Positions 1-64,000 of a stretch of 64,000 bases of DNA are shown piece after piece. The notes under the pieces are model-generated. The model ran no database searches, was not told where the DNA came from, and saw only the letters and a program-made list of their open reading frames with translations. This DNA comes from Helianthus annuus. Lineage: Eukaryota; Streptophyta; Magnoliopsida; Asterales; Asteraceae. The translations under genes were made by a program, and so were the position numbers. Within the stretch, counting starts at the first letter, position 1, and every line of letters begins with the position of its first letter. The stretch covers positions 150,060,703-150,124,702 of the forward strand of contig NC_035443.2 in the NCBI RefSeq assembly GCF_002127325.2, read 5' to 3'.

Positions 1-532
1 GTTCTTGGGTAGAAACCAACCCAATAGTATAAGTTGTGTTTGAATAAGTATCACGGTTTGGTTATTGTTTGTGAGCCAATTAGAAAAGAAGAAAAAATTC
101 AAAAATAATTTCCTACCTTTACCCTAAGCCCAAAACCCGAAAAGTCCTTTTGATGTGTGCCATGTTAGATGATACAGTGGAGGTGTGATTGTCATACAAG
201 CATATGATTGCAGGATTTCATGTTTGCTTATTGAGTGTTTATATACTAGCACATTACACGCTAGTCTTGATTAAGCCGAGAGGAGTGATCATTGTGAGAG
301 GTGTGTAGCATGTGTTAATTGTAAACATGTTAGTTTTAGATTGATAAGTCTTGAGTTTTGAAATTGCATCATTTGCTTGTCAGACTGTCAATCTCGAGTG
401 TGTCAGTCTATGGGATGGGTATGACTTGGGACTGGACAGGTTGAATCGGTTAAGAGGTTTAGAGGTGGTGTTGTTATGGTGATTAGTTCTAATTGGTTTG
501 CTTGAGGACAAGCAAAGGCAAGTGTGGGAATG
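1..532 (+). other. Probable 3' internal region of a Gypsy element
   Basis: No ORF is recognised. Around 500-530 the sequence reads GAGGACAAGCAAAGGCAAG followed by TGTGGGAA. This resembles the stretch that lies just upstream of the 3' LTR in Athila/Tat-type plant Gypsy elements, which is recalled family knowledge. The pol part would lie left of the window edge. Assignment is tentative. Confidence 0.3.
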
Positions 533-2028
533 TGATGGGGAGGGTGAAACCCGAGCTTTAGAGTGTCTAAATATGATGTTTTATGTATATTTGATGTGTT
601 TATTGCTTAGAATGAAGTTACTATGAGAATTTGTTGATTTTCAGGTTAAACACGTAATTCGATGCATTTATGATGGTTAAAGATGAAGTTAGTGAGCGCA
701 GTGATGAAACGGAACAAGCATGAATGATTATTAAAGAGATATCATATCATTCGGGATTGGTTCGCGGCCGAAATATAGCTTGAACATGCAGGAAACATGA
801 AACATTGAAGTCTAGGGGCTAATTGGTCATTATGTGAAAGTTATAAAGTGGTTTTAGGTGAGTTTGAAAGAATGGACGTAGGCTACGGAAGTTTAAATGT
901 GGCCTACGGTGGTAAAAAGTCAGCAATCATCAAAAGAAATAGAAGCTACGAGTCGTAGCTTACGTTTCACTTTCGTAGATTACGGTTGCTAAGAAAAAGG
1001 AATTGCACTAAAAAGTCAAGGGGCGGCTATAAGTTGAAAATAGAGTGGACTTGTTGGATTTTTAGTGGGCCGTATATGTGTGAAGGAGGGATTGGATTGG
1101 ACGGCAGCGATATATGGTGACAACATCAATAATCATCATCATCGTCCAACATTAATTTTGGAGGGATCTTTGGCAGCCGCCACTTGGAGAGAAATTAAAA
1201 TCATCATCTTTCACGCAGACAAGGGAGAGGAGTGAAACATAATCATCATTCTCAATTGAAGATAAAAAGTCAACATCACATCCTCATCATCACATCGAGC
1301 AGCCAATATTGGGGGGAAAAGAATTCTTGTCAAGTTGTTATTATTATTATCTTTATTATATTATAATAAGGATGATGATTTTAATTATTATTCAAACCCT
1401 TGAAGATTATTCAATCACGATGAGCGGCTAGTTCTTTTAGTGGTTTCCTCCGGATGGAGGGTTTTTGTAAGTTAACAGATTTTATTTGTTTAGTGACAAT
1501 CGTTTGACTCAGTGATCTAAGCATTCGATGCTTTTCACTTATGATTTAGTTAATTAATTGTAATCGATTTCATTTGCTTAACCTTATTCTTTGATCATTC
1601 AGTTCCCGAGAGTTCTAGTAATTGGGATATATTTGCTATGGGATTAGGGTTGGTAATTGTGATTGGTAACCACTAGATAACCTCCCGTTATGTATTGATC
1701 GGAGTACTTAGTCTTTGGTTATCACAATTAGTTGATTAGGTTAGTCCACTTATGTCTATGTAAGTGTTCGATTAAACACATAATTGAAGTTAACTGCAAA
1801 AAACCTGAATTCTGGAGGAACCATTGTTCTCTCTATTGATTTAAACCTCACTCTTAGTTCGTAATTTTTAGATAATTAATCAAATCCAACAACTGAGTTT
1901 TACTTTTTCAATAGTAGTTAATCAAAACTGAGCATTACACACTTTCCACAATCCTCCTCTGCTTCGATATCTGACTTATCCTATCTACATAGTTTAGTTG
2001 GTTTTTGCATGTCCATAACGACAGACGG
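533..2028 (+). repeat. Probable LTR of a Gypsy (Athila/Tat-like) element
   Basis: Non-coding stretch that starts TGATGGGGAGGG directly after the purine-rich tract at about 500-530. It holds repeated TACG-rich motifs (870-985) and a segment GAGCGGCTAGTTC near 1420 of the kind found in the 5' leaders of these elements. The right end is lost: at about 2029 the sequence switches to an unrelated GC-rich LTR. The LTR reading rests on the left boundary and general character, because no second copy is in the window. Confidence 0.35.
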
Positions 2029-2959
2029 AATTAAAGAGAGGTTTAAATTGCATTAAACGTCTTCAATGCAATTTAATACGTCATTTAATTCTCAGTCAAA
2101 GACCATTAACTCGTCAGTTTCGAAGCTGAACTGTAACTGCCGAGTTAGTCAATGCTGGAAGGCTCTGTGCGCGCGCGCGCGCAAGTATCACTGGTGCGCG
2201 CGCGCCCAGGTCTGCACGCTCATGCGCGGTGCGTCCTCTTGGCTCACTGCCATGCGCGCACGCGCCACGTCACCTGTGAGCCTTTACGATCACGCCACAC
2301 AGTCGCACCGTTTTGGCTCACTCTGGTGCGACGCGCACGTCACATCAGGACACATGCACCATGCGCAACCGCGCGCATTCGTGCCACATGTACCCGCGCG
2401 CGGACTGCAACGTCACGCGCCTCGAATTTGCACGCTGCTTGGTCCTTGCAGCCCCTGTGATCAACCACGCGCACGTGGTCAAAAATACAAAGGCGGCTCT
2501 CGGCGATGCGAGCGAAGTGCAAAGTGCGCCATCAAAGCGCCACATTACGCCTCATCGCCCACGCCACGCGCGCGCGGATGTGTGAGTGCAAGTTAGGGTG
2601 CTCCGCACCCTTCGCGAGGACACTAGTGTGTGCTTCCATGAAACAATAAGGATGTAGAGTTCCACCTTAAATACCCATTTAAGTTCCATCTCTCCTCCGA
2701 TGTGGGACAAGGTGCTACTTTCCCTTTTGTTTCAGCATTGAATGTTCCAAACACCCAACTTTGAGCATCGATATCTCATTCATCTTGGCTCCGTTTTGGA
2801 CGTGGTTTAGTTCGTTGGGAAGCTCTTCCAACATAGAATACAAACCCACAAATAAATATATAAAACCCTCTCATTTTATTATATTTATTTCTAGTCCAAA
2901 ATAGGAAAAAATCATTTTCCTATATTTGTGAAAATGTAATTTTCACCTATTTTCCAACA
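2029..2959 (-). repeat. GC-rich LTR, copy 1 (truncated)
   Basis: Nearly identical to 3583-4507 and, in reverse orientation, related to the solo LTR at 16877-18073. On the minus strand the LTR starts TGTTGGAAAATAGG at 2959; its 3' part is missing because homology begins only at 2029. The core (2160-2600) is a CpG-rich block with runs of GCGCGC inside AT-rich flanks. The next 62 bases (2960-3021) are also shared with copy 2, so the two copies share sequence upstream of the LTR in element orientation. The ORFs here are composition artefacts. Confidence 0.7.
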
Positions 2960-3178
2960 ATTTCGTGTCCACAGGTAACTAACTAACTCACAGGTCGCCT
3001 TTTGTTTAGACTCGAAGGTATTTTGAGGGTCGTAACGGATCGCCACTGGTTATATAACGGTCTTTTATGAGATTAAAAGTGGTTGCGTACCATGCGGAAA
3101 AGGCTTGGTAACGGACCATTACCGAAGTCGTAATGATCCGTTATGTAGTGGCTAAGGGTGTGGCCAAAAGGTGACAAT
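2960..3178. other. Spacer between two tandem LTR copies
   Basis: 219 bp. The first 62 bases recur after copy 2 at 4508-4569. The rest contains several related stretches such as AACGGATCGCCAC, AACGGACCATTACC and ATGATCCGTTA. It has no coding potential and no recognisable tRNA primer site, and may be the minimal internal region of a TRIM-like element. Confidence 0.4.
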
Positions 3179-4507
3179 TGTAGGAACCGTTCGCGTAATA
3201 ATAAATAAAATAAACAAATTTTATTAAATTTATTACACTAAAGAAAGCTGGAAAATCAAAATACTATTACAATTGAAATAAACAAATACAAGAAAGGAGA
3301 AGAAGCAGAAAATTTAGTGACTGAGGCACGTGTTCAACACATTTCCCTTAAAACAAATTCCGAGTCTCCCAATAGTACTCCTTTTGTTTCCCAGGGTACA
3401 ACAGCCGGAGCAGTAGTACTGCCGGAGTTCGCCTACAACCCGAAGGTTACCTTGAAACTTTGTAGGAAGAAGATGAAAAAGTTGTAGAGAGAATGTCGAG
3501 TATGTTGTTGTGTTGCTGGTGTACTTCTGCAGTGGGTATGGAGCTGTATTTATACAGCTCCTAAGTCGAAACAGTCAAAACGGAATTAAAGAGAGGTTTG
3601 AATTGCATTAAACGTCTTCAATGCAATTTAATACGTCATTTAATTCTCAGTCAAAGACCATTAACTCGTCAGTTTCGAAGCTGAACTGTAACTGCCGAGT
3701 TATTCAATGCTAGAAGGCTCTGTGAGCGCGCGCGCGCAAGTATCACTGGTGCGCGCGCGCCCAGGTCTGCACGCTCATGCGCGGTGCGTCCTCTTGGCTC
3801 ACTGCCATGCGCGCATGCGCCACGTCACCTGTGAGCCTCTACGATCACGCCACACAGTCGCGCCGTTTTGGCTCACTCTGGTGCGACGCGCACGTCACAT
3901 CAGGACCCATGCACCATGCGCAACCGCGCGCATTCGTGCCACATGTACCCGCGCGCGGACTGCAACGTCACGCGCCTCGAATCTGCACGCTGCTTGGTCC
4001 TTGCAGCCCCTGTGATCAACCACGCGCGCGTGGTCAAAAATACAAAGGCGGCTCTCGGCGATGCGAGCGAAGTGCAAAGTGCGCCATCAAAGCGCCACAT
4101 TGCACCTCATCGCCCACGCCACCGCGCGGGTGTGCGAGTGTGAGTTAGGGTGCACCCTTCGAGAGGACACTGTGTGTGCTTCCATGAAACAATAAGGATG
4201 GAGAGTTCCACCTTAAATACCCATTTAAGTTCCATCTCTCCTCCGATGTGGGACAAGGTGCTACTTTCCCTTTAGTTTCAGCATTGAATGTTCCAAACAC
4301 CCAACTTTGAGCATCGATATCTCATTCATCTTAGCTCCGTTTTGGACGTGGTTTAGTTCGTTGTGAAGCTCTTCCAACATAGAACACAAACCCACAAATA
4401 AATATATAAAACCCGCTCATTTTATTATATTTATTTCTAGTCCAAAATAGGAAAAAAATCATTTTCCTATATTTGTGAAAATGTAATTTTCACCTATTTT
4501 TCCAACA
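3179..4507 (-). repeat. GC-rich LTR, copy 2 (full length)
   Basis: About 1.33 kb. On the minus strand it begins TGTTGGAAAAAT and ends CGGTTCCTACA, so it has canonical TG...CA ends. It is directly repeated with respect to copy 1. The 5-bp flanks do not match (ACAAT left, ATTTC right), so it is not a simple solo LTR. The GC-rich core with alternating GCGCGC tracts is at 3720-4140. The 62 bases after 4507 match those after copy 1. Confidence 0.75.
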
Positions 4508-6959
4508 ATTTCGTGTCCACAGGTAACTAACTAACTCACAGGTCGCCTTTTGTTCAGACTCGAAGGTATAATAGGCTATTATTTTGCTTTTTTCTTTATG
4601 TTTATTTTCTCGGATTAGGTTCATATTTGATTAACAGTATCATGGATTTTAGTTTTGTTGGATCTAGGGTATGGTTTTGCGAACCAGTGACATTAATTAT
4701 TTAAAGGAGATGGAGGTCGATGCTTTCAGAAGACTTTTCCTCTTTCGATTTCATGAAAGCATTTGCTCGAGTTCGTACAGCCTGATGCCATGTGACTCGA
4801 TAAAACTCAGGAAAACTTCATTGGTTATAGGCTAAATGCTTAATACTTCTGAATGTGGAGGGTTGTTGAAGGAAGAGTATGCGCATGAGGGTGTCTGAGC
4901 TCAACAGACATTGCATGATTTTGTTGAAAGGAATTTTTTGGTTCAACTCGGCTTTGTTCGAAAATGTAGAACTTAAGGTATTGGCTGTTTATCTTAGCTT
5001 TTATGATTTCACTTATCTCTTGGGTGGTAAAAAAAACTAGTGTTTGGAAAAAGTTTAAAGAAATAATGTTTTTTTGTTTACAATTCAAATAAAAAAATAT
5101 TTATGTTATGATGACCTTTAAAAAAGGTGGACGGGTATAAAACTAGTTAAAATCTAAATTGGCTAAATATAATTAAAATCTAAATTTGCTAATTGGTTTC
5201 TAATCATGTGTAAATTGCCAAAGTCTCTAACCTATTCACCCTTCTTCGATGATGTTTATACGAGCGGCAATTTCATATTGAAATATTTAGTTTCCCTCTT
5301 TTCATCCTCAAACCCTTTACCTTCAAAATTTTAGTTTCCCTCCTATCATTCTCAAACATCATACCCAATTCATCCTCAAACCGCACAACAAACCTAATTT
5401 CCGGTGATTGTTATGTGGTTCGGTCGCCAGAAGGGTTCAATCGGCGTGTAAGAGTGGTTCAATCGCCCTGGTTAATTACTGTTCTTCAATTGATTAAGTA
5501 GACAAACAGATGTGGTTCTGAAATGCTTTTTTAAACAAATTATCTATGAAAGGTAAAATTACGTGTCTAGTGATCATTTTATTTGTTCTCCGGTTAATAG
5601 TGCATACAAACACATGTTGGCTATATATGTTTTTAGTAGTGTTAATAATTTTAAATAACCAGATGGGGTATCATCTATTGAGTGTTGGTTACTTGTTTCA
5701 TTTTTTGATTCTTTAACTTTTCAGATTTGTGTTTTTTTTATAGCTTTTTTATGCATTAACTACCATATCTTAACTGTTTTCTTCTAGTTTTACTAAACCT
5801 CAGTCTTAACAGGTTGCTGATTACCAAGTACAATAACTACATGAGGCAAATGATTTGGGAAATCTCAAACAAGCTCAAGCCCCTTCGACAACTAATATAC
5901 AACATATGGAGGTGTGTGTTCTATTTTTTACCCTTTTAGTTTTGATTCTTAACCGTACATTTTCTATTGAGCACAAAAAAAATGCTTTGAGGGACATAGA
6001 TATACCTGATAAAACAGGTGGGGCGGGGTGATGGGTCAGAATGGGTCGTTTAAAAGAGTGGTCAATTTTGTTCAGGTTAGAATGGTTCGGGTCAGTTTTT
6101 TTAATTTCACAGTTTTTTTTTTTAATTTTGGAGTATACATATAATATACTTTTACCTTAAATATGTGACCATAATAATGGTTGGATAGTTTCAAAATAAC
6201 GCCAATTGAGTGATTATGTATGAACACGTAGCACAAAGGATTACAATAGTTAGATGGAGCTAGACAAAAATTACATGAATGTCTTGCCGAAAATTAGTTA
6301 ACAAACCTGATCGAACTAGACAACAAGGAGATTCAAGGCTGTTAATGGTCATCCAAGAGTTCCATATCATTGAGAGCCTAGTATATATACGCTGTCATTA
6401 ATTTTTATCTTTGCTTAGTGATCATTGCATTCAACTTTTATTTGTTCATCACATTAGCACCAACATCTTTTAATTAGCAATGAATATAACAGATTCAATA
6501 TTTGCAGTTCTAATGGCAAACAAATGCAAGCAAAATCAAAGTGTACAAAGAGAAGTCAATAATTATGAGAAAGTATGCTATTTATACTTCAAGAATACAA
6601 AAAAGAGACCAGAATACCTGATCTAGGATAAAAAGGATTGTAAATTCATACTAGACAATTTATTTATGACTAGTATTTTCTTTTTAGAATTTTCTATTAG
6701 CTAAGTCGTTTATATTAATGTGTATCCAAAAGCGTTTTTAGCGTGTTAAGGAAATGTGCATGTCTCAAAAAAGTATGCACACAACCGACCCAAAAAATTT
6801 TGCTAGAGTTCGCGAAGAAGTGAAGAGATGGTAATACGCCTTTATTTAGCTCGTGGTTTGTGTTTTTTTTTTTTACTCTTCAAGATGCTGATTCTTTTTG
6901 TTGATGCACCTTCATGTGGATGTGGCTCGGCTCGGTTCGTCGCGGTTCAATGGCCTTAG
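4508..6959. other. No gene recognised; intergenic, repeat-like
   Basis: After the 62 bases shared with copy 1 there is AT-rich DNA with no convincing gene. A 33-codon exon-like segment at 5813-5911 is flanked by a good acceptor (TTAACAG) and donor (GAG/GTGTGT) but has a stop at codon 8. The phrase GGGTCAGAATGGGTCG near 6030 is the kind of low-information sequence common in these intergenic regions. The open minus-strand stretch at 4840-5088 has no recognisable features. Confidence 0.4.
5813..5911 (+). pseudogene. Exon-like fragment, unidentified
   Basis: 99 bases bounded by splice-site-like sequences (pyrimidine-rich tract plus CAG on the left, GAG/GTGTGTG on the right). The frame gives 33 codons with a TAA at codon 8 and a polar, Gln-rich stretch (HEANDLGNLKQAQAP). 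The source gene was not recognised. It may be a relic exon or chance. Confidence 0.2.
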
Positions 6960-7484
6960 TTGACATCCTCCTGTCAACTGTGTTAATCTGTTTAGTGTAT
7001 GAAGACAACATACATCGAAACAGGAGTTAATCTGGTTTGTTTGGAGAACATCGAAACATGGAGAAGCAAAGGGAATCGAAACAGAAGTATTAATGGACAT
7101 CGAAATAGGCTATTTCGATGTGGAGATATCCCAAGTTGTTTCGATAATGTGAACATAAATGTATTTCGATAGAAAGTTCCTTTGTTTCAATGTATTTCAT
7201 TCTTTATGTTATGTTTTGTTGTAAGTGTGATGCTTTGGTAGTATAAAGAGCATCACACACACCCTGTTTCAAAGAGGGAGAACACCATTTTCAGTGAGAG
7301 TGCATTTTGTGCAAAACCTTTTGTATTCATACTCTGCTGAAATCAAATACTGAGCTTTAAAGTGATATTCTTGTGTTTGTGTGTGTTCTTGGGCTTGATT
7401 TACACATACTCAGGGATTCAGCACTTGATTATTGTGTTAAACAACAAGGATAGGTTGTTCTAGATCCTCCTCTAGGGACCTACA
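6960..7484 (+). repeat. Probable copia-type LTR
   Basis: Left boundary is approximate. The segment has a TATA-like box at 7242-7248 (TATAAAG) followed by a CA-rich start region, and ends CCTACA at 7484. TGATATGAGAC at 7487-7497 is a decayed match (8 of 12) to the plant copia primer site TGGTATCAGAGC. Several ATCGAAACA/TTTCGAT motifs recur between 7015 and 7160. No coding region of the element follows. Confidence 0.5.
7242..7248 (+). promoter_or_regulatory. TATA-like box in copia-type LTR
   Basis: TATAAAG about 240 bases before the LTR end, followed by a CACACACA-rich stretch. This is the expected U3/R position for an LTR promoter. Confidence 0.4.
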
Positions 7485-7497
7485 AGTGATATGAGAC

Positions 7498-7849
7498 TTC
7501 TCTACGACGTCAAATATAACACCTCCTATTGCGTATGTAAAAGATATACTCACTCGTGAGGTAACTTCTTGTGAGTTATATCTGTGGTGTGTCAATTAAT
7601 CTTGATCGGTTTGTATAATCACCGGCCCTAAATATTGGACAAACATGTAAATCTGATACAAGATTATTATTAATATAATTGTCCCAAGTTATAAAAGAAT
7701 TTTTGTGCCTTGTGCATTTAAATCAATTTTCATAAAGATTTTCAAAGTAAAATTTGGTAAAATATTGGTACTATACGGAACTCAAGATACCGAAACCAAA
7801 AACGCCAAAGAGTGGGTACCAAAAACAATTTGGTGTGGCTAATTCTGTA
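7498..7849. other. Unannotated intergenic stretch
   Basis: No gene is seen. A phrase at 7800-7853 ending ATTCTGTAGTG resembles the right end of a CACTA-type element (CACTACAGAAT on the other strand), but no partner end was found. Confidence 0.3.
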
Positions 7850-7965
7850 GTGCACACATACATATATACATAGACACATATACATGCATATATACAAACA
7901 CATACACGTATACATATATATAGATATATATATATATAGACACAGATACATACATATACACGTTG
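7850..7965. repeat. CA/TA-rich microsatellite
   Basis: Imperfect alternating CACATA/TATATA tracts, including an uninterrupted TATATATATATA run near 7925. The ORFs reported across it (Tyr/Cys/Ile-rich) are products of the simple repeat. Confidence 0.9.
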
Positions 7966-8012
7966 CAAATGCATAGCAAGTTGCTAAGCATTTCCGACAC
8001 AATTATAAATAA
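7966..8012. repeat. CACTA subterminal palindrome, left of MULE
   Basis: A diverged copy (core 7967-7993) of the palindromic monomer found several times at 12857-13300. The array is interrupted by the MULE. Bases 8004-8012 (TATAAATAA) are the left target-site duplication of that MULE. Confidence 0.75.
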
Positions 8013-8254
8013 GACAAAATTGCAGAAAACAACCTTTATGTATACCTCAAACTGCACTTTATACCTTTCACTATGAAATCCGCCAAAATCAACCTTTACG
8101 TTCATGTTTTGTTACAAATCCCAACCTTTACACCTAACCTAGTCAAAAAAGTCAGCTAAGTTGCCCCACGGCACGTGAGGGTATATCTATCTTTTCCTTT
8201 GGCCTCTTTTACAATGAACATTATATTTAAAGCTTTTTATTTATTTCCTTCAAC
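8013..8254 (+). repeat. MULE left terminal inverted repeat
   Basis: Matches the reverse complement of 12554-12802 with scattered substitutions and small indels, from GACAAAATTGCAGAAAAC to TTTCCTTCAAC. Includes the shared stretch CACGTGAGGGTATATCT. Confidence 0.9.
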
Positions 8255-8339
8255 TACCCCCAATTACTAACCTAAATATCAGAGATTCCCCCCAATTCGT
8301 AAACCCTAGGTTTGCATCAACAACTCTAAAATATCATTC

Positions 8340-8666
8340 ATGCCGACGATCTACTGCAGATGTGGTGGGGAGGGCATAATTCTAACTTTAACAACTCGAA
8401 AAAATCCAGGCAGAAGATTCTACTCATGCTCTAATTTTAGGTGTCGATCATTTCTTGGATGGGTGGATCGAAGCCAACCTCAAATGAATGCAATGCAAGA
8501 GAGGGAAGCTGCAAAACAAGAAACTGAAGCTGTGAAGGTAATCCTGTTGGACAAATTGAAAGCTAAAGAAGATGAATCAGAACGTAGGAAGACTTATCTG
8601 GTTTATAGTTGGTTATTTTTTGGTCTTGTTGTAATTTTCAGGTTAGCTTTTGTTAAGGATGTGTAG
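8340..8666 (+). CDS. GRF-type zinc-finger small membrane protein, MULE-borne
   Basis: 108 codons, open, starting 85 bp inside the left TIR of the MULE. Residues 6-45 give a GRF zinc finger: CRCGGEG at the start, NPGRRFYSCSN in the middle and CRSFLGWVD at the end. Residues about 50-80 are charged and helical (coiled-coil-like), and residues about 87-104 form one hydrophobic segment (YSWLFFGLVVIFRLAF). The ATG lies just after the TIR in good context, and no intron is needed. GRF fingers bind single-stranded DNA in other proteins; small plant GRF proteins with a C-terminal membrane helix have no assigned role that I know. Its place inside the transposon, convergent with the transposase, mirrors mudrB in MuDR by position only. 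Confidence 0.8.
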   Translation: MPTIYCRCGGEGIILTLTTRKNPGRRFYSCSNFRCRSFLGWVDRSQPQMNAMQEREAAKQETEAVKVILLDKLKAKEDESERRKTYLVYSWLFFGLVVIFRLAFVKDV

Positions 8667-9269
8667 TGCAACTGATGAAGTCTTTGAATGTTTGTAATTT
8701 TTAGGTTGAAATGAATTCAGGTCTTTTGTAATCCAACTGATGTTTGCTGAAATGAAATGAAGTCTTTGAATTTAGGCAGTCATGAATGTAGTGCAAAGAT
8801 TATGGTTATGTGCAGACTATGTAATGAACAAATTACCAAAGTTTTCACATCCAACAAATGACCAAACGACCAAACATAATGAACAAATTAGCAAAGTTTT
8901 GACATCGGACAAATGACCAACAGACCAAATATTTCTGCATTCAACTTCAACAAATGACCACTGTAAACCAAAAGACCAAACATAATGAACAAATTACCAA
9001 AGTTTTGACATCGGAAAAATGACCAAAAGACCAAACATAAACTGCATTCAACATAAGACCAAAAGACCAAACATAAACTGCATTCAACATATGACCACTG
9101 CATTTAACATAAGACCATAAGTTCAAAACACTACATCATAAACATAAGTTCAAAAGACCAGCATTCAAACATAAGTTTAAAACATTAGATCATCTAAACA
9201 TAAGTTCAAAAGACCATCTGTTCCAAACCTAACTAGACTCCATTACAAAAGATCAAAACATAGACTCCA
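8667..9269. repeat. Intergenic minisatellite-like region inside MULE
   Basis: Between the 3' ends of the two convergent MULE genes. From about 8825 to 9215 phrases such as AAATGACCAAA, AGACCAAACATAA and CTGCATTCAACAT recur at irregular spacing (about 30-110 bp). Probably 3' UTR and terminator sequence for both genes. Confidence 0.6.
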
Positions 9270-12200
9270 TCAGGCTTTCTTCTTTCCCCTACCCTGCTTC
9301 TTTTGGACATTTTTACCCTCACAACCTTTTTTCATTGTCTTTGTCTTCACACCCTTGTTTTGCTGATCTGGCGGCACACCTGTACAGGTCCTGCTGTTGT
9401 GGCCTTTACCTTTACACTTACCACATGATCCTTGAAGGTTTTTCTTCGATAACTTGCATGCCTTCTGCACATCCTCTTTCTCAACCAGAGATCTTTTTCT
9501 TTTCTTTTTTGGTCTACCAACTGGCTTGTGATATTTCGGTTCTATGATTGTAGTGGGAACCCTTGATTTGTTCCAAAGAGAAATGCCATTTATGGGAAAC
9601 ACCTTGAAGTTGTAAACTTGTTTCCATGTGTCTAGATGGTATATTGGATGCACCCAGGACTCAGGAATCCCAACCTTCTGACCATAACTTTGCATATTCC
9701 ATATGGTAGCAACAACATGTGAACATGGAATTCCAGTGATCTCCCATGTCCTGCATGTGCAGGTTTTCTGTCCCATGTCTACCACACATTTCCACTTACC
9801 TGGTCCTGCAACACCATACTGATCCCCTCCATTCCAGCTAACCCTGCATCCTGAAGCACTTTTCTTGATCTCTTCAAACAGCTCTGTAGCAAATGGTGTG
9901 AGGGGCCTATCAGTTTTGTCAATTACTTGAAGCACATTAACTATTCTCCTCATGCAATATTCTCTGATGTATTCTAAGATGGTGATGATTGGTTTATCTC
10001 TACCATCTAGAATCTTAGAGTTAAACACCTCACACATGTTATTTAATAATACGTCTGATTTTCCCCTTCCTACAAATATAACACAAGGATTAAAAAAACA
10101 TATAAGCACACATATACTAAAAAAATAGGAAATAACCTGTGAAATGTGATCTGGACCAGTGTTTAGGGTCTATCTTAGACAACCACAGATGTGCCTTTGT
10201 GTTTATTCTTTTGAGTTCTTCCATTGTCTTCTCAAAGTAGACAACTGTTGTGCTTCTTGCTAGTTTCCATAAGATATCTTTATAAGCTCTCCCTTTGAAT
10301 GTAAGTTGCATGTTTTCATGGATGTGTCTAACACAGAATCTGTGTTCAGCACATGGAAATAACCTAGACACAGCTTCAAGTATTCCCTATGTCAACCAAA
10401 CAACATTCATTAACATGTATTAACATTAATTATTAACAACATAATACATTAACAAAAAAAACTAACCTTTTGTCTGTCACTCATGAACACAAAATTGGAC
10501 ATTGGTCCAATGTCCAAATCTTGTCCCAACAATTGCAGGAACCATAACCAGGAGTTGTTATTTTCTGCCTCTACAATGGCATATGCAACAGGGTATATGC
10601 CATTGTTATTGTCAACACCCACTGTTGTTAGAACTTGACCAGGAAATGGCCCTTTCATAAAGGCACCATCAACCCCCAAAAGATCTCTACCAATTGCCTT
10701 AAACCCTGCTTTTAAACTGCCCAAGCAAACATAAATTCTCTTAAATTGTCTTGTAGTTCAATCTGGATCTGATGTAGGCTCAACTTCCAATCTAATTGTT
10801 GAATCTGGGTTAGTTCTATGCAGTTCTTCAATATAATCTCTAAGATGAGCATACTGGGCAGTGAAGTCTCCATGTAACACATTTTGTGCTTTAGATCTGG
10901 CCCTATAAGCTTGCATTTTAGAAATCTCAAGCTGATATTTTCTTTGGAACTGTTCTTGGACTGCTTTGACAGGTATGTTTGGATTTTGTTCAATCTGCTC
11001 TACAAGCTCCTCAGCAAGATAGGTGGAAGTACAAGCCTTAATCACTCGGCTTTGAAGACATTTATGATGGTGGTTGAAGGTTTTGACCAACCATGTTTTA
11101 GTCTCTTTGTCAAGAGATATCAACGCAACCCAAGGGCATGTGTTTTGACTAGGGTTTTTCTTATGCCCCCTGCCCCCTTTATGTTTTTGTTCAATAGTCC
11201 TCTCCACTTTACTATTTTCAAATTCTGGCCCCTTGCTTTTTTTCCCTGGACTTTTATCATTTTTCAGTTGTGGCCCCTTGCTTTTTTTCTTCTCACCAGC
11301 CAATTTTTTCTCAGCAGCCAATTTCTTCTCACCAGCCACTGTCTTTGCACCTTCTTTTACACCATGTTTCACCTCCTCAGTCCCTAAACCACCTAAACAT
11401 GCTACCCTGACCCTATCAGCCTCATCCTTAACTATTCTGAATTGTCGTCTGCTTTCGACTGTGTACTTCCTTATGAATTTCTTAACCTCCTCCTTTGTAC
11501 TAAACATTTGTCCAACATAGAAATCATTTTCTAGCATGCTTCAAACTTTTCTTTCTTATGTTTGCAAGATTCTCATTAGAATCACTGCAACTATCAAAGT
11601 CATCATTGTCTAAAACATCCACATCAGATTCAAGGTCTGTTTTGTATCATCTACTACTTCATCAACCATGAACCTAAAATCTCTCATATCTACCTCCTCA
11701 TCCATATCATTCATTTCATCTTCAAAATAATCACTATCCTCATCACTGTTATCCTCATCCTCTGTTGTATCATCCCTAACTTCTTCTTCCTCATAGTCCT
11801 TATCTGAATTATCACTAAGTTCATGATCACTAACTTGTTTAGCCTCATTAGCACTAAGTTCATGATCACTAACTTGTTTAGCCTCATTAGCACTAACCTT
11901 CACATCGTTAACATCTAAAGAAGTATTGCTTTGGGTTTGACTAAATCGTTGAACATTAGACATCCCATTTTCCAAATAAACATTAATGTACCTGTGACCA
12001 TCCCTAACAAAAGCAACCAACTTCTTAATATCTTCATCATTACTTAATAATGTAAGTCCATTATCAAGGTCATTCATTGATGGATCAGAAAAGTGAAAGT
12101 AATGAGGCACATCATCGTTATAACCTAGCTTATCCCTAATCGACTCTAATTGTGCAAACCCAAACCTATCACTGTCAAGAAAATCAAAGAAATCTTGGTC

Positions 12201-12436
12201 ATCATTCTTATAGATTCGTCCTGGAGGATCAGTGAAATACCCTACATGATACAAGTGTATAGAGAACAACGTTGGATAATCACCTACAATGCAAGTTACA
12301 GAACATGATCAGTGACCAAAAACTCAACTTAATTTTGACCTAATACACATATTTGGAGTGAAGAAGTATTACCGTATATAAGATCTAGTGCAAAATCATC
12401 ATCAGGACCACGAACTTGAATCGGATCAGGATCCAT
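9270..12436 (-). pseudogene. mudrA-like MULE transposase, disabled
   Basis: Multi-exon transposase gene. The probable start is ATG at 12436 (MDPDPIQVRG), with exon 1 ending at 12374 and exon 2 from 12283. Order: acidic N-terminal region (12283-11610), Mutator DNA-binding domain (about 11537-11400, NDFYVGQMF...), Lys-rich linker, MULE catalytic domain with VDGAFMKGPFPG near 10660 and FMSDRQK near 10470, then after two introns a SWIM zinc finger CTCRTWEITGIPCSHV near 9750, an AT-hook GRPKKKRKR near 9510 and a CCHC knuckle CGKCKGKGHNSRTC near 9420. Damage: frameshifts near 11640 and 11540 and an in-frame TGA at about 10758. Functional homologues cut and integrate the element in the nucleus; this copy should not encode a full enzyme. 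Confidence 0.9.
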
Positions 12437-12553
12437 TTCACCTTTGTTACAATCGATTGTGAAGAAGATGAGGGTTTATGATTTCTTGTGGTGGAATTTG
12501 ATAGGTTTATAAGAAATGGGGGTAATCTGATATTGATATGTATATATTTGTTT

Positions 12554-12802
12554 GTTGAAGGAAATAAATAATAAAGGGTTTAATATAATATTCATTGTAA
12601 AAGGGGCCAAAGGAAAAGACAGATATGCCCTCACGTGCATCGCACGTGGGGCAACTTAACTGACTTTTTTGACTAGGTTTGGTGTAAAGGCTGTGATGTG
12701 TAACAAAACGTGAACGTAAAGGTTGGTTTTGGCGGATTTCATAGTGAAAGGTATAAAGTGCAGTTTGGGGTAAACATAAAGGTTGTTTTCTGCAATTTTG
12801 TC
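12554..12802 (-). repeat. MULE right terminal inverted repeat
   Basis: Inverted counterpart of 8013-8254; ends TGCAATTTTGTC at 12802, directly followed by the duplicated TATAAATAA. Confidence 0.9.
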
Positions 12803-13461
12803 TATAAATAATGATATTAATTAAATAATTCAATACAGTAATAAATTTTCCGTCACAAATGCGTAGCAAGTTGCTACGCATTTCCTACCCAATAATTAAT
12901 AATAAAACTGATTAAACATTAAAATATAATTTTTAAGTATAATAATAAATGTTTCGTCACAAACGCGTAGCAAGTTGCTACACATTTCAGACACAATAAT
13001 TAATAATAGTATTAGTTAAACATTTAAATATGATCCGAATATAATAATAAATGTTTTGTAAAAAACGCGTAACAAGTTGCTACGCATTTTTGACGCAACA
13101 ATTTATATTTAAATGAATTCAACATATAAATATAGTTCCAACAAATAAATAATAGTTCCGTCGGAAATGCGTAGCGAGTTACTACACATTTCCGACACAA
13201 TAGCCAATAACGATAATAATTAAACGTTTAAATATAAATCAAATACAAATATAATTCATCCGTCGTAAGTGCGTAGTAAGTTGCTACGCATTTCCGATGC
13301 AATAGTTAGAATTAGTATTTCTGTCGCTATTGCGTCACAAATTGGCCAAAAAAATCAAGGCTTTCTTTCTGTAGAAAATGCGTAGTAAATGTGTTAGAAT
13401 TTGTGACACATTTTTTTGCGTAGGAAAATTCCGTAGTAAAATGACTACTTTTCTAGCAGTG
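12803..13461. mobile_element. CACTA element right end with subterminal palindromes
   Basis: The terminus reads TTTTCTAGCAGTG at 13461, i.e. CACTGCTAGAAAA on the other strand, a CACTA-type end. Inside it lie at least five palindromic monomers about 103 bp apart (cores near 12857, 12961, 13064, 13164 and 13268). The first is a perfect 27-base palindrome, AAATGCGTAGCAA-G-TTGCTACGCATTT, at 12857-12883. Subterminal repeats of this sort bind the CACTA accessory protein in En/Spm. A further copy lies left of the MULE at 7967. The left end of this CACTA was not found. Confidence 0.75.
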
Positions 13462-13641
13462 AGTATAAGATAAATATTTTTATGTATTACGTATTTATCT
13501 ATATTGATGTATAGATTAATAAATTGGATATACTAATATGATATAATAAAAATATGTATTTATTTGTTGTTGTGCATAAATTAATAAATTGTATATTAAT
13601 ATGATATAATAATAAGAAGAAGAATATTAACAGTAATATTA

Positions 13642-15612
13642 GGCTACACGGCATGGGGGTCGGCCCGGCCCGTCGCGGGTCGGCGACGGTCCAAACACCG
13701 TGCCGCCCCCATCCGTCCCCGTCCTCTCCGGCTGAAGTTAGACGTTGGCGACGATGCAATTGTTGTGCCCCCCCCCCCCCTTAAAATATGACTGTTATAT
13801 TAAAAAAAAAATAATAAATTTCCAAATTTTGAATAAAGCCAAACGGCTATATTATTAAATTTTATAAATTTTACATCCATTTTCACTATCAAACACCAAA
13901 TTAACCTCCACAATTCACCACTTTCTCCTATAATTTTTACACTCTCTTCCACTATACTCTCAACCTTCTTCCACATAATTTTCATGGATCCGTTCAACAA
14001 CCCGGATACTCCCAACACTCCTTCGAACAACCCGAATACTCCCAACAATCCGACCCAACCAAATGTTTTTTCGGTTCCGGGATATTATCCAACGCTAGAA
14101 CCGAACCAATTCTCCCAATTTTCATCGAACGCGTTTGCTTCATTCCAACATTCGCCCAACCATTCACTCAAATGTCCCAAAATCAAGCTCTTCAACAAAT
14201 GATGATGCGGGGTGCTTGGAACTTTCCACCCGTTCAACCTCAACCGATCCCCACACCCCCCGTTCAACCCCAACCGATCCCCACACCCCCCGTTCATTCC
14301 GAACCCGAAGACGATGTGGAGATTGTGCCCGAAACCCAACCGCCTAAAGGGAAAGGAAAACGAAACAAAGGGAAACAAGTAGCGGGTGATCAAGCGTCGA
14401 AACCGAAGGCGATAAAATGGACCCCAATCGAAGAAGAAGCCTTAGCCAAGGCTTTCATTGGCACTTCCGACAACCCGGTAAAAGGTTCGTATTTTTTTAA
14501 AGTTTACATCTTTTTAAAGTTTACATTTTTTAAAGTTTAAATTTATAAAGTTTACTTTTTTAAATTTTTTATTTCTTCACAGTAGGTTTATATTTAAGTT
14601 TTATAGTTTTCTTTTGGTTTAAATTTAATAGTTTTTAAGTTTAGTTTTTAATTAGGTTAAACAGTTTTAATTTTTTTTCATAACAGTAAGTTTTTTTATT
14701 ATTTTATATGTTTTAAGGTTTGTTTTGTTTATTTAATTTTATTTGTTTGTTTTTTTATAGGTAATAACCAACCGGGTGACGGGTTTTGGTCCAAGGTATT
14801 GACCAAGTTTCTCGCCATGATGGACCAAGGCCCGTATAGAGATATCGACTCGGTTTCCTCGAAGTGGCGAAAATTGAACTCGAGCGTTAATCGGTTTTGC
14901 GAAGACGATAAACTTAAATGATGACGCCAACTATGACGAAGACGAGTATAACGTACGTGAACCCGAGCGTCCACCGGGCCGAGACAAAACAAAAAAGGAG
15001 CGGGCCAAGGGAAAAGGAAAGGAAACGGTGGACCCGAACATGGTTGAGTTTATGGAACACCTAAAAGTGTACAACGACATCTCGGCCCAAAAGACGAAGG
15101 CGAAGGAGCGGGCCGTCGAAAAAAAAAGTCGTGCATCGGACGAAAAGTTAAAAGAGAAGGTCCGATTGTCAAATGAGAAAATCCGAATCTCCGATGAAAA
15201 AATTCGGCTTAAGGAATGGGAAATAATGACGATGAATGTCGAGGACGAACCCGAGCCGAAACGTTCGATGTTGAAAAAACTACAACACGACATCATGAAA
15301 AAGCATCAAATTATTTAACTTTATGTTTATTTTTATTAAGTCTTTTTTTTTAAGTTTATGTTTTTTTTAATATCTATGTAATGTGGGTTTAATATTAATG
15401 AAAATATTTTATTAGTATATTTGTCAAATGTTAAAAAAAATAAAATACTAAAAAAAATAAAAAAAACATAAAAAGTGGTGAAGGACTATGACTAGGATCA
15501 TCCTACCATGCCTTCTAGTTTTGGAGGATGGACCATCTTAGAGAGGAATGTGACGTGGCGCCTACGTGGCGGATCATCCTCCAATGATGGTCCATCACCA
15601 TACCATGTAGTC
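13642..15612 (+). mobile_element. PIF/Harbinger-type element, non-autonomous
   Basis: Imperfect inverted termini (GGCTACACGGCATGGGGG left; GACTACATGGTATGGTGATG at the right end on the minus strand) flanked by TTA on both sides (13639-13641 and 15613-15615), the Harbinger target duplication. It contains a broken Myb/SANT-like ORF but no recognisable DDE transposase, so it would depend on an enzyme in trans. A GC-rich stretch and a C14 run (about 13770) lie near the left end. Confidence 0.75.
13984..15318 (+). pseudogene. Harbinger-associated Myb/SANT-like (NAM-like) protein, broken
   Basis: Exon 1 starts with ATG at 13984 (MDPFNNPDTP...) with Asn/Pro-rich repeats, a frameshift at about 14140-14170, a duplicated Pro-rich QPQPIPTPPV repeat near 14240-14295, a Lys-rich basic patch, then IKWTPIEEEALAKAFIGTS, the start of the trihelix/SANT-like domain. 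An intron follows (about 14485-14760). Exon 2 continues GDGFWSKVLTKF and SSKWRKLNSSVNRFCED, then jumps near 14915, with an internal deletion and frame change, to LNDDANYDEDEYNV and a charged C-terminal coiled coil (15028-15318). This is the accessory DNA-binding protein family carried by plant Harbinger elements. The gene cannot make a full protein. Confidence 0.8.
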
Positions 15613-15615
15613 TTA

Positions 15616-16876
15616 AAGGAGAGCATGCCACATGACTTTTAGATATAATTTTAAGGAGAGAATGTCATGTGACACTAACATGATTCTTTTATTAGTATTA
15701 GATTAGAATCCCTGATAAAGAAATTTTGGTTCAGTCACTAGGGTTCCATAGGCTATGGATCAAAAATATAGTTTAGCTGAAAATATGCAACCAAAGAAGA
15801 TACAGTCTTCTAAATAAAACAATGTTTCCCATAGTATTGTGTAATGTATAGTGTGAAGGGAGAGATTCATACAATATGAGTACTTAATTACACTTTGAAT
15901 TTCGACTTTGTTTCCCACAATATTGGAATGCTTTTTGTGACTAAATTGTTAGCAGCGGTTTTGTGACGATTGCTATAAAATTCGATTTAAAAAAAAATTA
16001 CGACTGAATTCCAACGCATATTTAGTTAATACTACCATGTATATAATTTTTTTTGAAACTGTTTTTTGTTTTATCAATTTTTTCTTAGGCATAAATGTAT
16101 TTAGAACTATGCGTACTCGTCTATGCATCAGTACTAATAAAACCAAAAACTGTCCATATAGTATACCAAAAATTTACCGCATGTCTTTTATTTTTTGAAC
16201 AAATTACAAAATGTCTAACATCAATAGTTTTTTCATCAGGATTACAGCATGAAACCTAAAGAGCAAAAGCCAAAAAGAGTGAACACCTTAAAATTATACA
16301 CAAAATTTTTTGGTTATCTTGTTGTATGTTTTCCTGATTTATACTAAGTTTTGATAAGTCTTCTAAACTAATTGCCGTTAAAAATCTAGATAGTGTGTGT
16401 AGAAACATTTTAAATCTTAATAGATTTTTTTTGACTGAATATGTTTCTATGTGATTCGCGATCTACAAGACTTTGTGTGTTGGCTTCATATAATCTTGTG
16501 AGATTTGCGAAATATATGTTAGATCTTCAAAATGCATGTCCTTCTACGTCGGTGGCGAAGTTTGAGATTTCTGACCGGGGGTAGAAGTCATCGGATCTAA
16601 AAATTTCTATACAATCGCGGGGTTGAAAACGTATATACCCAAAAATTTCTATACGAAAACTACATACTCTCCACTACTGATCGAAAAGTTCGGGGGTCGG
16701 CCGCCCCCTCCCGCCCTACTTAACTTGCGCCCATGTTCTACGTTAATAAGTAACTGGATTCTTGACTCACTTCAAGGCTTAGATTCTATGTATCAATACT
16801 GAAGTGCTTGCTTGAAGCATGTACTAATCAACTTAAAAGGTATCACTTGGTATAATCAAACGTGGTGAGTGTAACA
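15616..16876. other. Intergenic, no gene recognised
   Basis: AT-rich DNA with several homopolymer runs. The only identifiable block is a dispersed repeat at about 16545-16735. Confidence 0.5.
16545..16735 (+). repeat. Dispersed repeat with GC-rich end (copy 1)
   Basis: Contains GTGGCGAAGTTTGA, AAACGTATATACCCAAAAAT, TTCTATACGAAA and CGAAAAGTTCGGGGGTCGG, ending in a C-rich tail and ACTTGCGCCC. The same ordered phrases recur around the CACTA element (GTGGCGGAGC at 51092, AAACGTATATACCTAAAAAAT and CGAAAAGTTCGG at 58040-58110). Class unknown. Confidence 0.55.
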
Positions 16877-18073
16877 TGTTGGAAATTTGTGAAAATAGCA
16901 TTTTTCACAAATATATGATTTTTTCTTATTTTGGACTAGAAATAAATATAAGAAAATGAGCGAGTTTTATATATTTATTTATGGGTTTGTATTCTGTGCT
17001 GGAAGAGCTTCACAACGAACTAAACCACGTCCAAAACGGAGCTAAGATGAATGAGATATTGATGCTCAAACTTTGGTGTTTCAAGCATAGAATGCTGAAA
17101 AAGTGGGAAAGTAGAATCTTGTCCCACATGGGATGAGAGATGAAACTTAAAGGGGTATTTAAGTGGGAACTCTCCATCATTATTGTTTCATGGAAGCACA
17201 CACTAAGTGTACTCGCGAAGGGTGTTCCGTACCCTAACTTGCACACGCGCGCGCGCGTGGAATTGGCGATGAGGCGCAATGTGGCGCTTTGATGGCGCGT
17301 GCGCGTGGTAGAGCACAAGGGCTGCTAGGACCTGGTGGTTGGTGACGTGGCAAGTAGGCGCGCGGTTGCGCACATGGAGCATGGGCACTGATGTGACGTG
17401 CGCGGCGCACCAAAGTGAGCCAATACGGCGCGCTGTGTGGCGTGCTCGTATAGGCTCACAGGTGACGTGGCGCACGCGCGCATGAGCATGCAGACCTGCG
17501 TGCGCACCAATGTGTCTTGCGCGCACAGAAGCTTCCAGCAGTTAATGTCAGTGCAGTTACATTTCAGCATTTGAAACTGACGAGTCAATGCTTTTGACTG
17601 AGAATTAAATGACGAGTTAAAGTGCATTGAAGAAGTTTAATGCAGTTTAATTCACCCATTTAACTCATTTTTTTCAGTTTCTTCCAAAGATCTGCAGTAT
17701 AAATAGGTGGTCACCCCTACTGTAAGAATACACCGAAATTCACCAGCTAATACAATCTTCTTCACTGAATTCTTCTTCATCTTCAAGCAGCAGGGTATAC
17801 ATTCGGGTTGGAGTCAAGACCGGCAGTGCAACTGCTTCGAGCTGTTGTATCCTGGAAACAGACGTGTTCTCCTGGGAGACACGAAATTTGTTTTAAGAGA
17901 ACGGTGTCTAACACGATCCTCAGCCAAGAACATTTTTATTTTTTCTTGTAATTCTGTCTTGTTTTTATGTTTATTTCACTTGTAACCAGTTCTGTTATCT
18001 TTATGCTTTCCTAATTTCTGTTGTAATTCAAGTTAATAAATTTTTATTTATTTTTCATGAACAGATTCCTACA
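16877..18073 (+). mobile_element. Solo LTR of the GC-rich LTR family
   Basis: 1197 bp, starting TGTTGGAAATTTG and ending GATTCCTACA, flanked by a perfect 5-bp duplication TAACA (16872-16876 and 18074-18078). It is the inverted-orientation relative of the LTRs at 2029-4507, with the GC-rich GCGCGC core at 17240-17530. TATAAATAGG at 17699-17708 is a good TATA box. A solo LTR with intact duplication indicates LTR-LTR recombination after insertion. Confidence 0.92.
17699..17708 (+). promoter_or_regulatory. TATA box in solo LTR
   Basis: TATAAATAGG about 365 bases before the LTR end, followed by a C-rich start region. Expected promoter position of the parent element. Confidence 0.55.
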
Positions 18074-18173
18074 TAACATATACTTGGAGAAGATTCATCA
18101 TGACAATCAAAAGGGTTAATATGACTTACACTTTGAGAAGCTCGAGCTCATCGAATGTAACAAACATAGAAAC

Positions 18174-18702
18174 TTAGAAAATATAAACATAATTTCTTTA
18201 TATTTCGGATATTATGTATGTATGTTAACTTAGGTTATGTGACTTATAATTATATGTAATTATGAACCGGTATATTAGAGTGGTTATGTTGGTTAGGAGA
18301 CACCGATTCAAAGGGTAGTTTCCCTCCATCTTTAACCGCTCATAACTGCCATTTATATGTTATATTTATATGTCTCACTACTAGAAAATGCACCTATCTT
18401 GACACGCGAACAATGACACACACTCATTTTATAACATTCAAAAGCGTGTGTCAAGAAAAAAATGTCATGGTTTACAAAATTCAATAAATTTATGACACTC
18501 TTTTTTCTGTGTCATCTTTTTAGCGTCATAAAGAAAAAACAAGACCATTTTATGACATTTGAAAGTGTGTGTCAAGAAAAAAATTTTAACCGCCAAAATT
18601 GTCCCTCAATTCAATCACTGCAAACATAGAACAAATCAAGTTTATTGTCATGAATCCAATCTATCATAATGCTTCCGCTGATTATCAATCCGATGGCCAA
18701 CA
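18174..18702 (+). repeat. Array LTR 1 (outer left, with CACTA-end insertion)
   Basis: Homology to the other LTRs starts at TTAGAAAATATAAAC (18174), without the terminal TG. Bases 18376-18585 replace about 27 bp of the LTR (GCCGGGAACTATTCTTGG region). Ends CCAACA at 18702. Confidence 0.85.
18376..18585 (+). mobile_element. CACTA-type terminus fragment inside LTR 1
   Basis: Begins CACTACTAGAAAATGCACC, a CACTA-like end, followed by subterminal repeats (two copies of GTGTGTCAAGAAAAAAAT, plus ATGACA motifs). The right join lies in CAAGAAAA, which is also present at the matching place in the intact LTRs (CACCAAGAAAATTTTAACC), so it looks like a microhomology junction with loss of LTR sequence. No right terminus is present. 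Confidence 0.65.
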
Positions 18703-20158
18703 AAGTGGTATCAGAGCGGGTTATGTTAGCGATGATGATCTCAAGCCGTCTTCAACAATGATGCCGTGTAAACACTGCACTGAAGAGAAGCGCTAACGGA
18801 GATGGATGCAGAGGCGGTGCTACTGCTGTAATAAGCCTGGCCACAAGATTTCAACATGTGCAATGAAAGAAAATGATGAGGAAACTCAATTGCTCCGTCT
18901 GGCAGTAGACACAGGAACGCAGAAACTACATGACAAAGATCCTGAACAACAAAATGGTCAAAGGATGGAATACATAGTGGTTGGCACCGACGGAGGTCTA
19001 TGGTCGGAAATATGGTATGTTAGTAAAACTCTTAAACATCACTATTCTAGCAATATGGATATGTTCAAACGTATAAAAAACATATCAAGTGTTGAAACGA
19101 ACACCAGAGAAAATCATTTCTTCTTCATAAGGGGCATAGGGGTCACTGAAATCGTATCAGGGATGGAAAAGATCCGTATTCAGAGTATGTTTTACACTCC
19201 GGATATTGATAGAAACGTATTAAGTTTAGACCAACTGATTACACAAGTTTTCACCGTTAAGTTTATCGAAGACAAATGTAAATTGTTTCCCACATTCAGT
19301 GTTCCACTGTTTAATAAGAAGAGTGATAAAACTAGAATGACTAAAGAAGAAGAAGTTGGTATGTTAGACAAAGAATTAGTGATAAGCAGAGAAACGGAAC
19401 ATGAAAGATTCAAAACTGAATTCTTAAATGATTACTTTGAAAGTTTGAATGTATCAACGAACGAACCGGACTGGAACGTTCTGATACTTCAAGCAATGTC
19501 TTTCAAAGAATTCAATGACTGTAAGGCACTGTTAGACATGTTAGAGGATGAGGATTATGTTATAAAATACAGATATCATCTCGATATCAAGTTCAATGAA
19601 ATGATAGATTGGTTTCTGAAAGTTAAGTTAGAAATATTCACAAGACCCTTGCCGGCATATGCTTCGGAAAACAGGAAGGTGTGTTTATTAGATTTATACA
19701 TGAGTGTCAAACGAGAAAGGGGACACCGGATGGTTACTGAAAACAATCTATGGGCAAAGATTGCCAAAGAGATTGGTTTTGACTATAGTGAAGGTGAATA
19801 CATGAGGTTCCTACATGCCATGTACTTGGATGTGATGATCTACTATTACAAGTACAAATCGATACAAGAAAAAGCACATCCGAAAGAGGAGATCAAGACA
19901 GTGACCGATCCAAGGCAAAGCAAAAGTGATGAAGTCAAAATGGAGGGGACAGAATCTGTGCAAGCAGACGGAAACTCAAGAACCAAAGAAGTTGTAGAAA
20001 ATGAAGCTGATCACTACGCATTCTTCACTGGCAACGATTGGGAAGGGATAAGGAGGATGCACACTAGAAGAAGGTTCGATTTTAAAAGGCCAAAAGCTGT
20101 TGTGGATGATGCCAATATCAGCGTTTTAACACACTCTCGCAAACGTTATTATGTTTAG
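18650..20158 (+). pseudogene. Unit 1 CCHC-ARID ORF, nonsense at codon 49
   Basis: Same 502-codon frame as units 2 and 3 but with TAA at 18794-18796 (codon 49), where the other units have an AAA or GAA codon. The nearest downstream in-frame ATG (18806) keeps the CCHC knuckle, the dead-protease segment and the ARID domain, so a shorter 450-residue product is conceivable. The rest of the frame is undamaged, so the stop is probably recent. Confidence 0.85.
18706..18717 (+). other. Primer binding site, array unit 1
   Basis: TGGTATCAGAGC, three bases after LTR 1; complementary to the 3' end of plant initiator tRNA-Met. The copia element at 61333 uses the same sequence. Confidence 0.85.
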
Positions 20159-20164
20159 GGGGTG

Positions 20165-20517
20165 TGTTATAAAATATAAACATAATTTCTTTATATTTCG
20201 GATATTATGTATGTATGTTAACTTAGGTTATGTGACTTATAATTATATGTAATTATGAACCGGTATATTAGAGTGGTTATGTTGGTTAGGAGACACCGAT
20301 TCAAAGGGTAGTTTCCCTCCATCTTTAACCGCTCATAACTGCCATTTATATGTTATATTTATATGTCTTGCCGGGAACTATTCTTGGCACCAAGAAAATT
20401 TTAACCGCCAAAATTGTGCCTCAATTCAATCACTGCAAACATAGAACAAATCAAGTTTATTGTCATGAATCCAATCTATCATAATGCTTCCGCTGATTAT
20501 CAATCCGATGGCCAACA
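20165..20517 (+). repeat. Array LTR 2
   Basis: 353 bp, TGTTATAAAAT (one substitution from the TGTTAG of other copies) to CCAACA, preceded by the purine tract AGGGGG. Shared as 3' LTR of unit 1 and 5' LTR of unit 2. Confidence 0.9.
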
Positions 20518-21973
20518 AAGTGGTATCAGAGCGGGTTATGTTAGCGATGATGATCTCAAGCCGTCTTCAACAATGATGCCGTGTAAACACTGCACTGAAG
20601 AGAAGCGCAAACGGAGATGGATGCAGAGGCGGTGCTACTGCTGTAATAAGCCTAGCCACAAGATTTCATCATGTGCAATGAAAGAAAATGATGAGGAAAC
20701 TCAATTGCTCCGTCTGGCAGTAAACACAGGAACGCAGAAACTACATGACAAAGATCCTGAACAACAAAATGGTCAAAGGATGGAATACATAGTGGTTGGC
20801 ACCAACGGAGGTCTCTGGTCGGAAATATGGTATGTTAGTAAAACTCTTAAACATCACTATTCTAGCAATATGGATATGTTCAAACGTATAAAAAACATAT
20901 CAAGTGTTGAAACGAACACCAGAGAAAATCATTTCTTCTTCATAAGGGGCATAGGGGTCACTGAAATCGTATCAGGGATGGAAAAGATCCGTATTCAGAG
21001 TATGTTTTACACTCCGGATATTGATAGAAACGTATTAAGTTTAGACCAATTGATTACACAAGTTTTCACCGTTAAGTTTATCGAAGACAAATGTAAATTG
21101 TTTCCCACATTCAGTGTTCCACTGTTTAATAAGAAGAGTGATAAAACTGGAATGACTAAAGAAGAAGAAGTTGGTATGTTAGACAAAGAATTAGTGATAA
21201 GCAGAGAAACGGAACATGAAAGATTCAAAACTGAATTCTTAAATGATTACTTTGAAAGTTTGAATGTATCAACGAACGAACCGGACTGGAACGTTCTGAT
21301 ACTTCAAGCAATGTCTTTCAAAGAATTCAATGACTGTAAGGCACTGTTAGACATGTTAGAGGATGAGGATTATGTTATAAAATACAGATATCATCTCGAT
21401 ATCAAGTTCAATGAAATGATAGATTGGTTTCTGAAAGTTAAGTTAGAAATATTCACAAGACCCTTGCCGGCATATGCTTCGGAAAACAGGAAGGTGTGTT
21501 TATTAGATTTATACATGAGTGTCAAACGAGAAAGGGGACACCGGATGGTTACTGAAAACAATCTATGGGCAAAGATTGCCAAAGAGATTGGTTTTGACTA
21601 TAGTGAAGGTGAATACATGAGGTTCCTACATGCCATGTACTTGGATGTGATGATCTACTATTACAAGTACAAATCGATACAAGAAAAAGCACATCCGAAA
21701 GAGGAGATCAAGACAGTGACCGATCCAAGGCAAAGCAAAAGTGATGAAGTCAAAATGGAGGGGACAGAATCTGTGCAAGCAGACGGAAACTCAAGAACCA
21801 AAGAAGTTGTAGAAAATGAAGCTGATCACTACGCATTCTTCACTGGCAACGATTTGGAAGGGATAAGGAGGATGCACACCAGAAGAAGGTTCGATTTTAA
21901 AAGGCCAAAAGCTGTTGTGGATGATGCCAATATCAGCGTTTTAACACACTCTCGCAAACGTTATTATGTTTAG
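20465..21973 (+). CDS. Unit 2 CCHC/dead-retropepsin/ARID protein, intact
   Basis: 502 codons. Residues 40-43 form a CKHC pair; 57-70 a CCHC knuckle (CYCCNKPSHKISSC, with Ser for the usual Gly). Residues about 122-225 align with the copia protease/GAG-pre-integrase region: WYVSKTLKHH matches the copia WYCDSGSSKHM layout, but the catalytic D-S-G is S-K-T, and FYTPDIDRNVLSLDQLITQ matches YVESLKYNLLS further on. Residues about 320-405 are an ARID domain (LYMSVKRERGHRMVTENNLW...LDVMIYYYKYK). The C-terminus is basic (THTRRRFDFKRP-like). The ATG used lies in the 5' LTR and the frame reads through the primer site; an ATG at residue 37 or 38, inside the internal region, is an alternative start. Predicted nuclear DNA- or nucleic-acid-binding protein, not an active protease. 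No intron needed. Confidence 0.8.
   Translation: MNPIYHNASADYQSDGQQSGIRAGYVSDDDLKPSSTMMPCKHCTEEKRKRRWMQRRCYCCNKPSHKISSCAMKENDEETQLLRLAVNTGTQKLHDKDPEQQNGQRMEYIVVGTNGGLWSEIWYVSKTLKHHYSSNMDMFKRIKNISSVETNTRENHFFFIRGIGVTEIVSGMEKIRIQSMFYTPDIDRNVLSLDQLITQVFTVKFIEDKCKLFPTFSVPLFNKKSDKTGMTKEEEVGMLDKELVISRETEHERFKTEFLNDYFESLNVSTNEPDWNVLILQAMSFKEFNDCKALLDMLEDEDYVIKYRYHLDIKFNEMIDWFLKVKLEIFTRPLPAYASENRKVCLLDLYMSVKRERGHRMVTENNLWAKIAKEIGFDYSEGEYMRFLHAMYLDVMIYYYKYKSIQEKAHPKEEIKTVTDPRQSKSDEVKMEGTESVQADGNSRTKEVVENEADHYAFFTGNDLEGIRRMHTRRRFDFKRPKAVVDDANISVLTHSRKRYYV
20521..20532 (+). other. Primer binding site, array unit 2
   Basis: TGGTATCAGAGC after LTR 2, identical to unit 1. Confidence 0.85.
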
Positions 21974-21979
21974 GGGGTG

Positions 21980-22332
21980 TGTTAGAAAATATAAACATAA
22001 TTTCTTTATATTTCGGATATTATGTATGTATGTTAACTTAGGTTATGTGACTTATAATTATATGTAATTATGAACCGGTATATTAGAGTGGTTATGTTGG
22101 TTAGGAGACACCGATTCAAAGGGTAGTTTCCCTCCATCTTTAACCGCTCATAACTGCCATTTATATGTTATATTTATATGTCTTGCCGGGAACTATTCTT
22201 GGCACCAAGAAAATTTTAACCGCCAAAATTGTCCCTCAATTCAATCACTGCAAACATAGAACAAATCAAGTTTATTGTCATGAATCCAATCTATCATAAT
22301 GCTTTCGCTGATTATCAATCCGATGGCCAACA
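21980..22332 (+). repeat. Array LTR 3
   Basis: 353 bp, TGTTAG to CCAACA, directly after the purine tract that includes the stop codon of unit 2 (TTTAGGGGGTG). Confidence 0.92.
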
Positions 22333-23788
22333 AAGTGGTATCAGAGCGGGTTATGTTAGCGATGATGATCTCAAGCCGTCTTCAACAATGATGCCGTGTA
22401 AACACTGCACTGAAGAGAAGCGCAAACGGAGATGGATGCAGAGGCGGTGCTACTGCTGTAATAAGCCTGGCCACAAGATTTCATCATGTGCAATGAAAGA
22501 AAATGATGAGGAAACTCAATTGCTCCGTCTGGCAGTAAACACAGGAACGCAGAAACTACATGACAAAGATCCTGAACAACAAAATGGTCAAAGGATGGAA
22601 TACATAGTGGTTGGCACCAACGGAGGTCTCTGGTCGGAAATATGGTATGTTAGTAAAACTCTTAAACATCACTATTCTAGCAATATGGATATGTTCAAAC
22701 GTATAAAAAACATATCAAGTGTTGAAACGAACACCAGAGAAAATCATTTCTTCTTCATAAGGGGCATAGGGGTCACTGAAATCGTATCAGGGATGGAAAA
22801 GATCCGTATTCAGAGTATGTTTTACACTCCGGATATTGATAGAAACGTATTAAGTTTAGACCAATTGATTACACAAGTTTTCACCGTTAAGTTTATCGAA
22901 GACAAATGTAAATTGTTTCCCACATTCAGTGTTCCACTGTATAATAAGAAGAGTGATAAAACTGGAATGACTAAAGAAGAAGAAGTTGGTATGTTAGACA
23001 AAGACTTAGTGATAAGCAGAGAAACGGAACATGAAAGATTCAAAACTGAATTCTTAAATGATTACTTTGAAAGTTTGAATGTATCAACGAACGAACCGGA
23101 CTGGAACGTTCTGATACTTCAAGCAATGTCTTTCAAAGAATTCAATGACTGTAAGGCACTGTTAGACATGTTAGAGGATGAGGATTATGTTATAAAATAC
23201 AGATATCATCTCGATATCAAGTTCAATGAAATGATAGATTGGTTTCTGAAAGTTAAGTTAGAAATATTCACAAGACCCTTGCCGGCATATGCTTCGGAAA
23301 ACAGGAAGGTGTGTTTATTAGATTTATACATGAGTGTCAAACGAGAAGGGGGACACCGGATGGTTACTGAAAACAATCTATGGGCAAAGATTGCCAAAGA
23401 GATTGGTTTTGACTATAGTGAAGGTGAATACATGAGGTTCCTACATGCCATGTACTTGGATGTGATGATCTACTATTACAAGTACAAATCGATACAAGAA
23501 AAAGCACATCGGAAAGAGGAGATCAAGACAGTGACCGATCCAAGGCAAAGCAAAAGTGATGAAGTCAAAATGGAGGGGACAGAATCTGTGCAAGCAGACG
23601 GAAACTCAAGAACCAAAGAAGTTGTAGAAAATGAAGCTGATAACTACGCATTCTTCACTGGCAACGATTTGGAAGGGATAAGGAGGATGCACACTAGAAG
23701 AAGGTTCGATTTTAAAAGGCCAAAAGCTGTTGTGGATGATGCCAATATCAGCGTTTTAACACACTCTCGCAAACGTTATTATGTTTAG
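22280..23788 (+). CDS. Unit 3 CCHC/dead-retropepsin/ARID protein, intact
   Basis: 502 codons, fully open, differing from unit 2 at only a few positions. Its knuckle keeps the consensus Gly (CYCCNKPGHKISSC), residue 9 is Phe instead of Ser, and the ARID domain has the consensus GG (KREGGHRMVTENNLW). The protease-like segment again lacks the catalytic Asp (SKT for DSG). Neighbours are LTR 3 (containing the upstream ATG) and LTR 4 immediately after the stop. Of the five units this one best keeps both consensus domains, so it is the best candidate for a functional copy. Expression is unknown. Confidence 0.8.
   Translation: MNPIYHNAFADYQSDGQQSGIRAGYVSDDDLKPSSTMMPCKHCTEEKRKRRWMQRRCYCCNKPGHKISSCAMKENDEETQLLRLAVNTGTQKLHDKDPEQQNGQRMEYIVVGTNGGLWSEIWYVSKTLKHHYSSNMDMFKRIKNISSVETNTRENHFFFIRGIGVTEIVSGMEKIRIQSMFYTPDIDRNVLSLDQLITQVFTVKFIEDKCKLFPTFSVPLYNKKSDKTGMTKEEEVGMLDKDLVISRETEHERFKTEFLNDYFESLNVSTNEPDWNVLILQAMSFKEFNDCKALLDMLEDEDYVIKYRYHLDIKFNEMIDWFLKVKLEIFTRPLPAYASENRKVCLLDLYMSVKREGGHRMVTENNLWAKIAKEIGFDYSEGEYMRFLHAMYLDVMIYYYKYKSIQEKAHRKEEIKTVTDPRQSKSDEVKMEGTESVQADGNSRTKEVVENEADNYAFFTGNDLEGIRRMHTRRRFDFKRPKAVVDDANISVLTHSRKRYYV
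22336..22347 (+). other. Primer binding site, array unit 3
   Basis: TGGTATCAGAGC after LTR 3. Confidence 0.85.
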
Positions 23789-23794
23789 GGGGTG

Positions 23795-24147
23795 TGTTAG
23801 AAAATATAAACATAATTTCTTTATATTTCGGATATTATGTATGTATGTTAACTTAGGTTATGTGACTTATAATTATATGTAATTATGAACCGGTATATTA
23901 GAGTGGTTATGTTGGTTAGGAGACACCGATTCAAAGGGTAGTTTCCCTCCATCTTTAACCGCTCATAACTGCCATTTATATGTTATATTTATATGTCTTG
24001 CCGGGAACTATTCTTGGCACCAAGAAAATTTTAACCGCCAAAATTGTCCCTCAATTCAATCACTGCAAACATAGAACAAATCAAGTTTATTGTCATGAAT
24101 CCAATCTATCATAATGCTTCCGCTGATTATCAATCCGATGGCCAACA
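23795..24147 (+). repeat. Array LTR 4
   Basis: 353 bp, TGTTAG to CCAACA. Confidence 0.92.
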
Positions 24148-25603
24148 AAGTGGTATCAGAGCGGGTTATGTTAGCGATGATGATCTCAAGCCGTCTTCAA
24201 CAATGATGCCGTGTAAACACTGCACTGAAGAGAAGCGCAAACGGAGATGGATGCAGAGGCGGTGCTACTGCTGTAATAAGCCTAGCCACAAGATTTCATC
24301 ATGTGCAATGAAAGAAAATGATGAGGAAACTCAATTGCTCCGTCTGGCAGTAAACACAGGAACGCAGAAACTACATGACAAAGATCCTGAACAACAAAAT
24401 GGTCAAAGGATGGAATACATAGTGGTTGGCACCAACGGAGGTCTCTGGTCGGAAATATGGTATGTTAGTAAAACTCTTAAACATCACTATTCTAGCAATA
24501 TGGATATGTTTAAACGTATAAAAAACATATCAAGTGTTGAAACGAACACCAGAGAAAATCATTTCTTCTTCATAAGGGGCATAGGGGTCACTGAAATCAT
24601 ATCAGGGATGGAAAAGATCTGTATTCAGAGTATGTTTTACACTCCGGATATTGATAGAAACGTATTAAGTTTAGACCAACTGATTACACAAGTTTTCACC
24701 GTTAAGTTTATCGAAGACAAATGTAAATTGTTTCCCACATTCAGTGTTCCACTGTATAATAAGAAGAGTGATAAAACTTGAATGACTAAAGAAGAAGAAG
24801 TTGGTATGTTAGACAAAGACTTAGTGATAAGCAGAGAAACGGAACATGAAAGATTCAAAACTGAATTCTTAAATGATTACTTTGAAAGTTTGAATGTATC
24901 AACGAACGAACCGGACTGGAACGTTCTGATACTTCAAGCAATGTCTTTCAAAGAATTCAATGACTGTAAGGCACTGTTAGACATGTTAGAGGATGAGGAT
25001 TATGTTATAAAATACAGATATCATCTCGATATCAAGTTCAATGAAATGATAGATTGGTTTCTGAAAGTTAAGTTAGAAATCTTCACAAGACCCTTGCCGG
25101 CATATGCTTTTGAAAACAGGAAGGTGTGTTTATTAGATTTATACATGAGTGTCAAACGAGAAGGGGGACACCGGATGGTTACTGAAAACAATCTATGGGC
25201 AAAGATTGCCAAAGAGATTGGTTTTGACTATAGTGAAGGTGAATACATGAGGTTCCTACATGCCATGTACTTGGATGTGATGATCTACTATTACAAGTAC
25301 AAATCGATACAAGAAAAAGCACATCCGAAAGAGGAGATCAAGGCAGTGACCGATCCAAGGCAAAGCAAAAGTGATGAAGTCAAAATGGAGGGGACAGAAT
25401 CTGTGCAAGCAGACGGAAACTCAAGAACCAAAGAAGTTGTAGAAAATGAAGCTGATCACTACGCATTCTTCACTGGCAACGATTGGGAAGGGATAAGGAG
25501 GCTGCACACTAGAAGAACGTTCGACTTCAAAAGGCCAAAAGCTGTTGTGGATGATGCCAATATCAGCGTTTTAACACACTCTCGCAAACGTTATTATGTT
25601 TAG
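24095..25603 (+). pseudogene. Unit 4 CCHC-ARID ORF, nonsense at codon 229
   Basis: The frame matches units 2 and 3 but GGA is TGA at 24779-24781. This separates a CCHC plus protease-like product (228 residues) from an ARID-containing part that restarts at the very next codon, ATG 24782 (273 codons). Either half could be made, but the joined protein cannot. The knuckle has Ser for Gly as in unit 2. Confidence 0.85.
24151..24162 (+). other. Primer binding site, array unit 4
   Basis: TGGTATCAGAGC after LTR 4. Confidence 0.85.
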
Positions 25604-25609
25604 GGGGTG

Positions 25610-25962
25610 TGTTAGAAAATATAAACCTAATTTCTTTATATTTCGGATATTATGTATCTATGTTAACTTAGGTTATGTGACTTATAGTTATATGTAATTA
25701 TGAACCGGTATATTAGAGTGGTTATGTTGGTTAGGAGACACCGATTCAAAGGGTAGTTTCCCTCCATATTTAGCCGCTCATAACTGCCATTTATATGTTA
25801 TATTTATATGTCTTGCCGGGAACTATTCTTGGCACCAAGAAAATTTTAACCGCCAAAATTGTCCCTCAATTCAATCACTGCAAACATAGAACAAATCAAG
25901 TTTATTGTCATGAATCCAATCTATCATAATGCTTCCGCTGATTATCAATCCGATGGCCAACA
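25610..25962 (+). repeat. Array LTR 5
   Basis: 353 bp, TGTTAG to CCAACA, with a few private substitutions (e.g. ATAAACCTAATT, CCATATTTAGCC). Confidence 0.92.
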
Positions 25963-27414
25963 AAGTGGTATCAGAGCGGGTTATGTTAGCGATGATGATC
26001 TCAAGCCGTCTTCAACAATGATGCCGTGTAAACACTGCACTGAAGAGAAGCGCGAACGGAGATGGATGCAGAGGCGGTGCTACTGCTGTAATAAGCCTGG
26101 CCACAAGATTTCATCATGTGCAATGAAAGAAAATGATGAGGAAACTCAATTGCTCCGTCTGGCAGTAAACACAGGAACGCAGAAACTACATGACAAAGAT
26201 CCTGAACAACAAAATGATCAAAGGATGGAATACATAGTGGTTGGCACCGACGGAGGTCTCTGGTCGGAAATATGGTATGTTAGTAAAACTCTTAAACATC
26301 ACTATTCTAGCAATATGGATATGTTCAAACGTATAAAAAACATATCAAGTGTTGAAACGAACACCTCTTCATAGGGGGCATAGGGGTCACTGAAATCGTA
26401 TCAGGGATGGAAAAGATCCGTATTCAGAGTATGTTTTACACTCCGTATATTGATAGAAACATATTAAGTTTAGACCAACTGATTACACAAGGTTTCACCG
26501 TTAAGTTTATCGAAGACAAATGTAAATTGTTTCCCACATTCAGTGTTCCACTGTTTAATAAGAAGAGTGATAAAACTGGAATGACTAAAGAAGAAGAAGT
26601 TGGTATGTTAGACAAAAATTAGTGATAAGCAGAGAAACGGAACATGAAAGATTCAAAAACTGAATTCTTAAATGATTACTTTGAAAGTTTGAATGTATCA
26701 ACGAATGAACCGGACTGGAACGTTCTGATACTTCAAGCAATGTCTTTCAAAGAATTCAATGACTGTAAGGCACTGTTAGACATGTTAGAGGATGAGGATT
26801 ATGTTATAAAATACAGATATCATCTCGATATCAAGTTCAATGAAATGATAGATTGGTTTCTGAAAGTTAAGTTAGAAATCTTCACAAGACCCTTGCCGGC
26901 ATATGCTTCGGAAAACAGGAAGGTGTGTTTATTAGATTTATACATGAGTGTCAAACGAGAAGGGGGACACCGGATGGTTACTGAAAACAATCTATGGGCA
27001 AAGATTGCCAAAGAGATTGGTTTTGACTATAGTGAAGGTGAATACAAGAGGTTCCTACATGCCATGTACTTGGATGTGATGATCTACTATTACAAGTACA
27101 AATCGATACAAGAAAAAGCACATCCGAAAGAGGAGATCAAGGCAGTGACCGATCCAAGGCAAAGCAAAAGTGATGAAGTCAAAATGGAGGGGACAGAATC
27201 TGTGCAAGCAGACGGAAACTCAAGAACCAAAGAAGTTGCAGAAAATGAAGCTGATCACTACGCATTCTTCACTGGCAACGATTGGGAAGGGATAAGGAGG
27301 TTGCACACTAGAAGAAGGTTCGACTTCAAAAGGCCAAAAGCTGTTGTGGATGATGCCAATATCAGCATTTTAACACACTCTCGCAAACGTTATTATGTTT
27401 TGGGGGTGTGTTAG
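25910..27414 (+). pseudogene. Unit 5 CCHC-ARID ORF, frameshifted and stop lost
   Basis: Relative to units 2 and 3 there is a 16-bp deletion after AACACC at about 26366, a 1-bp deletion near 26617 (GACAAAAATTAG) and a 1-bp insertion near 26657 that restores frame. The normal stop TAG is TTG, so the frame runs four codons into LTR 6 and ends at 27414. CCHC and ARID segments are both present but separated by frame breaks. This is the most damaged unit and lies at the right edge of the array. Confidence 0.88.
25966..25977 (+). other. Primer binding site, array unit 5
   Basis: TGGTATCAGAGC after LTR 5. Confidence 0.85.
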
Positions 27415-27762
27415 AAAATATAAACATAATTTCTTTATATTTCGGATATTATGTATGTATGTTAACTTAGGTTATGTGACTTATAATTATATGTAATTAT
27501 GAACCGGTATATTAGAGTGGTTATGTTGGTTAGGAGACACCGATTCAAAGGGTAGTTTCCCTCCATCTTTAACCGCTCATAATTGCCATTTATATGTTGA
27601 TATTTATATGTCTTGCCGGGAACTATTCTTGGCACCAAGACAATTTTAACCGCCAAAATTGTCCCTCAATTCAATCACTGCAAACATAGAACAAATCAAG
27701 TTTATTGTCATTAATCCAATCTATCATAATGCTTCCGCTGAATATCAATCTGATGGCCAACA
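27409..27762 (+). repeat. Array LTR 6 (outer right)
   Basis: 354 bp, TGTTAG to CCAACA. After it the primer site is absent and unrelated DNA (ACAAACACATAAATG) begins, so this is the true right end of the array. The upstream ATG of other units is ATT here. Confidence 0.9.
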
Positions 27763-28151
27763 ACAAACACATAAATGATATTTTGCTGACCCTTAGGCCA
27801 GTGCGACTTACACTAAGAAATATTCTTGATCACTTGTGGTTAATTAGTGTTAATGTTCCAAATTTTTTCTTAGTGAAAGCTACCTATTTGACGAACATAG
27901 GATCAACTATTACAGTTTTCATTATTAAATAGTTAAGACACATCTTTTGATTTTCTCAAAGGACTTCTAATAACTTGTGGTGCTAGAATGAGAAATTAAT
28001 CATAGAGTTTGTAAAAACTCATCCCTGTTAAAAAGTTAATGACAAGTTTCGATATCACATATCTATTAGGAAATATATACAATACAATCAAGAGTTTTAT
28101 TTCTTAATTTATTCAATCATTAATGAAGGCAAAAGGTTGCAAATTTTATTA
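27763..28151. other. Intergenic, nothing recognised
   Basis: AT-rich flank between the array and the GH17 pseudogene; no coding or repeat feature seen. Confidence 0.4.
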
Positions 28152-28460
28152 TCAAAAGCTTAGTTGATATTTAGGTCTTTGATCAGGAAAGAAAACTCCA
28201 AAATGCTTCTCAGTCTCTTTTCCTGGTTTCATGTTTTCATCAAACATTGCAAACAAATACGTCTCTATAGATCTTCCAGGTCTTGCAGGCGTCCCTGACG
28301 AACTTTTCACATGTGAAATCAAGTTTCTATAGTAAGTTCCCGCATTTTCAGTTGTTGCTACATCTCCTTCGGTTGATGGCCATCCACTCTCCGACACAAC
28401 GATCTCAACATTGCTCCCACCAAGATGCGATTGAGCCGCAAAATAAGCATCATACATGGC

Positions 28461-28701
28461 GTCAAAAAGGTTAAAGTACGGTCGACCTTGATTGCTAGCT
28501 ATAAGCGGGTGTTGATTTGGTAAATAATGCAAATGAGAGATCAGGCAACATAGGGGGACCAACATGAGCAAAGTAAGGATATATATTAGCAAGCATTGGT
28601 GAACCATTTTGGGCTAGAAATGTGATTATTGGTTGGAAAAAACTCACACATTGTCATCAAACACACCTTCACTAGGTGGATATGATTTTTTTAATAGGCC
28701 C
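28461..28701 (-). repeat. GH17 internal duplication, copy 1
   Basis: Near-identical to 29220-29460 (GTCAAAAAGGTTAAAGTACG ... TTAATAGGCC), with a handful of substitutions. Confidence 0.92.
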
Positions 28702-29219
28702 ATAGATCCCAGGAGACCATGAATTCAACCCATCAATCAAGAACAAAATAATAATCGAACAAAGAACAAGAAGAGAGGGATAAACCCTAATACACAATCG
28801 TATTAATAAATGAACAATAGAACCTGATTGTTACAAGATGCAAGATGCAAGATTCCAGATTACAATAACAAATGAAAATCCTAAACTATTTATAGACTTC
28901 AATGGGTGCGAGTTTAGAGTCGTGTCCTTTCACGAATAGTCACGTCTCTAAAACATGTGGTTGAGAATGACTCTAAAGAGTTGCGTCTCTTGATCCAAAA
29001 GTCACATCTCTTCTTGTCTTCCTTCTGGCCGTCGATCTAGAGGTGTGTCTCCAAGAGACACATTGATTCCTTGAGTGGTGGTTACGAACTTCTGAAATGA
29101 CATAATCACCCCGTGAACTTTATAACCGCCTTGTAACCGACGTCTAAATAACTTTAAACTAGTGCATAATCAACCCTTGCACTTCTCGTCAAACTTTGAT
29201 CACACAATTAAGGCCAACA
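28702..29219 (-). repeat. LTR-like insertion between the GH17 duplications
   Basis: On the minus strand it begins TGTTGGCCTTAATTG, contains TATAAATAG near 28890 and ends GGGATCTAT. The start and TATA box look like a copia-type LTR, but the other end lacks the CA terminus, so it may be truncated. It is bordered by 241-bp direct copies of host sequence rather than a 5-bp duplication. Confidence 0.55.
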
Positions 29220-29460
29220 GTCAAAAAGGTTAAAGTACGGTCGACCTTGATCGCTAGCTATAAGCGGGTGTTGATTTGGTAAATAATGCAAATGAGAGAT
29301 CAGGCAACATAGGGGGACCAACATGAGCAAAGTAACGATAGATATTAGCAAGCATTGGTGAACCATTTTGGGCTAGAAATGTGATTATTGGTTGGATAAA
29401 ACTCACACATTGTCATCAAACACACCTTCACTAGGTGGATATGATTTTTTTAATAGGCCC
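29220..29460 (-). repeat. GH17 internal duplication, copy 2
   Basis: Partner of 28461-28701; this copy is contiguous with the N-terminal part of the gene. Confidence 0.92.
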
Positions 29461-29893
29461 GTGTAAGTTGCGATCAAGACCTTGATATCTTCATCGAGGC
29501 CTACGGCTTGAAGGGCGTTATGAACATTATTCATTGCCGGAAGCACGAAACTGGCGAACCCACGAGTGTTATCGTTATTTGGATCGACTTCATTCCCCAC
29601 AGCGATGTATCGAAAGTTGACATCACGGTAACTTAAGACGTTGTCTCTAACCCAAGTGGTCGCGACATTTGGATCGGTGAGGGACTCGAGAGAACCATTT
29701 GGGATGTCGAGAATGAGTTGTATATCGGTTTCCCTAGCGCGCGAAGGGTGGCTGGATTAGGAGCGTAGATTCGCATCCTAGTTATGCCGTTGGTTGTGTA
29801 AAGGTTCACCACATCTTGTTGGGAGGGCAAGTTATTGCCGAATTCCCCATAGCACACACCAACTGATTGTGCATCTGTTTTCAACAACCACAT

Positions 29894-30657
29894 AATTATT
29901 CCTAATCAATCATAACAAAAAATTCAGACAATCATATACTAATGCATACGCGTACGCATACGCATATGTTTATAAGTAGGAAAGTTGATGCCATAAGGTT
30001 TAATTTTTGGATTTTTTTGCATTAAGATCTAACCATATATATAGTGACGAGCTTGGGTGGTTACGGGATTTAAATAATACAAGTGTAAGATCATATTTTA
30101 AAATTGTTTATTTTCTGTAATTATATATATATATATATATATGGAACCCATTAAGTCTAACCAACTTTTAGAATAATCTTAGCCATCTAAACTCATCAAC
30201 TTTTGATCTTGACCCTTTAAACTCAAATAAAAAACTGTAATATTGGCAGTTCAGGAAGTTACCTCTCCTAAAAGGAAGTTTTGAACGGTTTTCTTGATTT
30301 AGTCTCTCCCACGTCGTCTCCTACCCACGTTCCTGTAACTTCCCATGTACACTTCCTTTCAAAGCAATCTCAAACCTACATTTTTGCCCCATTCCCCTCC
30401 ATCCATCGCTCTCTATCCAATTGCGCTTTGAAAAGTAAAACTGAAGCATCGATTTCTGGCAACACAACATGTCTTTGAAGCACCGATTCCAAGAATCACG
30501 GCTTCTTTACCTCCGAAAATGTCAAAAGCATGGCCTTAGTTCTCCGGCGACGTGAAGATATCTCGCTGATCAATGGAATAAATGTCTTCTTTGCTTGTAT
30601 AAACACACTAATCTTCCACCTTCAACCGTGAATCATCATCCCTAGATCTCAATAAAG
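29894..30657. other. Intergenic between divergent host pseudogenes
   Basis: Contains a short (AT)11 run at about 30121-30142 and, on the plus strand, C/T-rich sequence at 30300-30650 that looks like the 5' UTR of the PDS5-like gene. No signal-peptide exon for the GH17 gene was recognised. Confidence 0.4.
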
Positions 30658-31628
30658 ATGGTAAGTTCTTTTAATTTTCAACTTCTAATTTCTGGTTTTG
30701 AATCGATTAATTCTGTGATTTATTTTGTTAAGATAACGCGGGATGTTTATGTTCCTCCATAATCCAATATAAGCTAAACAACGAGTTGTTATTCTGATTC
30801 ATGGGTTTTAGAATTTAGAAACAGTGGGATTAGGAATGTGGTTACTGGTTGAGTGTAGACAAGGTGTTTGATAAAATGCCTGAGTGAATGTTTGATGTTT
30901 GTTTGCTTGTGTTTGGGTTGTGTGATTGTGTGTAATGGTTTGTGGGTTGCAGAAAGTGGAGAAGCTTTTATCGAAGGTTGACCAGTCGCCGAAAAGGTCG
31001 ATGATTGATGTGCTTAGGCCGTCGATGAGGGCGTTGATTAAAGATGGTCTTTCAAAACATTCTGATGTTGATGTGAAGGTTGCAGTTGCTTCCTGCATAA
31101 GCGAGATAACGAGAATTACAGCTCCTGATGCACCTTACGATGATAACCAAATGAGGGTATACCATGACATGATACACACAACTTGATATTTACATATATG
31201 TTTATGTATATTGTATTGTATTCTAAACTTTTTTTTATGCACAGGATGTATTTAAGTTAATTGTTTCTACGTTTGAGAGTTTAGCTGACCAGTCCAGCCG
31301 ATCTTGCCAAAAGAGCTTCAATTCTTGAAACTGATTCGAAAGTCAGGTCATGTTTCATCATGCTTGATCTTGAATGTGATGCGTTAATTGTGGAAATGTT
31401 TGAGCATTTTCTAAAATCAGTAGGGTGTGTTATAGAGTTCTTAGTGCTAAGTTATGCTTCATTTTCGTAACAATATGTAATTATATATTTTTGAATTTCA
31501 GGGACTATCATTTAGACTCCGTTTTTCCATCGATGGGAAGTATATTGGTGTTGGTTATAGAAGAAAGTGAAGAAATTCCAGTTGAGATGCTCAAACCACT
31601 ACTCGCTCATGTTAAAAAGGATAACACG
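30658..31628 (+). pseudogene. PDS5-like sister chromatid cohesion protein, 5' fragment
   Basis: Exons: ATG alone at 30658-30660 (then GTAAGT); 30953-31156 (KVEKLLSKVDQSPKRS, DVDVKVAVASCISEI, TRITAPDAPYDDNQM); about 31245-31424 (DVFKLIVSTFESLADQ..., MLDLECDALIVEMFEHF); 31502-31628 (DYHLDSVFPSM, EESEEIPVEMLKPLL). The sequence is typical of the N-terminal HEAT region of plant PDS5 proteins, which regulate cohesin. Exon 3 has a frameshift near 31305 (RS then AKRASILETDSKVRS in another frame), and the gene is cut by the chromovirus at 31653. The one-codon first exon means this copy lacks the usual N-terminal residues. The 3' remainder is not in the window. Confidence 0.88.
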
Positions 31629-31652
31629 GTACGAGGTTTACGACATCTTTAT

Positions 31653-34600
31653 TGTCACACCCCTAATTTACACGTGTCACCGGTGGGCCCGGTGGGGGAT
31701 TACGTGACGTAGTTGATATCATCATATGTCAAACAACACAAATTATAATGCACAGCGGAAGCAAATGAAAATAGATTTATTTCAACTATTAATTGTAATA
31801 TCAAGTATCACAACCAGTCAAAATAGATCCACAGGCGGATCGAAGAAAAAGAAAGAAATTGTTCAACAGATATATGCATCCCAAAAGCTTGCTAGACTCT
31901 ACGATGCTAAGGAGAAACCAGCCTATTGCGTATAGCACCTGCACTTAATCTTTTTGGGGAAAATACGTCAGTTTGCACTGGTAAATACAATTTAACTGAC
32001 TCATTTTGAAAATATTTAAAAATTGGTTTTAAATGCACAAGGCACAAAACATTTTATAACTTGGGAATATTTAATCAGAGTTAAACTTGTAAAAGATTTA
32101 CATGTTTGTTAACCGCTCATTCGCCCGAGTCGTATCGGGTTTAAGGTTAAATGACACACCACATGGTATAAGTCCGCGGCGGGAAGCCAACGTTAATAAC
32201 TTAAAAATAATGGACATAATACCGGGTGTACGCCTACACCCGGGTGTCAAGGTCGTGGCCAAAAAATGATGCCAAGGATATCCGGGACATGGTCATTAAG
32301 CTCCCAAAGGCATAAAAACAAACAACACCAAGTTTTTAAACGGGTCCCATTGATAATACCCAACTACTAATGAGATGGGGTCAATCGCCCGACCAAGCGG
32401 TATTTTATATACCGTACCCCCAAGCCCGTATAAGGGAAAATAAGTTAAAAGTATTTACCTGAGCAAGTATAACCACAATTTCAAAAATGCACGTGTCTTT
32501 TACTAGGCTCCTATTCTGGAACGAAGGTTATAATAACCTATTAGAATCCTAACGGGTCTTTTAACATAGCCTAAGCTTAGACCGGTTAGTTTCGAAGAAT
32601 AAATATGGTTTAATCGCGAGGAATGCGAAAACCGGAAAGGAATGTGATTTAGACCCTACAAGCTTGGATACTTGTATTAAACTAAACACATTCTGTATTT
32701 TGAGACTTAGATGATATGGTTTGACCCGTTTCGGCTAATATGCGTGAACTAGTCACATAAACCGATCCGAACGCGAAAGTGCGTAACGAGTAATCTCACA
32801 AGTCATATGCAAGTTTTCCTGAGATTATATGCACCAAATATATTGTAATATCAGTAAGGTATGTCCAAATATGCCCCAAATGTTTTTATACGCCAATTAC
32901 GCCTCATAAGGGCATTTTGGTAATTTTACATAGGCTAAAAAGGGTAAAAACGGAAAGTCTGAGTTTCCAACTTTATCTACTGTTATAGTATATATTTTTA
33001 TAAAATATATCAGTAGGTATTAGACCTTTTATATAAAAACTCGTTCTGACATATACTATGTCGTAAAAATGCCTAAAAAGGCGATTTGGAGCCATTTCCG
33101 GGTTTTAAAAGGAAAGCTGATATTTTTATATTTCCAGAAAGTTCAAAATATCATATTTAATATAACAAATCAGTAGGAAAAGGTTTGGGGTCAAAAGGTT
33201 ATGTAAAACTCATTTTAGGACCAAAAAGGGTAAAACCGGCATAAGCCGAAATAAGCTTAGACCCTATAGTTATGCTCAGCCTAAAAATGAATAAAAATCT
33301 TTAAAATTCCCAAAATATTATTATATAACAGTGGGTATAAAGTTTTGGTATAGAATTCGGGTTTAGATAGGTTCTGCGTTAATTACGCTAATTGTTTATT
33401 AAGAAAGCTTCTAATTACGCTAACGAGCATAACTCTTAATCTAGACCTCAAACTGATGTCAAATTTTGGGGACAACTTTATATTTCAGTAACTAAGGTGT
33501 CTACCCTTTTACATTTTCAAAAATTATAATTTTTGGACATTCGGGCATAATGGTCAACATATGGGCATTTAACGGAAACATGCATATGAACAAGATATCT
33601 AATGAACCACATTGTATAATCACAGGAGGATATACTAACATGTTAATAGGTTCAAAAGAAGCTCTAAGGTATTTTTAATCTTAACTAAAACGGGTCAGAA
33701 CTGAAAGTCAAAGCGAAAGTCAAACTATGCGACTTTCGGTTCCGAACCGGGTCTAAACAGAAAATTGTCGAGTTGAACATGTTGGAACATGTTCTTATAC
33801 TTATTACCAAGTTATATTAATGTTCAAACAGGTTACATACAACCTACATTGCTTATTATGCGTTAATCCGAAATTAAGCATTCTGTTGACTTTTTATAAT
33901 TAGCTTTGACTCGACAATTATCATGCTTAGAGTGGGAATCTGGAAACACCCTTTTAAGGGTTTGTTACCCACTTAATTACCTTCCTAAAGGTATCTTTAA
34001 TTCGTGATTAGACAAAGCACATTATGCTTAATCACGAAGTCAAACCTTAACTACGACGGTTTGACTTTTACTTAATTAACTAAGCTAGAAAGGATTAAAG
34101 ATGGTTAAGGACACTTACAAGAGTCCTAAGATGGATTAGAGAGCCTAAGAAAATGTGTTGGTGACCAGAGGAGTTCCAGAGAGCTTTTAGCCAAAGTTCC
34201 AAATGAGCAAGTTCATATGGTCACACTTCAAGCTCTTTATATAGTGAACTAGAAGCTCCAAGATCTTGACAAGCAAGTCTAGGGTAGTTACAAGATCAAC
34301 CCAAATATCCCTAAGGGTCTATATACTGCCTAGGAAGCCCATAGAATCAGAATTTTACGTTTTAAGTCGGTTAAAGGGCTGGACAGGCAGCTGTCCAAAA
34401 CATACTGCCAGCGACGGTCTTACGGACTGTAAGCTTGAGGCCTTACGGTCCGTAAGGACCTCTTGCGGACCGTATGCTACATGATTTGCGGTCCGTAACA
34501 GACTTTACTGAAACATGGTTCAGGTGCCCACCTTACGGACCGTAAGCCTAGGGCTTTGCGGTCCGTAACCGATCCATGCGGAACATTCCCAGGTACCCTG

Positions 34601-35215
34601 CTTACGGACCGTAAGCCAAGGGCCTTGCGGTCCGTAAGCGATGGCCAGAAGACAAAAGTTTGCAAACTTTTAAGTCTTGACCATGCAACCACAATACCCG
34701 AAACATGCTATCTCTTTTCAGATGTGGGGCCTTCAAGACCAGCCATTGCATGCCTTACTTCTTCTTACATGTTCCCCATTCATATCAACCTATTAAGGGA
34801 CTTGTAGTTTGACGGAGATTCAAAGAAGTGAGTCTTGGACTTTCATAGGAGTTGGCCAAGCTTATAACAATTCTTATTCATAAGAATTTTATTTAATTTA
34901 TGAGTAGTAACAACCTATAATTCCATAGCCCTTAATAAAGATGGAACTTTATTTATTTGAGGGCAACCGGTTATCGAATGAGATGATCATCAATTGATTT
35001 AAGGATCTTGGGATTTATGAAAATTTCGGGTCGCTCAGAGGTGATTTAATAACGTGTCGCCCTTGGGTCGTTCAGAGGTATTTTAAATAACATGACGCCC
35101 CTTTTTATTAGAAATCCTACCACATATCTCTTTATTAAATCCGGTTTTTCTGACACGTCTGTCACACATGACACGTGCCTTTATTCTAATGGACAGGAAT
35201 TTTCGAGGTGTTACA
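31653..35215 (-). repeat. Chromovirus 3' LTR (3.56 kb)
   Basis: On the minus strand starts TGTAACACCTCG at 35215 and ends GGGGTGTGACA at 31653. Bases 31653-32661 match 42185-43193. The small ORF at 31726-31935, repeated at 42258-42467, is only LTR sequence. Confidence 0.92.
34419..34641. repeat. Palindrome cluster CTTACGGACCGTAAG in LTR
   Basis: About eight occurrences of TTACGGACCGTAA, TTGCGGTCCGTAA or close variants, alternating in arrangement, each able to form a small hairpin. GC- and CpG-rich against AT-rich LTR flanks. Confidence 0.8.
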
Positions 35216-35235
35216 TCCTCACCCCCTTAAAAGAA
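35216..35235 (-). other. Polypurine tract of chromovirus
   Basis: On the minus strand TTCTTTTAAGGGGGTGAGGA immediately precedes the 3' LTR; the expected plus-strand priming site. Confidence 0.8.
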
Positions 35236-35251
35236 ATCTCGACCTCGAGAT

Positions 35252-38200
35252 TTACTGAAACAATTGAGGGTATTTCTCCTTCATCGTGGATTCTAATTCC
35301 CACGTATAATCAGGACCTCTGCGGCCCTCCCATTTGACCTTGACAATGGGTACATGCTTCCTCCGAAGCTCCTTTACCTGTCGGTCCTCAATCGATACAG
35401 GTTTTTCTATAAACTTCAAGCTTTCATCAATATGCACATCTGTATGCGGTATGACTAGCGATTCATCAGCCATACATTTCTTCAAATGGCAGATGTGGAA
35501 CACATTGTGAATACCACTAAGCTCTTCTGGTAAGTTCAACTTATAAGCCACTGATCCTACACATTCGATGATCTCGAATGGTCCAATGTATCTTGGGCTT
35601 AACTTACCTTTCTTGCCAAATCTCATTACCCCTTTCCAAGGTGATACCTTGAGCAAAACCTTATCGCCAACCTCAAACTTGAGGGACTTTCGCTTACCAT
35701 CGGCATAGCTTCTTTGCCTATCACGGGCAGCTTTTAGGTGCTCAGTGATTTGGGTAACTTTGTCAGTCGTCTCCAGGACTAATTCGGGTCCTGATACTTG
35801 AACGTCTCCTACCTCTACCCAACAAATGGGTGTTCTGCACTTCCTACCGTATAGTGCCTCAAAAGGCGCAGCCTTAAGGCTGGTGTGGTAGCTATTATTG
35901 TATGAGAACTCGATCAGAGGCAGGTGTCTATCCCAACTTCCTCCTAAGTCTATCACACATGCACGAAGCATGTCCTCCAGGGTTTGAATAGTACGCTCGC
36001 TTTGTCCATCCGTCTGAGGATGATAGGCTGTACTAAAATTCAGTTGCGTACGCAGAGACCTTTGGAAACTTTTCCAGAAGTGTGATGTATATCTTGTATC
36101 CCTATCAGAGATGATGGATACTGGTATGCCATGCAGGGATACTATCTTATCCATATACAGTTGGGCTAGCATGTCAGAACTGAAAGTTTCTCTAATGGGT
36201 AGGAAATGAGCTGACTTAGTCAGTCGATCAACTATCACCCAAATAGTGTCATTTCCCTTCGGTGTTTTAGGCAACTTGGTAATGAAATCCATTGTTACCA
36301 TTTCCCATTTCCAGGTGGGAATCTCAGGCTGTTGCAGCAAACCTGACGGTTTCTGATGCTCAGCTTTAACTTGAGCGCACGTCAGACATTTAGCCACATG
36401 GGTGGCTATAGACTTTTTCAAGCCTATCCACCAGTAATTTGCCTTTACATCCTGATACATCTTGTCCGCTCCAGGATGGACAGAATATTTGGAACTGTGG
36501 GCTTCCTTTAGGATGACGTCACGAAGACCTCCAAAAATAGGAACCCATATTCTTCCATTCAACCTCAGGATTCCGTCTTTGCCATAGGATAACTGTTCTT
36601 CAGTCACTCCTAGCTTCTCATTAGGGTAGTTAGCTTCTAACACTGCTTCCTTCTGTGCAGCTAACAACCTTTCATGCAGACTATTCCTGACCTCAATGCT
36701 TTTGGCATTGATTCTGATTGGCTTTATCCTTTCCTTCCTGCTTAGGGCATCTGCGACTACATTGGCCTTGCCGGGATGGTATCTTATTTCACAATCATAG
36801 TCATTTAGAGTTTCCATCCAACGTCGCTGCCTCATGTTTAATTCTTTCTGGTTGAACAGGTGCTAAAGGCTTTTGTGATCAGAATAGATCACACATTTAG
36901 TGCCATACAAATAGTGCCTCCACAATTTTAGTGCAAATACAACGGCACCCAATTCCAAATCATGAGTGGTGTAATTCTTCTCGTGCACTTTCAATTGTCG
37001 TGAAGCGTAGGCGATGACCTTGCCTTTCTGCATTAACACACAACCCATCCCGGTGTGTGATGCATCACAATAGACTACAAATTCATCAATCCCATCAGGT
37101 AACGTCAACACGGGAGCGTTACTTAATTTCTGCTTCAACGTATCGAATGACTCTTACTGCTTAGGTCCCCAATTGAACTTGCTATTCTTGCGAGTCAGCA
37201 AAGATAGGGGTGCAGCAATTCTTGAGAAATTTTCGATGAATCTCCTGTAGTATCCAGCTAAACCTAGGAAACTGCGGATTTCCGTAGGCGTCTTTGGCTC
37301 CTGCCAATTCATGACAGCTTCAACTTTAGCGGGATCCACTTGAATACCACGCTCACTAACCACATGTCCAAGAAATTGGACTTCTCTCAACCAAAACTCA
37401 CATTTGGAAAACTTTGCATATAGCCTTTCTTGATGAAGCAGCTTCAGAATACTACGGAGGTGTTTCTCGTGATCAGCTTTACTCTTGGAATAAATGAGAA
37501 TGTCGTCAATGAAGACGATGACGAATTTATCCAAGTAAGGTTTGCAAACGCGATTCATGAGATCCATGAATGCGGCAGGTGCGTTTGTGAGCCCGAAAGG
37601 CATCACTAGGAACTCGTAGTGGCCATAACGAGTCCTAAACGCAGTCTTGTGCACGTCTTCTTCCTTAACCTTCAACTGATGATATCCCGATCTCAGGTCG
37701 ATCTTGGAGAAGTAGCTTGCCCCTTGAAGTTGATCGAATAGATCGTCGATCCTGGGTAGAGGATACCTATTCTTAATGGTAACGTTGTTGAGCTCTCGGT
37801 AATCGATACATAGACGCATCGAACCATCTTTCTTCTTGACAAATAGAATTGGTGCTCCCCAAGGAGACGAACTAGGTCTAATGAAACCTTTAGCTAGCAA
37901 ATCGTCTAGCTGCGTTCTTAATTCCTTCATCTCCGTTGGCGCTAGCCTATAAGGCGCTCGAGCAATAGGTGCAGCTCCAGGAACGATATCGATTTTGAAC
38001 TCTACTTGTCTGTCTAGCGGCAAACCAGGCAGTACTTCTGGAAAGACTTCAGGATATTCGGATATAACGGGAATATCTTCAATCTTGGGCTTTTGCTCAT
38101 CAATGGTTACTTGTGCCATATAGATGACACAACCATTCTTCAAACATTGGGATGCTTTGAGCATAGACATTTGCTTAGGCAATCCATGACGCGTATCTCC

Positions 38201-39820
38201 TTGAATGGTGAGAGATTCACCAGATGGAGTCTTGATTATTACTTGCCTTCTACTGCATACGATTTGGGCTTGGTTATGCGATAACCAATCCATGCCCAAT
38301 ACTACATCGAAACCGGCTAATTTGAAGGGTAATAGGGATAGAGGAAAAGAGTGGTTCCTAATGGATATAGCACATCCATCTAACACGGTCGAAACTGTTT
38401 CTAAGGTACCATCTGCTAACTCTACCTCATACTTAGCATTAAGGGCTTTAACAGGCAATCCTAACAGCTCACAGAATTTACTATCCACAAAAGACTTATC
38501 TGCCCCAGAATCAAACAATACTCTTGCGAAAACGTCATTAATGAGAAACGTACCAGTTATGACGTTATCGTTCTCGATGGCCTCTTGAACATTCATTTGA
38601 AAGACCCTGGCATTGGTCTTCTTTCCATCCTCCGTCTTCTTGGCATTCTTTGGGCTGTTAGTCTTGATGTGCCCCTTCTCATTGCAACTGAAACAAGTTG
38701 CATCCTTTAACTTCTTGCATTCAAGAGTCCGGTGTTCAGAAGACTTGCATATCCCACACATCTTAGACTGGGATTTCTGTTCAAACCTGCACCTCCCAAA
38801 ATGGTGCTTTTGGCAGGTCTTGCATTTGGGCTTATCGCCCGACCGATGCTCGTTCCTCCTGGCCTTAGAGCCCTTCTTACCGTCATGGTTTCCCCTATGT
38901 TTCTTGCTCGATCTACGTGAATTATCATCTTCACGTTTCCTCTTGTCAGACTCTATATTTCTCAAAGCTCTCTGTCTCGCTGCATCCTGAGTGAGAGACA
39001 GAGATAAGTCGGTGACAGATCGAAATGTAACAGGTCGCGAGGCCTTCACACTGGCCTTGATTTCAGGGGCCAAACCCCCAATAAAACGCGCGATACTTTT
39101 TGGTTCGGGGGTTACCAGATAAGGTACCAATCTGGATAAGGTGTTGAAACTGGTGAGGTATGCTTGGCAATCAAGGTTCTTCATAACCAAGGATAGGAAA
39201 TCGGATTCAATACGCTCAACCTCATGCTGAGGGCAGTAGTTTTCCTTGATAAGAGCAACAAACTGCTCCCAAGACATACTGTACAGGGTAGCTTTTCCAG
39301 AAGCCTGGATCAATGCTCCCCACCAGGCTAGAGCCTCACCTTTGAAAGACTGGGATGCAAACTTAACCATATCCCTCTTAGCACATCCACTGATGTCTAC
39401 TACTGTCTCAATCTCATCAAGCCATGTCATACAGTCAACTGCCCCTTTCTCCCCTGTAAACTCTCGAGGTTTACATGACACAAAATACTTATACGTGCAA
39501 CCCTTAGCACGTGGGGCTTCATCAACCACAAGCTTCTTGGGGTGAACACTGTTTTCATTTGAGGAATGACGATCCTCATCTTTCTTGGGTTTGGGAGGAG
39601 TAAGTGGCGGCTTGTTGCGAATCTCGGAATGATTCTTTGGTTTCGCATGTGGTGCAGACAGAGTTCTACTGCGGGTTTCACTGTACTCACTGTACTGTCG
39701 CGCTAAGGCTTTCTCAACTGCTTCATTCACAATTGCTTTTAATTCGGTACTAGTCACTAGGAACTTTGCATCATCACGGTTCTCAACCGGATGGCTATTG
39801 GCTTCCTCTGATCTGGTCAT
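35252..39820 (-). pseudogene. Chromovirus gag-pol polyprotein, two nonsense codons
   Basis: Start ATG 39820 ([14 protein letters not shown]). Order: gag domain; knuckles [14 protein letters not shown] and [14 protein letters not shown] (last Cys replaced by Ser) near residue 377; protease [10 protein letters not shown] near 436; reverse transcriptase with [12 protein letters not shown] near 768; RNase H ([16 protein letters not shown]); integrase with zinc-binding region ([11 protein letters not shown]..., CLTCAQVK), [16 protein letters not shown] and [14 protein letters not shown] as D, D, E; and a C-terminal chromodomain ([19 protein letters not shown]). The frame is interrupted by stops at about 37151 (PKQ*ESF) and 36860 (HKSL*HLF), both explicable by single substitutions. 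Otherwise complete at about 1.5 kcodons. This copy is probably immobile unless helped. Confidence 0.93.
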
Positions 39821-40796
39821 GTAGCTTCAACGCTACATATAATTAATAGACGAAATTTTCACTTAAAGGTTCTTTATAGTATTTTATGTTTTATTAACCA
39901 AGGTTTTAAATTGCCATTTTAGGTTAATTTATTAAAACATTAGGATGTTGTTATTATCCTATAATACTTTATTATTAGCACATAAGGCCTAGTCACAAAG
40001 ACAGTTAAGATATTTAATAACCAAGATTTTACAGTATCTAGGTGTTTTAGGTCGAATCATAATTCTCTACCATTAATTAACAGGGAGTCATGAGCTACCA
40101 CTGTCCTTAGTCACGGAGGACATTTAATTATTGCCCACGGGCACTTCACTTTCAAAGAAGTGGTTAAATAATTTTAAGGGAATTTAAAATTAACCCAAAT
40201 ATACATGGCCCGTGTGACTTTACTGATTCACAGTTTGCCAAGAGCATTAACATACTAGTTGTTAATGATTGGAATCTATTATGTGGGTTATACCATCTTG
40301 GCCAGGTTTGAATAACACAAAGGCTAGGTTTTACCTCTAAGATTTTTTTAGTAATTAACGCAGATTAGTCCTAAATTGAGATGTTAATTATGGATCTTAA
40401 CCTAATTATGGAACTACCATCTTGGCCTTGTTTTATAAAGCTAGGTCTTGGTTCACTTTAGATTTTACCAATTAATTATAATGGCAGATCCTTTTAAATA
40501 TTTCATTTATTTTCATAATTTATGCATTCAATTAATAAAATGAAAACTTAACTTAAACATCTCACAAATTGTTTTTAAGGCAGTACAATAATTGCCCAAA
40601 CGGGACTTCTACTAAAAATAAATAAAAATGCCCACGCAGGGGCGGGAAACAAGAACAAACCCACGCAGGGGTTAACTAACCAAACTTGCTCACGCAGGAG
40701 CGGAATACAAACCACATGCTCACGCAGGAGCTGAATACTGGAATAACAAGTCCACGCAGGGACTGAATGACAACATAAATAAAATAATCAGGGTTT
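39821..40796 (-). other. Chromovirus region between extra ORF and gag
   Basis: No ORF. Holds five copies of a CCTGCGTG-centred motif at 40630-40765 (listed separately) and AT-rich sequence with CTTGGCC/AGGTTTG repeats. Confidence 0.6.
40630..40765 (-). repeat. Short tandem motif CCTGCGTG(G/A)
   Basis: Plus-strand copies CCACGCAGGGGC, CCACGCAGGGG, TCACGCAGGAGC, TCACGCAGGAGC and CCACGCAGGGAC, spaced about 30-35 bp, just downstream of the extra ORF stop. Confidence 0.8.
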
Positions 40797-41999
40797 TCAA
40801 TGACCCCTCCTCTTCGACTTCCCCTTAAGCAAGTCTGACAGCCCTTTGAAGAAACCTTGCCGCTCTCTGCGGTCTTCACGAACTTCCTGTTCAACTTGGT
40901 TTAGCCTCTCAAGGACTTCCTGCTGAATCTGTGGCTGTGGCGGCTGATACACCGGTGGAGGAGGTGGCTGATGCTGGTACCCATAAGTCGGGTAACCAGT
41001 AGTCCATGGCCCTCCATATGGTCCTTCAGGATGAAGGGCATTGTAATCCCGAGCTACTTGATACGGATCTACCTCCGCATAACCATAGTGGTAGTTGTAG
41101 TGGGTGTGCGCCGGCTGCTCGAATGGGTTGTATGCCGCTGACCCAGCATACGCAGAAATCGGGTTATCGAAACCCAAAGGTGGTACCACAGGTACTGAGT
41201 TGACATCTGGTATAGGGATTGACGGACCACCATTATATGGGTCCTCTTCCTCCTGAAGTGGCGGATAATGGCTGCCACTTGATGGCTGGGGAGTACTAAT
41301 CCGAACTCCACCTCGCACTGACATCCGTGCGTTCGACCTTCTTCGCCTCGGTGGCTCCGGAGGCGGCTGCTGCTCCACTGGCGGTGGTGGCGGCGGCGTG
41401 ACTGCCACAAACTGTTGACCCACCGAAGGATCCTGTTGCTGCTGATGATGCGAGTGTTCAGACGGAGTGAAATACCAGTCAATGTTTCGGAACCTCTCCT
41501 CGTAGCTGTCTGGACCGCGATAAGGCGATCCGTGGAAAGATGATCCGTCTGATATCTCTATCGGGTGGTTGGGCGTCCCCGTAGCAGGCTCCATAGGGTC
41601 AGTATCCTCGTCCATATCGTTATTCCCGGAGAAGTGGTCTTCCGGTCCAAGTGGGTTAAAACCCACGGGTTCTGGCAAAAGGTTAGCCGGGTTAAATCGG
41701 CTTTGGAAAACGGGTGTTGGGTCGCCAAAAGAATGGTGAGAATTGGATCTCTGAAGAGGTATGAAAGCTGGCGGCTGGTTGTTGGGCTCGTTTTCAGAAT
41801 GGGGCCCAAATGAGTGTTGGTACGAAGGAGAGGAGCTAAGGGATACTGATCGCCTTCCTGGTTCGACATAGAGCCTCCATGGCTCCTGCGGGCTGGTGCT
41901 CATGGTGATGGAAGGAGTACGTCGATGCGACGGCCCGGCCTCGTGATCATGTCCTGACACGGGTCCTTTGCCTCTACCGCGAAGGAATCTGGGTGGCAT
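40797..41999 (-). CDS. Extra ORF of chromovirus: Pro/Gln-rich protein
   Basis: 400 codons from ATG 41999 (MPPRFLRGRGKGP). The open frame extends 61 codons further upstream to an ATG at 42182, but that stretch overlaps the primer site, so the downstream ATG is preferred. Basic N-terminus, Ser/Pro-rich middle, acidic patch (DMDEDTDPME), His/Gln run, polyproline tracts (TPPPPPPVEQQPPPEPP), a Tyr-rich section, a QQEVLERLNQVEQEVREDR coiled-coil stretch and a basic C-terminus. Same strand as gag-pol and upstream of gag. Open and undamaged, unlike gag-pol. No known domain; low complexity suggests a disordered, possibly nucleic-acid- or Gag-associated accessory protein, but that is inference. Confidence 0.7.
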   Translation of the reverse strand: MPPRFLRGRGKGPVSGHDHEAGPSHRRTPSITMSTSPQEPWRLYVEPGRRSVSLSSSPSYQHSFGPHSENEPNNQPPAFIPLQRSNSHHSFGDPTPVFQSRFNPANLLPEPVGFNPLGPEDHFSGNNDMDEDTDPMEPATGTPNHPIEISDGSSFHGSPYRGPDSYEERFRNIDWYFTPSEHSHHQQQQDPSVGQQFVAVTPPPPPPVEQQPPPEPPRRRRSNARMSVRGGVRISTPQPSSGSHYPPLQEEEDPYNGGPSIPIPDVNSVPVVPPLGFDNPISAYAGSAAYNPFEQPAHTHYNYHYGYAEVDPYQVARDYNALHPEGPYGGPWTTGYPTYGYQHQPPPPPVYQPPQPQIQQEVLERLNQVEQEVREDRRERQGFFKGLSDLLKGKSKRRGH

Positions 42000-42169
42000 G
42001 ATGACCTGCATACGATAATCAGACAACAACAACAATATAATAAAAGACTCAAAATAAAACAAAACAGAGTTTGTCCTATGTTCGATGTCTAGACTCGGAA
42101 CTCGAAGAATGTGCAATTTGTGCACTGAGATTAAACACAAAAGGCTAGTGTTTAATTCACTCAGTGTTG

Positions 42170-42181
42170 GCTCTGATACCA
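42170..42181 (-). other. Chromovirus primer binding site
   Basis: Minus strand TGGTATCAGAGC, three bases inside the 5' LTR end; initiator tRNA-Met type. Confidence 0.85.
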
Positions 42182-42184
42182 ACC

Positions 42185-43193
42185 TGTCACACCCCTAATT
42201 TCCACGTGTCACCGGTGGGCCCGGTGGGGGATTACGTGACGTAGTTGATATCATCATATGTCAAACAACACAAATTATAATGCACAGCGGAAGCAAATGA
42301 AAATAGATTTATTTCAACTATTAATTGTAATATCAAGTATCACAACCAGTCAAAATAGATCCACAGGCGGATCGAAGAAAAAGAAAGAAATTGTTCAACA
42401 GATATATGCATCCCAAAAGCTTGCGAGACTCTACGATGCTAAGGAGAAACCAGCCTATTGCGTATAGCACCTGCACTTAATCTTTTTGGGGAAAATACGT
42501 CAGTTTGCACTGGTAAATACAATTTAACTGACTCATTTTGAAAATATTTAAAAATTGGTTTTAAATGCACAAGGCACAAAACATTTTATAACTTGGGAAT
42601 ATTTAATCAGAGTTAAACTTGTAAAAGATTTACATGTTTGTTAATCGTTCAGTCGCCCGAGTCATATCGGGTTTAAGGTTAAATGACACACCACATGGTA
42701 TAAGTCCGCGGCGGGAAGCCAACGTTAATACCTTAAAAATAATGGACATAATACCGGGTGTACGCCTACACCCGGGTGTCAAGGTCGTGGCCAAAAAATG
42801 ATGCCAAGGATATCCGGGACATAGTCATTAAGCTCCCAAAGGCATAAAAACAAACAACACCAAGTTTTTAAACGGGTCCCATTGATAATACCCAACTACT
42901 AATGAGATGGGGTCAATCGCCCGACCAAGCGGTATTTTATATACCGTACCCCCAAGCCCCTATAAGGGAAAATAAGTTAAAAGTATTTACCTGAGCAAGT
43001 ATAACCACAATTTCAAAAATGCACGTGTCTTTTACTGGGCTCCTATTCTGGAACGAAGGTTATAATAACCTATTAGAATCCTAACGGGTCTTTTAACATA
43101 GCCTAAGCTTAGACCGGTTAGTTTTGAAGAATAAATATGGTTTAATCGCGAGGAATGCGAAAACCGGAAAGGAATGTGATTTAGACCCTACAA
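42185..43193 (-). repeat. Chromovirus 5' LTR, truncated
   Basis: Matches 31653-32661. Homology stops exactly at ACCCTACAA (43193), after which Tat-type integrase sequence begins. About 2.55 kb of the LTR is missing. Confidence 0.92.
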
Positions 43194-44070
43194 CGGCGTG
43201 GCCGTTCCAGCAATGGGGGATAGATATGGTTGGTACTTTTTCAGAAGCCCCGGGAGCAGTGAAGTTCATCATAGTCGCGGTAGACTATTTCACAAAATGG
43301 GTGGAAGCAAAGGTGCTGGCGTCAACCACATCTACCGTAGTGCGAAGGTTCATCTGGGAGCAAATAATTTTTTGGTTCGAGCTACCCCTAAGAATTATCA
43401 CCGATAACGGAACAAATTTTGCTGCAGAAGATCTCCAAAGTTGGTTCAAGGATCTGCATATTGAACACACCTTTTCCTCGGTTGCGCACCCGCAGGGAAA
43501 CGGTCAAGTGGAAGCGGTGAACAAGAGTATCGTGGACAGTATCAAGGCACGGCTGGGGACACAACGAAGAGGCTGGGTTGATGAGCTACCCAGCATACTA
43601 TGGGCCCATAGGACGATGCCGAAGATAAGTAACGGAGAAACACAGTTCCATTTAGTCTATGGGTCCGAACCTGTGATACCGGCAGAGATTGGCCTGCCAT
43701 CTCCAAGAATGCTCTCCATGAACATGATCAACAATGAGGAAGAAAGAAGGTTGGACCTAGATCTTCTAGAAGAAAGAAGAGAGATGGCGGCAATAAACGA
43801 GGCGAAATATAAGACCAAACTGGAAAATTACTATAACACTAAGGTCTGAATCTGCACGTTCAACCTCGGAGACTACGTCCTAAGGGACAACGAGGCGTCC
43901 AACGCCGAGAAACCGGGAAAATTAGCCCTCAAGTGGGAGGGCCCTTAGTTGTGGATAAAGTCCTTGGGAAGGGAGCGTACAAGTACGCACACTTGAGAAC
44001 AAAGAAGTCCCAAGAACATGGAATGCTCAGCAATTGAGAAAATGTTACATGCAGATAGTCGCAATTTCTA
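43194..44070 (+). pseudogene. Tat-type integrase, 5'-truncated pol
   Basis: Open from the junction to 43849: WPFQQWGIDMVGTFSEAPG (first catalytic Asp), RIITDNGTNFAAEDL (second) and HPQGNGQVEAVNKSI (Glu), then LPSILWAHRTMPKISNG and HLVYGSEPVIPAEIG. An in-frame TGA at 43847 (KV*ICTFNLGDYVLRDNE) and further stops break the C-terminal part, which is still recognisable to about 44070. The reported ORF start within CDLDPTT is chromovirus LTR sequence, i.e. a chance fusion. Not functional. Confidence 0.88.
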
Positions 44071-44777
44071 TCTGTACTTGTAATGGCTGCGCGCCTACAC
44101 ATTTAACTGTAATACAAAAAGTGTTGGCTATCTTATCTCATGCGAATTTTTGTTACAACTGCATATATTACTTCGGGCATACACGAAAACATCAATGGCT
44201 CTGAAATAGGAAACGTTGTAGACCTCCAAGGCTCGTCACAACCAAGTGCACAACCGGGTCAAAAAACACGACTAAAGCCTGTCACGCCTAATAATACTTC
44301 GTGCCCACATAAACACAAAAGCATCGAAAGCATGGTAAAACAAACATTGTAAGCCCCCCAAAGCTGAGCACAGCTGGGTCAACACAATAACCTGTAAATC
44401 GATCACTTCGTATACACGAATCAAACCTTGCGCTAAACGACAGAACAAACGCTGTAGAGTTTTTCAAGGCATAACACAACACTGTGTAACGCTGAGATAA
44501 CTAACACAGCACAACCTGTCAGCGCCATCATTCATTCGTGATACCTAATCAAAGTAATGATACATGCACAAATTGTAACGACAACAAAATTCACAACGAA
44601 TAAAAGGCAAAACCTACAGTTAGCATAAAAACATAATCGATTGTAACAAAATGTTAACAGACATAATAACCAAGAGTAAATCGTTCACGAAGCTTAAGGT
44701 AAACTGTTTGATAAATTGTCAGATGATTACAAGGCTATCAAGCCCATAGACGGCACGCAGGCCGGAAACCTTCATTC
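44071..44777. other. Spacer between pol and antisense ORF
   Basis: AT-rich, no coding signal; would be 3' untranslated sequence for both convergent genes of the Tat-type element. Confidence 0.5.
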
Positions 44778-47700
44778 CTAGTGGCTAGTGTCGGCACCCC
44801 CGGCTTCACGCTCTTCATCGCCAGGAGCTTTCCTTAGCAATGCAATACCATTAGGTTTTCGAGATAATTTCCCAGCAGCCTTGATAATACCAAATTCAAG
44901 AGATTCGAATTCTTGTTGCTTCTCAGCATAGCGAGCAGCACAGTCAGTTTTGTACAGGTCAAAGCTTTTCAACGGTTCCTTTGCCTCAGCAGCTGACCTA
45001 CCTTCAACACAACCTTCCTTACGACCATGTGCATATGCAGCTTCACCAAGTTCATACATGTACTTGGCTAGTTCCTCGGACCCTGCTATATGCTCAGAAA
45101 TATGCAAAGATAATACACACATAAGGGAAGCAGCAACGACCAATTAAAAACGAACAAGCAGAATAAACAAAAGAAACAATACCAAGGGAACTGCGCGTGC
45201 GAGCAACCATTTGCAGTCAGCAGAGATTTCCTCAACCAAGATCTCAGAAGCTTTATTTTCAGCAACCTTTTCAGCAGCGAACTTCTCCAACTTGGCTATA
45301 CATTGGATGTATTCCTGCTCCCTTTTCTGATGCATAACACGTTCCACTTCGGCTTCATCACTTATCTTCTTCTTCTCTCCTGACAACCTGACAATGGCAT
45401 CGCACTGGGTTTGCAGCTCTTTGTTTGTTCGCTCACAAGCAACTTCCCAGTCCTTTTGCTTGTGCATCGGCAACCCTCCATGCCAAACCCTTCTTCTCTG
45501 CATTGAATTTTTCTCTCTCTTCAGCGAACGCCTTCTTCACATTTTCAAATTCAAGAATATCCTCCCCCATCAATTGCCACTCCCGGGCGATCTCTTGAGA
45601 GGTGGCAAAAAAGTTGACCCCAGCATGAATATGATCATCCAAGAGATCTAACTGGTCGCGTCTTTTTTGAAACAACCTCTCAGCAGGGGGGAGGGACAGG
45701 GAAAATAATTCACGACAGTTAGCGAGCTCAGACATACGGGAACCTTGGGTCAAGTTCCATCGAGGGGCGTGTGGAAGATCAGCACATGCTGGATTGTGGG
45801 TATCCCAGGACCCACCCTGAACATGTTCATATTGTGGGCTATGGTGAGTCCCAGAAGCACCGCCTTGGCCAGAACCCCGGACAACCTTGGTGTAAACGGT
45901 ATGATGGGGAGTGGCCTCACTGGATTCCTCAACAACATCATCACCTCCACCAGTAGCACCAGCTCCAGCAGCACCAGCACCAGCTCCAGCATCGCCACCA
46001 CCCTCCCCAACCTGTTCAACATTTGCGTCGTCTTCTTTCCTTTTTCCCCGATCAACAGGTGGAGGAGATAAATCAAAAGTCCTAGAAGGTGGAGATGTAG
46101 GAGGCGTAATCTGCGAAATATCAATCTTGCGAGTTCCCTTACCCGATTTCGCACCTGTTTCAAAACAAGCATGATAGTTACAAGGAAGAACGAAAGATAA
46201 AGAGCAAAAAACACAAATGAAAAATCTTTACCTTGAGAACCAGAAGCATCATATATCTTCTCCAAGAGATTACCATGCTTTGCGCTAAAGACACCCAAGT
46301 CAATCTCTGACTCTGAGGGTGCAGGAGGAGTTTCCTTTTGAAGCTTAGACTTTTTGGCGGCAAGCGCAGCAGCAGCTTGTTCATCAAGTTCTTTCTTCTT
46401 GTCTTCAAGAACCTTTTTCTTCCTCATGATCTCCGTCAGAGTCTCATCTTCATCGGGATCACGCTCAGTGCGCTTCTCTCCTGTGCCTAAACCAAAGAGC
46501 GTATCAGAAACGACAACATGGTCCAAGAAAAGGTGGTTAGAAGGTTACTTACGAGGAGGTTCAGTAACACTTTCCTTAACCTTCTTCTCCTTCCTTTCAG
46601 ACTTATCCAACTTCTTCTTTTTTCTGGTTTCTAACCGCTCAACAGTTTCAACCGGAGGATCAGCACCATCACCAACAAGCTCATTCACGGGTTCGTTCGT
46701 AGACCCTTGCGCCGGACTTGCATGCGGGGAACGAGGGATTAGGCCTTCACGTGATCTATCAGAACTCTCACTCGAGAGGACAATAACCTCCTCTCGAATG
46801 GGGTCAGTAGTATCATCAAGCTCATCACCATCATCTTCACCTAAGATAGTATTGGCATAAGCAGCAAAACTATCGCTGGTAGGGTGCAAGAAACGGTCAC
46901 GGATCTGATCCAACCACACAGGCTTCCCCTCAGGTAGTATCACTTCGACCATGGCACCAGCAGCCTTCAGATCGAGAACATTCAACAAACTATACCTAAC
47001 TGTAAAATACAGGAACATGAGGAGGAGCATAACGAAATCAAAGAAGAACACAAACGTAAATGAGCAAAACTAATACCTTTCCCCTGATAGCCATAAACAG
47101 GGATACCCCTAGGGTTCTTCGGGACCCACAGCATGCTCATACCAGCCCCCACCAACGCCCTTTCCTCAAGTTGGGAAATAGAAGTGGCTTTCCGCGTCAA
47201 CGTCTTGTACCACTCTTGCTCAGCAAAATCTATAGAGACATTTATCTTGGGAACCCCTTCACTCTCTGCCCGGTAATGCATATCGACCGGAATGACTCCA
47301 CGACGAATATAGATAAACTTCTGCTTCCAATCATGAAGACTCTTCGGTGGGTTAGAACTACAAGGCTTAACCCCATTGGTCCGGGAGTTAAAGGAGTAGA
47401 AGCCATTAGTATAACTCACAAAATAAAAAACATTAAACATCTCGAAGGTTGGCTCAATACGGTTGGCCTTGCATGTAAATTCGAAATGTGTAAGCCGAGG
47501 TAACCCTAAGGCGTTAATCTGAGAGATATGCAACCCATAGTTTGTCAAAACCTCAGCAGTGAACTTCGTCATGGGAAGACGAAAGTTACCCTCTCAGAAG
47601 TAGGAAGCATATAACGCCATATATCCCGGTGGAGCATCCAGAGCAGTGGAGTTAGGAGTCGAAAACTGAGCACCCCACTTGGGACGAAAACCCATATCTC

Positions 47701-47815
47701 TAACCAGATTCTGAAATTCTTCTTCCTTCCAATTAATCTCAGCACGATCATGGCCAGGAGGATTCCTAGGTTTGTACTTCCTCTTTTTGGTGGAAGGATT
47801 CACCCTAGTTGACAT
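44778..47815 (-). pseudogene. Antisense gypsy-type ORF (PF04195-like), multi-exon
   Basis: Start ATG 47815 (MSTRVNPSTKKRKYKPRN). The first exon has a TGA at about 47594 (YASYF*EGNFRLP) and then reads on in the same frame: MTKFTAEVLTNYGLHISQINAL, FEFTCKANRIEPTFEMFNVFY, SKSLHDWKQKFIYIR-like. An intron follows GYQGK (about 47075-47005). Downstream exons encode an acidic/Ser-rich region, a Lys-rich stretch (RKKKVLEDKKKELDEQ), a Gly/Ala-rich linker and a long coiled coil (AERLFQKRRDQLDL... to GGADTSH) with one frameshift near 45465. Such 'putative gypsy type transposon' proteins are encoded antisense to gag-pol in Tat-lineage elements; their function is not established. Confidence 0.78.
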
Positions 47816-48182
47816 AATTATAAAAGGATGAATTTGGAAAAAGAAGAGATAGGATGAAGAAGATGAGAAGAAAAGAATGTTTGAATTTTGAAAAAGTGAA
47901 GAAAATGGGGAAACCGCCACCTATTTATACCAATCGCATTAAATGCGATGGGTAGTGGGCCGTCAGGAATACAGGTGGACAACCAACAGGGAAAGGACAC
48001 GTCAGAAGGGAGAGAAACCGTCACCTCTTTTTTCGGAAAAGTGGGCGACACACACCTGACAACGTGGCGAAAAAGCAACTGACACATCTGAAAAGGCGAC
48101 TGTTCATCTCCGCAAAGACAGGGACACCAGACAGTCACATCAGTTGTCTTCATTCCAAGAAAGGAAACTTCTTTCAGAAGGA

Positions 48183-48495
48183 ACCATGATACGCCATGCG
48201 CCATGCGTCCACTTGGCTCAGCTTTATATGGTTACCATCATGCACCACTCGCCATGCGTCTAGTTGGCTCAACTTTATAAGGTTACCATCATGCACCACG
48301 CGCCATGCGTCCAGTTGGCTCAACTTTCTAAAATTGCCATCATACGCCATGCGTCGTGCGTCCAGTTGGCTCAACTTTATAAAGTTACCATCATACGCCA
48401 TGCGCCGTGCGTCCAGTTGGCTCAACTTTGTAAAGTTACCATCATATGCCATGCGCCATGCTGCGTCCACTTGGCTCAATCGCGCAAGGTAACCA
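48183..48495. repeat. 51-bp minisatellite, six copies
   Basis: Units such as ACCATCATGCACCACGCGCC-ATGCGTCCAGTTGGCTCAAC-TTTATAAGGTT recur six times with a few substitutions; the last is slightly longer. The period is a multiple of 3, which keeps both strands open and creates spurious repeat ORFs. It lies between the antisense gene's 5' end and the 3' LTR. Confidence 0.92.
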
Positions 48496-48604
48496 ACATG
48501 CATTCTAAAAAAAGGGAGAGAGATAAAACAACAACTACCCTTATAAGTCCAGAATCCCTCCTAGACGATCAACTAAACTAGAAGGCACACTGGACTGGGG
48601 GACT

Positions 48605-49256
48605 TGAAGAGGTATGGTCCCAACTCCACATCCACATGGCAGGGACCACATCACTTTTTCAGTCCAGCATGGCGCCTACATCAGCAAGCAAATCCAGAAG
48701 CTTCTGCAAGCTTCTGGAAGACGTCAAAGTGGCACCAAAGATGGTCCTTCCGACAGAAAGGACAATTCGTGTCACCAATCAACGAGCGCCATGTGGACCT
48801 ACAACAAATCTGGGAGCAGACCGACAACAGCAGTACGTTTTCTCCAGCACGGACGATTATTGGCGCGCCACGTGGACCACTATCATGGACACAGCAGAGG
48901 AGACCAAGAGGATATTCCCCTTGGTCAGACAGTTGGCGCCCGATAACAGCTGGCAAGGTTGCTCCTCCCTCGTTCACCCTCCGGCTATAAATATGACCCT
49001 TCATCATTCAGGTTATCCATTCTATTCTCCACACTTTCACTCACAACACACACTGTTTTCTTTCTCAGAACAGTACTTATTCTCACACCTGAGCCCGGTT
49101 AAGAGGGAAACCCCCATATTCCCCTCTTAACGGGCTAACAGTGTTACTGTTTTGCAGGACCCTAGTCATTTGGCGAGTAGAGAAGGAGATTGAACCCACA
49201 GAAGAGACAATCCAGCTAGTTAACCATCGGTGTTAACCAGTGTTTCATCAGCAACA
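48605..49256 (+). repeat. Tat-type 3' LTR
   Basis: Begins TGAAGAGGTATGGTCCC after the purine-rich GGACTGGGGGACT. Contains CTATAAATATG (48985) and ends near CAGCAACA (49256). The right boundary is approximate because no second copy is present. Confidence 0.55.
48986..48994 (+). promoter_or_regulatory. TATA box in Tat-type LTR
   Basis: TATAAATAT preceded by GC-rich sequence (CCTCCGGC), about 270 bp before the LTR end. Confidence 0.55.
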
Positions 49257-50693
49257 ATATAGGTTTATCACGTAACCATCATGTCATTGTAAGTTACTTT
49301 TAAGCCTGACAAATCGGGTAGGTTTGGGCGACGGGTTAAAATGGGTTTCGTTTATACGCGTTATGAGAACAGTGAGTTCAGGTCAAAACACACCATCTCA
49401 AAAAAATATCAATTTGGTTATGGACAAACGAAATAAGCCAAAATGGAATTAGAATGAAATGAGTCGGTTAACAAAAAATTATCAAAATAGGTTCATCCGC
49501 TATATTCAAACGTGTCTATGACAATGGTGTCTAGGGCGGCGGCGACGACGACAAGGGTGGCGGTGACCGGGTAGTGGTAGTGGTTGTCATGGTGACGTGG
49601 GTGGTGGGTGGTGGGAGGCGATGGCAGCAATGGTGTGTCCACCGCCATTGCGGCGGTGGGTGCGGTATTGGTCGAGTGGTGATGCTGAAGTCAACGGAGG
49701 TGCTATTGACGACAAGCATGCATGCATGTGGTATGGCCATTTGGACCGTTAACTGAGTGAATTCAAATTGCTCGCGCTTAACTAACTTGAGACTATCCAA
49801 ATATATAAACCGATAACATTTTATTTTGTTTTTGCTCAAATTTGCCCATTCCTCAAAGAATACTTCATGATTGGCAACTATCTATACTTTAATTATTATG
49901 ATGATCAACTAGCAAACTTGAAAACATTTTTTTTGTTTAATATTTCGAACTTCAAATTAACATTTCAAGTAAAGAAAAAGCTAATAATCAAATAGTTAGT
50001 ACTTTGTAGAATTTTAAATGTGGGTATAACTTTAGAGAAAGTTTATATAAATTTGCTTAAGTTATGAATTCTTAAGCAAAGTACTCGCTTACAATTGATC
50101 AATAAAAATGAATATAAAAAGAACTAGTTAGACCTTTTTTTTATAGTAAAGACACTTAAAATCTATGCAGTATATCGGTGATAATTGGTTATATCGGTTA
50201 TATATCGGTCCCTTAGTAAAATATCGGTGTTAAATATCGATACCGATATTATCGGCGATATTAACCGATATAATCGATATATCACCGATATATCACCGAT
50301 ATTTGACCGATATGACCGATATATCACTGATATATCACTGATTTATTGGTGTTAAATTGCTATATATATAAATTCTGCATTATACTAAAATTACCGATAT
50401 CCCACCGATATCTCACTGAGATAACCTATATTTCAAATATCGGTGGACCGAGATATCCGATATTTTACCACATTAATTATATAGCTTAAAAGATACAAAA
50501 TTTGTATATCTCGACAATCATGGTTATTAAATAACATATAAAATAGAGCTAGAAATACAGAAATTCATACATTAAAGAAACCACCAAAAGTTATGTTATG
50601 AGTCATCTATGTCGTGATAAATAACAAGATCATTTAAAACCTTTGCTTTTTAATGGCCGTGAAACATAAATATATATTTACTTTGAAGTCCAA
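49257..50693. other. Intergenic, no gene recognised
   Basis: Contains a GTGGTGG-rich stretch (49535-49690) whose ORFs are simple-sequence artefacts, and an ATATCGG repeat block (50165-50465). Confidence 0.5.
50165..50465. repeat. ATATCGGT / ACCGATAT repeat block
   Basis: Dozens of ATATCGG and its complement CCGATAT in both orientations, e.g. CGATATATCACCGATATATC. The density of the self-complementary CGATATCG-like core suggests a degenerate palindromic satellite or transposon-internal repeat. Confidence 0.8.
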
Positions 50694-51090
50694 CTTTTTT
50701 TTTCGGCCAACGAAACCAAAACTATCATTCCGGAAAAAAAAACGTCAACCAGCAAGAAACTAGCACATACATCTGAAAACGACCCCAAAAAAAAAAAACA
50801 AACAAGTAAACATTAACCCATACTATCTATATTGAATCGTTTCCATTTCTCCCAAGACAAGCTTGTGCTTCTCGATCTACTCTTTATCCAAAGATAAGAG
50901 AGAGTTATGGACTCTTCGACAATGTTTGGGCCTGACGCAGGTTTAGCGTTGAAAATTGCATTATTCTTAGCTCTCCAAATGCTCCAAAGAATCGTATAAA
51001 CAATGGCTTGAATCACTCTTTTCCTAGTTTTCGAGCTGCCCATGATTTGGTGAACATCTAAAAGATCCGAAACATGGAAAGCAAAATCAG
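50694..51090 (-). mobile_element. LINE (L1-type), 5'-truncated
   Basis: Minus strand. The last codons of ORF2 (GSSKTRKRVIQAIVYTILWS, then IWRAKNNAIFN, SLSWEKWKRFNIDSMG) end at 50813. A short 3' UTR reaching TTTCGTTGGCCG and an A-run (T8 on plus at about 50694) follow. Upstream, DFAFHVSDLLDVHQIM continues the frame to the truncation at about 51087. The Trp-rich C-terminus is typical of plant non-LTR reverse transcriptase ORFs. No reverse transcriptase domain remains. Confidence 0.85.
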
Positions 51091-51099
51091 TGGCGGAGC

Positions 51100-51420
51100 C
51101 ACTAGTACAGAAGTGAGCATTAGACGCGGTTAAAATAGTTTTTAGTCGCGGCGACTTAAAATGCCGTGGCTAAAAATGTGTTGTTTATAAGACGCGGTTT
51201 GCTAAACCCTGTCTTAAAATAAACCACCGACTAAAAAGATGTTGATACTTTTATGGAAATGTTTTTAGTCAACATTATGAACCGCGACTTAAAATCGTTT
51301 TACAATTTTAGGAAAAGTTTTTAGCCAGTGTTGGATGAACCGCGACTTAAAGTCGTTTTACAATTTTAGGAAAGATTTTAGTCGGTGTTGGATGAACCGC
51401 GACTTATGACCAATGTTGTT
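51100..51420. repeat. CACTA left subterminal repeats
   Basis: About three copies of a roughly 58-bp unit (GAACCGCGACTTAAAATCG ... TTTTAGTCGGTGTTGGAT), including near-palindromic GCGACTTAAA/GTCGCGGT motifs. Confidence 0.75.
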
Positions 51421-51696
51421 AGAACGACAAATTCTGCTGTCAAATTTCAAACAAAAATCTGTAGTAAAAAGGAGATATGTAAAAATGACATAATATGCAG
51501 TAAAAAAATAACCTGCACTCCAACATAGACGTCAAATCCAATCAATTATTTATATATTCAACGTAGTCAAATCCGGACAAGTAAAAAGCAACCCAATACA
51601 CATTCAACCCGAAAGTCTACAATATTAATTGGTAAAATAACAATTCACTACTTAATCTATTCAAAACCATAAACAAACTATATTTAAACTAAGGAA

Positions 51697-52263
51697 TACC
51701 CAACCCGTCAAATAAAATTGGCATCAATTCCTTCAACGTCTTTTTTATATCTTCATCTATAGCCTCTTTCGTGTCGTTCCACGTCTAAAAAATAGAAAAT
51801 ATTATAATTATTAGAAATTAGTTAACATCAACGAACAAATTGTTACAAACACATAACTACTCGTATGTGTGTGTGAGCATTTTTGCGCATGTTATCTTGT
51901 ATATACTTATGCACATCTAAAAAATAATTAAGAAATAGACTTACTTTGGGAAATTGTTTTTGATACACATTGACAAAGTCGAACATAGATTGAAGAAGTA
52001 TATAGCCGCATTCCCATGTCTTAGCATTTTGATTGCACTACAATAAATTAACAATTATTACTTATTCAAAATTTTTGAAAATCAAATTAGGAAATAGAAA
52101 ACAAACCTACATTAACCATATCAAATGTGGGTTTTATTGGCAACAAGGCGCTTTCAATCACACTTGTAAGACGATAGTGGCTAGGATTTGTATTGCCCTT
52201 TAGTGAATCTAAAATATATACCCGTCATACTTTTATGGCAATAATGAACAAAGTCCATTGTTT
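51697..52263 (-). pseudogene. Ulp1-like cysteine protease fragment in CACTA
   Basis: Minus-strand exons: 52263-52100 region KQWTLFIIAIKV*RVYILDS then LKGNTNPSHYRLTSVIESAL; about 52036-51950 NAKTWECGYILLQSMFDFV; about 51787-51697 TWNDTKEAIDEDIKKTLKEL to LFDGLGIP and a stop. The order resembles the C-terminal catalytic region of Ulp1/SENP (C48) proteases carried by plant CACTA and MULE elements: Asp in ILDS and Cys in ECGY. The expected His before Trp is Gln (KQW) and an in-frame TGA follows, so catalysis is lost. Exon borders are approximate. Confidence 0.6.
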
Positions 52264-52302
52264 TAACAACTTTGTAAGCGCGTCCATGGTCTGTTACTAT
52301 AG

Positions 52303-52393
52303 CTGCAGAAAGAAATATGAAAATGGCAATCAAGGTTCAAATAATAGCATAAGCTTATCTTGACAATTAAAAAAACATGGAGAAGAATGAAAC
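52303..52393 (-). other. Intron joining RRM exon to downstream exon
   Basis: On the minus strand a donor GTTTCATT follows TTTCATG and an acceptor TTTCTGCAG precedes CTATAG; splicing keeps the frame as FGEVFH-A-IVTDHGRAYK. Confidence 0.5.
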
Positions 52394-52478
52394 CATGAAA
52401 CACTTCACCAAACTTTGCAAAGCATTCTTGGAGCCCTCCATCAATTGTACGTTTGCTAAGACCAGTTAAGAACAACAA
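52394..52478 (-). pseudogene. Captured RRM exon in CACTA
   Basis: Minus strand FLTGLSKRTIDGGLQECFAK, then FGEVFH. This fits the first half (RNP2 and helix 1) of an RNA recognition motif like those of plant glycine-rich or organelle RRM proteins (typical form LFVSGLSKRTT...FGEVVHA). After the predicted intron it continues AIVTDHGRAYK, matching the start of RNP1, then diverges and runs into the Ulp1-like exon in another frame. Probably a host gene fragment transduplicated by the transposon. Family is known; the capture is inference. Confidence 0.6.
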
Positions 52479-53104
52479 AACCTCACTAAGATGCCTATAG
52501 CAGCACTGAATGTCACTAAGATGATTATTGCAGCATTAAATGTCAGTTGACCAAAACAAAATAAAGTATCAAACAACCAAAAGACATGATCTTAAACACC
52601 ATAATATTTTTTTCAATATAAATTTAAGACAAGGGCAAGTCATATTCCATCACATTTTCAATCTTTAGGGCGAATATGTAATTCAAACCATAACTGAATC
52701 CATATACTTATCTGCTTGCTAATAAGCTCTTTGAAGATGATTTTGAATCTGCAAGCACCAAGTAAGTTAGATGCCTTTAATATACTCAATAGAAAACTAT
52801 AGAATTTGCATACACTTAAAATGGATGAGAGAAAAATAGATGCAAAAAAGAAGGAAATTCACATTTTGATAGTTCAGTTACGGTCTAAAATACTTTGGTG
52901 TATATGTAAATTTATAGAAATAAAACCAAAACATACATAACATAGAAGTTTACATCTACAAGAACTAGTGGGTTTTACGCACTTCGCGATTAGTTTTTAG
53001 TCGGTATCGGTTTAAACTATTACTATTGGTTTGGTTTGTTATAAACTGGTATGATACTGGCACATGTTTTAAATCGATTGGAAAACCATAAAATTGATTA
53101 GCAG
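52479..53104. other. CACTA internal non-coding region
   Basis: No recognisable ORF. Two related phrases (GCACTGAATGTCACTAAGATG / GCATTAAATGTCAGTTGACC region near 52505-52550) suggest a local duplication upstream of the RRM exon. Confidence 0.4.
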
Positions 53105-54981
53105 TGTAACAACCCGCACGTTCGTGTGTTGTTACTACTCATTATATTCGTTACGCCTAGCACCAGAGATTCGGATCATAATGTACCTATATCGCGTATA
53201 TCGCTATGTCGCAGTATTTTCGCATAATTTCGCATACTTTATCACTATCACATCACATTGTACTTGCTGACAACCACGAAGATGTCGAGTGAGGACCAAT
53301 TCTACCCTCCTTGATAGTCGTGATGTGTCGCAGTGCAACTCAATACTCAAAAATGCACTCGCAGGCACGCGTAACTCGATTATCACAGGATTTGAAATAT
53401 GGTATATGACCCAAATGTGACTAATTATAATAAATACATGAAAATGTGGATGTGAATGTGTGACCAAACTATCGCAACGCTTAACAATCAAAACGAAACG
53501 CCGAAACACTAACCATCGGAACCAATCGATCGAGTGACAGCTCGACCGGATGGTCACCCTATCGGAGTGCCGCCCGATCGGACTGCCACCCGATCGGTGA
53601 CCCACCCGACCCGTGACACTCCAGCACCTCCACTCCTCTTCACCTATAAATAGCACTTGTCACATCACTTGAACAGTGATGTGATAACTCCCACTCGACC
53701 AGCACGCTTTGGGGCTTCCCTCTCTCGATTTCTCGTGATTCTTGTAAGTTTTCAACCTAAATCTTGTACTTCTATGATCTACGCGCACTCCTACACCTTT
53801 CTATCTTTCGAATCTTAACTTTTAACCATGAAATCACCGGATTTGAGGTGTGCTAGGATGATGTCATCATAGAGTTCTTATGAACTTCCTATGTTGGCTT
53901 CAATCCACCAAGAACAACTTAGATCTGAACGATTTCCACATAAATAAACAAAGATCATGCATAGATCTGAACATATTCATGGTGAAAAAGGATTGAAAGA
54001 GGGTTTCTAACTTTCTTTCAACTCTTTTACATTCAATGCACTCAAAACCGATGGAAATCAGATCTTGTTCTAACCTCTACTCGTCCTTAGTGTTGTGTTA
54101 GCCCAAGATCTAGATTCTATCCATGAGACCATCGATTTCAGGTTAAGCAAGAACAACTGACTTGAACCGGTTAACTGGTTGAACTTGGGTGATTCCTGTT
54201 CGACCGGGTCACTTGGGTCAAGATGGGGTTCTGTTGTTTGACATGTTATTGAACAGTCTCGAAAAAACACAAACTACCAAAACAACCAAGTGAAGAAGAC
54301 GATCAGGTCGACCAGGACGGATTGCCATCCGATCGGATTACCGCCCGACCGGGTTGCCACCCGATCGGCTTTCACCTTGGGTCCCACACTTAAACTTTAT
54401 TTCAGACTTCAAGAGTTTGAACATCGAAAGGACTGTCGCCCGATCGGGTTGCCACCCGACCGACCGACCGACCGACCAACCGACCCTGTGATGTTTGAAC
54501 TCAACACGAACAATTTTCAACAAGTTCAATACATTACCAGTTCGAACAGATTGCCGTGAACTTGTTCTCACTAAAGTGTCCTACCAATCGGGTTGCCGCC
54601 CGATCGGACCGCCGTCCGATCGATCGACTTGAAAGGTAGAGATACTTCTCTGTTTTCAAAATGCTACAACGGAAACTTCAAAAGGAAAGCCATCATACAC
54701 AACACATCTTTCCCAAACGAGGTAGCAATCCAATCGAGTGGTCACCCGATCGACCGGCCACCCGATCGACCGACCGCCCGATCGGATTGCCACCCGACCG
54801 GAGTACTGTTCGATCCAATGACACTTTACACCGTTTAGCGCACTATTCGGCGCTTACGCTATCAATCTGTAATCAGGCTATTCTCAGACGCGCTCCTTCA
54901 ATTCAACCAAGTGGTGTTTACTTGTTGAGCACCGACTGTGAGTATACTCGAACCCCTTTTTATCGCATTTTGGGTGTAACA
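53105..54981 (+). mobile_element. Long LTR inserted in CACTA (solo or truncated)
   Basis: Begins TGTAACAACCCGCACG and ends TTTTGGGTGTAACA, imperfect inverted termini of Gypsy-LTR type. Contains CACCTATAAATAGCAC (TATA at 53645) and many CCGATCGG motifs. The 5-bp flanks differ (AGCAG, TACGT), so boundaries or later change are uncertain. No internal ORFs; those reported are artefacts. Confidence 0.5.
53520..54800. repeat. CCGATCGG palindrome clusters in LTR
   Basis: Clusters at 53525-53605, 54300-54375, 54435-54485, 54590-54630 and 54735-54800 with GCCACCCGATCGG, GCCGCCCGATCGG and a GACCGACCGACCGACC run. The palindromic CCGATCGG core recurs well over ten times. Confidence 0.85.
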
Positions 54982-55094
54982 TACGTTCCTATTAAATCAA
55001 ATTTATCAAAACGAATTATTCAATCAAACTGTTTATCACTTGCAAATAACTGTTATGCATATTTATACGTGATGCTAAGTTGTAAAGAATTGTA

Positions 55095-56665
55095 ACTTGG
55101 GGTTATTGTTCTCATACCAATAACCCCTTTCCCTTGAAGTCTACCCAAGTGACGAGATTGAGGAACATTGATACTTTTGACACCATCCAAATAACCTGTG
55201 AATAAGTTAAGCATTGCAATATTAATTAAATTTTACAAAACTAAAATATTGTAAACGTTATGATATCATACCTGTGTAGAACTCATTCACTTCTTCAGAA
55301 GTATATCCTTCAACAATACTACCCTCGGGCCGATTACGATTTTTTACACAACCATTTAAGAAACCCATGTATCTTTCAAAAGGGTACATGTAGCGTAGAA
55401 ATACAGGACCGCAAGCCTGAATTTCTCTTACGATATGCATCACCAGGTGAACCATCACATCGAAAAGTTTGGTGGAAAATACATCTCATGTTCACAGAGT
55501 GTGACGATAATTTCTGTTTGCAAACTTTCTTGTGATTGTGGATTTATTATTTTCGAATGAATCGTGTTGAAGAACGGATAAAGTTTTGTGATTGTATGTC
55601 GGATCTTTTCCGGTAACGATCCACAAATTGCAATAGGAATCATATGTGTCATCAAAACATGACAATAATGAGACTTTATACCAAACAATTTATAGTCTTT
55701 CAATGACACCAACCTTTTTATGTTTGCAGAATAGTTGGATGGAACTTTAATACCGTGTTCACAAAACATTTTTTTTTCTTTTGTTGACATTGTATAGCAC
55801 GCCGGTGGCAGAAAAAAACCCTTAGGTTGCGCAACAGGATGGAGCCCTTCACGTATTCCCATTTCTTGCATATCTTTACGGACATTGATCCCATCTTTAG
55901 TTTTCCCAGGAATGTTTAACAACAAGCCAAGCAAGCTCTCACATACATTTTTCTCGATATGCATAACATTTAAGCAATGTCTAATTTGTAAATGCTTCCA
56001 GTAAGGCAAATCCCAAAAGATAGACTTTTTTTTCCAAATGCCTGGCTCCAAACGAGATTTTTTCCCCAACTCGACGTTTAAATTTCTGACTTTTGAGAAC
56101 GCATCAAATTGTTTCCTTACTTTTCCATGCTCTGGTTTTCCCTCAAACTCCAGAGCTTTGTTCCGGTAATCATGATTGATTGGAAGGAATCTTTGATGTC
56201 CCATGTATACGGTTTTTCTGCAATTATTTAATCACATTGAACTCGTGTCATCTTCACAAACAGGACTAGCAAGTTTACCTTTGGTACTATATCATGACAA
56301 ATTACCATATGCTGCTGTAAAATCACATATGGTGCAAAAAAATCATGGCACGCAAATCAAAATATTCTTTCTTATAAGAATCATACACGTTTACACCTGG
56401 ACTCCATAGGGTTTTAAGGTCATCTATCAATGGAGCCAAATAAACATCAATTTCATTACAAGGTTGTTTCGGACCCTGGATCAACAACGACATCATTATG
56501 TATTTTTTTCATGCATAACCACGGTGGAAGGTTGTAGATGCAAAGAAGAACCGGCCATGTACTGTGGCGACTGCTCATGTTTCCGAAAGGGTTGATCCCG
56601 TCCGAACTAAGTCGAAACCGATTGTTAAACCTGAGGTCGTTTACACAAGTGAACCAAGAACGCAC
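55095..56665 (-). pseudogene. TNP2-like CACTA transposase, broken
   Basis: Minus strand, from 56665: RLSSDGINPFGNMSSRHSTW and YNLPPWLCMK, then a frameshift near 56480 and EIDVYLAPLIDDLKTLWSPG; another frameshift near 56330; GHQRFLPINHDYRNKALEFE at 56204; SIFWDLPYWKHLQIRHCLNV and MHIEKNVCESLLGLLLNIPG near 55950; YTMSTKEKKMFCEHGIKVPS near 55760; EMYFPPNF with a 1-bp frameshift at 55455; then MVHLVMHIVREIQACGPVFL and NRNRPEGSIVEGY; finally PQSRHLGRLQGKGVIG near 55140. This is the transposase plus DUF4218 order of plant En/Spm TNPD. At least three frameshifts; no active enzyme. Confidence 0.88.
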
Positions 56666-56894
56666 AACTCCAATTAATACTCTTGCTTACAGCCTTTTAT
56701 CAAACATAAACCAAAAGGAAACAAACCTTTTTTCTTATTCAAAACTAAACCTTGCTTATTTATAAACCTAAGCTACTATCCTAATTAATTACAAACTTAC
56801 TACAACTAGGAAACATGCCTTTTATCTCTATCCATATCATACTTAGAAAATTCAAATAATATATATATATATATATCTCCATTGTATCATACTT

Positions 56895-57232
56895 AAAAGG
56901 GGTTTTTTAATTATATTTTAAGTCAGGGTTTGTAAACACTGTCTAAAGCTATGTAAGCATATTTTAAGTCAGGGTTGGTATCAAAAGACGCGAATTTTAT
57001 TAGTGTTCAATTATATTTTAAGTCAGGGTTTGTAAACACCGTCTAAAGCTTTGTAAGCATATTTTAAGTCGGGGTTCATATCAAAAGACACGAATTTTAT
57101 TAGTGTTTAAAGGATATTTCGTTAGTATCCTGATGTGATGAGATTGTGTGTGTATATTTAGACGGGGTTATGTGCATTACCGCGTCTAAAAACAAAATTG
57201 ACACCCGTCTAATGGTTACTTGTGTACTAGTG
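56895..57232. repeat. CACTA right subterminal repeats
   Basis: Two roughly 100-bp copies (AATTATATTTTAAGTCAGGG ... GACGCGAATTTTATTAGTG) followed by the terminal GACGGGTG...CTAGTG. Each copy itself contains ATATTTTAAGTC twice. Confidence 0.8.
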
Positions 57233-58155
57233 AGCTTGACCAAAAGTTGCGGGGAGCGGAAAGTCATGAGACCAAATTTTTTTTCCTCTCGCTATGTTTT
57301 GGGTTATATGTTCAGGTCGGATATTCGATTGGGGTCGGGTTAAACAATAATAACTTCAATTAAAACTAAATAATCTTCATTCATTCAAATGAGGCTCTCT
57401 TATTAAAAAAAAATGCTATATATTGTTTAACAAAAATTAAGACCAAATATTTATAATGATGCAAGATAAATGTTAAGTACCTGAACGAAGAATTACAACT
57501 CAGCCCAACGATTTTTAAGATAAATGTTAAGTACCTTTAAGACCTTTAAGATAAAAAAAACCCTCCACTTTAATTTATATATAAAGTAGTAACAAACTTT
57601 ACTTAAATTTTAGCTTGTTCACGTTTTTTTAACTCAATACGAAAATATGTATAAATATTTTTGACAATAAACTTGGTAGGGGCAAGGGAATTTTAGGCAA
57701 AATAATTGGCGATGGCAGATCTATATAATTTTAAAATTTTCGGACGTAAAAAACAGAAATATTACACTTATAATCAAAACATTCGGGGGCAGGTGCAACC
57801 CGATTCCTTAAAATTAAAAGCTAGGCCACTGAGCAAAATACTCCTCCGACTTCCACCATTAATCACTCTCCAAATTTGGAGTATAACAATTATATGTAAA
57901 TCCATGGAAGTTTATAAAGTTTAAGATCGTTTAGAAATAGGATCATAAGCTATGAATATTATATGTCTATCTACCTTTTTATGTTAAGTATAACTATATT
58001 GTTTCGTTATATTACCATATCTGAATACTCTGATTTTGGAAACGTATATACCTAAAAAATTTCTATACGAAAGTACTGTTTATAACACTACACATCGAAA
58101 AGTTCGGATGGGGGGGGGCCCTCCCAGACATACACTAAGTTGCGTCCCTGTAACA
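57233..58155 (+). repeat. Dispersed repeat, copy 2, right part
   Basis: Continues GTGGCGGAGC (51092-51099) after the CACTA as TTGACCAAAAGTTGCGGGG, and near 58035-58150 has AAACGTATATACCTAAAAAA, TTTCTATACGAAAG, CGAAAAGTTCGG and GTTGCGTCCC, the same ordered phrases as 16545-16735. The middle is AT-rich without a recognisable gene. Confidence 0.5.
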
Positions 58156-58217
58156 TTATGTACTCAATACTTGATCATGAACGTGAATTTGGAGGGCTTC
58201 ACATATACGTCATTGTG

Positions 58218-58499
58218 TAAGGGGCTGTTTGGCAACTTCTGAATAGTTAAGTGCTGAACAATAAGAGGTCCGAACCATTAAGTGCTGAACTGGCAAGATG
58301 TCTGAACCATTAAGAGCCAATATAATGCTTAACCCTTCAGAGGCAAATGTCTGACCAATTCAGATTAGAGGTCTTAACCATTCAGACTTTGTATAATACT
58401 TAACCATTCAGAGGCAAATGTTTGAACCATTCAGACATCTACTCACGAAACAAACAGACTGAACCATTAATAGCCTTATTAAGAGGTAAACAAACAATC
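58218..58499. repeat. Possible hAT-like MITE
   Basis: GGGGCTGTTTGGCAACTTCT at the left and, inverted, GATTGTTTGTTTACCTCTTA at the right, with internal repeats of AACCATTCAGAC and AACCATTAAG. No clear 8-bp duplication was found. Confidence 0.35.
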
Positions 58500-58689
58500 C
58501 ATAAATGCGATGTGACATTATCTGTGGTGCTATGGTCATTGAATGTATGTGTATATATGTGTGTGGGGGAAGATTCATTTGAGAAGAAATTTAATGTGAG
58601 AAGAAAAAGAAGAAAGGACATAATGGTAAAACATTAAATAGTTTATAACTCCTCCCATTAATTATGTTATCTCTAATTAATAAAGCAAA

Positions 58690-58850
58690 AAACATTTTAT
58701 CCTACACATTTCAATATTTATCCTACATGTATCTTACACTTACTATAATTTACCCTACGCATATCTAAATTTATCATACACATTTAAGAATTTATCCTAC
58801 GCATATACTAAAATTTATCCTACGCATGTCGAAAATTGTCCTTCACCCTA
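58690..58850. repeat. Degenerate TTTATCCTACRCAT repeat
   Basis: Six or so imperfect copies of TTTATCCTACGCAT/TTTATCCTACACAT at about 25-bp spacing. Confidence 0.7.
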
Positions 58851-59168
58851 AATTATTTTATCTTGAAAGAGTATATTTAAAAATGAGTTACAAGTTTAAT
58901 TAGTTACTAATTAATTACAATTAGAAATTTACTTATATGCTCTTATTAATAACATTAAATACACATATTAAAATGAAGTAAATGAAGCATTTCTATTGGT
59001 TTAAAACTTATTCTTTTTATTCTTAAAAAAATTTTCTTCTTATTTGAACCTTCCACTGTATGTGTGTTAATATAGATGAAAAATCATGTGTGGCACACCC
59101 TATCGCACATTCGGAACACCTGGTTCACTATATATATATGATATATCATTTTCCTTGTTGCTTGCTTA

Positions 59169-59502
59169 GGGTATAAGGAGTGGTTAGATGATTGAGAGTG
59201 GCAAACTAAAAAATCAACCAATGAGAGTGTGCCATGTCAAAGTGGTAAACTATGTTCAAAAAAGTGTTGGCAATGGTTAGACACTTGGTGAAGTGGTAAA
59301 CTATTTTTTTAACAAAAGGAAAAATGTGTGATTGGTTGAGATTGGAATGGACCCCACCCCACACACCTCCTCTCTCTCTCCTATCCTCCCTCCCCGCATC
59401 GTTATACCATCACCGCACAATAAATCAAAATCGGCAAACATCTTGTTGGTGGTGGTTTACCGCGTCGGTAAACTCGTTTGCCGATCACCACTCCGGATAC
59501 CC
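59169..59502. mobile_element. Harbinger-type MITE
   Basis: 334 bp with inverted ends GGGTATAAGGAGTGGT and (minus) GGGTATCCGGAGTGGT, flanked by TTA on both sides (59166-59168, 59503-59505). No coding capacity. The ORFs within it are chance. Confidence 0.75.
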
Positions 59503-59505
59503 TTA

Positions 59506-60539
59506 TATTATGTTGCTCGTATAGGTTTTTGTATTGTTAGTCTATGCCATGTTCTATTTTCATTTTGTTAGGCTTAATTAATAATTGAGTTAATTACACA
59601 AATGAGTCCTTTGGTTTATAGCTAGTTTCGTCTTTGGGTACTAACTTTTTTTTTAACAGGTTCAGGTTCTTTGGTTTTGATTTTGTAACATCTTTGAGTA
59701 TTGAGGCTAAATTTTGTTAAATTTTCAGTTAATATTAGAAAAAATTGACTAAAATACCCTTTTACTCAAAAGAAAAATTACAGGGACTATTCAAGTAAAT
59801 TTCCTAAATTTAATAGACTGGGGTGGTTCGTGTAAATTTACTTAAATCAATTAAATCAAAATAAATAAATAATTAAAAAATGAACTAAAATCCTTCGTTC
59901 ACACCTCTGATTTTCCGGCACCACTCAGACCACAATCGCTGACCCGGCGACCCCCACCTCTTTACATGCACCAACAGCAAATCGAGCCACCTTCCAACAC
60001 TCCTCGCCACCCCAGACTTTGATTATAACTCCCAAAAACATTGATTACAATCCCGAAACAGATCCCGAAACGCTAGACCCACTGCTCTGTTTGTGGCACG
60101 TCAATGGCAGCACGATGTTCCTGTTTCCTTGTCGTGTGGCCATCAGTTGCAGCACGTCAATGGTTTTATTCACCGATCACCACTGGTTTAGTTAACGACG
60201 GGTGAAAATACTTCAACTCTATGAGAGATTGTGGACTAGAACCAGAATTGCGTGGTGATATCCAGTGTCGAGAATTTAGAGAACAGATGCAAGAATTTGG
60301 AGAAGAATTCTTGGTGCGTGTAAGATCTATAAATATGTTGAATTGGCTGAAGAAGCCACTAGCGAAATAAGATTATAATGATGGAAATTATGTACTGTTT
60401 TCAAACATATATTCCCAAGAAAGTAAGTGGGACAAAGCGGTGAATACCAGGAGGAAGGTAGATGAAGTATCCAAAAGTGTTTTCTAAATAGAGATGCAAT
60501 TAGTTAATTAGTTATAATAAAATTAATTGAGAATAACAG
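59506..60539. other. Intergenic, decayed repeats
   Basis: The phrase CAAATGAGTCCTTTGGTTTA and the block ending GACTAAAATACCCTTTTAC (59595-59765) belong to a common plant intergenic repeat type. From 59880 to 60500 no feature is recognised. Confidence 0.4.
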
Positions 60540-61330
60540 TGTTAGGAAACTTCATTTGTAAGTATTGAAGAAAATCTCAATCAACTAGATCTCTGAAGAA
60601 GATAACAGTCCTGAAGAACACAACAAGATGGAGAAAAATAGTTGGGACACCCGAAAAGCAAAGTATCTACTACAAAGAATCTCAAGTTGATAAAGAGTTG
60701 ATTTGGATTATCAGAGAAGGTCATTTCTGATGGATCTGATGATATTTCTGATGAAATATCACCAGTTTCTGACAAATTCTGATCATCAAACTTTCTGATG
60801 ATTTGTTCACCAGAATTTCTGATGAAGTGGCTTATCAGAAATTCTGATGACAGACCCACTTGTCTAAAATCACAACTCTATCCTGCCACCCATGACTGAA
60901 GCATGACATTATTGGTTTTCATGATTACAAATGCAACTTGAACGATGGATTCAATGAATATGTCAAATTGCTACTTTATGCAGGACTTATTGCATGAATA
61001 AACAATTGTTTATTCATGCCCACAGCCGTCTATAAATAGAAGGCTCGAGAGGCAGAAGATACTTGAGGTTGAAGCTTAGCATTCACATACAAACACTCAA
61101 ACTCCAACTGCTCTTCTCTCCCACAGAAATCAAGATTCATTTGTATTAGATAATAATCTTACAATCACCTTGTTAAACTAATTTGTTTCAAAGTGATATA
61201 AAGTTGATAATTCTGTAGGTCTTGTTTCTTGAAAGTCTGATTTCCATTTCTGCACATCTTTTTCACATATACTGAAATCACTTGCCATATTACGTAAAAA
61301 GAAGTTGTTAAGGCCATACTGGGTCCAACA
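60540..61330 (+). repeat. Copia 5' LTR
   Basis: 791 bp, TGTTAGGAAAC to GGTCCAACA. A stretch at 60725-60855 repeats TTTCTGATGA/TCATCAGAAA many times in both orientations. Confidence 0.85.
61031..61038 (+). promoter_or_regulatory. TATA box of copia LTR
   Basis: TATAAATA within CCGTCTATAAATAGAAGG, 300 bp before the LTR end. Confidence 0.7.
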
Positions 61331-61332
61331 AT

Positions 61333-61344
61333 TGGTATCAGAGC
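61333..61344 (+). other. Copia primer binding site
   Basis: TGGTATCAGAGC two bases after the LTR, initiator tRNA-Met type. Confidence 0.92.
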
Positions 61345-61395
61345 AGACTGAATAAATTATTTTCAAACGATCAATCGCTCTTCTATTTTCTAAAT

Positions 61396-63074
61396 ATGGC
61401 CAGCTTTCAAAACGTGGAATAATGCTTTTAACATTGGTTCTATGTCCAAACCTCCGGCTCTGGTCAGAGAGGAATACCCCCAATGGAAAATCAGGATGGT
61501 CAATTTCCTTAATGGTCATGACCGAGCTCTGTTTCAATCCATTGAAAGGGGTCCACATATACCAATGACTGAAATACCAGCAATTCCAGCAACTGACCAA
61601 ACACCAGCAATCCCTGCCTCTCGTGCTCCAAAAAGTGAAATAAACTGGAGACCGGAAGACAAGGATCTGGTGGTTAAGGATGAAAGAGCAAAATCACTCT
61701 TAATAATGGCCATCCCTAATGACATATTTTCACAAGTTGATGCTTGTGCATCAGCCAAGGAAATATGGGATCAGTTGGAAAATCTTTGTGAAGGAGGAGA
61801 AAGGATGAAGAGAAACAAGAGAACAAACAACGTCTCATCCTATGAAAGGTTTAAAAGTTTACCTAATGAAAAGTTAAATGATACATATCAAAGGTTCACA
61901 AAACTTTTAAACGAGCTAAAGAAATTTGGAATAACTAAATCAAATGATGAAAGAAACATTAAATTTCTTGATGCTTTGCCTAGAGAATGGAGAAGTCTCA
62001 CAATGACTTTGTCCTCAACCTTAGAACTAGGAAACACGAGTCTTCACGACTTATATAGCATCTTGATCCCCAGAGAGGAAGAAATATTTGAAGAAACCAT
62101 TCAAAGAGGGGGATCTTTAGCTCTTATCTCTAACTCACAAAGACAAACAACTTCCAATGATCCACAACCATCAAACAGCCAGGCCTTTGAAACTTCTGAT
62201 TCATCATCAGATTTTTCAGCCTTTACTGATGTAATAGCACTGCTCACCAAAACATTTGAGCAAAGGTTGAGGGGAGGAAGCCAGGGGTACAAGAGGAGTG
62301 ATAGAAGGAGGATGGATGATAGATCTAAAGAAGATGTTAGATCTAAAGATAAGGGAAAGGCTGAAGTGGTGTGTTACAAGTGCAAGCAAAAAGGTCATTA
62401 TGCATCTGAGTGTAAGACCAAGAAGCTGAAAGATGTTGCTTACTATGAAAGGAAGCTTGAGGAAGCTAAGAAGCAACAACAGCAAGTCAGCTTAATTGCT
62501 GGAACAGATACATGGCTATCTGATGACTCTTCTGATGAAAAAGAAGAAGAAATGGCCAACTTCTGTCTCATGGCACTTTCTAATGACATACCAGAGACTT
62601 CAGGACAACAGGTAAGTTTAGACAATCTTGATCTTGAACACAAGCTAAATGAGCTCATGTCAGATTTTTTAAACTTGCAAGTTAAACATCAATCAGATGG
62701 TAAAAAAATCTGATGAGTTGCAGAGGACTTTGAATAAAATCATTCTTGAAAACCAATTATTGATAGAACAAAGTTTAGATCAAAGAGCTAAAATTGAGTT
62801 CTATGAAAATGAAAGAAGAGATCTTTACAAGAAAATCAATGATAAAGAAATTAATGTAAGAGGTTTTCAAGAAGCAAAAGAATTCATAAGTTTCATAGAG
62901 TCCACTCCAAAGAACAAAGGAGAAGGGTTGGGTTATGTAAGAACAAACAATAACAAACCCACTGTCTTTGTAAAAGCTACTCAACAGACTTCTGATAAAT
63001 ACTTATTAGAATCTGATTCTGAAACTTTCAAATCAACATGTTCTGAATACTCCTTTGATAAGCCAAATTTTTAA
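61396..63074 (+). pseudogene. Copia Gag, frameshifted
   Basis: The likely original ATG is 61396 (MASFQNV), but a 1-bp indel puts it out of frame with the main ORF, which opens at ATG 61442 (MSKPPALVREEYPQWKIRMV) for 423 codons. Contains the Gag core (SAKEIWDQLENLCEGGERMK, LNDTYQRFTKLLNELKKFGI), a Lys/Arg-rich patch and a CCHC knuckle CYKCKQKGHYASEC near 62370. At 62707 an A7 run shifts the frame, and the coiled-coil C-terminal part continues 62697-63074 (SDELQRTLNKIILENQLLIE). Forms virus-like particles in intact elements. Confidence 0.88.
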
Positions 63075-64000
63075 CCAAAAAGAAGTGAATGCAGTCAAGA
63101 GTTTGTAAAAACTCCAGAAGTAGTTCACTCATCTTTTCAAAACTATCCCTACATTCCATCACAAGAAGGAAAATCAGAAATTTCTGATGATTCCTGTATG
63201 TGTGTTGAAATACTGAAGCTTGTTCAACACCATCTCCAAAAGAAAAACAAAAATTCTGTTAATGGCTCAGCATCCAACAGAAATTCTGATGAAAGGTCAT
63301 CTAGAAGAATTAATAAAACCAGAATATCATCAGAAAGTGTACCCAAGCATGCATGGGTACCTAAATCCCTCTAATCATTTCATTTCAGGACCATCATGTG
63401 CAGCAGATCTGGTACTGCGACTCAGGAAGCTCCAAGCACATGACTGGAGATAGGAGCTTACTCAGCAACTTTGTCCCAAAGCTGGGTAAAATGGTGAACT
63501 TTGGAAACGGAGTTAAAGGAAGGATAACGGGATACAGATGTATCAGGTATGGATGTTTGACCATTGAAAGAGTAGCTTATGTTGAAAGCTTAAAATATAA
63601 TTTGCTGAGCTGTGGTTAATTCTGTGACAAAGGTTTTCAGGTAACATTTTTACCAGAAAAATGCTTGCTAATAGGTATGGATGATAATAAAGTATACTTG
63701 AGTGGGAAAAGGATAAGACAATCAATTTATTACTTTGACTTCAAAGAAGAAAATGAACATCCTAAACTATGTTTATTTTCAAAGATTAACAAAGGAAGTA
63801 GTTGGTTGTGGCATAAAAGATTAGCTCACTTGAATTTCAAAAACCTAAACAAATTAGCAAGTAAAGGTCTGGTAAAAGGGTTACATTTCATATCCTCTAA
63901 AAAGGATAAAATTTGTGATGCTTGTGAGATGGGAAAGTCAAAAAGAAGCTCTCACAAGTCAATTTCTGAATCTTCCATTACACAAAATTTGGAACTTTTA
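63075..64000 (+). pseudogene. Copia pol 5' part: protease and GAG-pre-integrase
   Basis: After a TAA at 63072 and a further break near 63374, protease WYCDSGSSKHMTGDRSL begins at about 63410 (catalytic DSG present). YVESLKYNLLSCG*FCDKGF contains an in-frame TAA at 63617. Then FQVTFLPEKCLL and the GAG-pre-integrase HKRLAHLNFKNLNKLASKGL with CDACEMGKSKRSSHK near 63920. Truncated by the window edge. This segment is the template against which the array proteins' dead protease region can be compared. Confidence 0.88.

Follow-up and report, generated by a model that had tools for sequence, protein, structure and literature searches.

How a short LTR retroelement comes to lie in several head-to-tail copies that share their LTRs is the question raised by a locus of Helianthus annuus at positions 18172-27762 of the window (the whole analysed stretch of 64,000 nucleotides). 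Base-by-base inspection confirmed the main observation of a preliminary description, namely that six LTRs alternate here in tandem with five internal regions. On the basis of sequence comparisons, we consider it likely that the array goes back to a single insertion of a non-autonomous, copia-derived Helianthus LTR retroelement, which grew in place by out-of-register exchange.

All features described here lie on the plus strand. LTR1 (18172-18702, 531 bp) begins with AC instead of TG and contains an insert, LTR2 to LTR5 (20165-20517, 21980-22332, 23795-24147, and 25610-25962) measure 353 bp each, and LTR6 (27409-27762) measures 354 bp. Internal regions 1 to 4 (18703-20164, 20518-21979, 22333-23794, and 24148-25609) have 1462 bp each, and internal region 5 (25963-27408) has 1446 bp. 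The LTR length of 353 bp and the internal length of 1462 bp originally given for the whole array thus hold for LTR2 to LTR5 and for regions 1 to 4, but not for LTR1, LTR6, and region 5. Likewise, the proposed period of 1815 bp is exact for the starts of all five internal regions and for LTR2 to LTR5, whereas LTR1 and LTR2 are 1993 bp apart, because about 194 nt (18376-18569) replace about 16 nt of LTR1, and LTR5 and LTR6 are 1799 bp apart. The motifs ascribed to each junction are also less uniform than assumed: CCAACA ends all six LTRs, but TGTTAG opens only LTR3 to LTR6, while LTR1 starts with ACTTAG and LTR2 with TGTTAT. The primer-binding site TGGTATCAGAGC (18706-18717 in unit 1; others at 20521, 22336, 24151, and 25966) follows every LTR except LTR6, and a purine tract (20157-20164 in front of LTR2; further tracts ending at 21979, 23794, 25609, and 27408) precedes every LTR except LTR1, i.e. 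five of six in both cases. The primer for TGGTATCAGAGC would be the initiator methionine tRNA. Hence, apart from the AC at the start of LTR1, the TG...CA ends, primer site, and purine tract of LTR retrotransposons are present, and the alternation with an LTR at both array ends agrees with tandem LTR retrotransposons as delimited in PMC11899658. Any two internal regions are set apart by 7-23 substitutions over 1445-1462 aligned bases, and the repetition is therefore far beyond chance.

The preliminary description regarded the array as a departure from the normal forms of LTR elements. Tandem LTR arrays have, however, already been reported as common in plants: 266 were reported from a rice pangenome (PMC11899658), Cassandra arrays contain up to 12 repeats each (PMC7215508), and Wukong arrays 3-7 LTRs (PMC4528315). 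The sunflower array resembles the tandem structures described in rice, Arabidopsis, almond, and cotton in its alternation and its shared inner LTRs, for which a single insertion was the interpretation given there (PMC11899658). In contrast to the 28 closely analysed rice cases of that survey, which were mostly gypsy elements with conserved retrotransposon domain regions, no pol enzyme domain was found in the sunflower element. It is also similar to the Cassandra TRIM (PMC7215508) and to Wukong (PMC4528315), which are short elements forming arrays with several shared LTRs; TRIMs have been described as non-coding, whereas the internal region in sunflower is nearly all one open reading frame (ORF). 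The tandem array thus belongs to a known kind of structure; what looks unusual is the element with its gene. The term "gene-satellite" proposed for it overstates the case, since there are five units with an intact ORF in units 2 and 3 only; satellite DNA comprises long arrays of many repeats, compared to five internal regions here.

The preliminary description had made its reading depend on dispersed single copies with target duplications, and such copies exist. Seven related elements were taken from elsewhere in the genome for comparison, of which six have the single-copy form LTR-internal-LTR and are flanked by perfect target duplications of 5 bp (TATAG, CATAC, CATAC, GTTTT, ATATC, and TGAAT). 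The two CATAC copies were counted as one insertion because the 15 nt on either side are identical, so the six copies represent five independent insertions. The seventh element, on C5, is a truncated and eroded second multi-LTR array. The element is about 2.2 kb long, and the array unit is 1815 bp. At the array itself, no target duplication directly abutting both ends was seen. The hexamer ACAAAC occurs on both flanks, where the copy at 27763-27768 abuts LTR6 and may be the 3' target duplication, and the copy at 18160-18165, displaced by about 7 nt from the start of LTR1, may be a remnant of its 5' counterpart. The lack of an abutting duplication speaks against a single insertion at the array site. 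At the inner junctions inspected, LTR and internal region join directly with no inner target duplication, as a single insertion would predict.

Trees built on uncut internal stretches separated units 1-5 from five other copies (L009, L011, L013, L015, and L016) with a support of 1.000 in FastTree and 100 in UFBoot. Branching within the array was weak (UFBoot 53-76) and disagreed with an earlier tree. At individual sites, 15 sets of derived mutations are common to several units and 14 changes are confined to single units. In the physical order of the units, 12 of the 15 shared sets are contiguous, which is the best value among the 60 possible orders (mean 5.7); the probability of this contiguity is 0.00085 for random sets treated as independent, and the order test alone corresponds to 1 in 60. 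The three non-contiguous sets concern columns 142, 458, and 1189. The outgroup state is retained by unit 1 at columns 157, 211, and 292 and by unit 5 at columns 552, 943, and 1303. This edge pattern is not clean, because unit 1 has a third base at column 97, and unit 5 has the outgroup state at columns 97 and 292. Three states are common to LTR1-5, while LTR6 differs and agrees at these sites with the outgroup LTRs. Such sharing of new mutations, mostly between neighbouring units, is better explained by one insertion that then grew stepwise through unequal exchange than by a ready-made concatemer. Out-of-register exchange is possible because each unit starts and finishes with the same LTR; pairing of sister or homologous copies would have added units up to the present five internal regions and six LTRs. 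The repeated unequal exchange already proposed for this locus is thereby supported by the single-copy relatives, the trees, and the ordered shared mutations, although the crossing-over would be a past event that we infer.

The strongest competing explanation, which we nevertheless regard as unlikely, is that a concatemer was formed beforehand, by template switching or by read-through transcription of a one-LTR circle, inserted once and then diverged. Both routes have been proposed for plant tandems (PMC11899658, PMC7215508), and they would likewise yield one insertion with units of near-equal length. A concatemer of identical units that underwent no later exchange should, however, show star-like divergence. 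We reject this simple form of the alternative put forward in the preliminary description, because shared derived sets are as frequent as single-unit changes and mostly contiguous along the array. A concatemer of unlike RNAs, or one followed by later exchange, may still account for the data. Less probable still is that the array started when two independent insertions of one family, lying close to each other, recombined. Such an origin was suggested for Wukong (PMC4528315), and two copies of the sunflower family do lie about 47 kb apart on C12, although these look like one duplicated insertion; we discarded it because the trees set the five units apart from the five other copies. The inner junctions inspected also lack an inner duplication. 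An assembly artefact is hardly credible, as all 10 pairs of internal regions differ, so that no unit is an exact copy of another, and ordered shared mutations are not expected from an artefact.

The element has a single ORF of 502 codons, which starts inside the LTR, runs through the primer-binding site, fills the internal region, and ends within the purine tract. This ORF is intact in unit 2 (20465-21973, from LTR2 to the purine tract) and in unit 3 (22280-23788), where its product contains a CCHC motif, a Pol_BBD domain (PF22936), and an ARID (PF01388). Region 1 has a premature stop at 18794-18796 and reopens from 18806, region 4 has a single premature stop at 24779-24781, and in region 5 a 16-nt deletion and 1-nt indels accompany an ORF split in three. 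With its 1815-bp unit and 502 codons, the element is not a very short, non-coding TRIM. Only ARID and Pol_BBD exceeded the Pfam cut-offs. The ARID scored 39 bits against a curated cut-off of 24.1; comparison with ARIDs of known structure gave weak matches, the best with an E of 0.00066. The CCHC motif was recognised by sequence pattern, Pfam giving no gag or zf-CCHC match, and a Chromadorea_ALT match (18.7 bits, cut-off 25) was set aside. We ruled out an autonomous copia element because the Pfam search found no pol enzymes (integrase, reverse transcriptase, or RNase H); mobilisation would presumably occur in trans by an autonomous copia element, and the CCHC/Pol_BBD/ARID protein might act in the propagation of its own element. 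An ordinary host gene cluster was excluded on account of the LTRs, primer site, and purine tract, and of the target duplications of the dispersed copies.

The element resembles the sunflower TR-GAG and single-ORF LTR elements (PMC9784723), non-autonomous elements in which two LTRs flank one retroelement-derived ORF. Those elements are described as encoding GAG, RT, RT-RH, RH, or INT-RT, while the ORF of the array starts in the LTR and combines the CCHC motif, Pol_BBD, and ARID; the main text of that paper makes no mention of "ARID". Like the gene-capturing Bs1 (PMC13317346), it contains host-type sequence inside an LTR element, but Bs1 is reported to hold fragments from three genes of its host (ATPase, xylan endohydrolase, and glucanase), whereas here an ARID is fused to retroelement domains. 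Among open-licence papers, we found none joining ARID with retrotransposons in sunflower, ARID with retrotransposons and CCHC in Asteraceae, or ARID with CCHC in Tanacetum; among the literature matches listed for ARID domain, LTR retrotransposon, gag, and domesticated, "ARID domain" appears only in PMC8725346, once.

As to mechanism, the 2025 survey leaves the choice between concatemer and later exchange open (PMC11899658); the polarised sites of the sunflower locus speak for later exchange, and the order test on shared mutations could be extended to other arrays.

Some annotated sunflower "ARID/CCHC transcription factors" may be copies of this element. Between diverged loci, dN/dS was 0.05-0.31 at dS 0.14-0.94, a range that excludes L009 versus the array, L011 versus L012, and L014. 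L009 versus the array gave 0.53-0.87 at dS 0.04-0.05; of six pairs within the array, four had a dN/dS below 0.5. More speculatively, many of the sunflower proteins annotated as "CCHC(Zn)/ARID transcription factors", a large part of them, could be not host regulators, but the sole gene product of an old LTR retroelement, itself non-autonomous, that fuses nucleic-acid-binding and protease-like retroelement domains with a captured ARID. Purifying selection might maintain this fusion since the protein, perhaps by ARID-guided targeting, aids the spread of the element, and arrays would be a local by-product. If this applies to the annotated proteins, the element would account for what looks like an expansion of ARID/CCHC "transcription factors" in sunflower, and it would provide a case of coding sequence, primer-binding site, and LTRs under joint constraint. 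Stretches similar to the insert in LTR1 occur at many other places in the genome (matches spanning query positions of about 204-354); close to the start of the insert lies CACTACTAGAAAA, presumably a CACTA-type MITE end.

At base level, positions 18172-27762 consist of six LTRs alternating head to tail with five internal regions, which bears out the tandem multi-LTR array proposed in the preliminary description. The proposed period of 1815 bp is exact for the spacing of the five internal-region starts, but LTR1 carries ~194 nt in place of ~16 nt, and the other four internal regions are each 16 bp longer than region 5. Stretches resembling the LTR1 insert occur at many further places according to the genome search. 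As a structure, the array is of an ordinary kind. Tandem LTR arrays are described as common in plants, with 266 in a rice pangenome (PMC11899658), up to 12 repeats in each Cassandra array (PMC7215508) and 3–7 LTRs in Wukong arrays (PMC4528315). Just upstream of the array, stretches of 16877-18054 are 71–86% like parts of a 999-bp direct repeat pair (96.5%) at 2025-4569.

The preliminary description had also proposed looking for single LTR-internal-LTR copies and for other arrays, and both were recovered. The genome search returned 70 matches with 40 of 399 candidates scored, so that its counts are lower bounds; outside the window, the initial portion of the LTR has at least 13 matches. These represent seven elements, all of which were retrieved, as eight stretches. 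Six are LTR-internal-LTR copies with perfect 5-bp target duplications, namely TATAG for L009 and L010 (treated as a single element in two parts, interrupted by ~13.9 kb), CATAC for both L011 and L012, GTTTT for L013, ATATC for L015, and TGAAT for L016. L011 and L012, which are located ~47 kb apart on C12, also share identical 15 nt on either side. This suggests a segmental duplication, probably of one insertion along with its surroundings, and the two were therefore counted once, giving five independent insertions. Within each single copy, the LTRs differ from one another at 5–9 of ~355 sites, corresponding to ~0.7–1.3 million years at a substitution rate of ~1e-8 per site and year, and none of the six copies has an intact ORF. 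The seventh element, L014, comprises 250 bp of 3' internal-region sequence followed by an LTR, an internal region and an LTR. Its repeat pieces are 96–99% alike, and it is an eroded second array.

Regarding the origin of the array, we found fairly good evidence for stepwise growth by repeated unequal exchange between LTRs, one of the two routes suggested in the preliminary description. Trees were built from uncut stretches (roughly the 5' 1300 bp of the internal region) of the five units, L009, L011, L013, L015, and L016. The array units split from these related elements (FastTree 1.000, UFBoot 100), while branching within the array was weak (UFBoot 53–76) and its order unlike that of an earlier tree. 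A shared-mutation test comprised 27 variable gap-free columns of the internal-region alignment, one of them ambiguous; the remaining columns held 14 single-unit changes and 15 shared derived sets. Twelve of the 15 sets are contiguous in the physical order of the units, which is the best of 60 unit orders (mean 5.7); the order test alone gives 1 in 60, and P is 0.00085 with random sets treated as independent. Contiguity fails at columns 142, 458, and 1189; at 458, the two closest outgroups conflict with the majority used, and at 1189, the deviating unit carries a third base. The outgroup state persists in unit 1 at columns 157, 211, and 292; in unit 5, it persists at columns 552, 943, and 1303. 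This two-edge pattern is not clean and only suggestive, because column 97 shows a third base in unit 1, and unit 5 has the outgroup state there and at 292 too. Three states common to LTR1–5 differ in LTR6: at two of these sites, all ten outgroup LTRs compared match LTR6; the third is a gap of 1 bp in LTR1–5, where all ten have a base, the identity of which varies. Taken together, the sharing of mutations between units, the edge pattern, and the LTR6 pattern would be expected from a single insertion followed by unequal exchange. A point against this scenario is that no target duplication directly abutting the array was found. ACAAAC directly follows LTR6 and recurs ~7 nt before the start of LTR1; this pair may be a damaged target duplication.

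The element forming the array looks like a new form of gene-carrying, non-autonomous LTR retroelement. Units 2 and 3 contain an intact 502-codon ORF. It starts 53 nt before the LTR end, includes the primer site in its reading frame and has its stop codon in the purine tract. Units 1 and 4 have one premature stop each, and the ORF of unit 5 is broken by a 16-nt deletion and 1-nt indels. Pfam assigns to the unit protein an ARID (39 bits, cut-off 24.1) and a Pol_BBD (29.4, cut-off 27), a domain of copia polyproteins; the sequence also shows a CCHC motif. The ARID matches solved structures weakly (best E 0.00066). Inspection of the unit protein by eye, against the motif typical of copia proteases, did not reveal a protease active site. 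Single-ORF LTR elements occur in sunflower (PMC9784723); ARID is absent from the main text of that report, whereas the element of the array carries it. No report of an ARID-bearing LTR element was found among the papers listed in searches of the open-licence literature.

dN/dS was calculated according to NG86 on open stretches only, leaving out unit 5. Unit 3 gave 0.26 against L011, 0.29 against L012, 0.21 against L015, 0.15 against L013, and 0.11 against L016, and L015 against L016 gave 0.06; the full between-locus range was 0.05–0.31 at dS 0.14–0.94. Set apart from this range are L009 versus the array units (0.53–0.87 at dS 0.04–0.05), L011 versus L012 (0.93), and the L014 pairs (0.08–0.12, saturated; two not computable). 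The six pairs within the array, which differ by few changes, ranged from 0.38 to 1.65, with four below 0.5. Judged from these sequence comparisons, the pattern is consistent with a protein that matters between transposition rounds and degrades once a copy has been inserted. Alternatively, it may stem from a conserved host gene repeatedly seeding copies.

A first protein search yielded 96 matches (91 Helianthus, 5 Tanacetum). A second, using an alignment of 35 first-search relatives and window proteins as query, yielded 127, with 116 from Helianthus and 4 from Tanacetum among the 120 matches listed. Such searches find only relatives with common short exact words, and the real spread may be wider. 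Read in the ORF, the primer site encodes the peptide GIRA; 51 of the 96 relatives have this peptide among their N-terminal 110 residues, and the 45 lacking it there include all five from Tanacetum as well as many with a more internal start. Of 12 copies compared (five window units, seven elsewhere), 11 carry a perfect 12-base primer site, and L009 has one mismatch. The site is intact in L014, a copy nearly saturated at synonymous sites relative to the array (dS above 2), and the ORF start lies inside the LTR there as well. L014 is 63–83% identical to the eight best-matching annotated Helianthus proteins. In the annotated sunflower proteins P0072 and P0079, part of the unit protein is joined to a protein kinase, and in P0067 to PF00854; these may be gene-model fusions.

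Further elements are present in the window. An ORF with a CCHC motif at 61333-62713, presumably a copia gag, lies behind the same primer site as the array units, TGGTATCAGAGC, and by its sequence might represent a type of helper element. On the minus strand, 31653-43193 contains long ORFs (35252-36835 and 37154-39820) between repeats of 1009 bp that are 98.9% identical (31653-32661 and 42185-43193), and we regard this element as Ty3/gypsy-like. ORFs with a SWIM-type motif at 9270-12269, also on the minus strand, presumably encode a MULE-like transposase.
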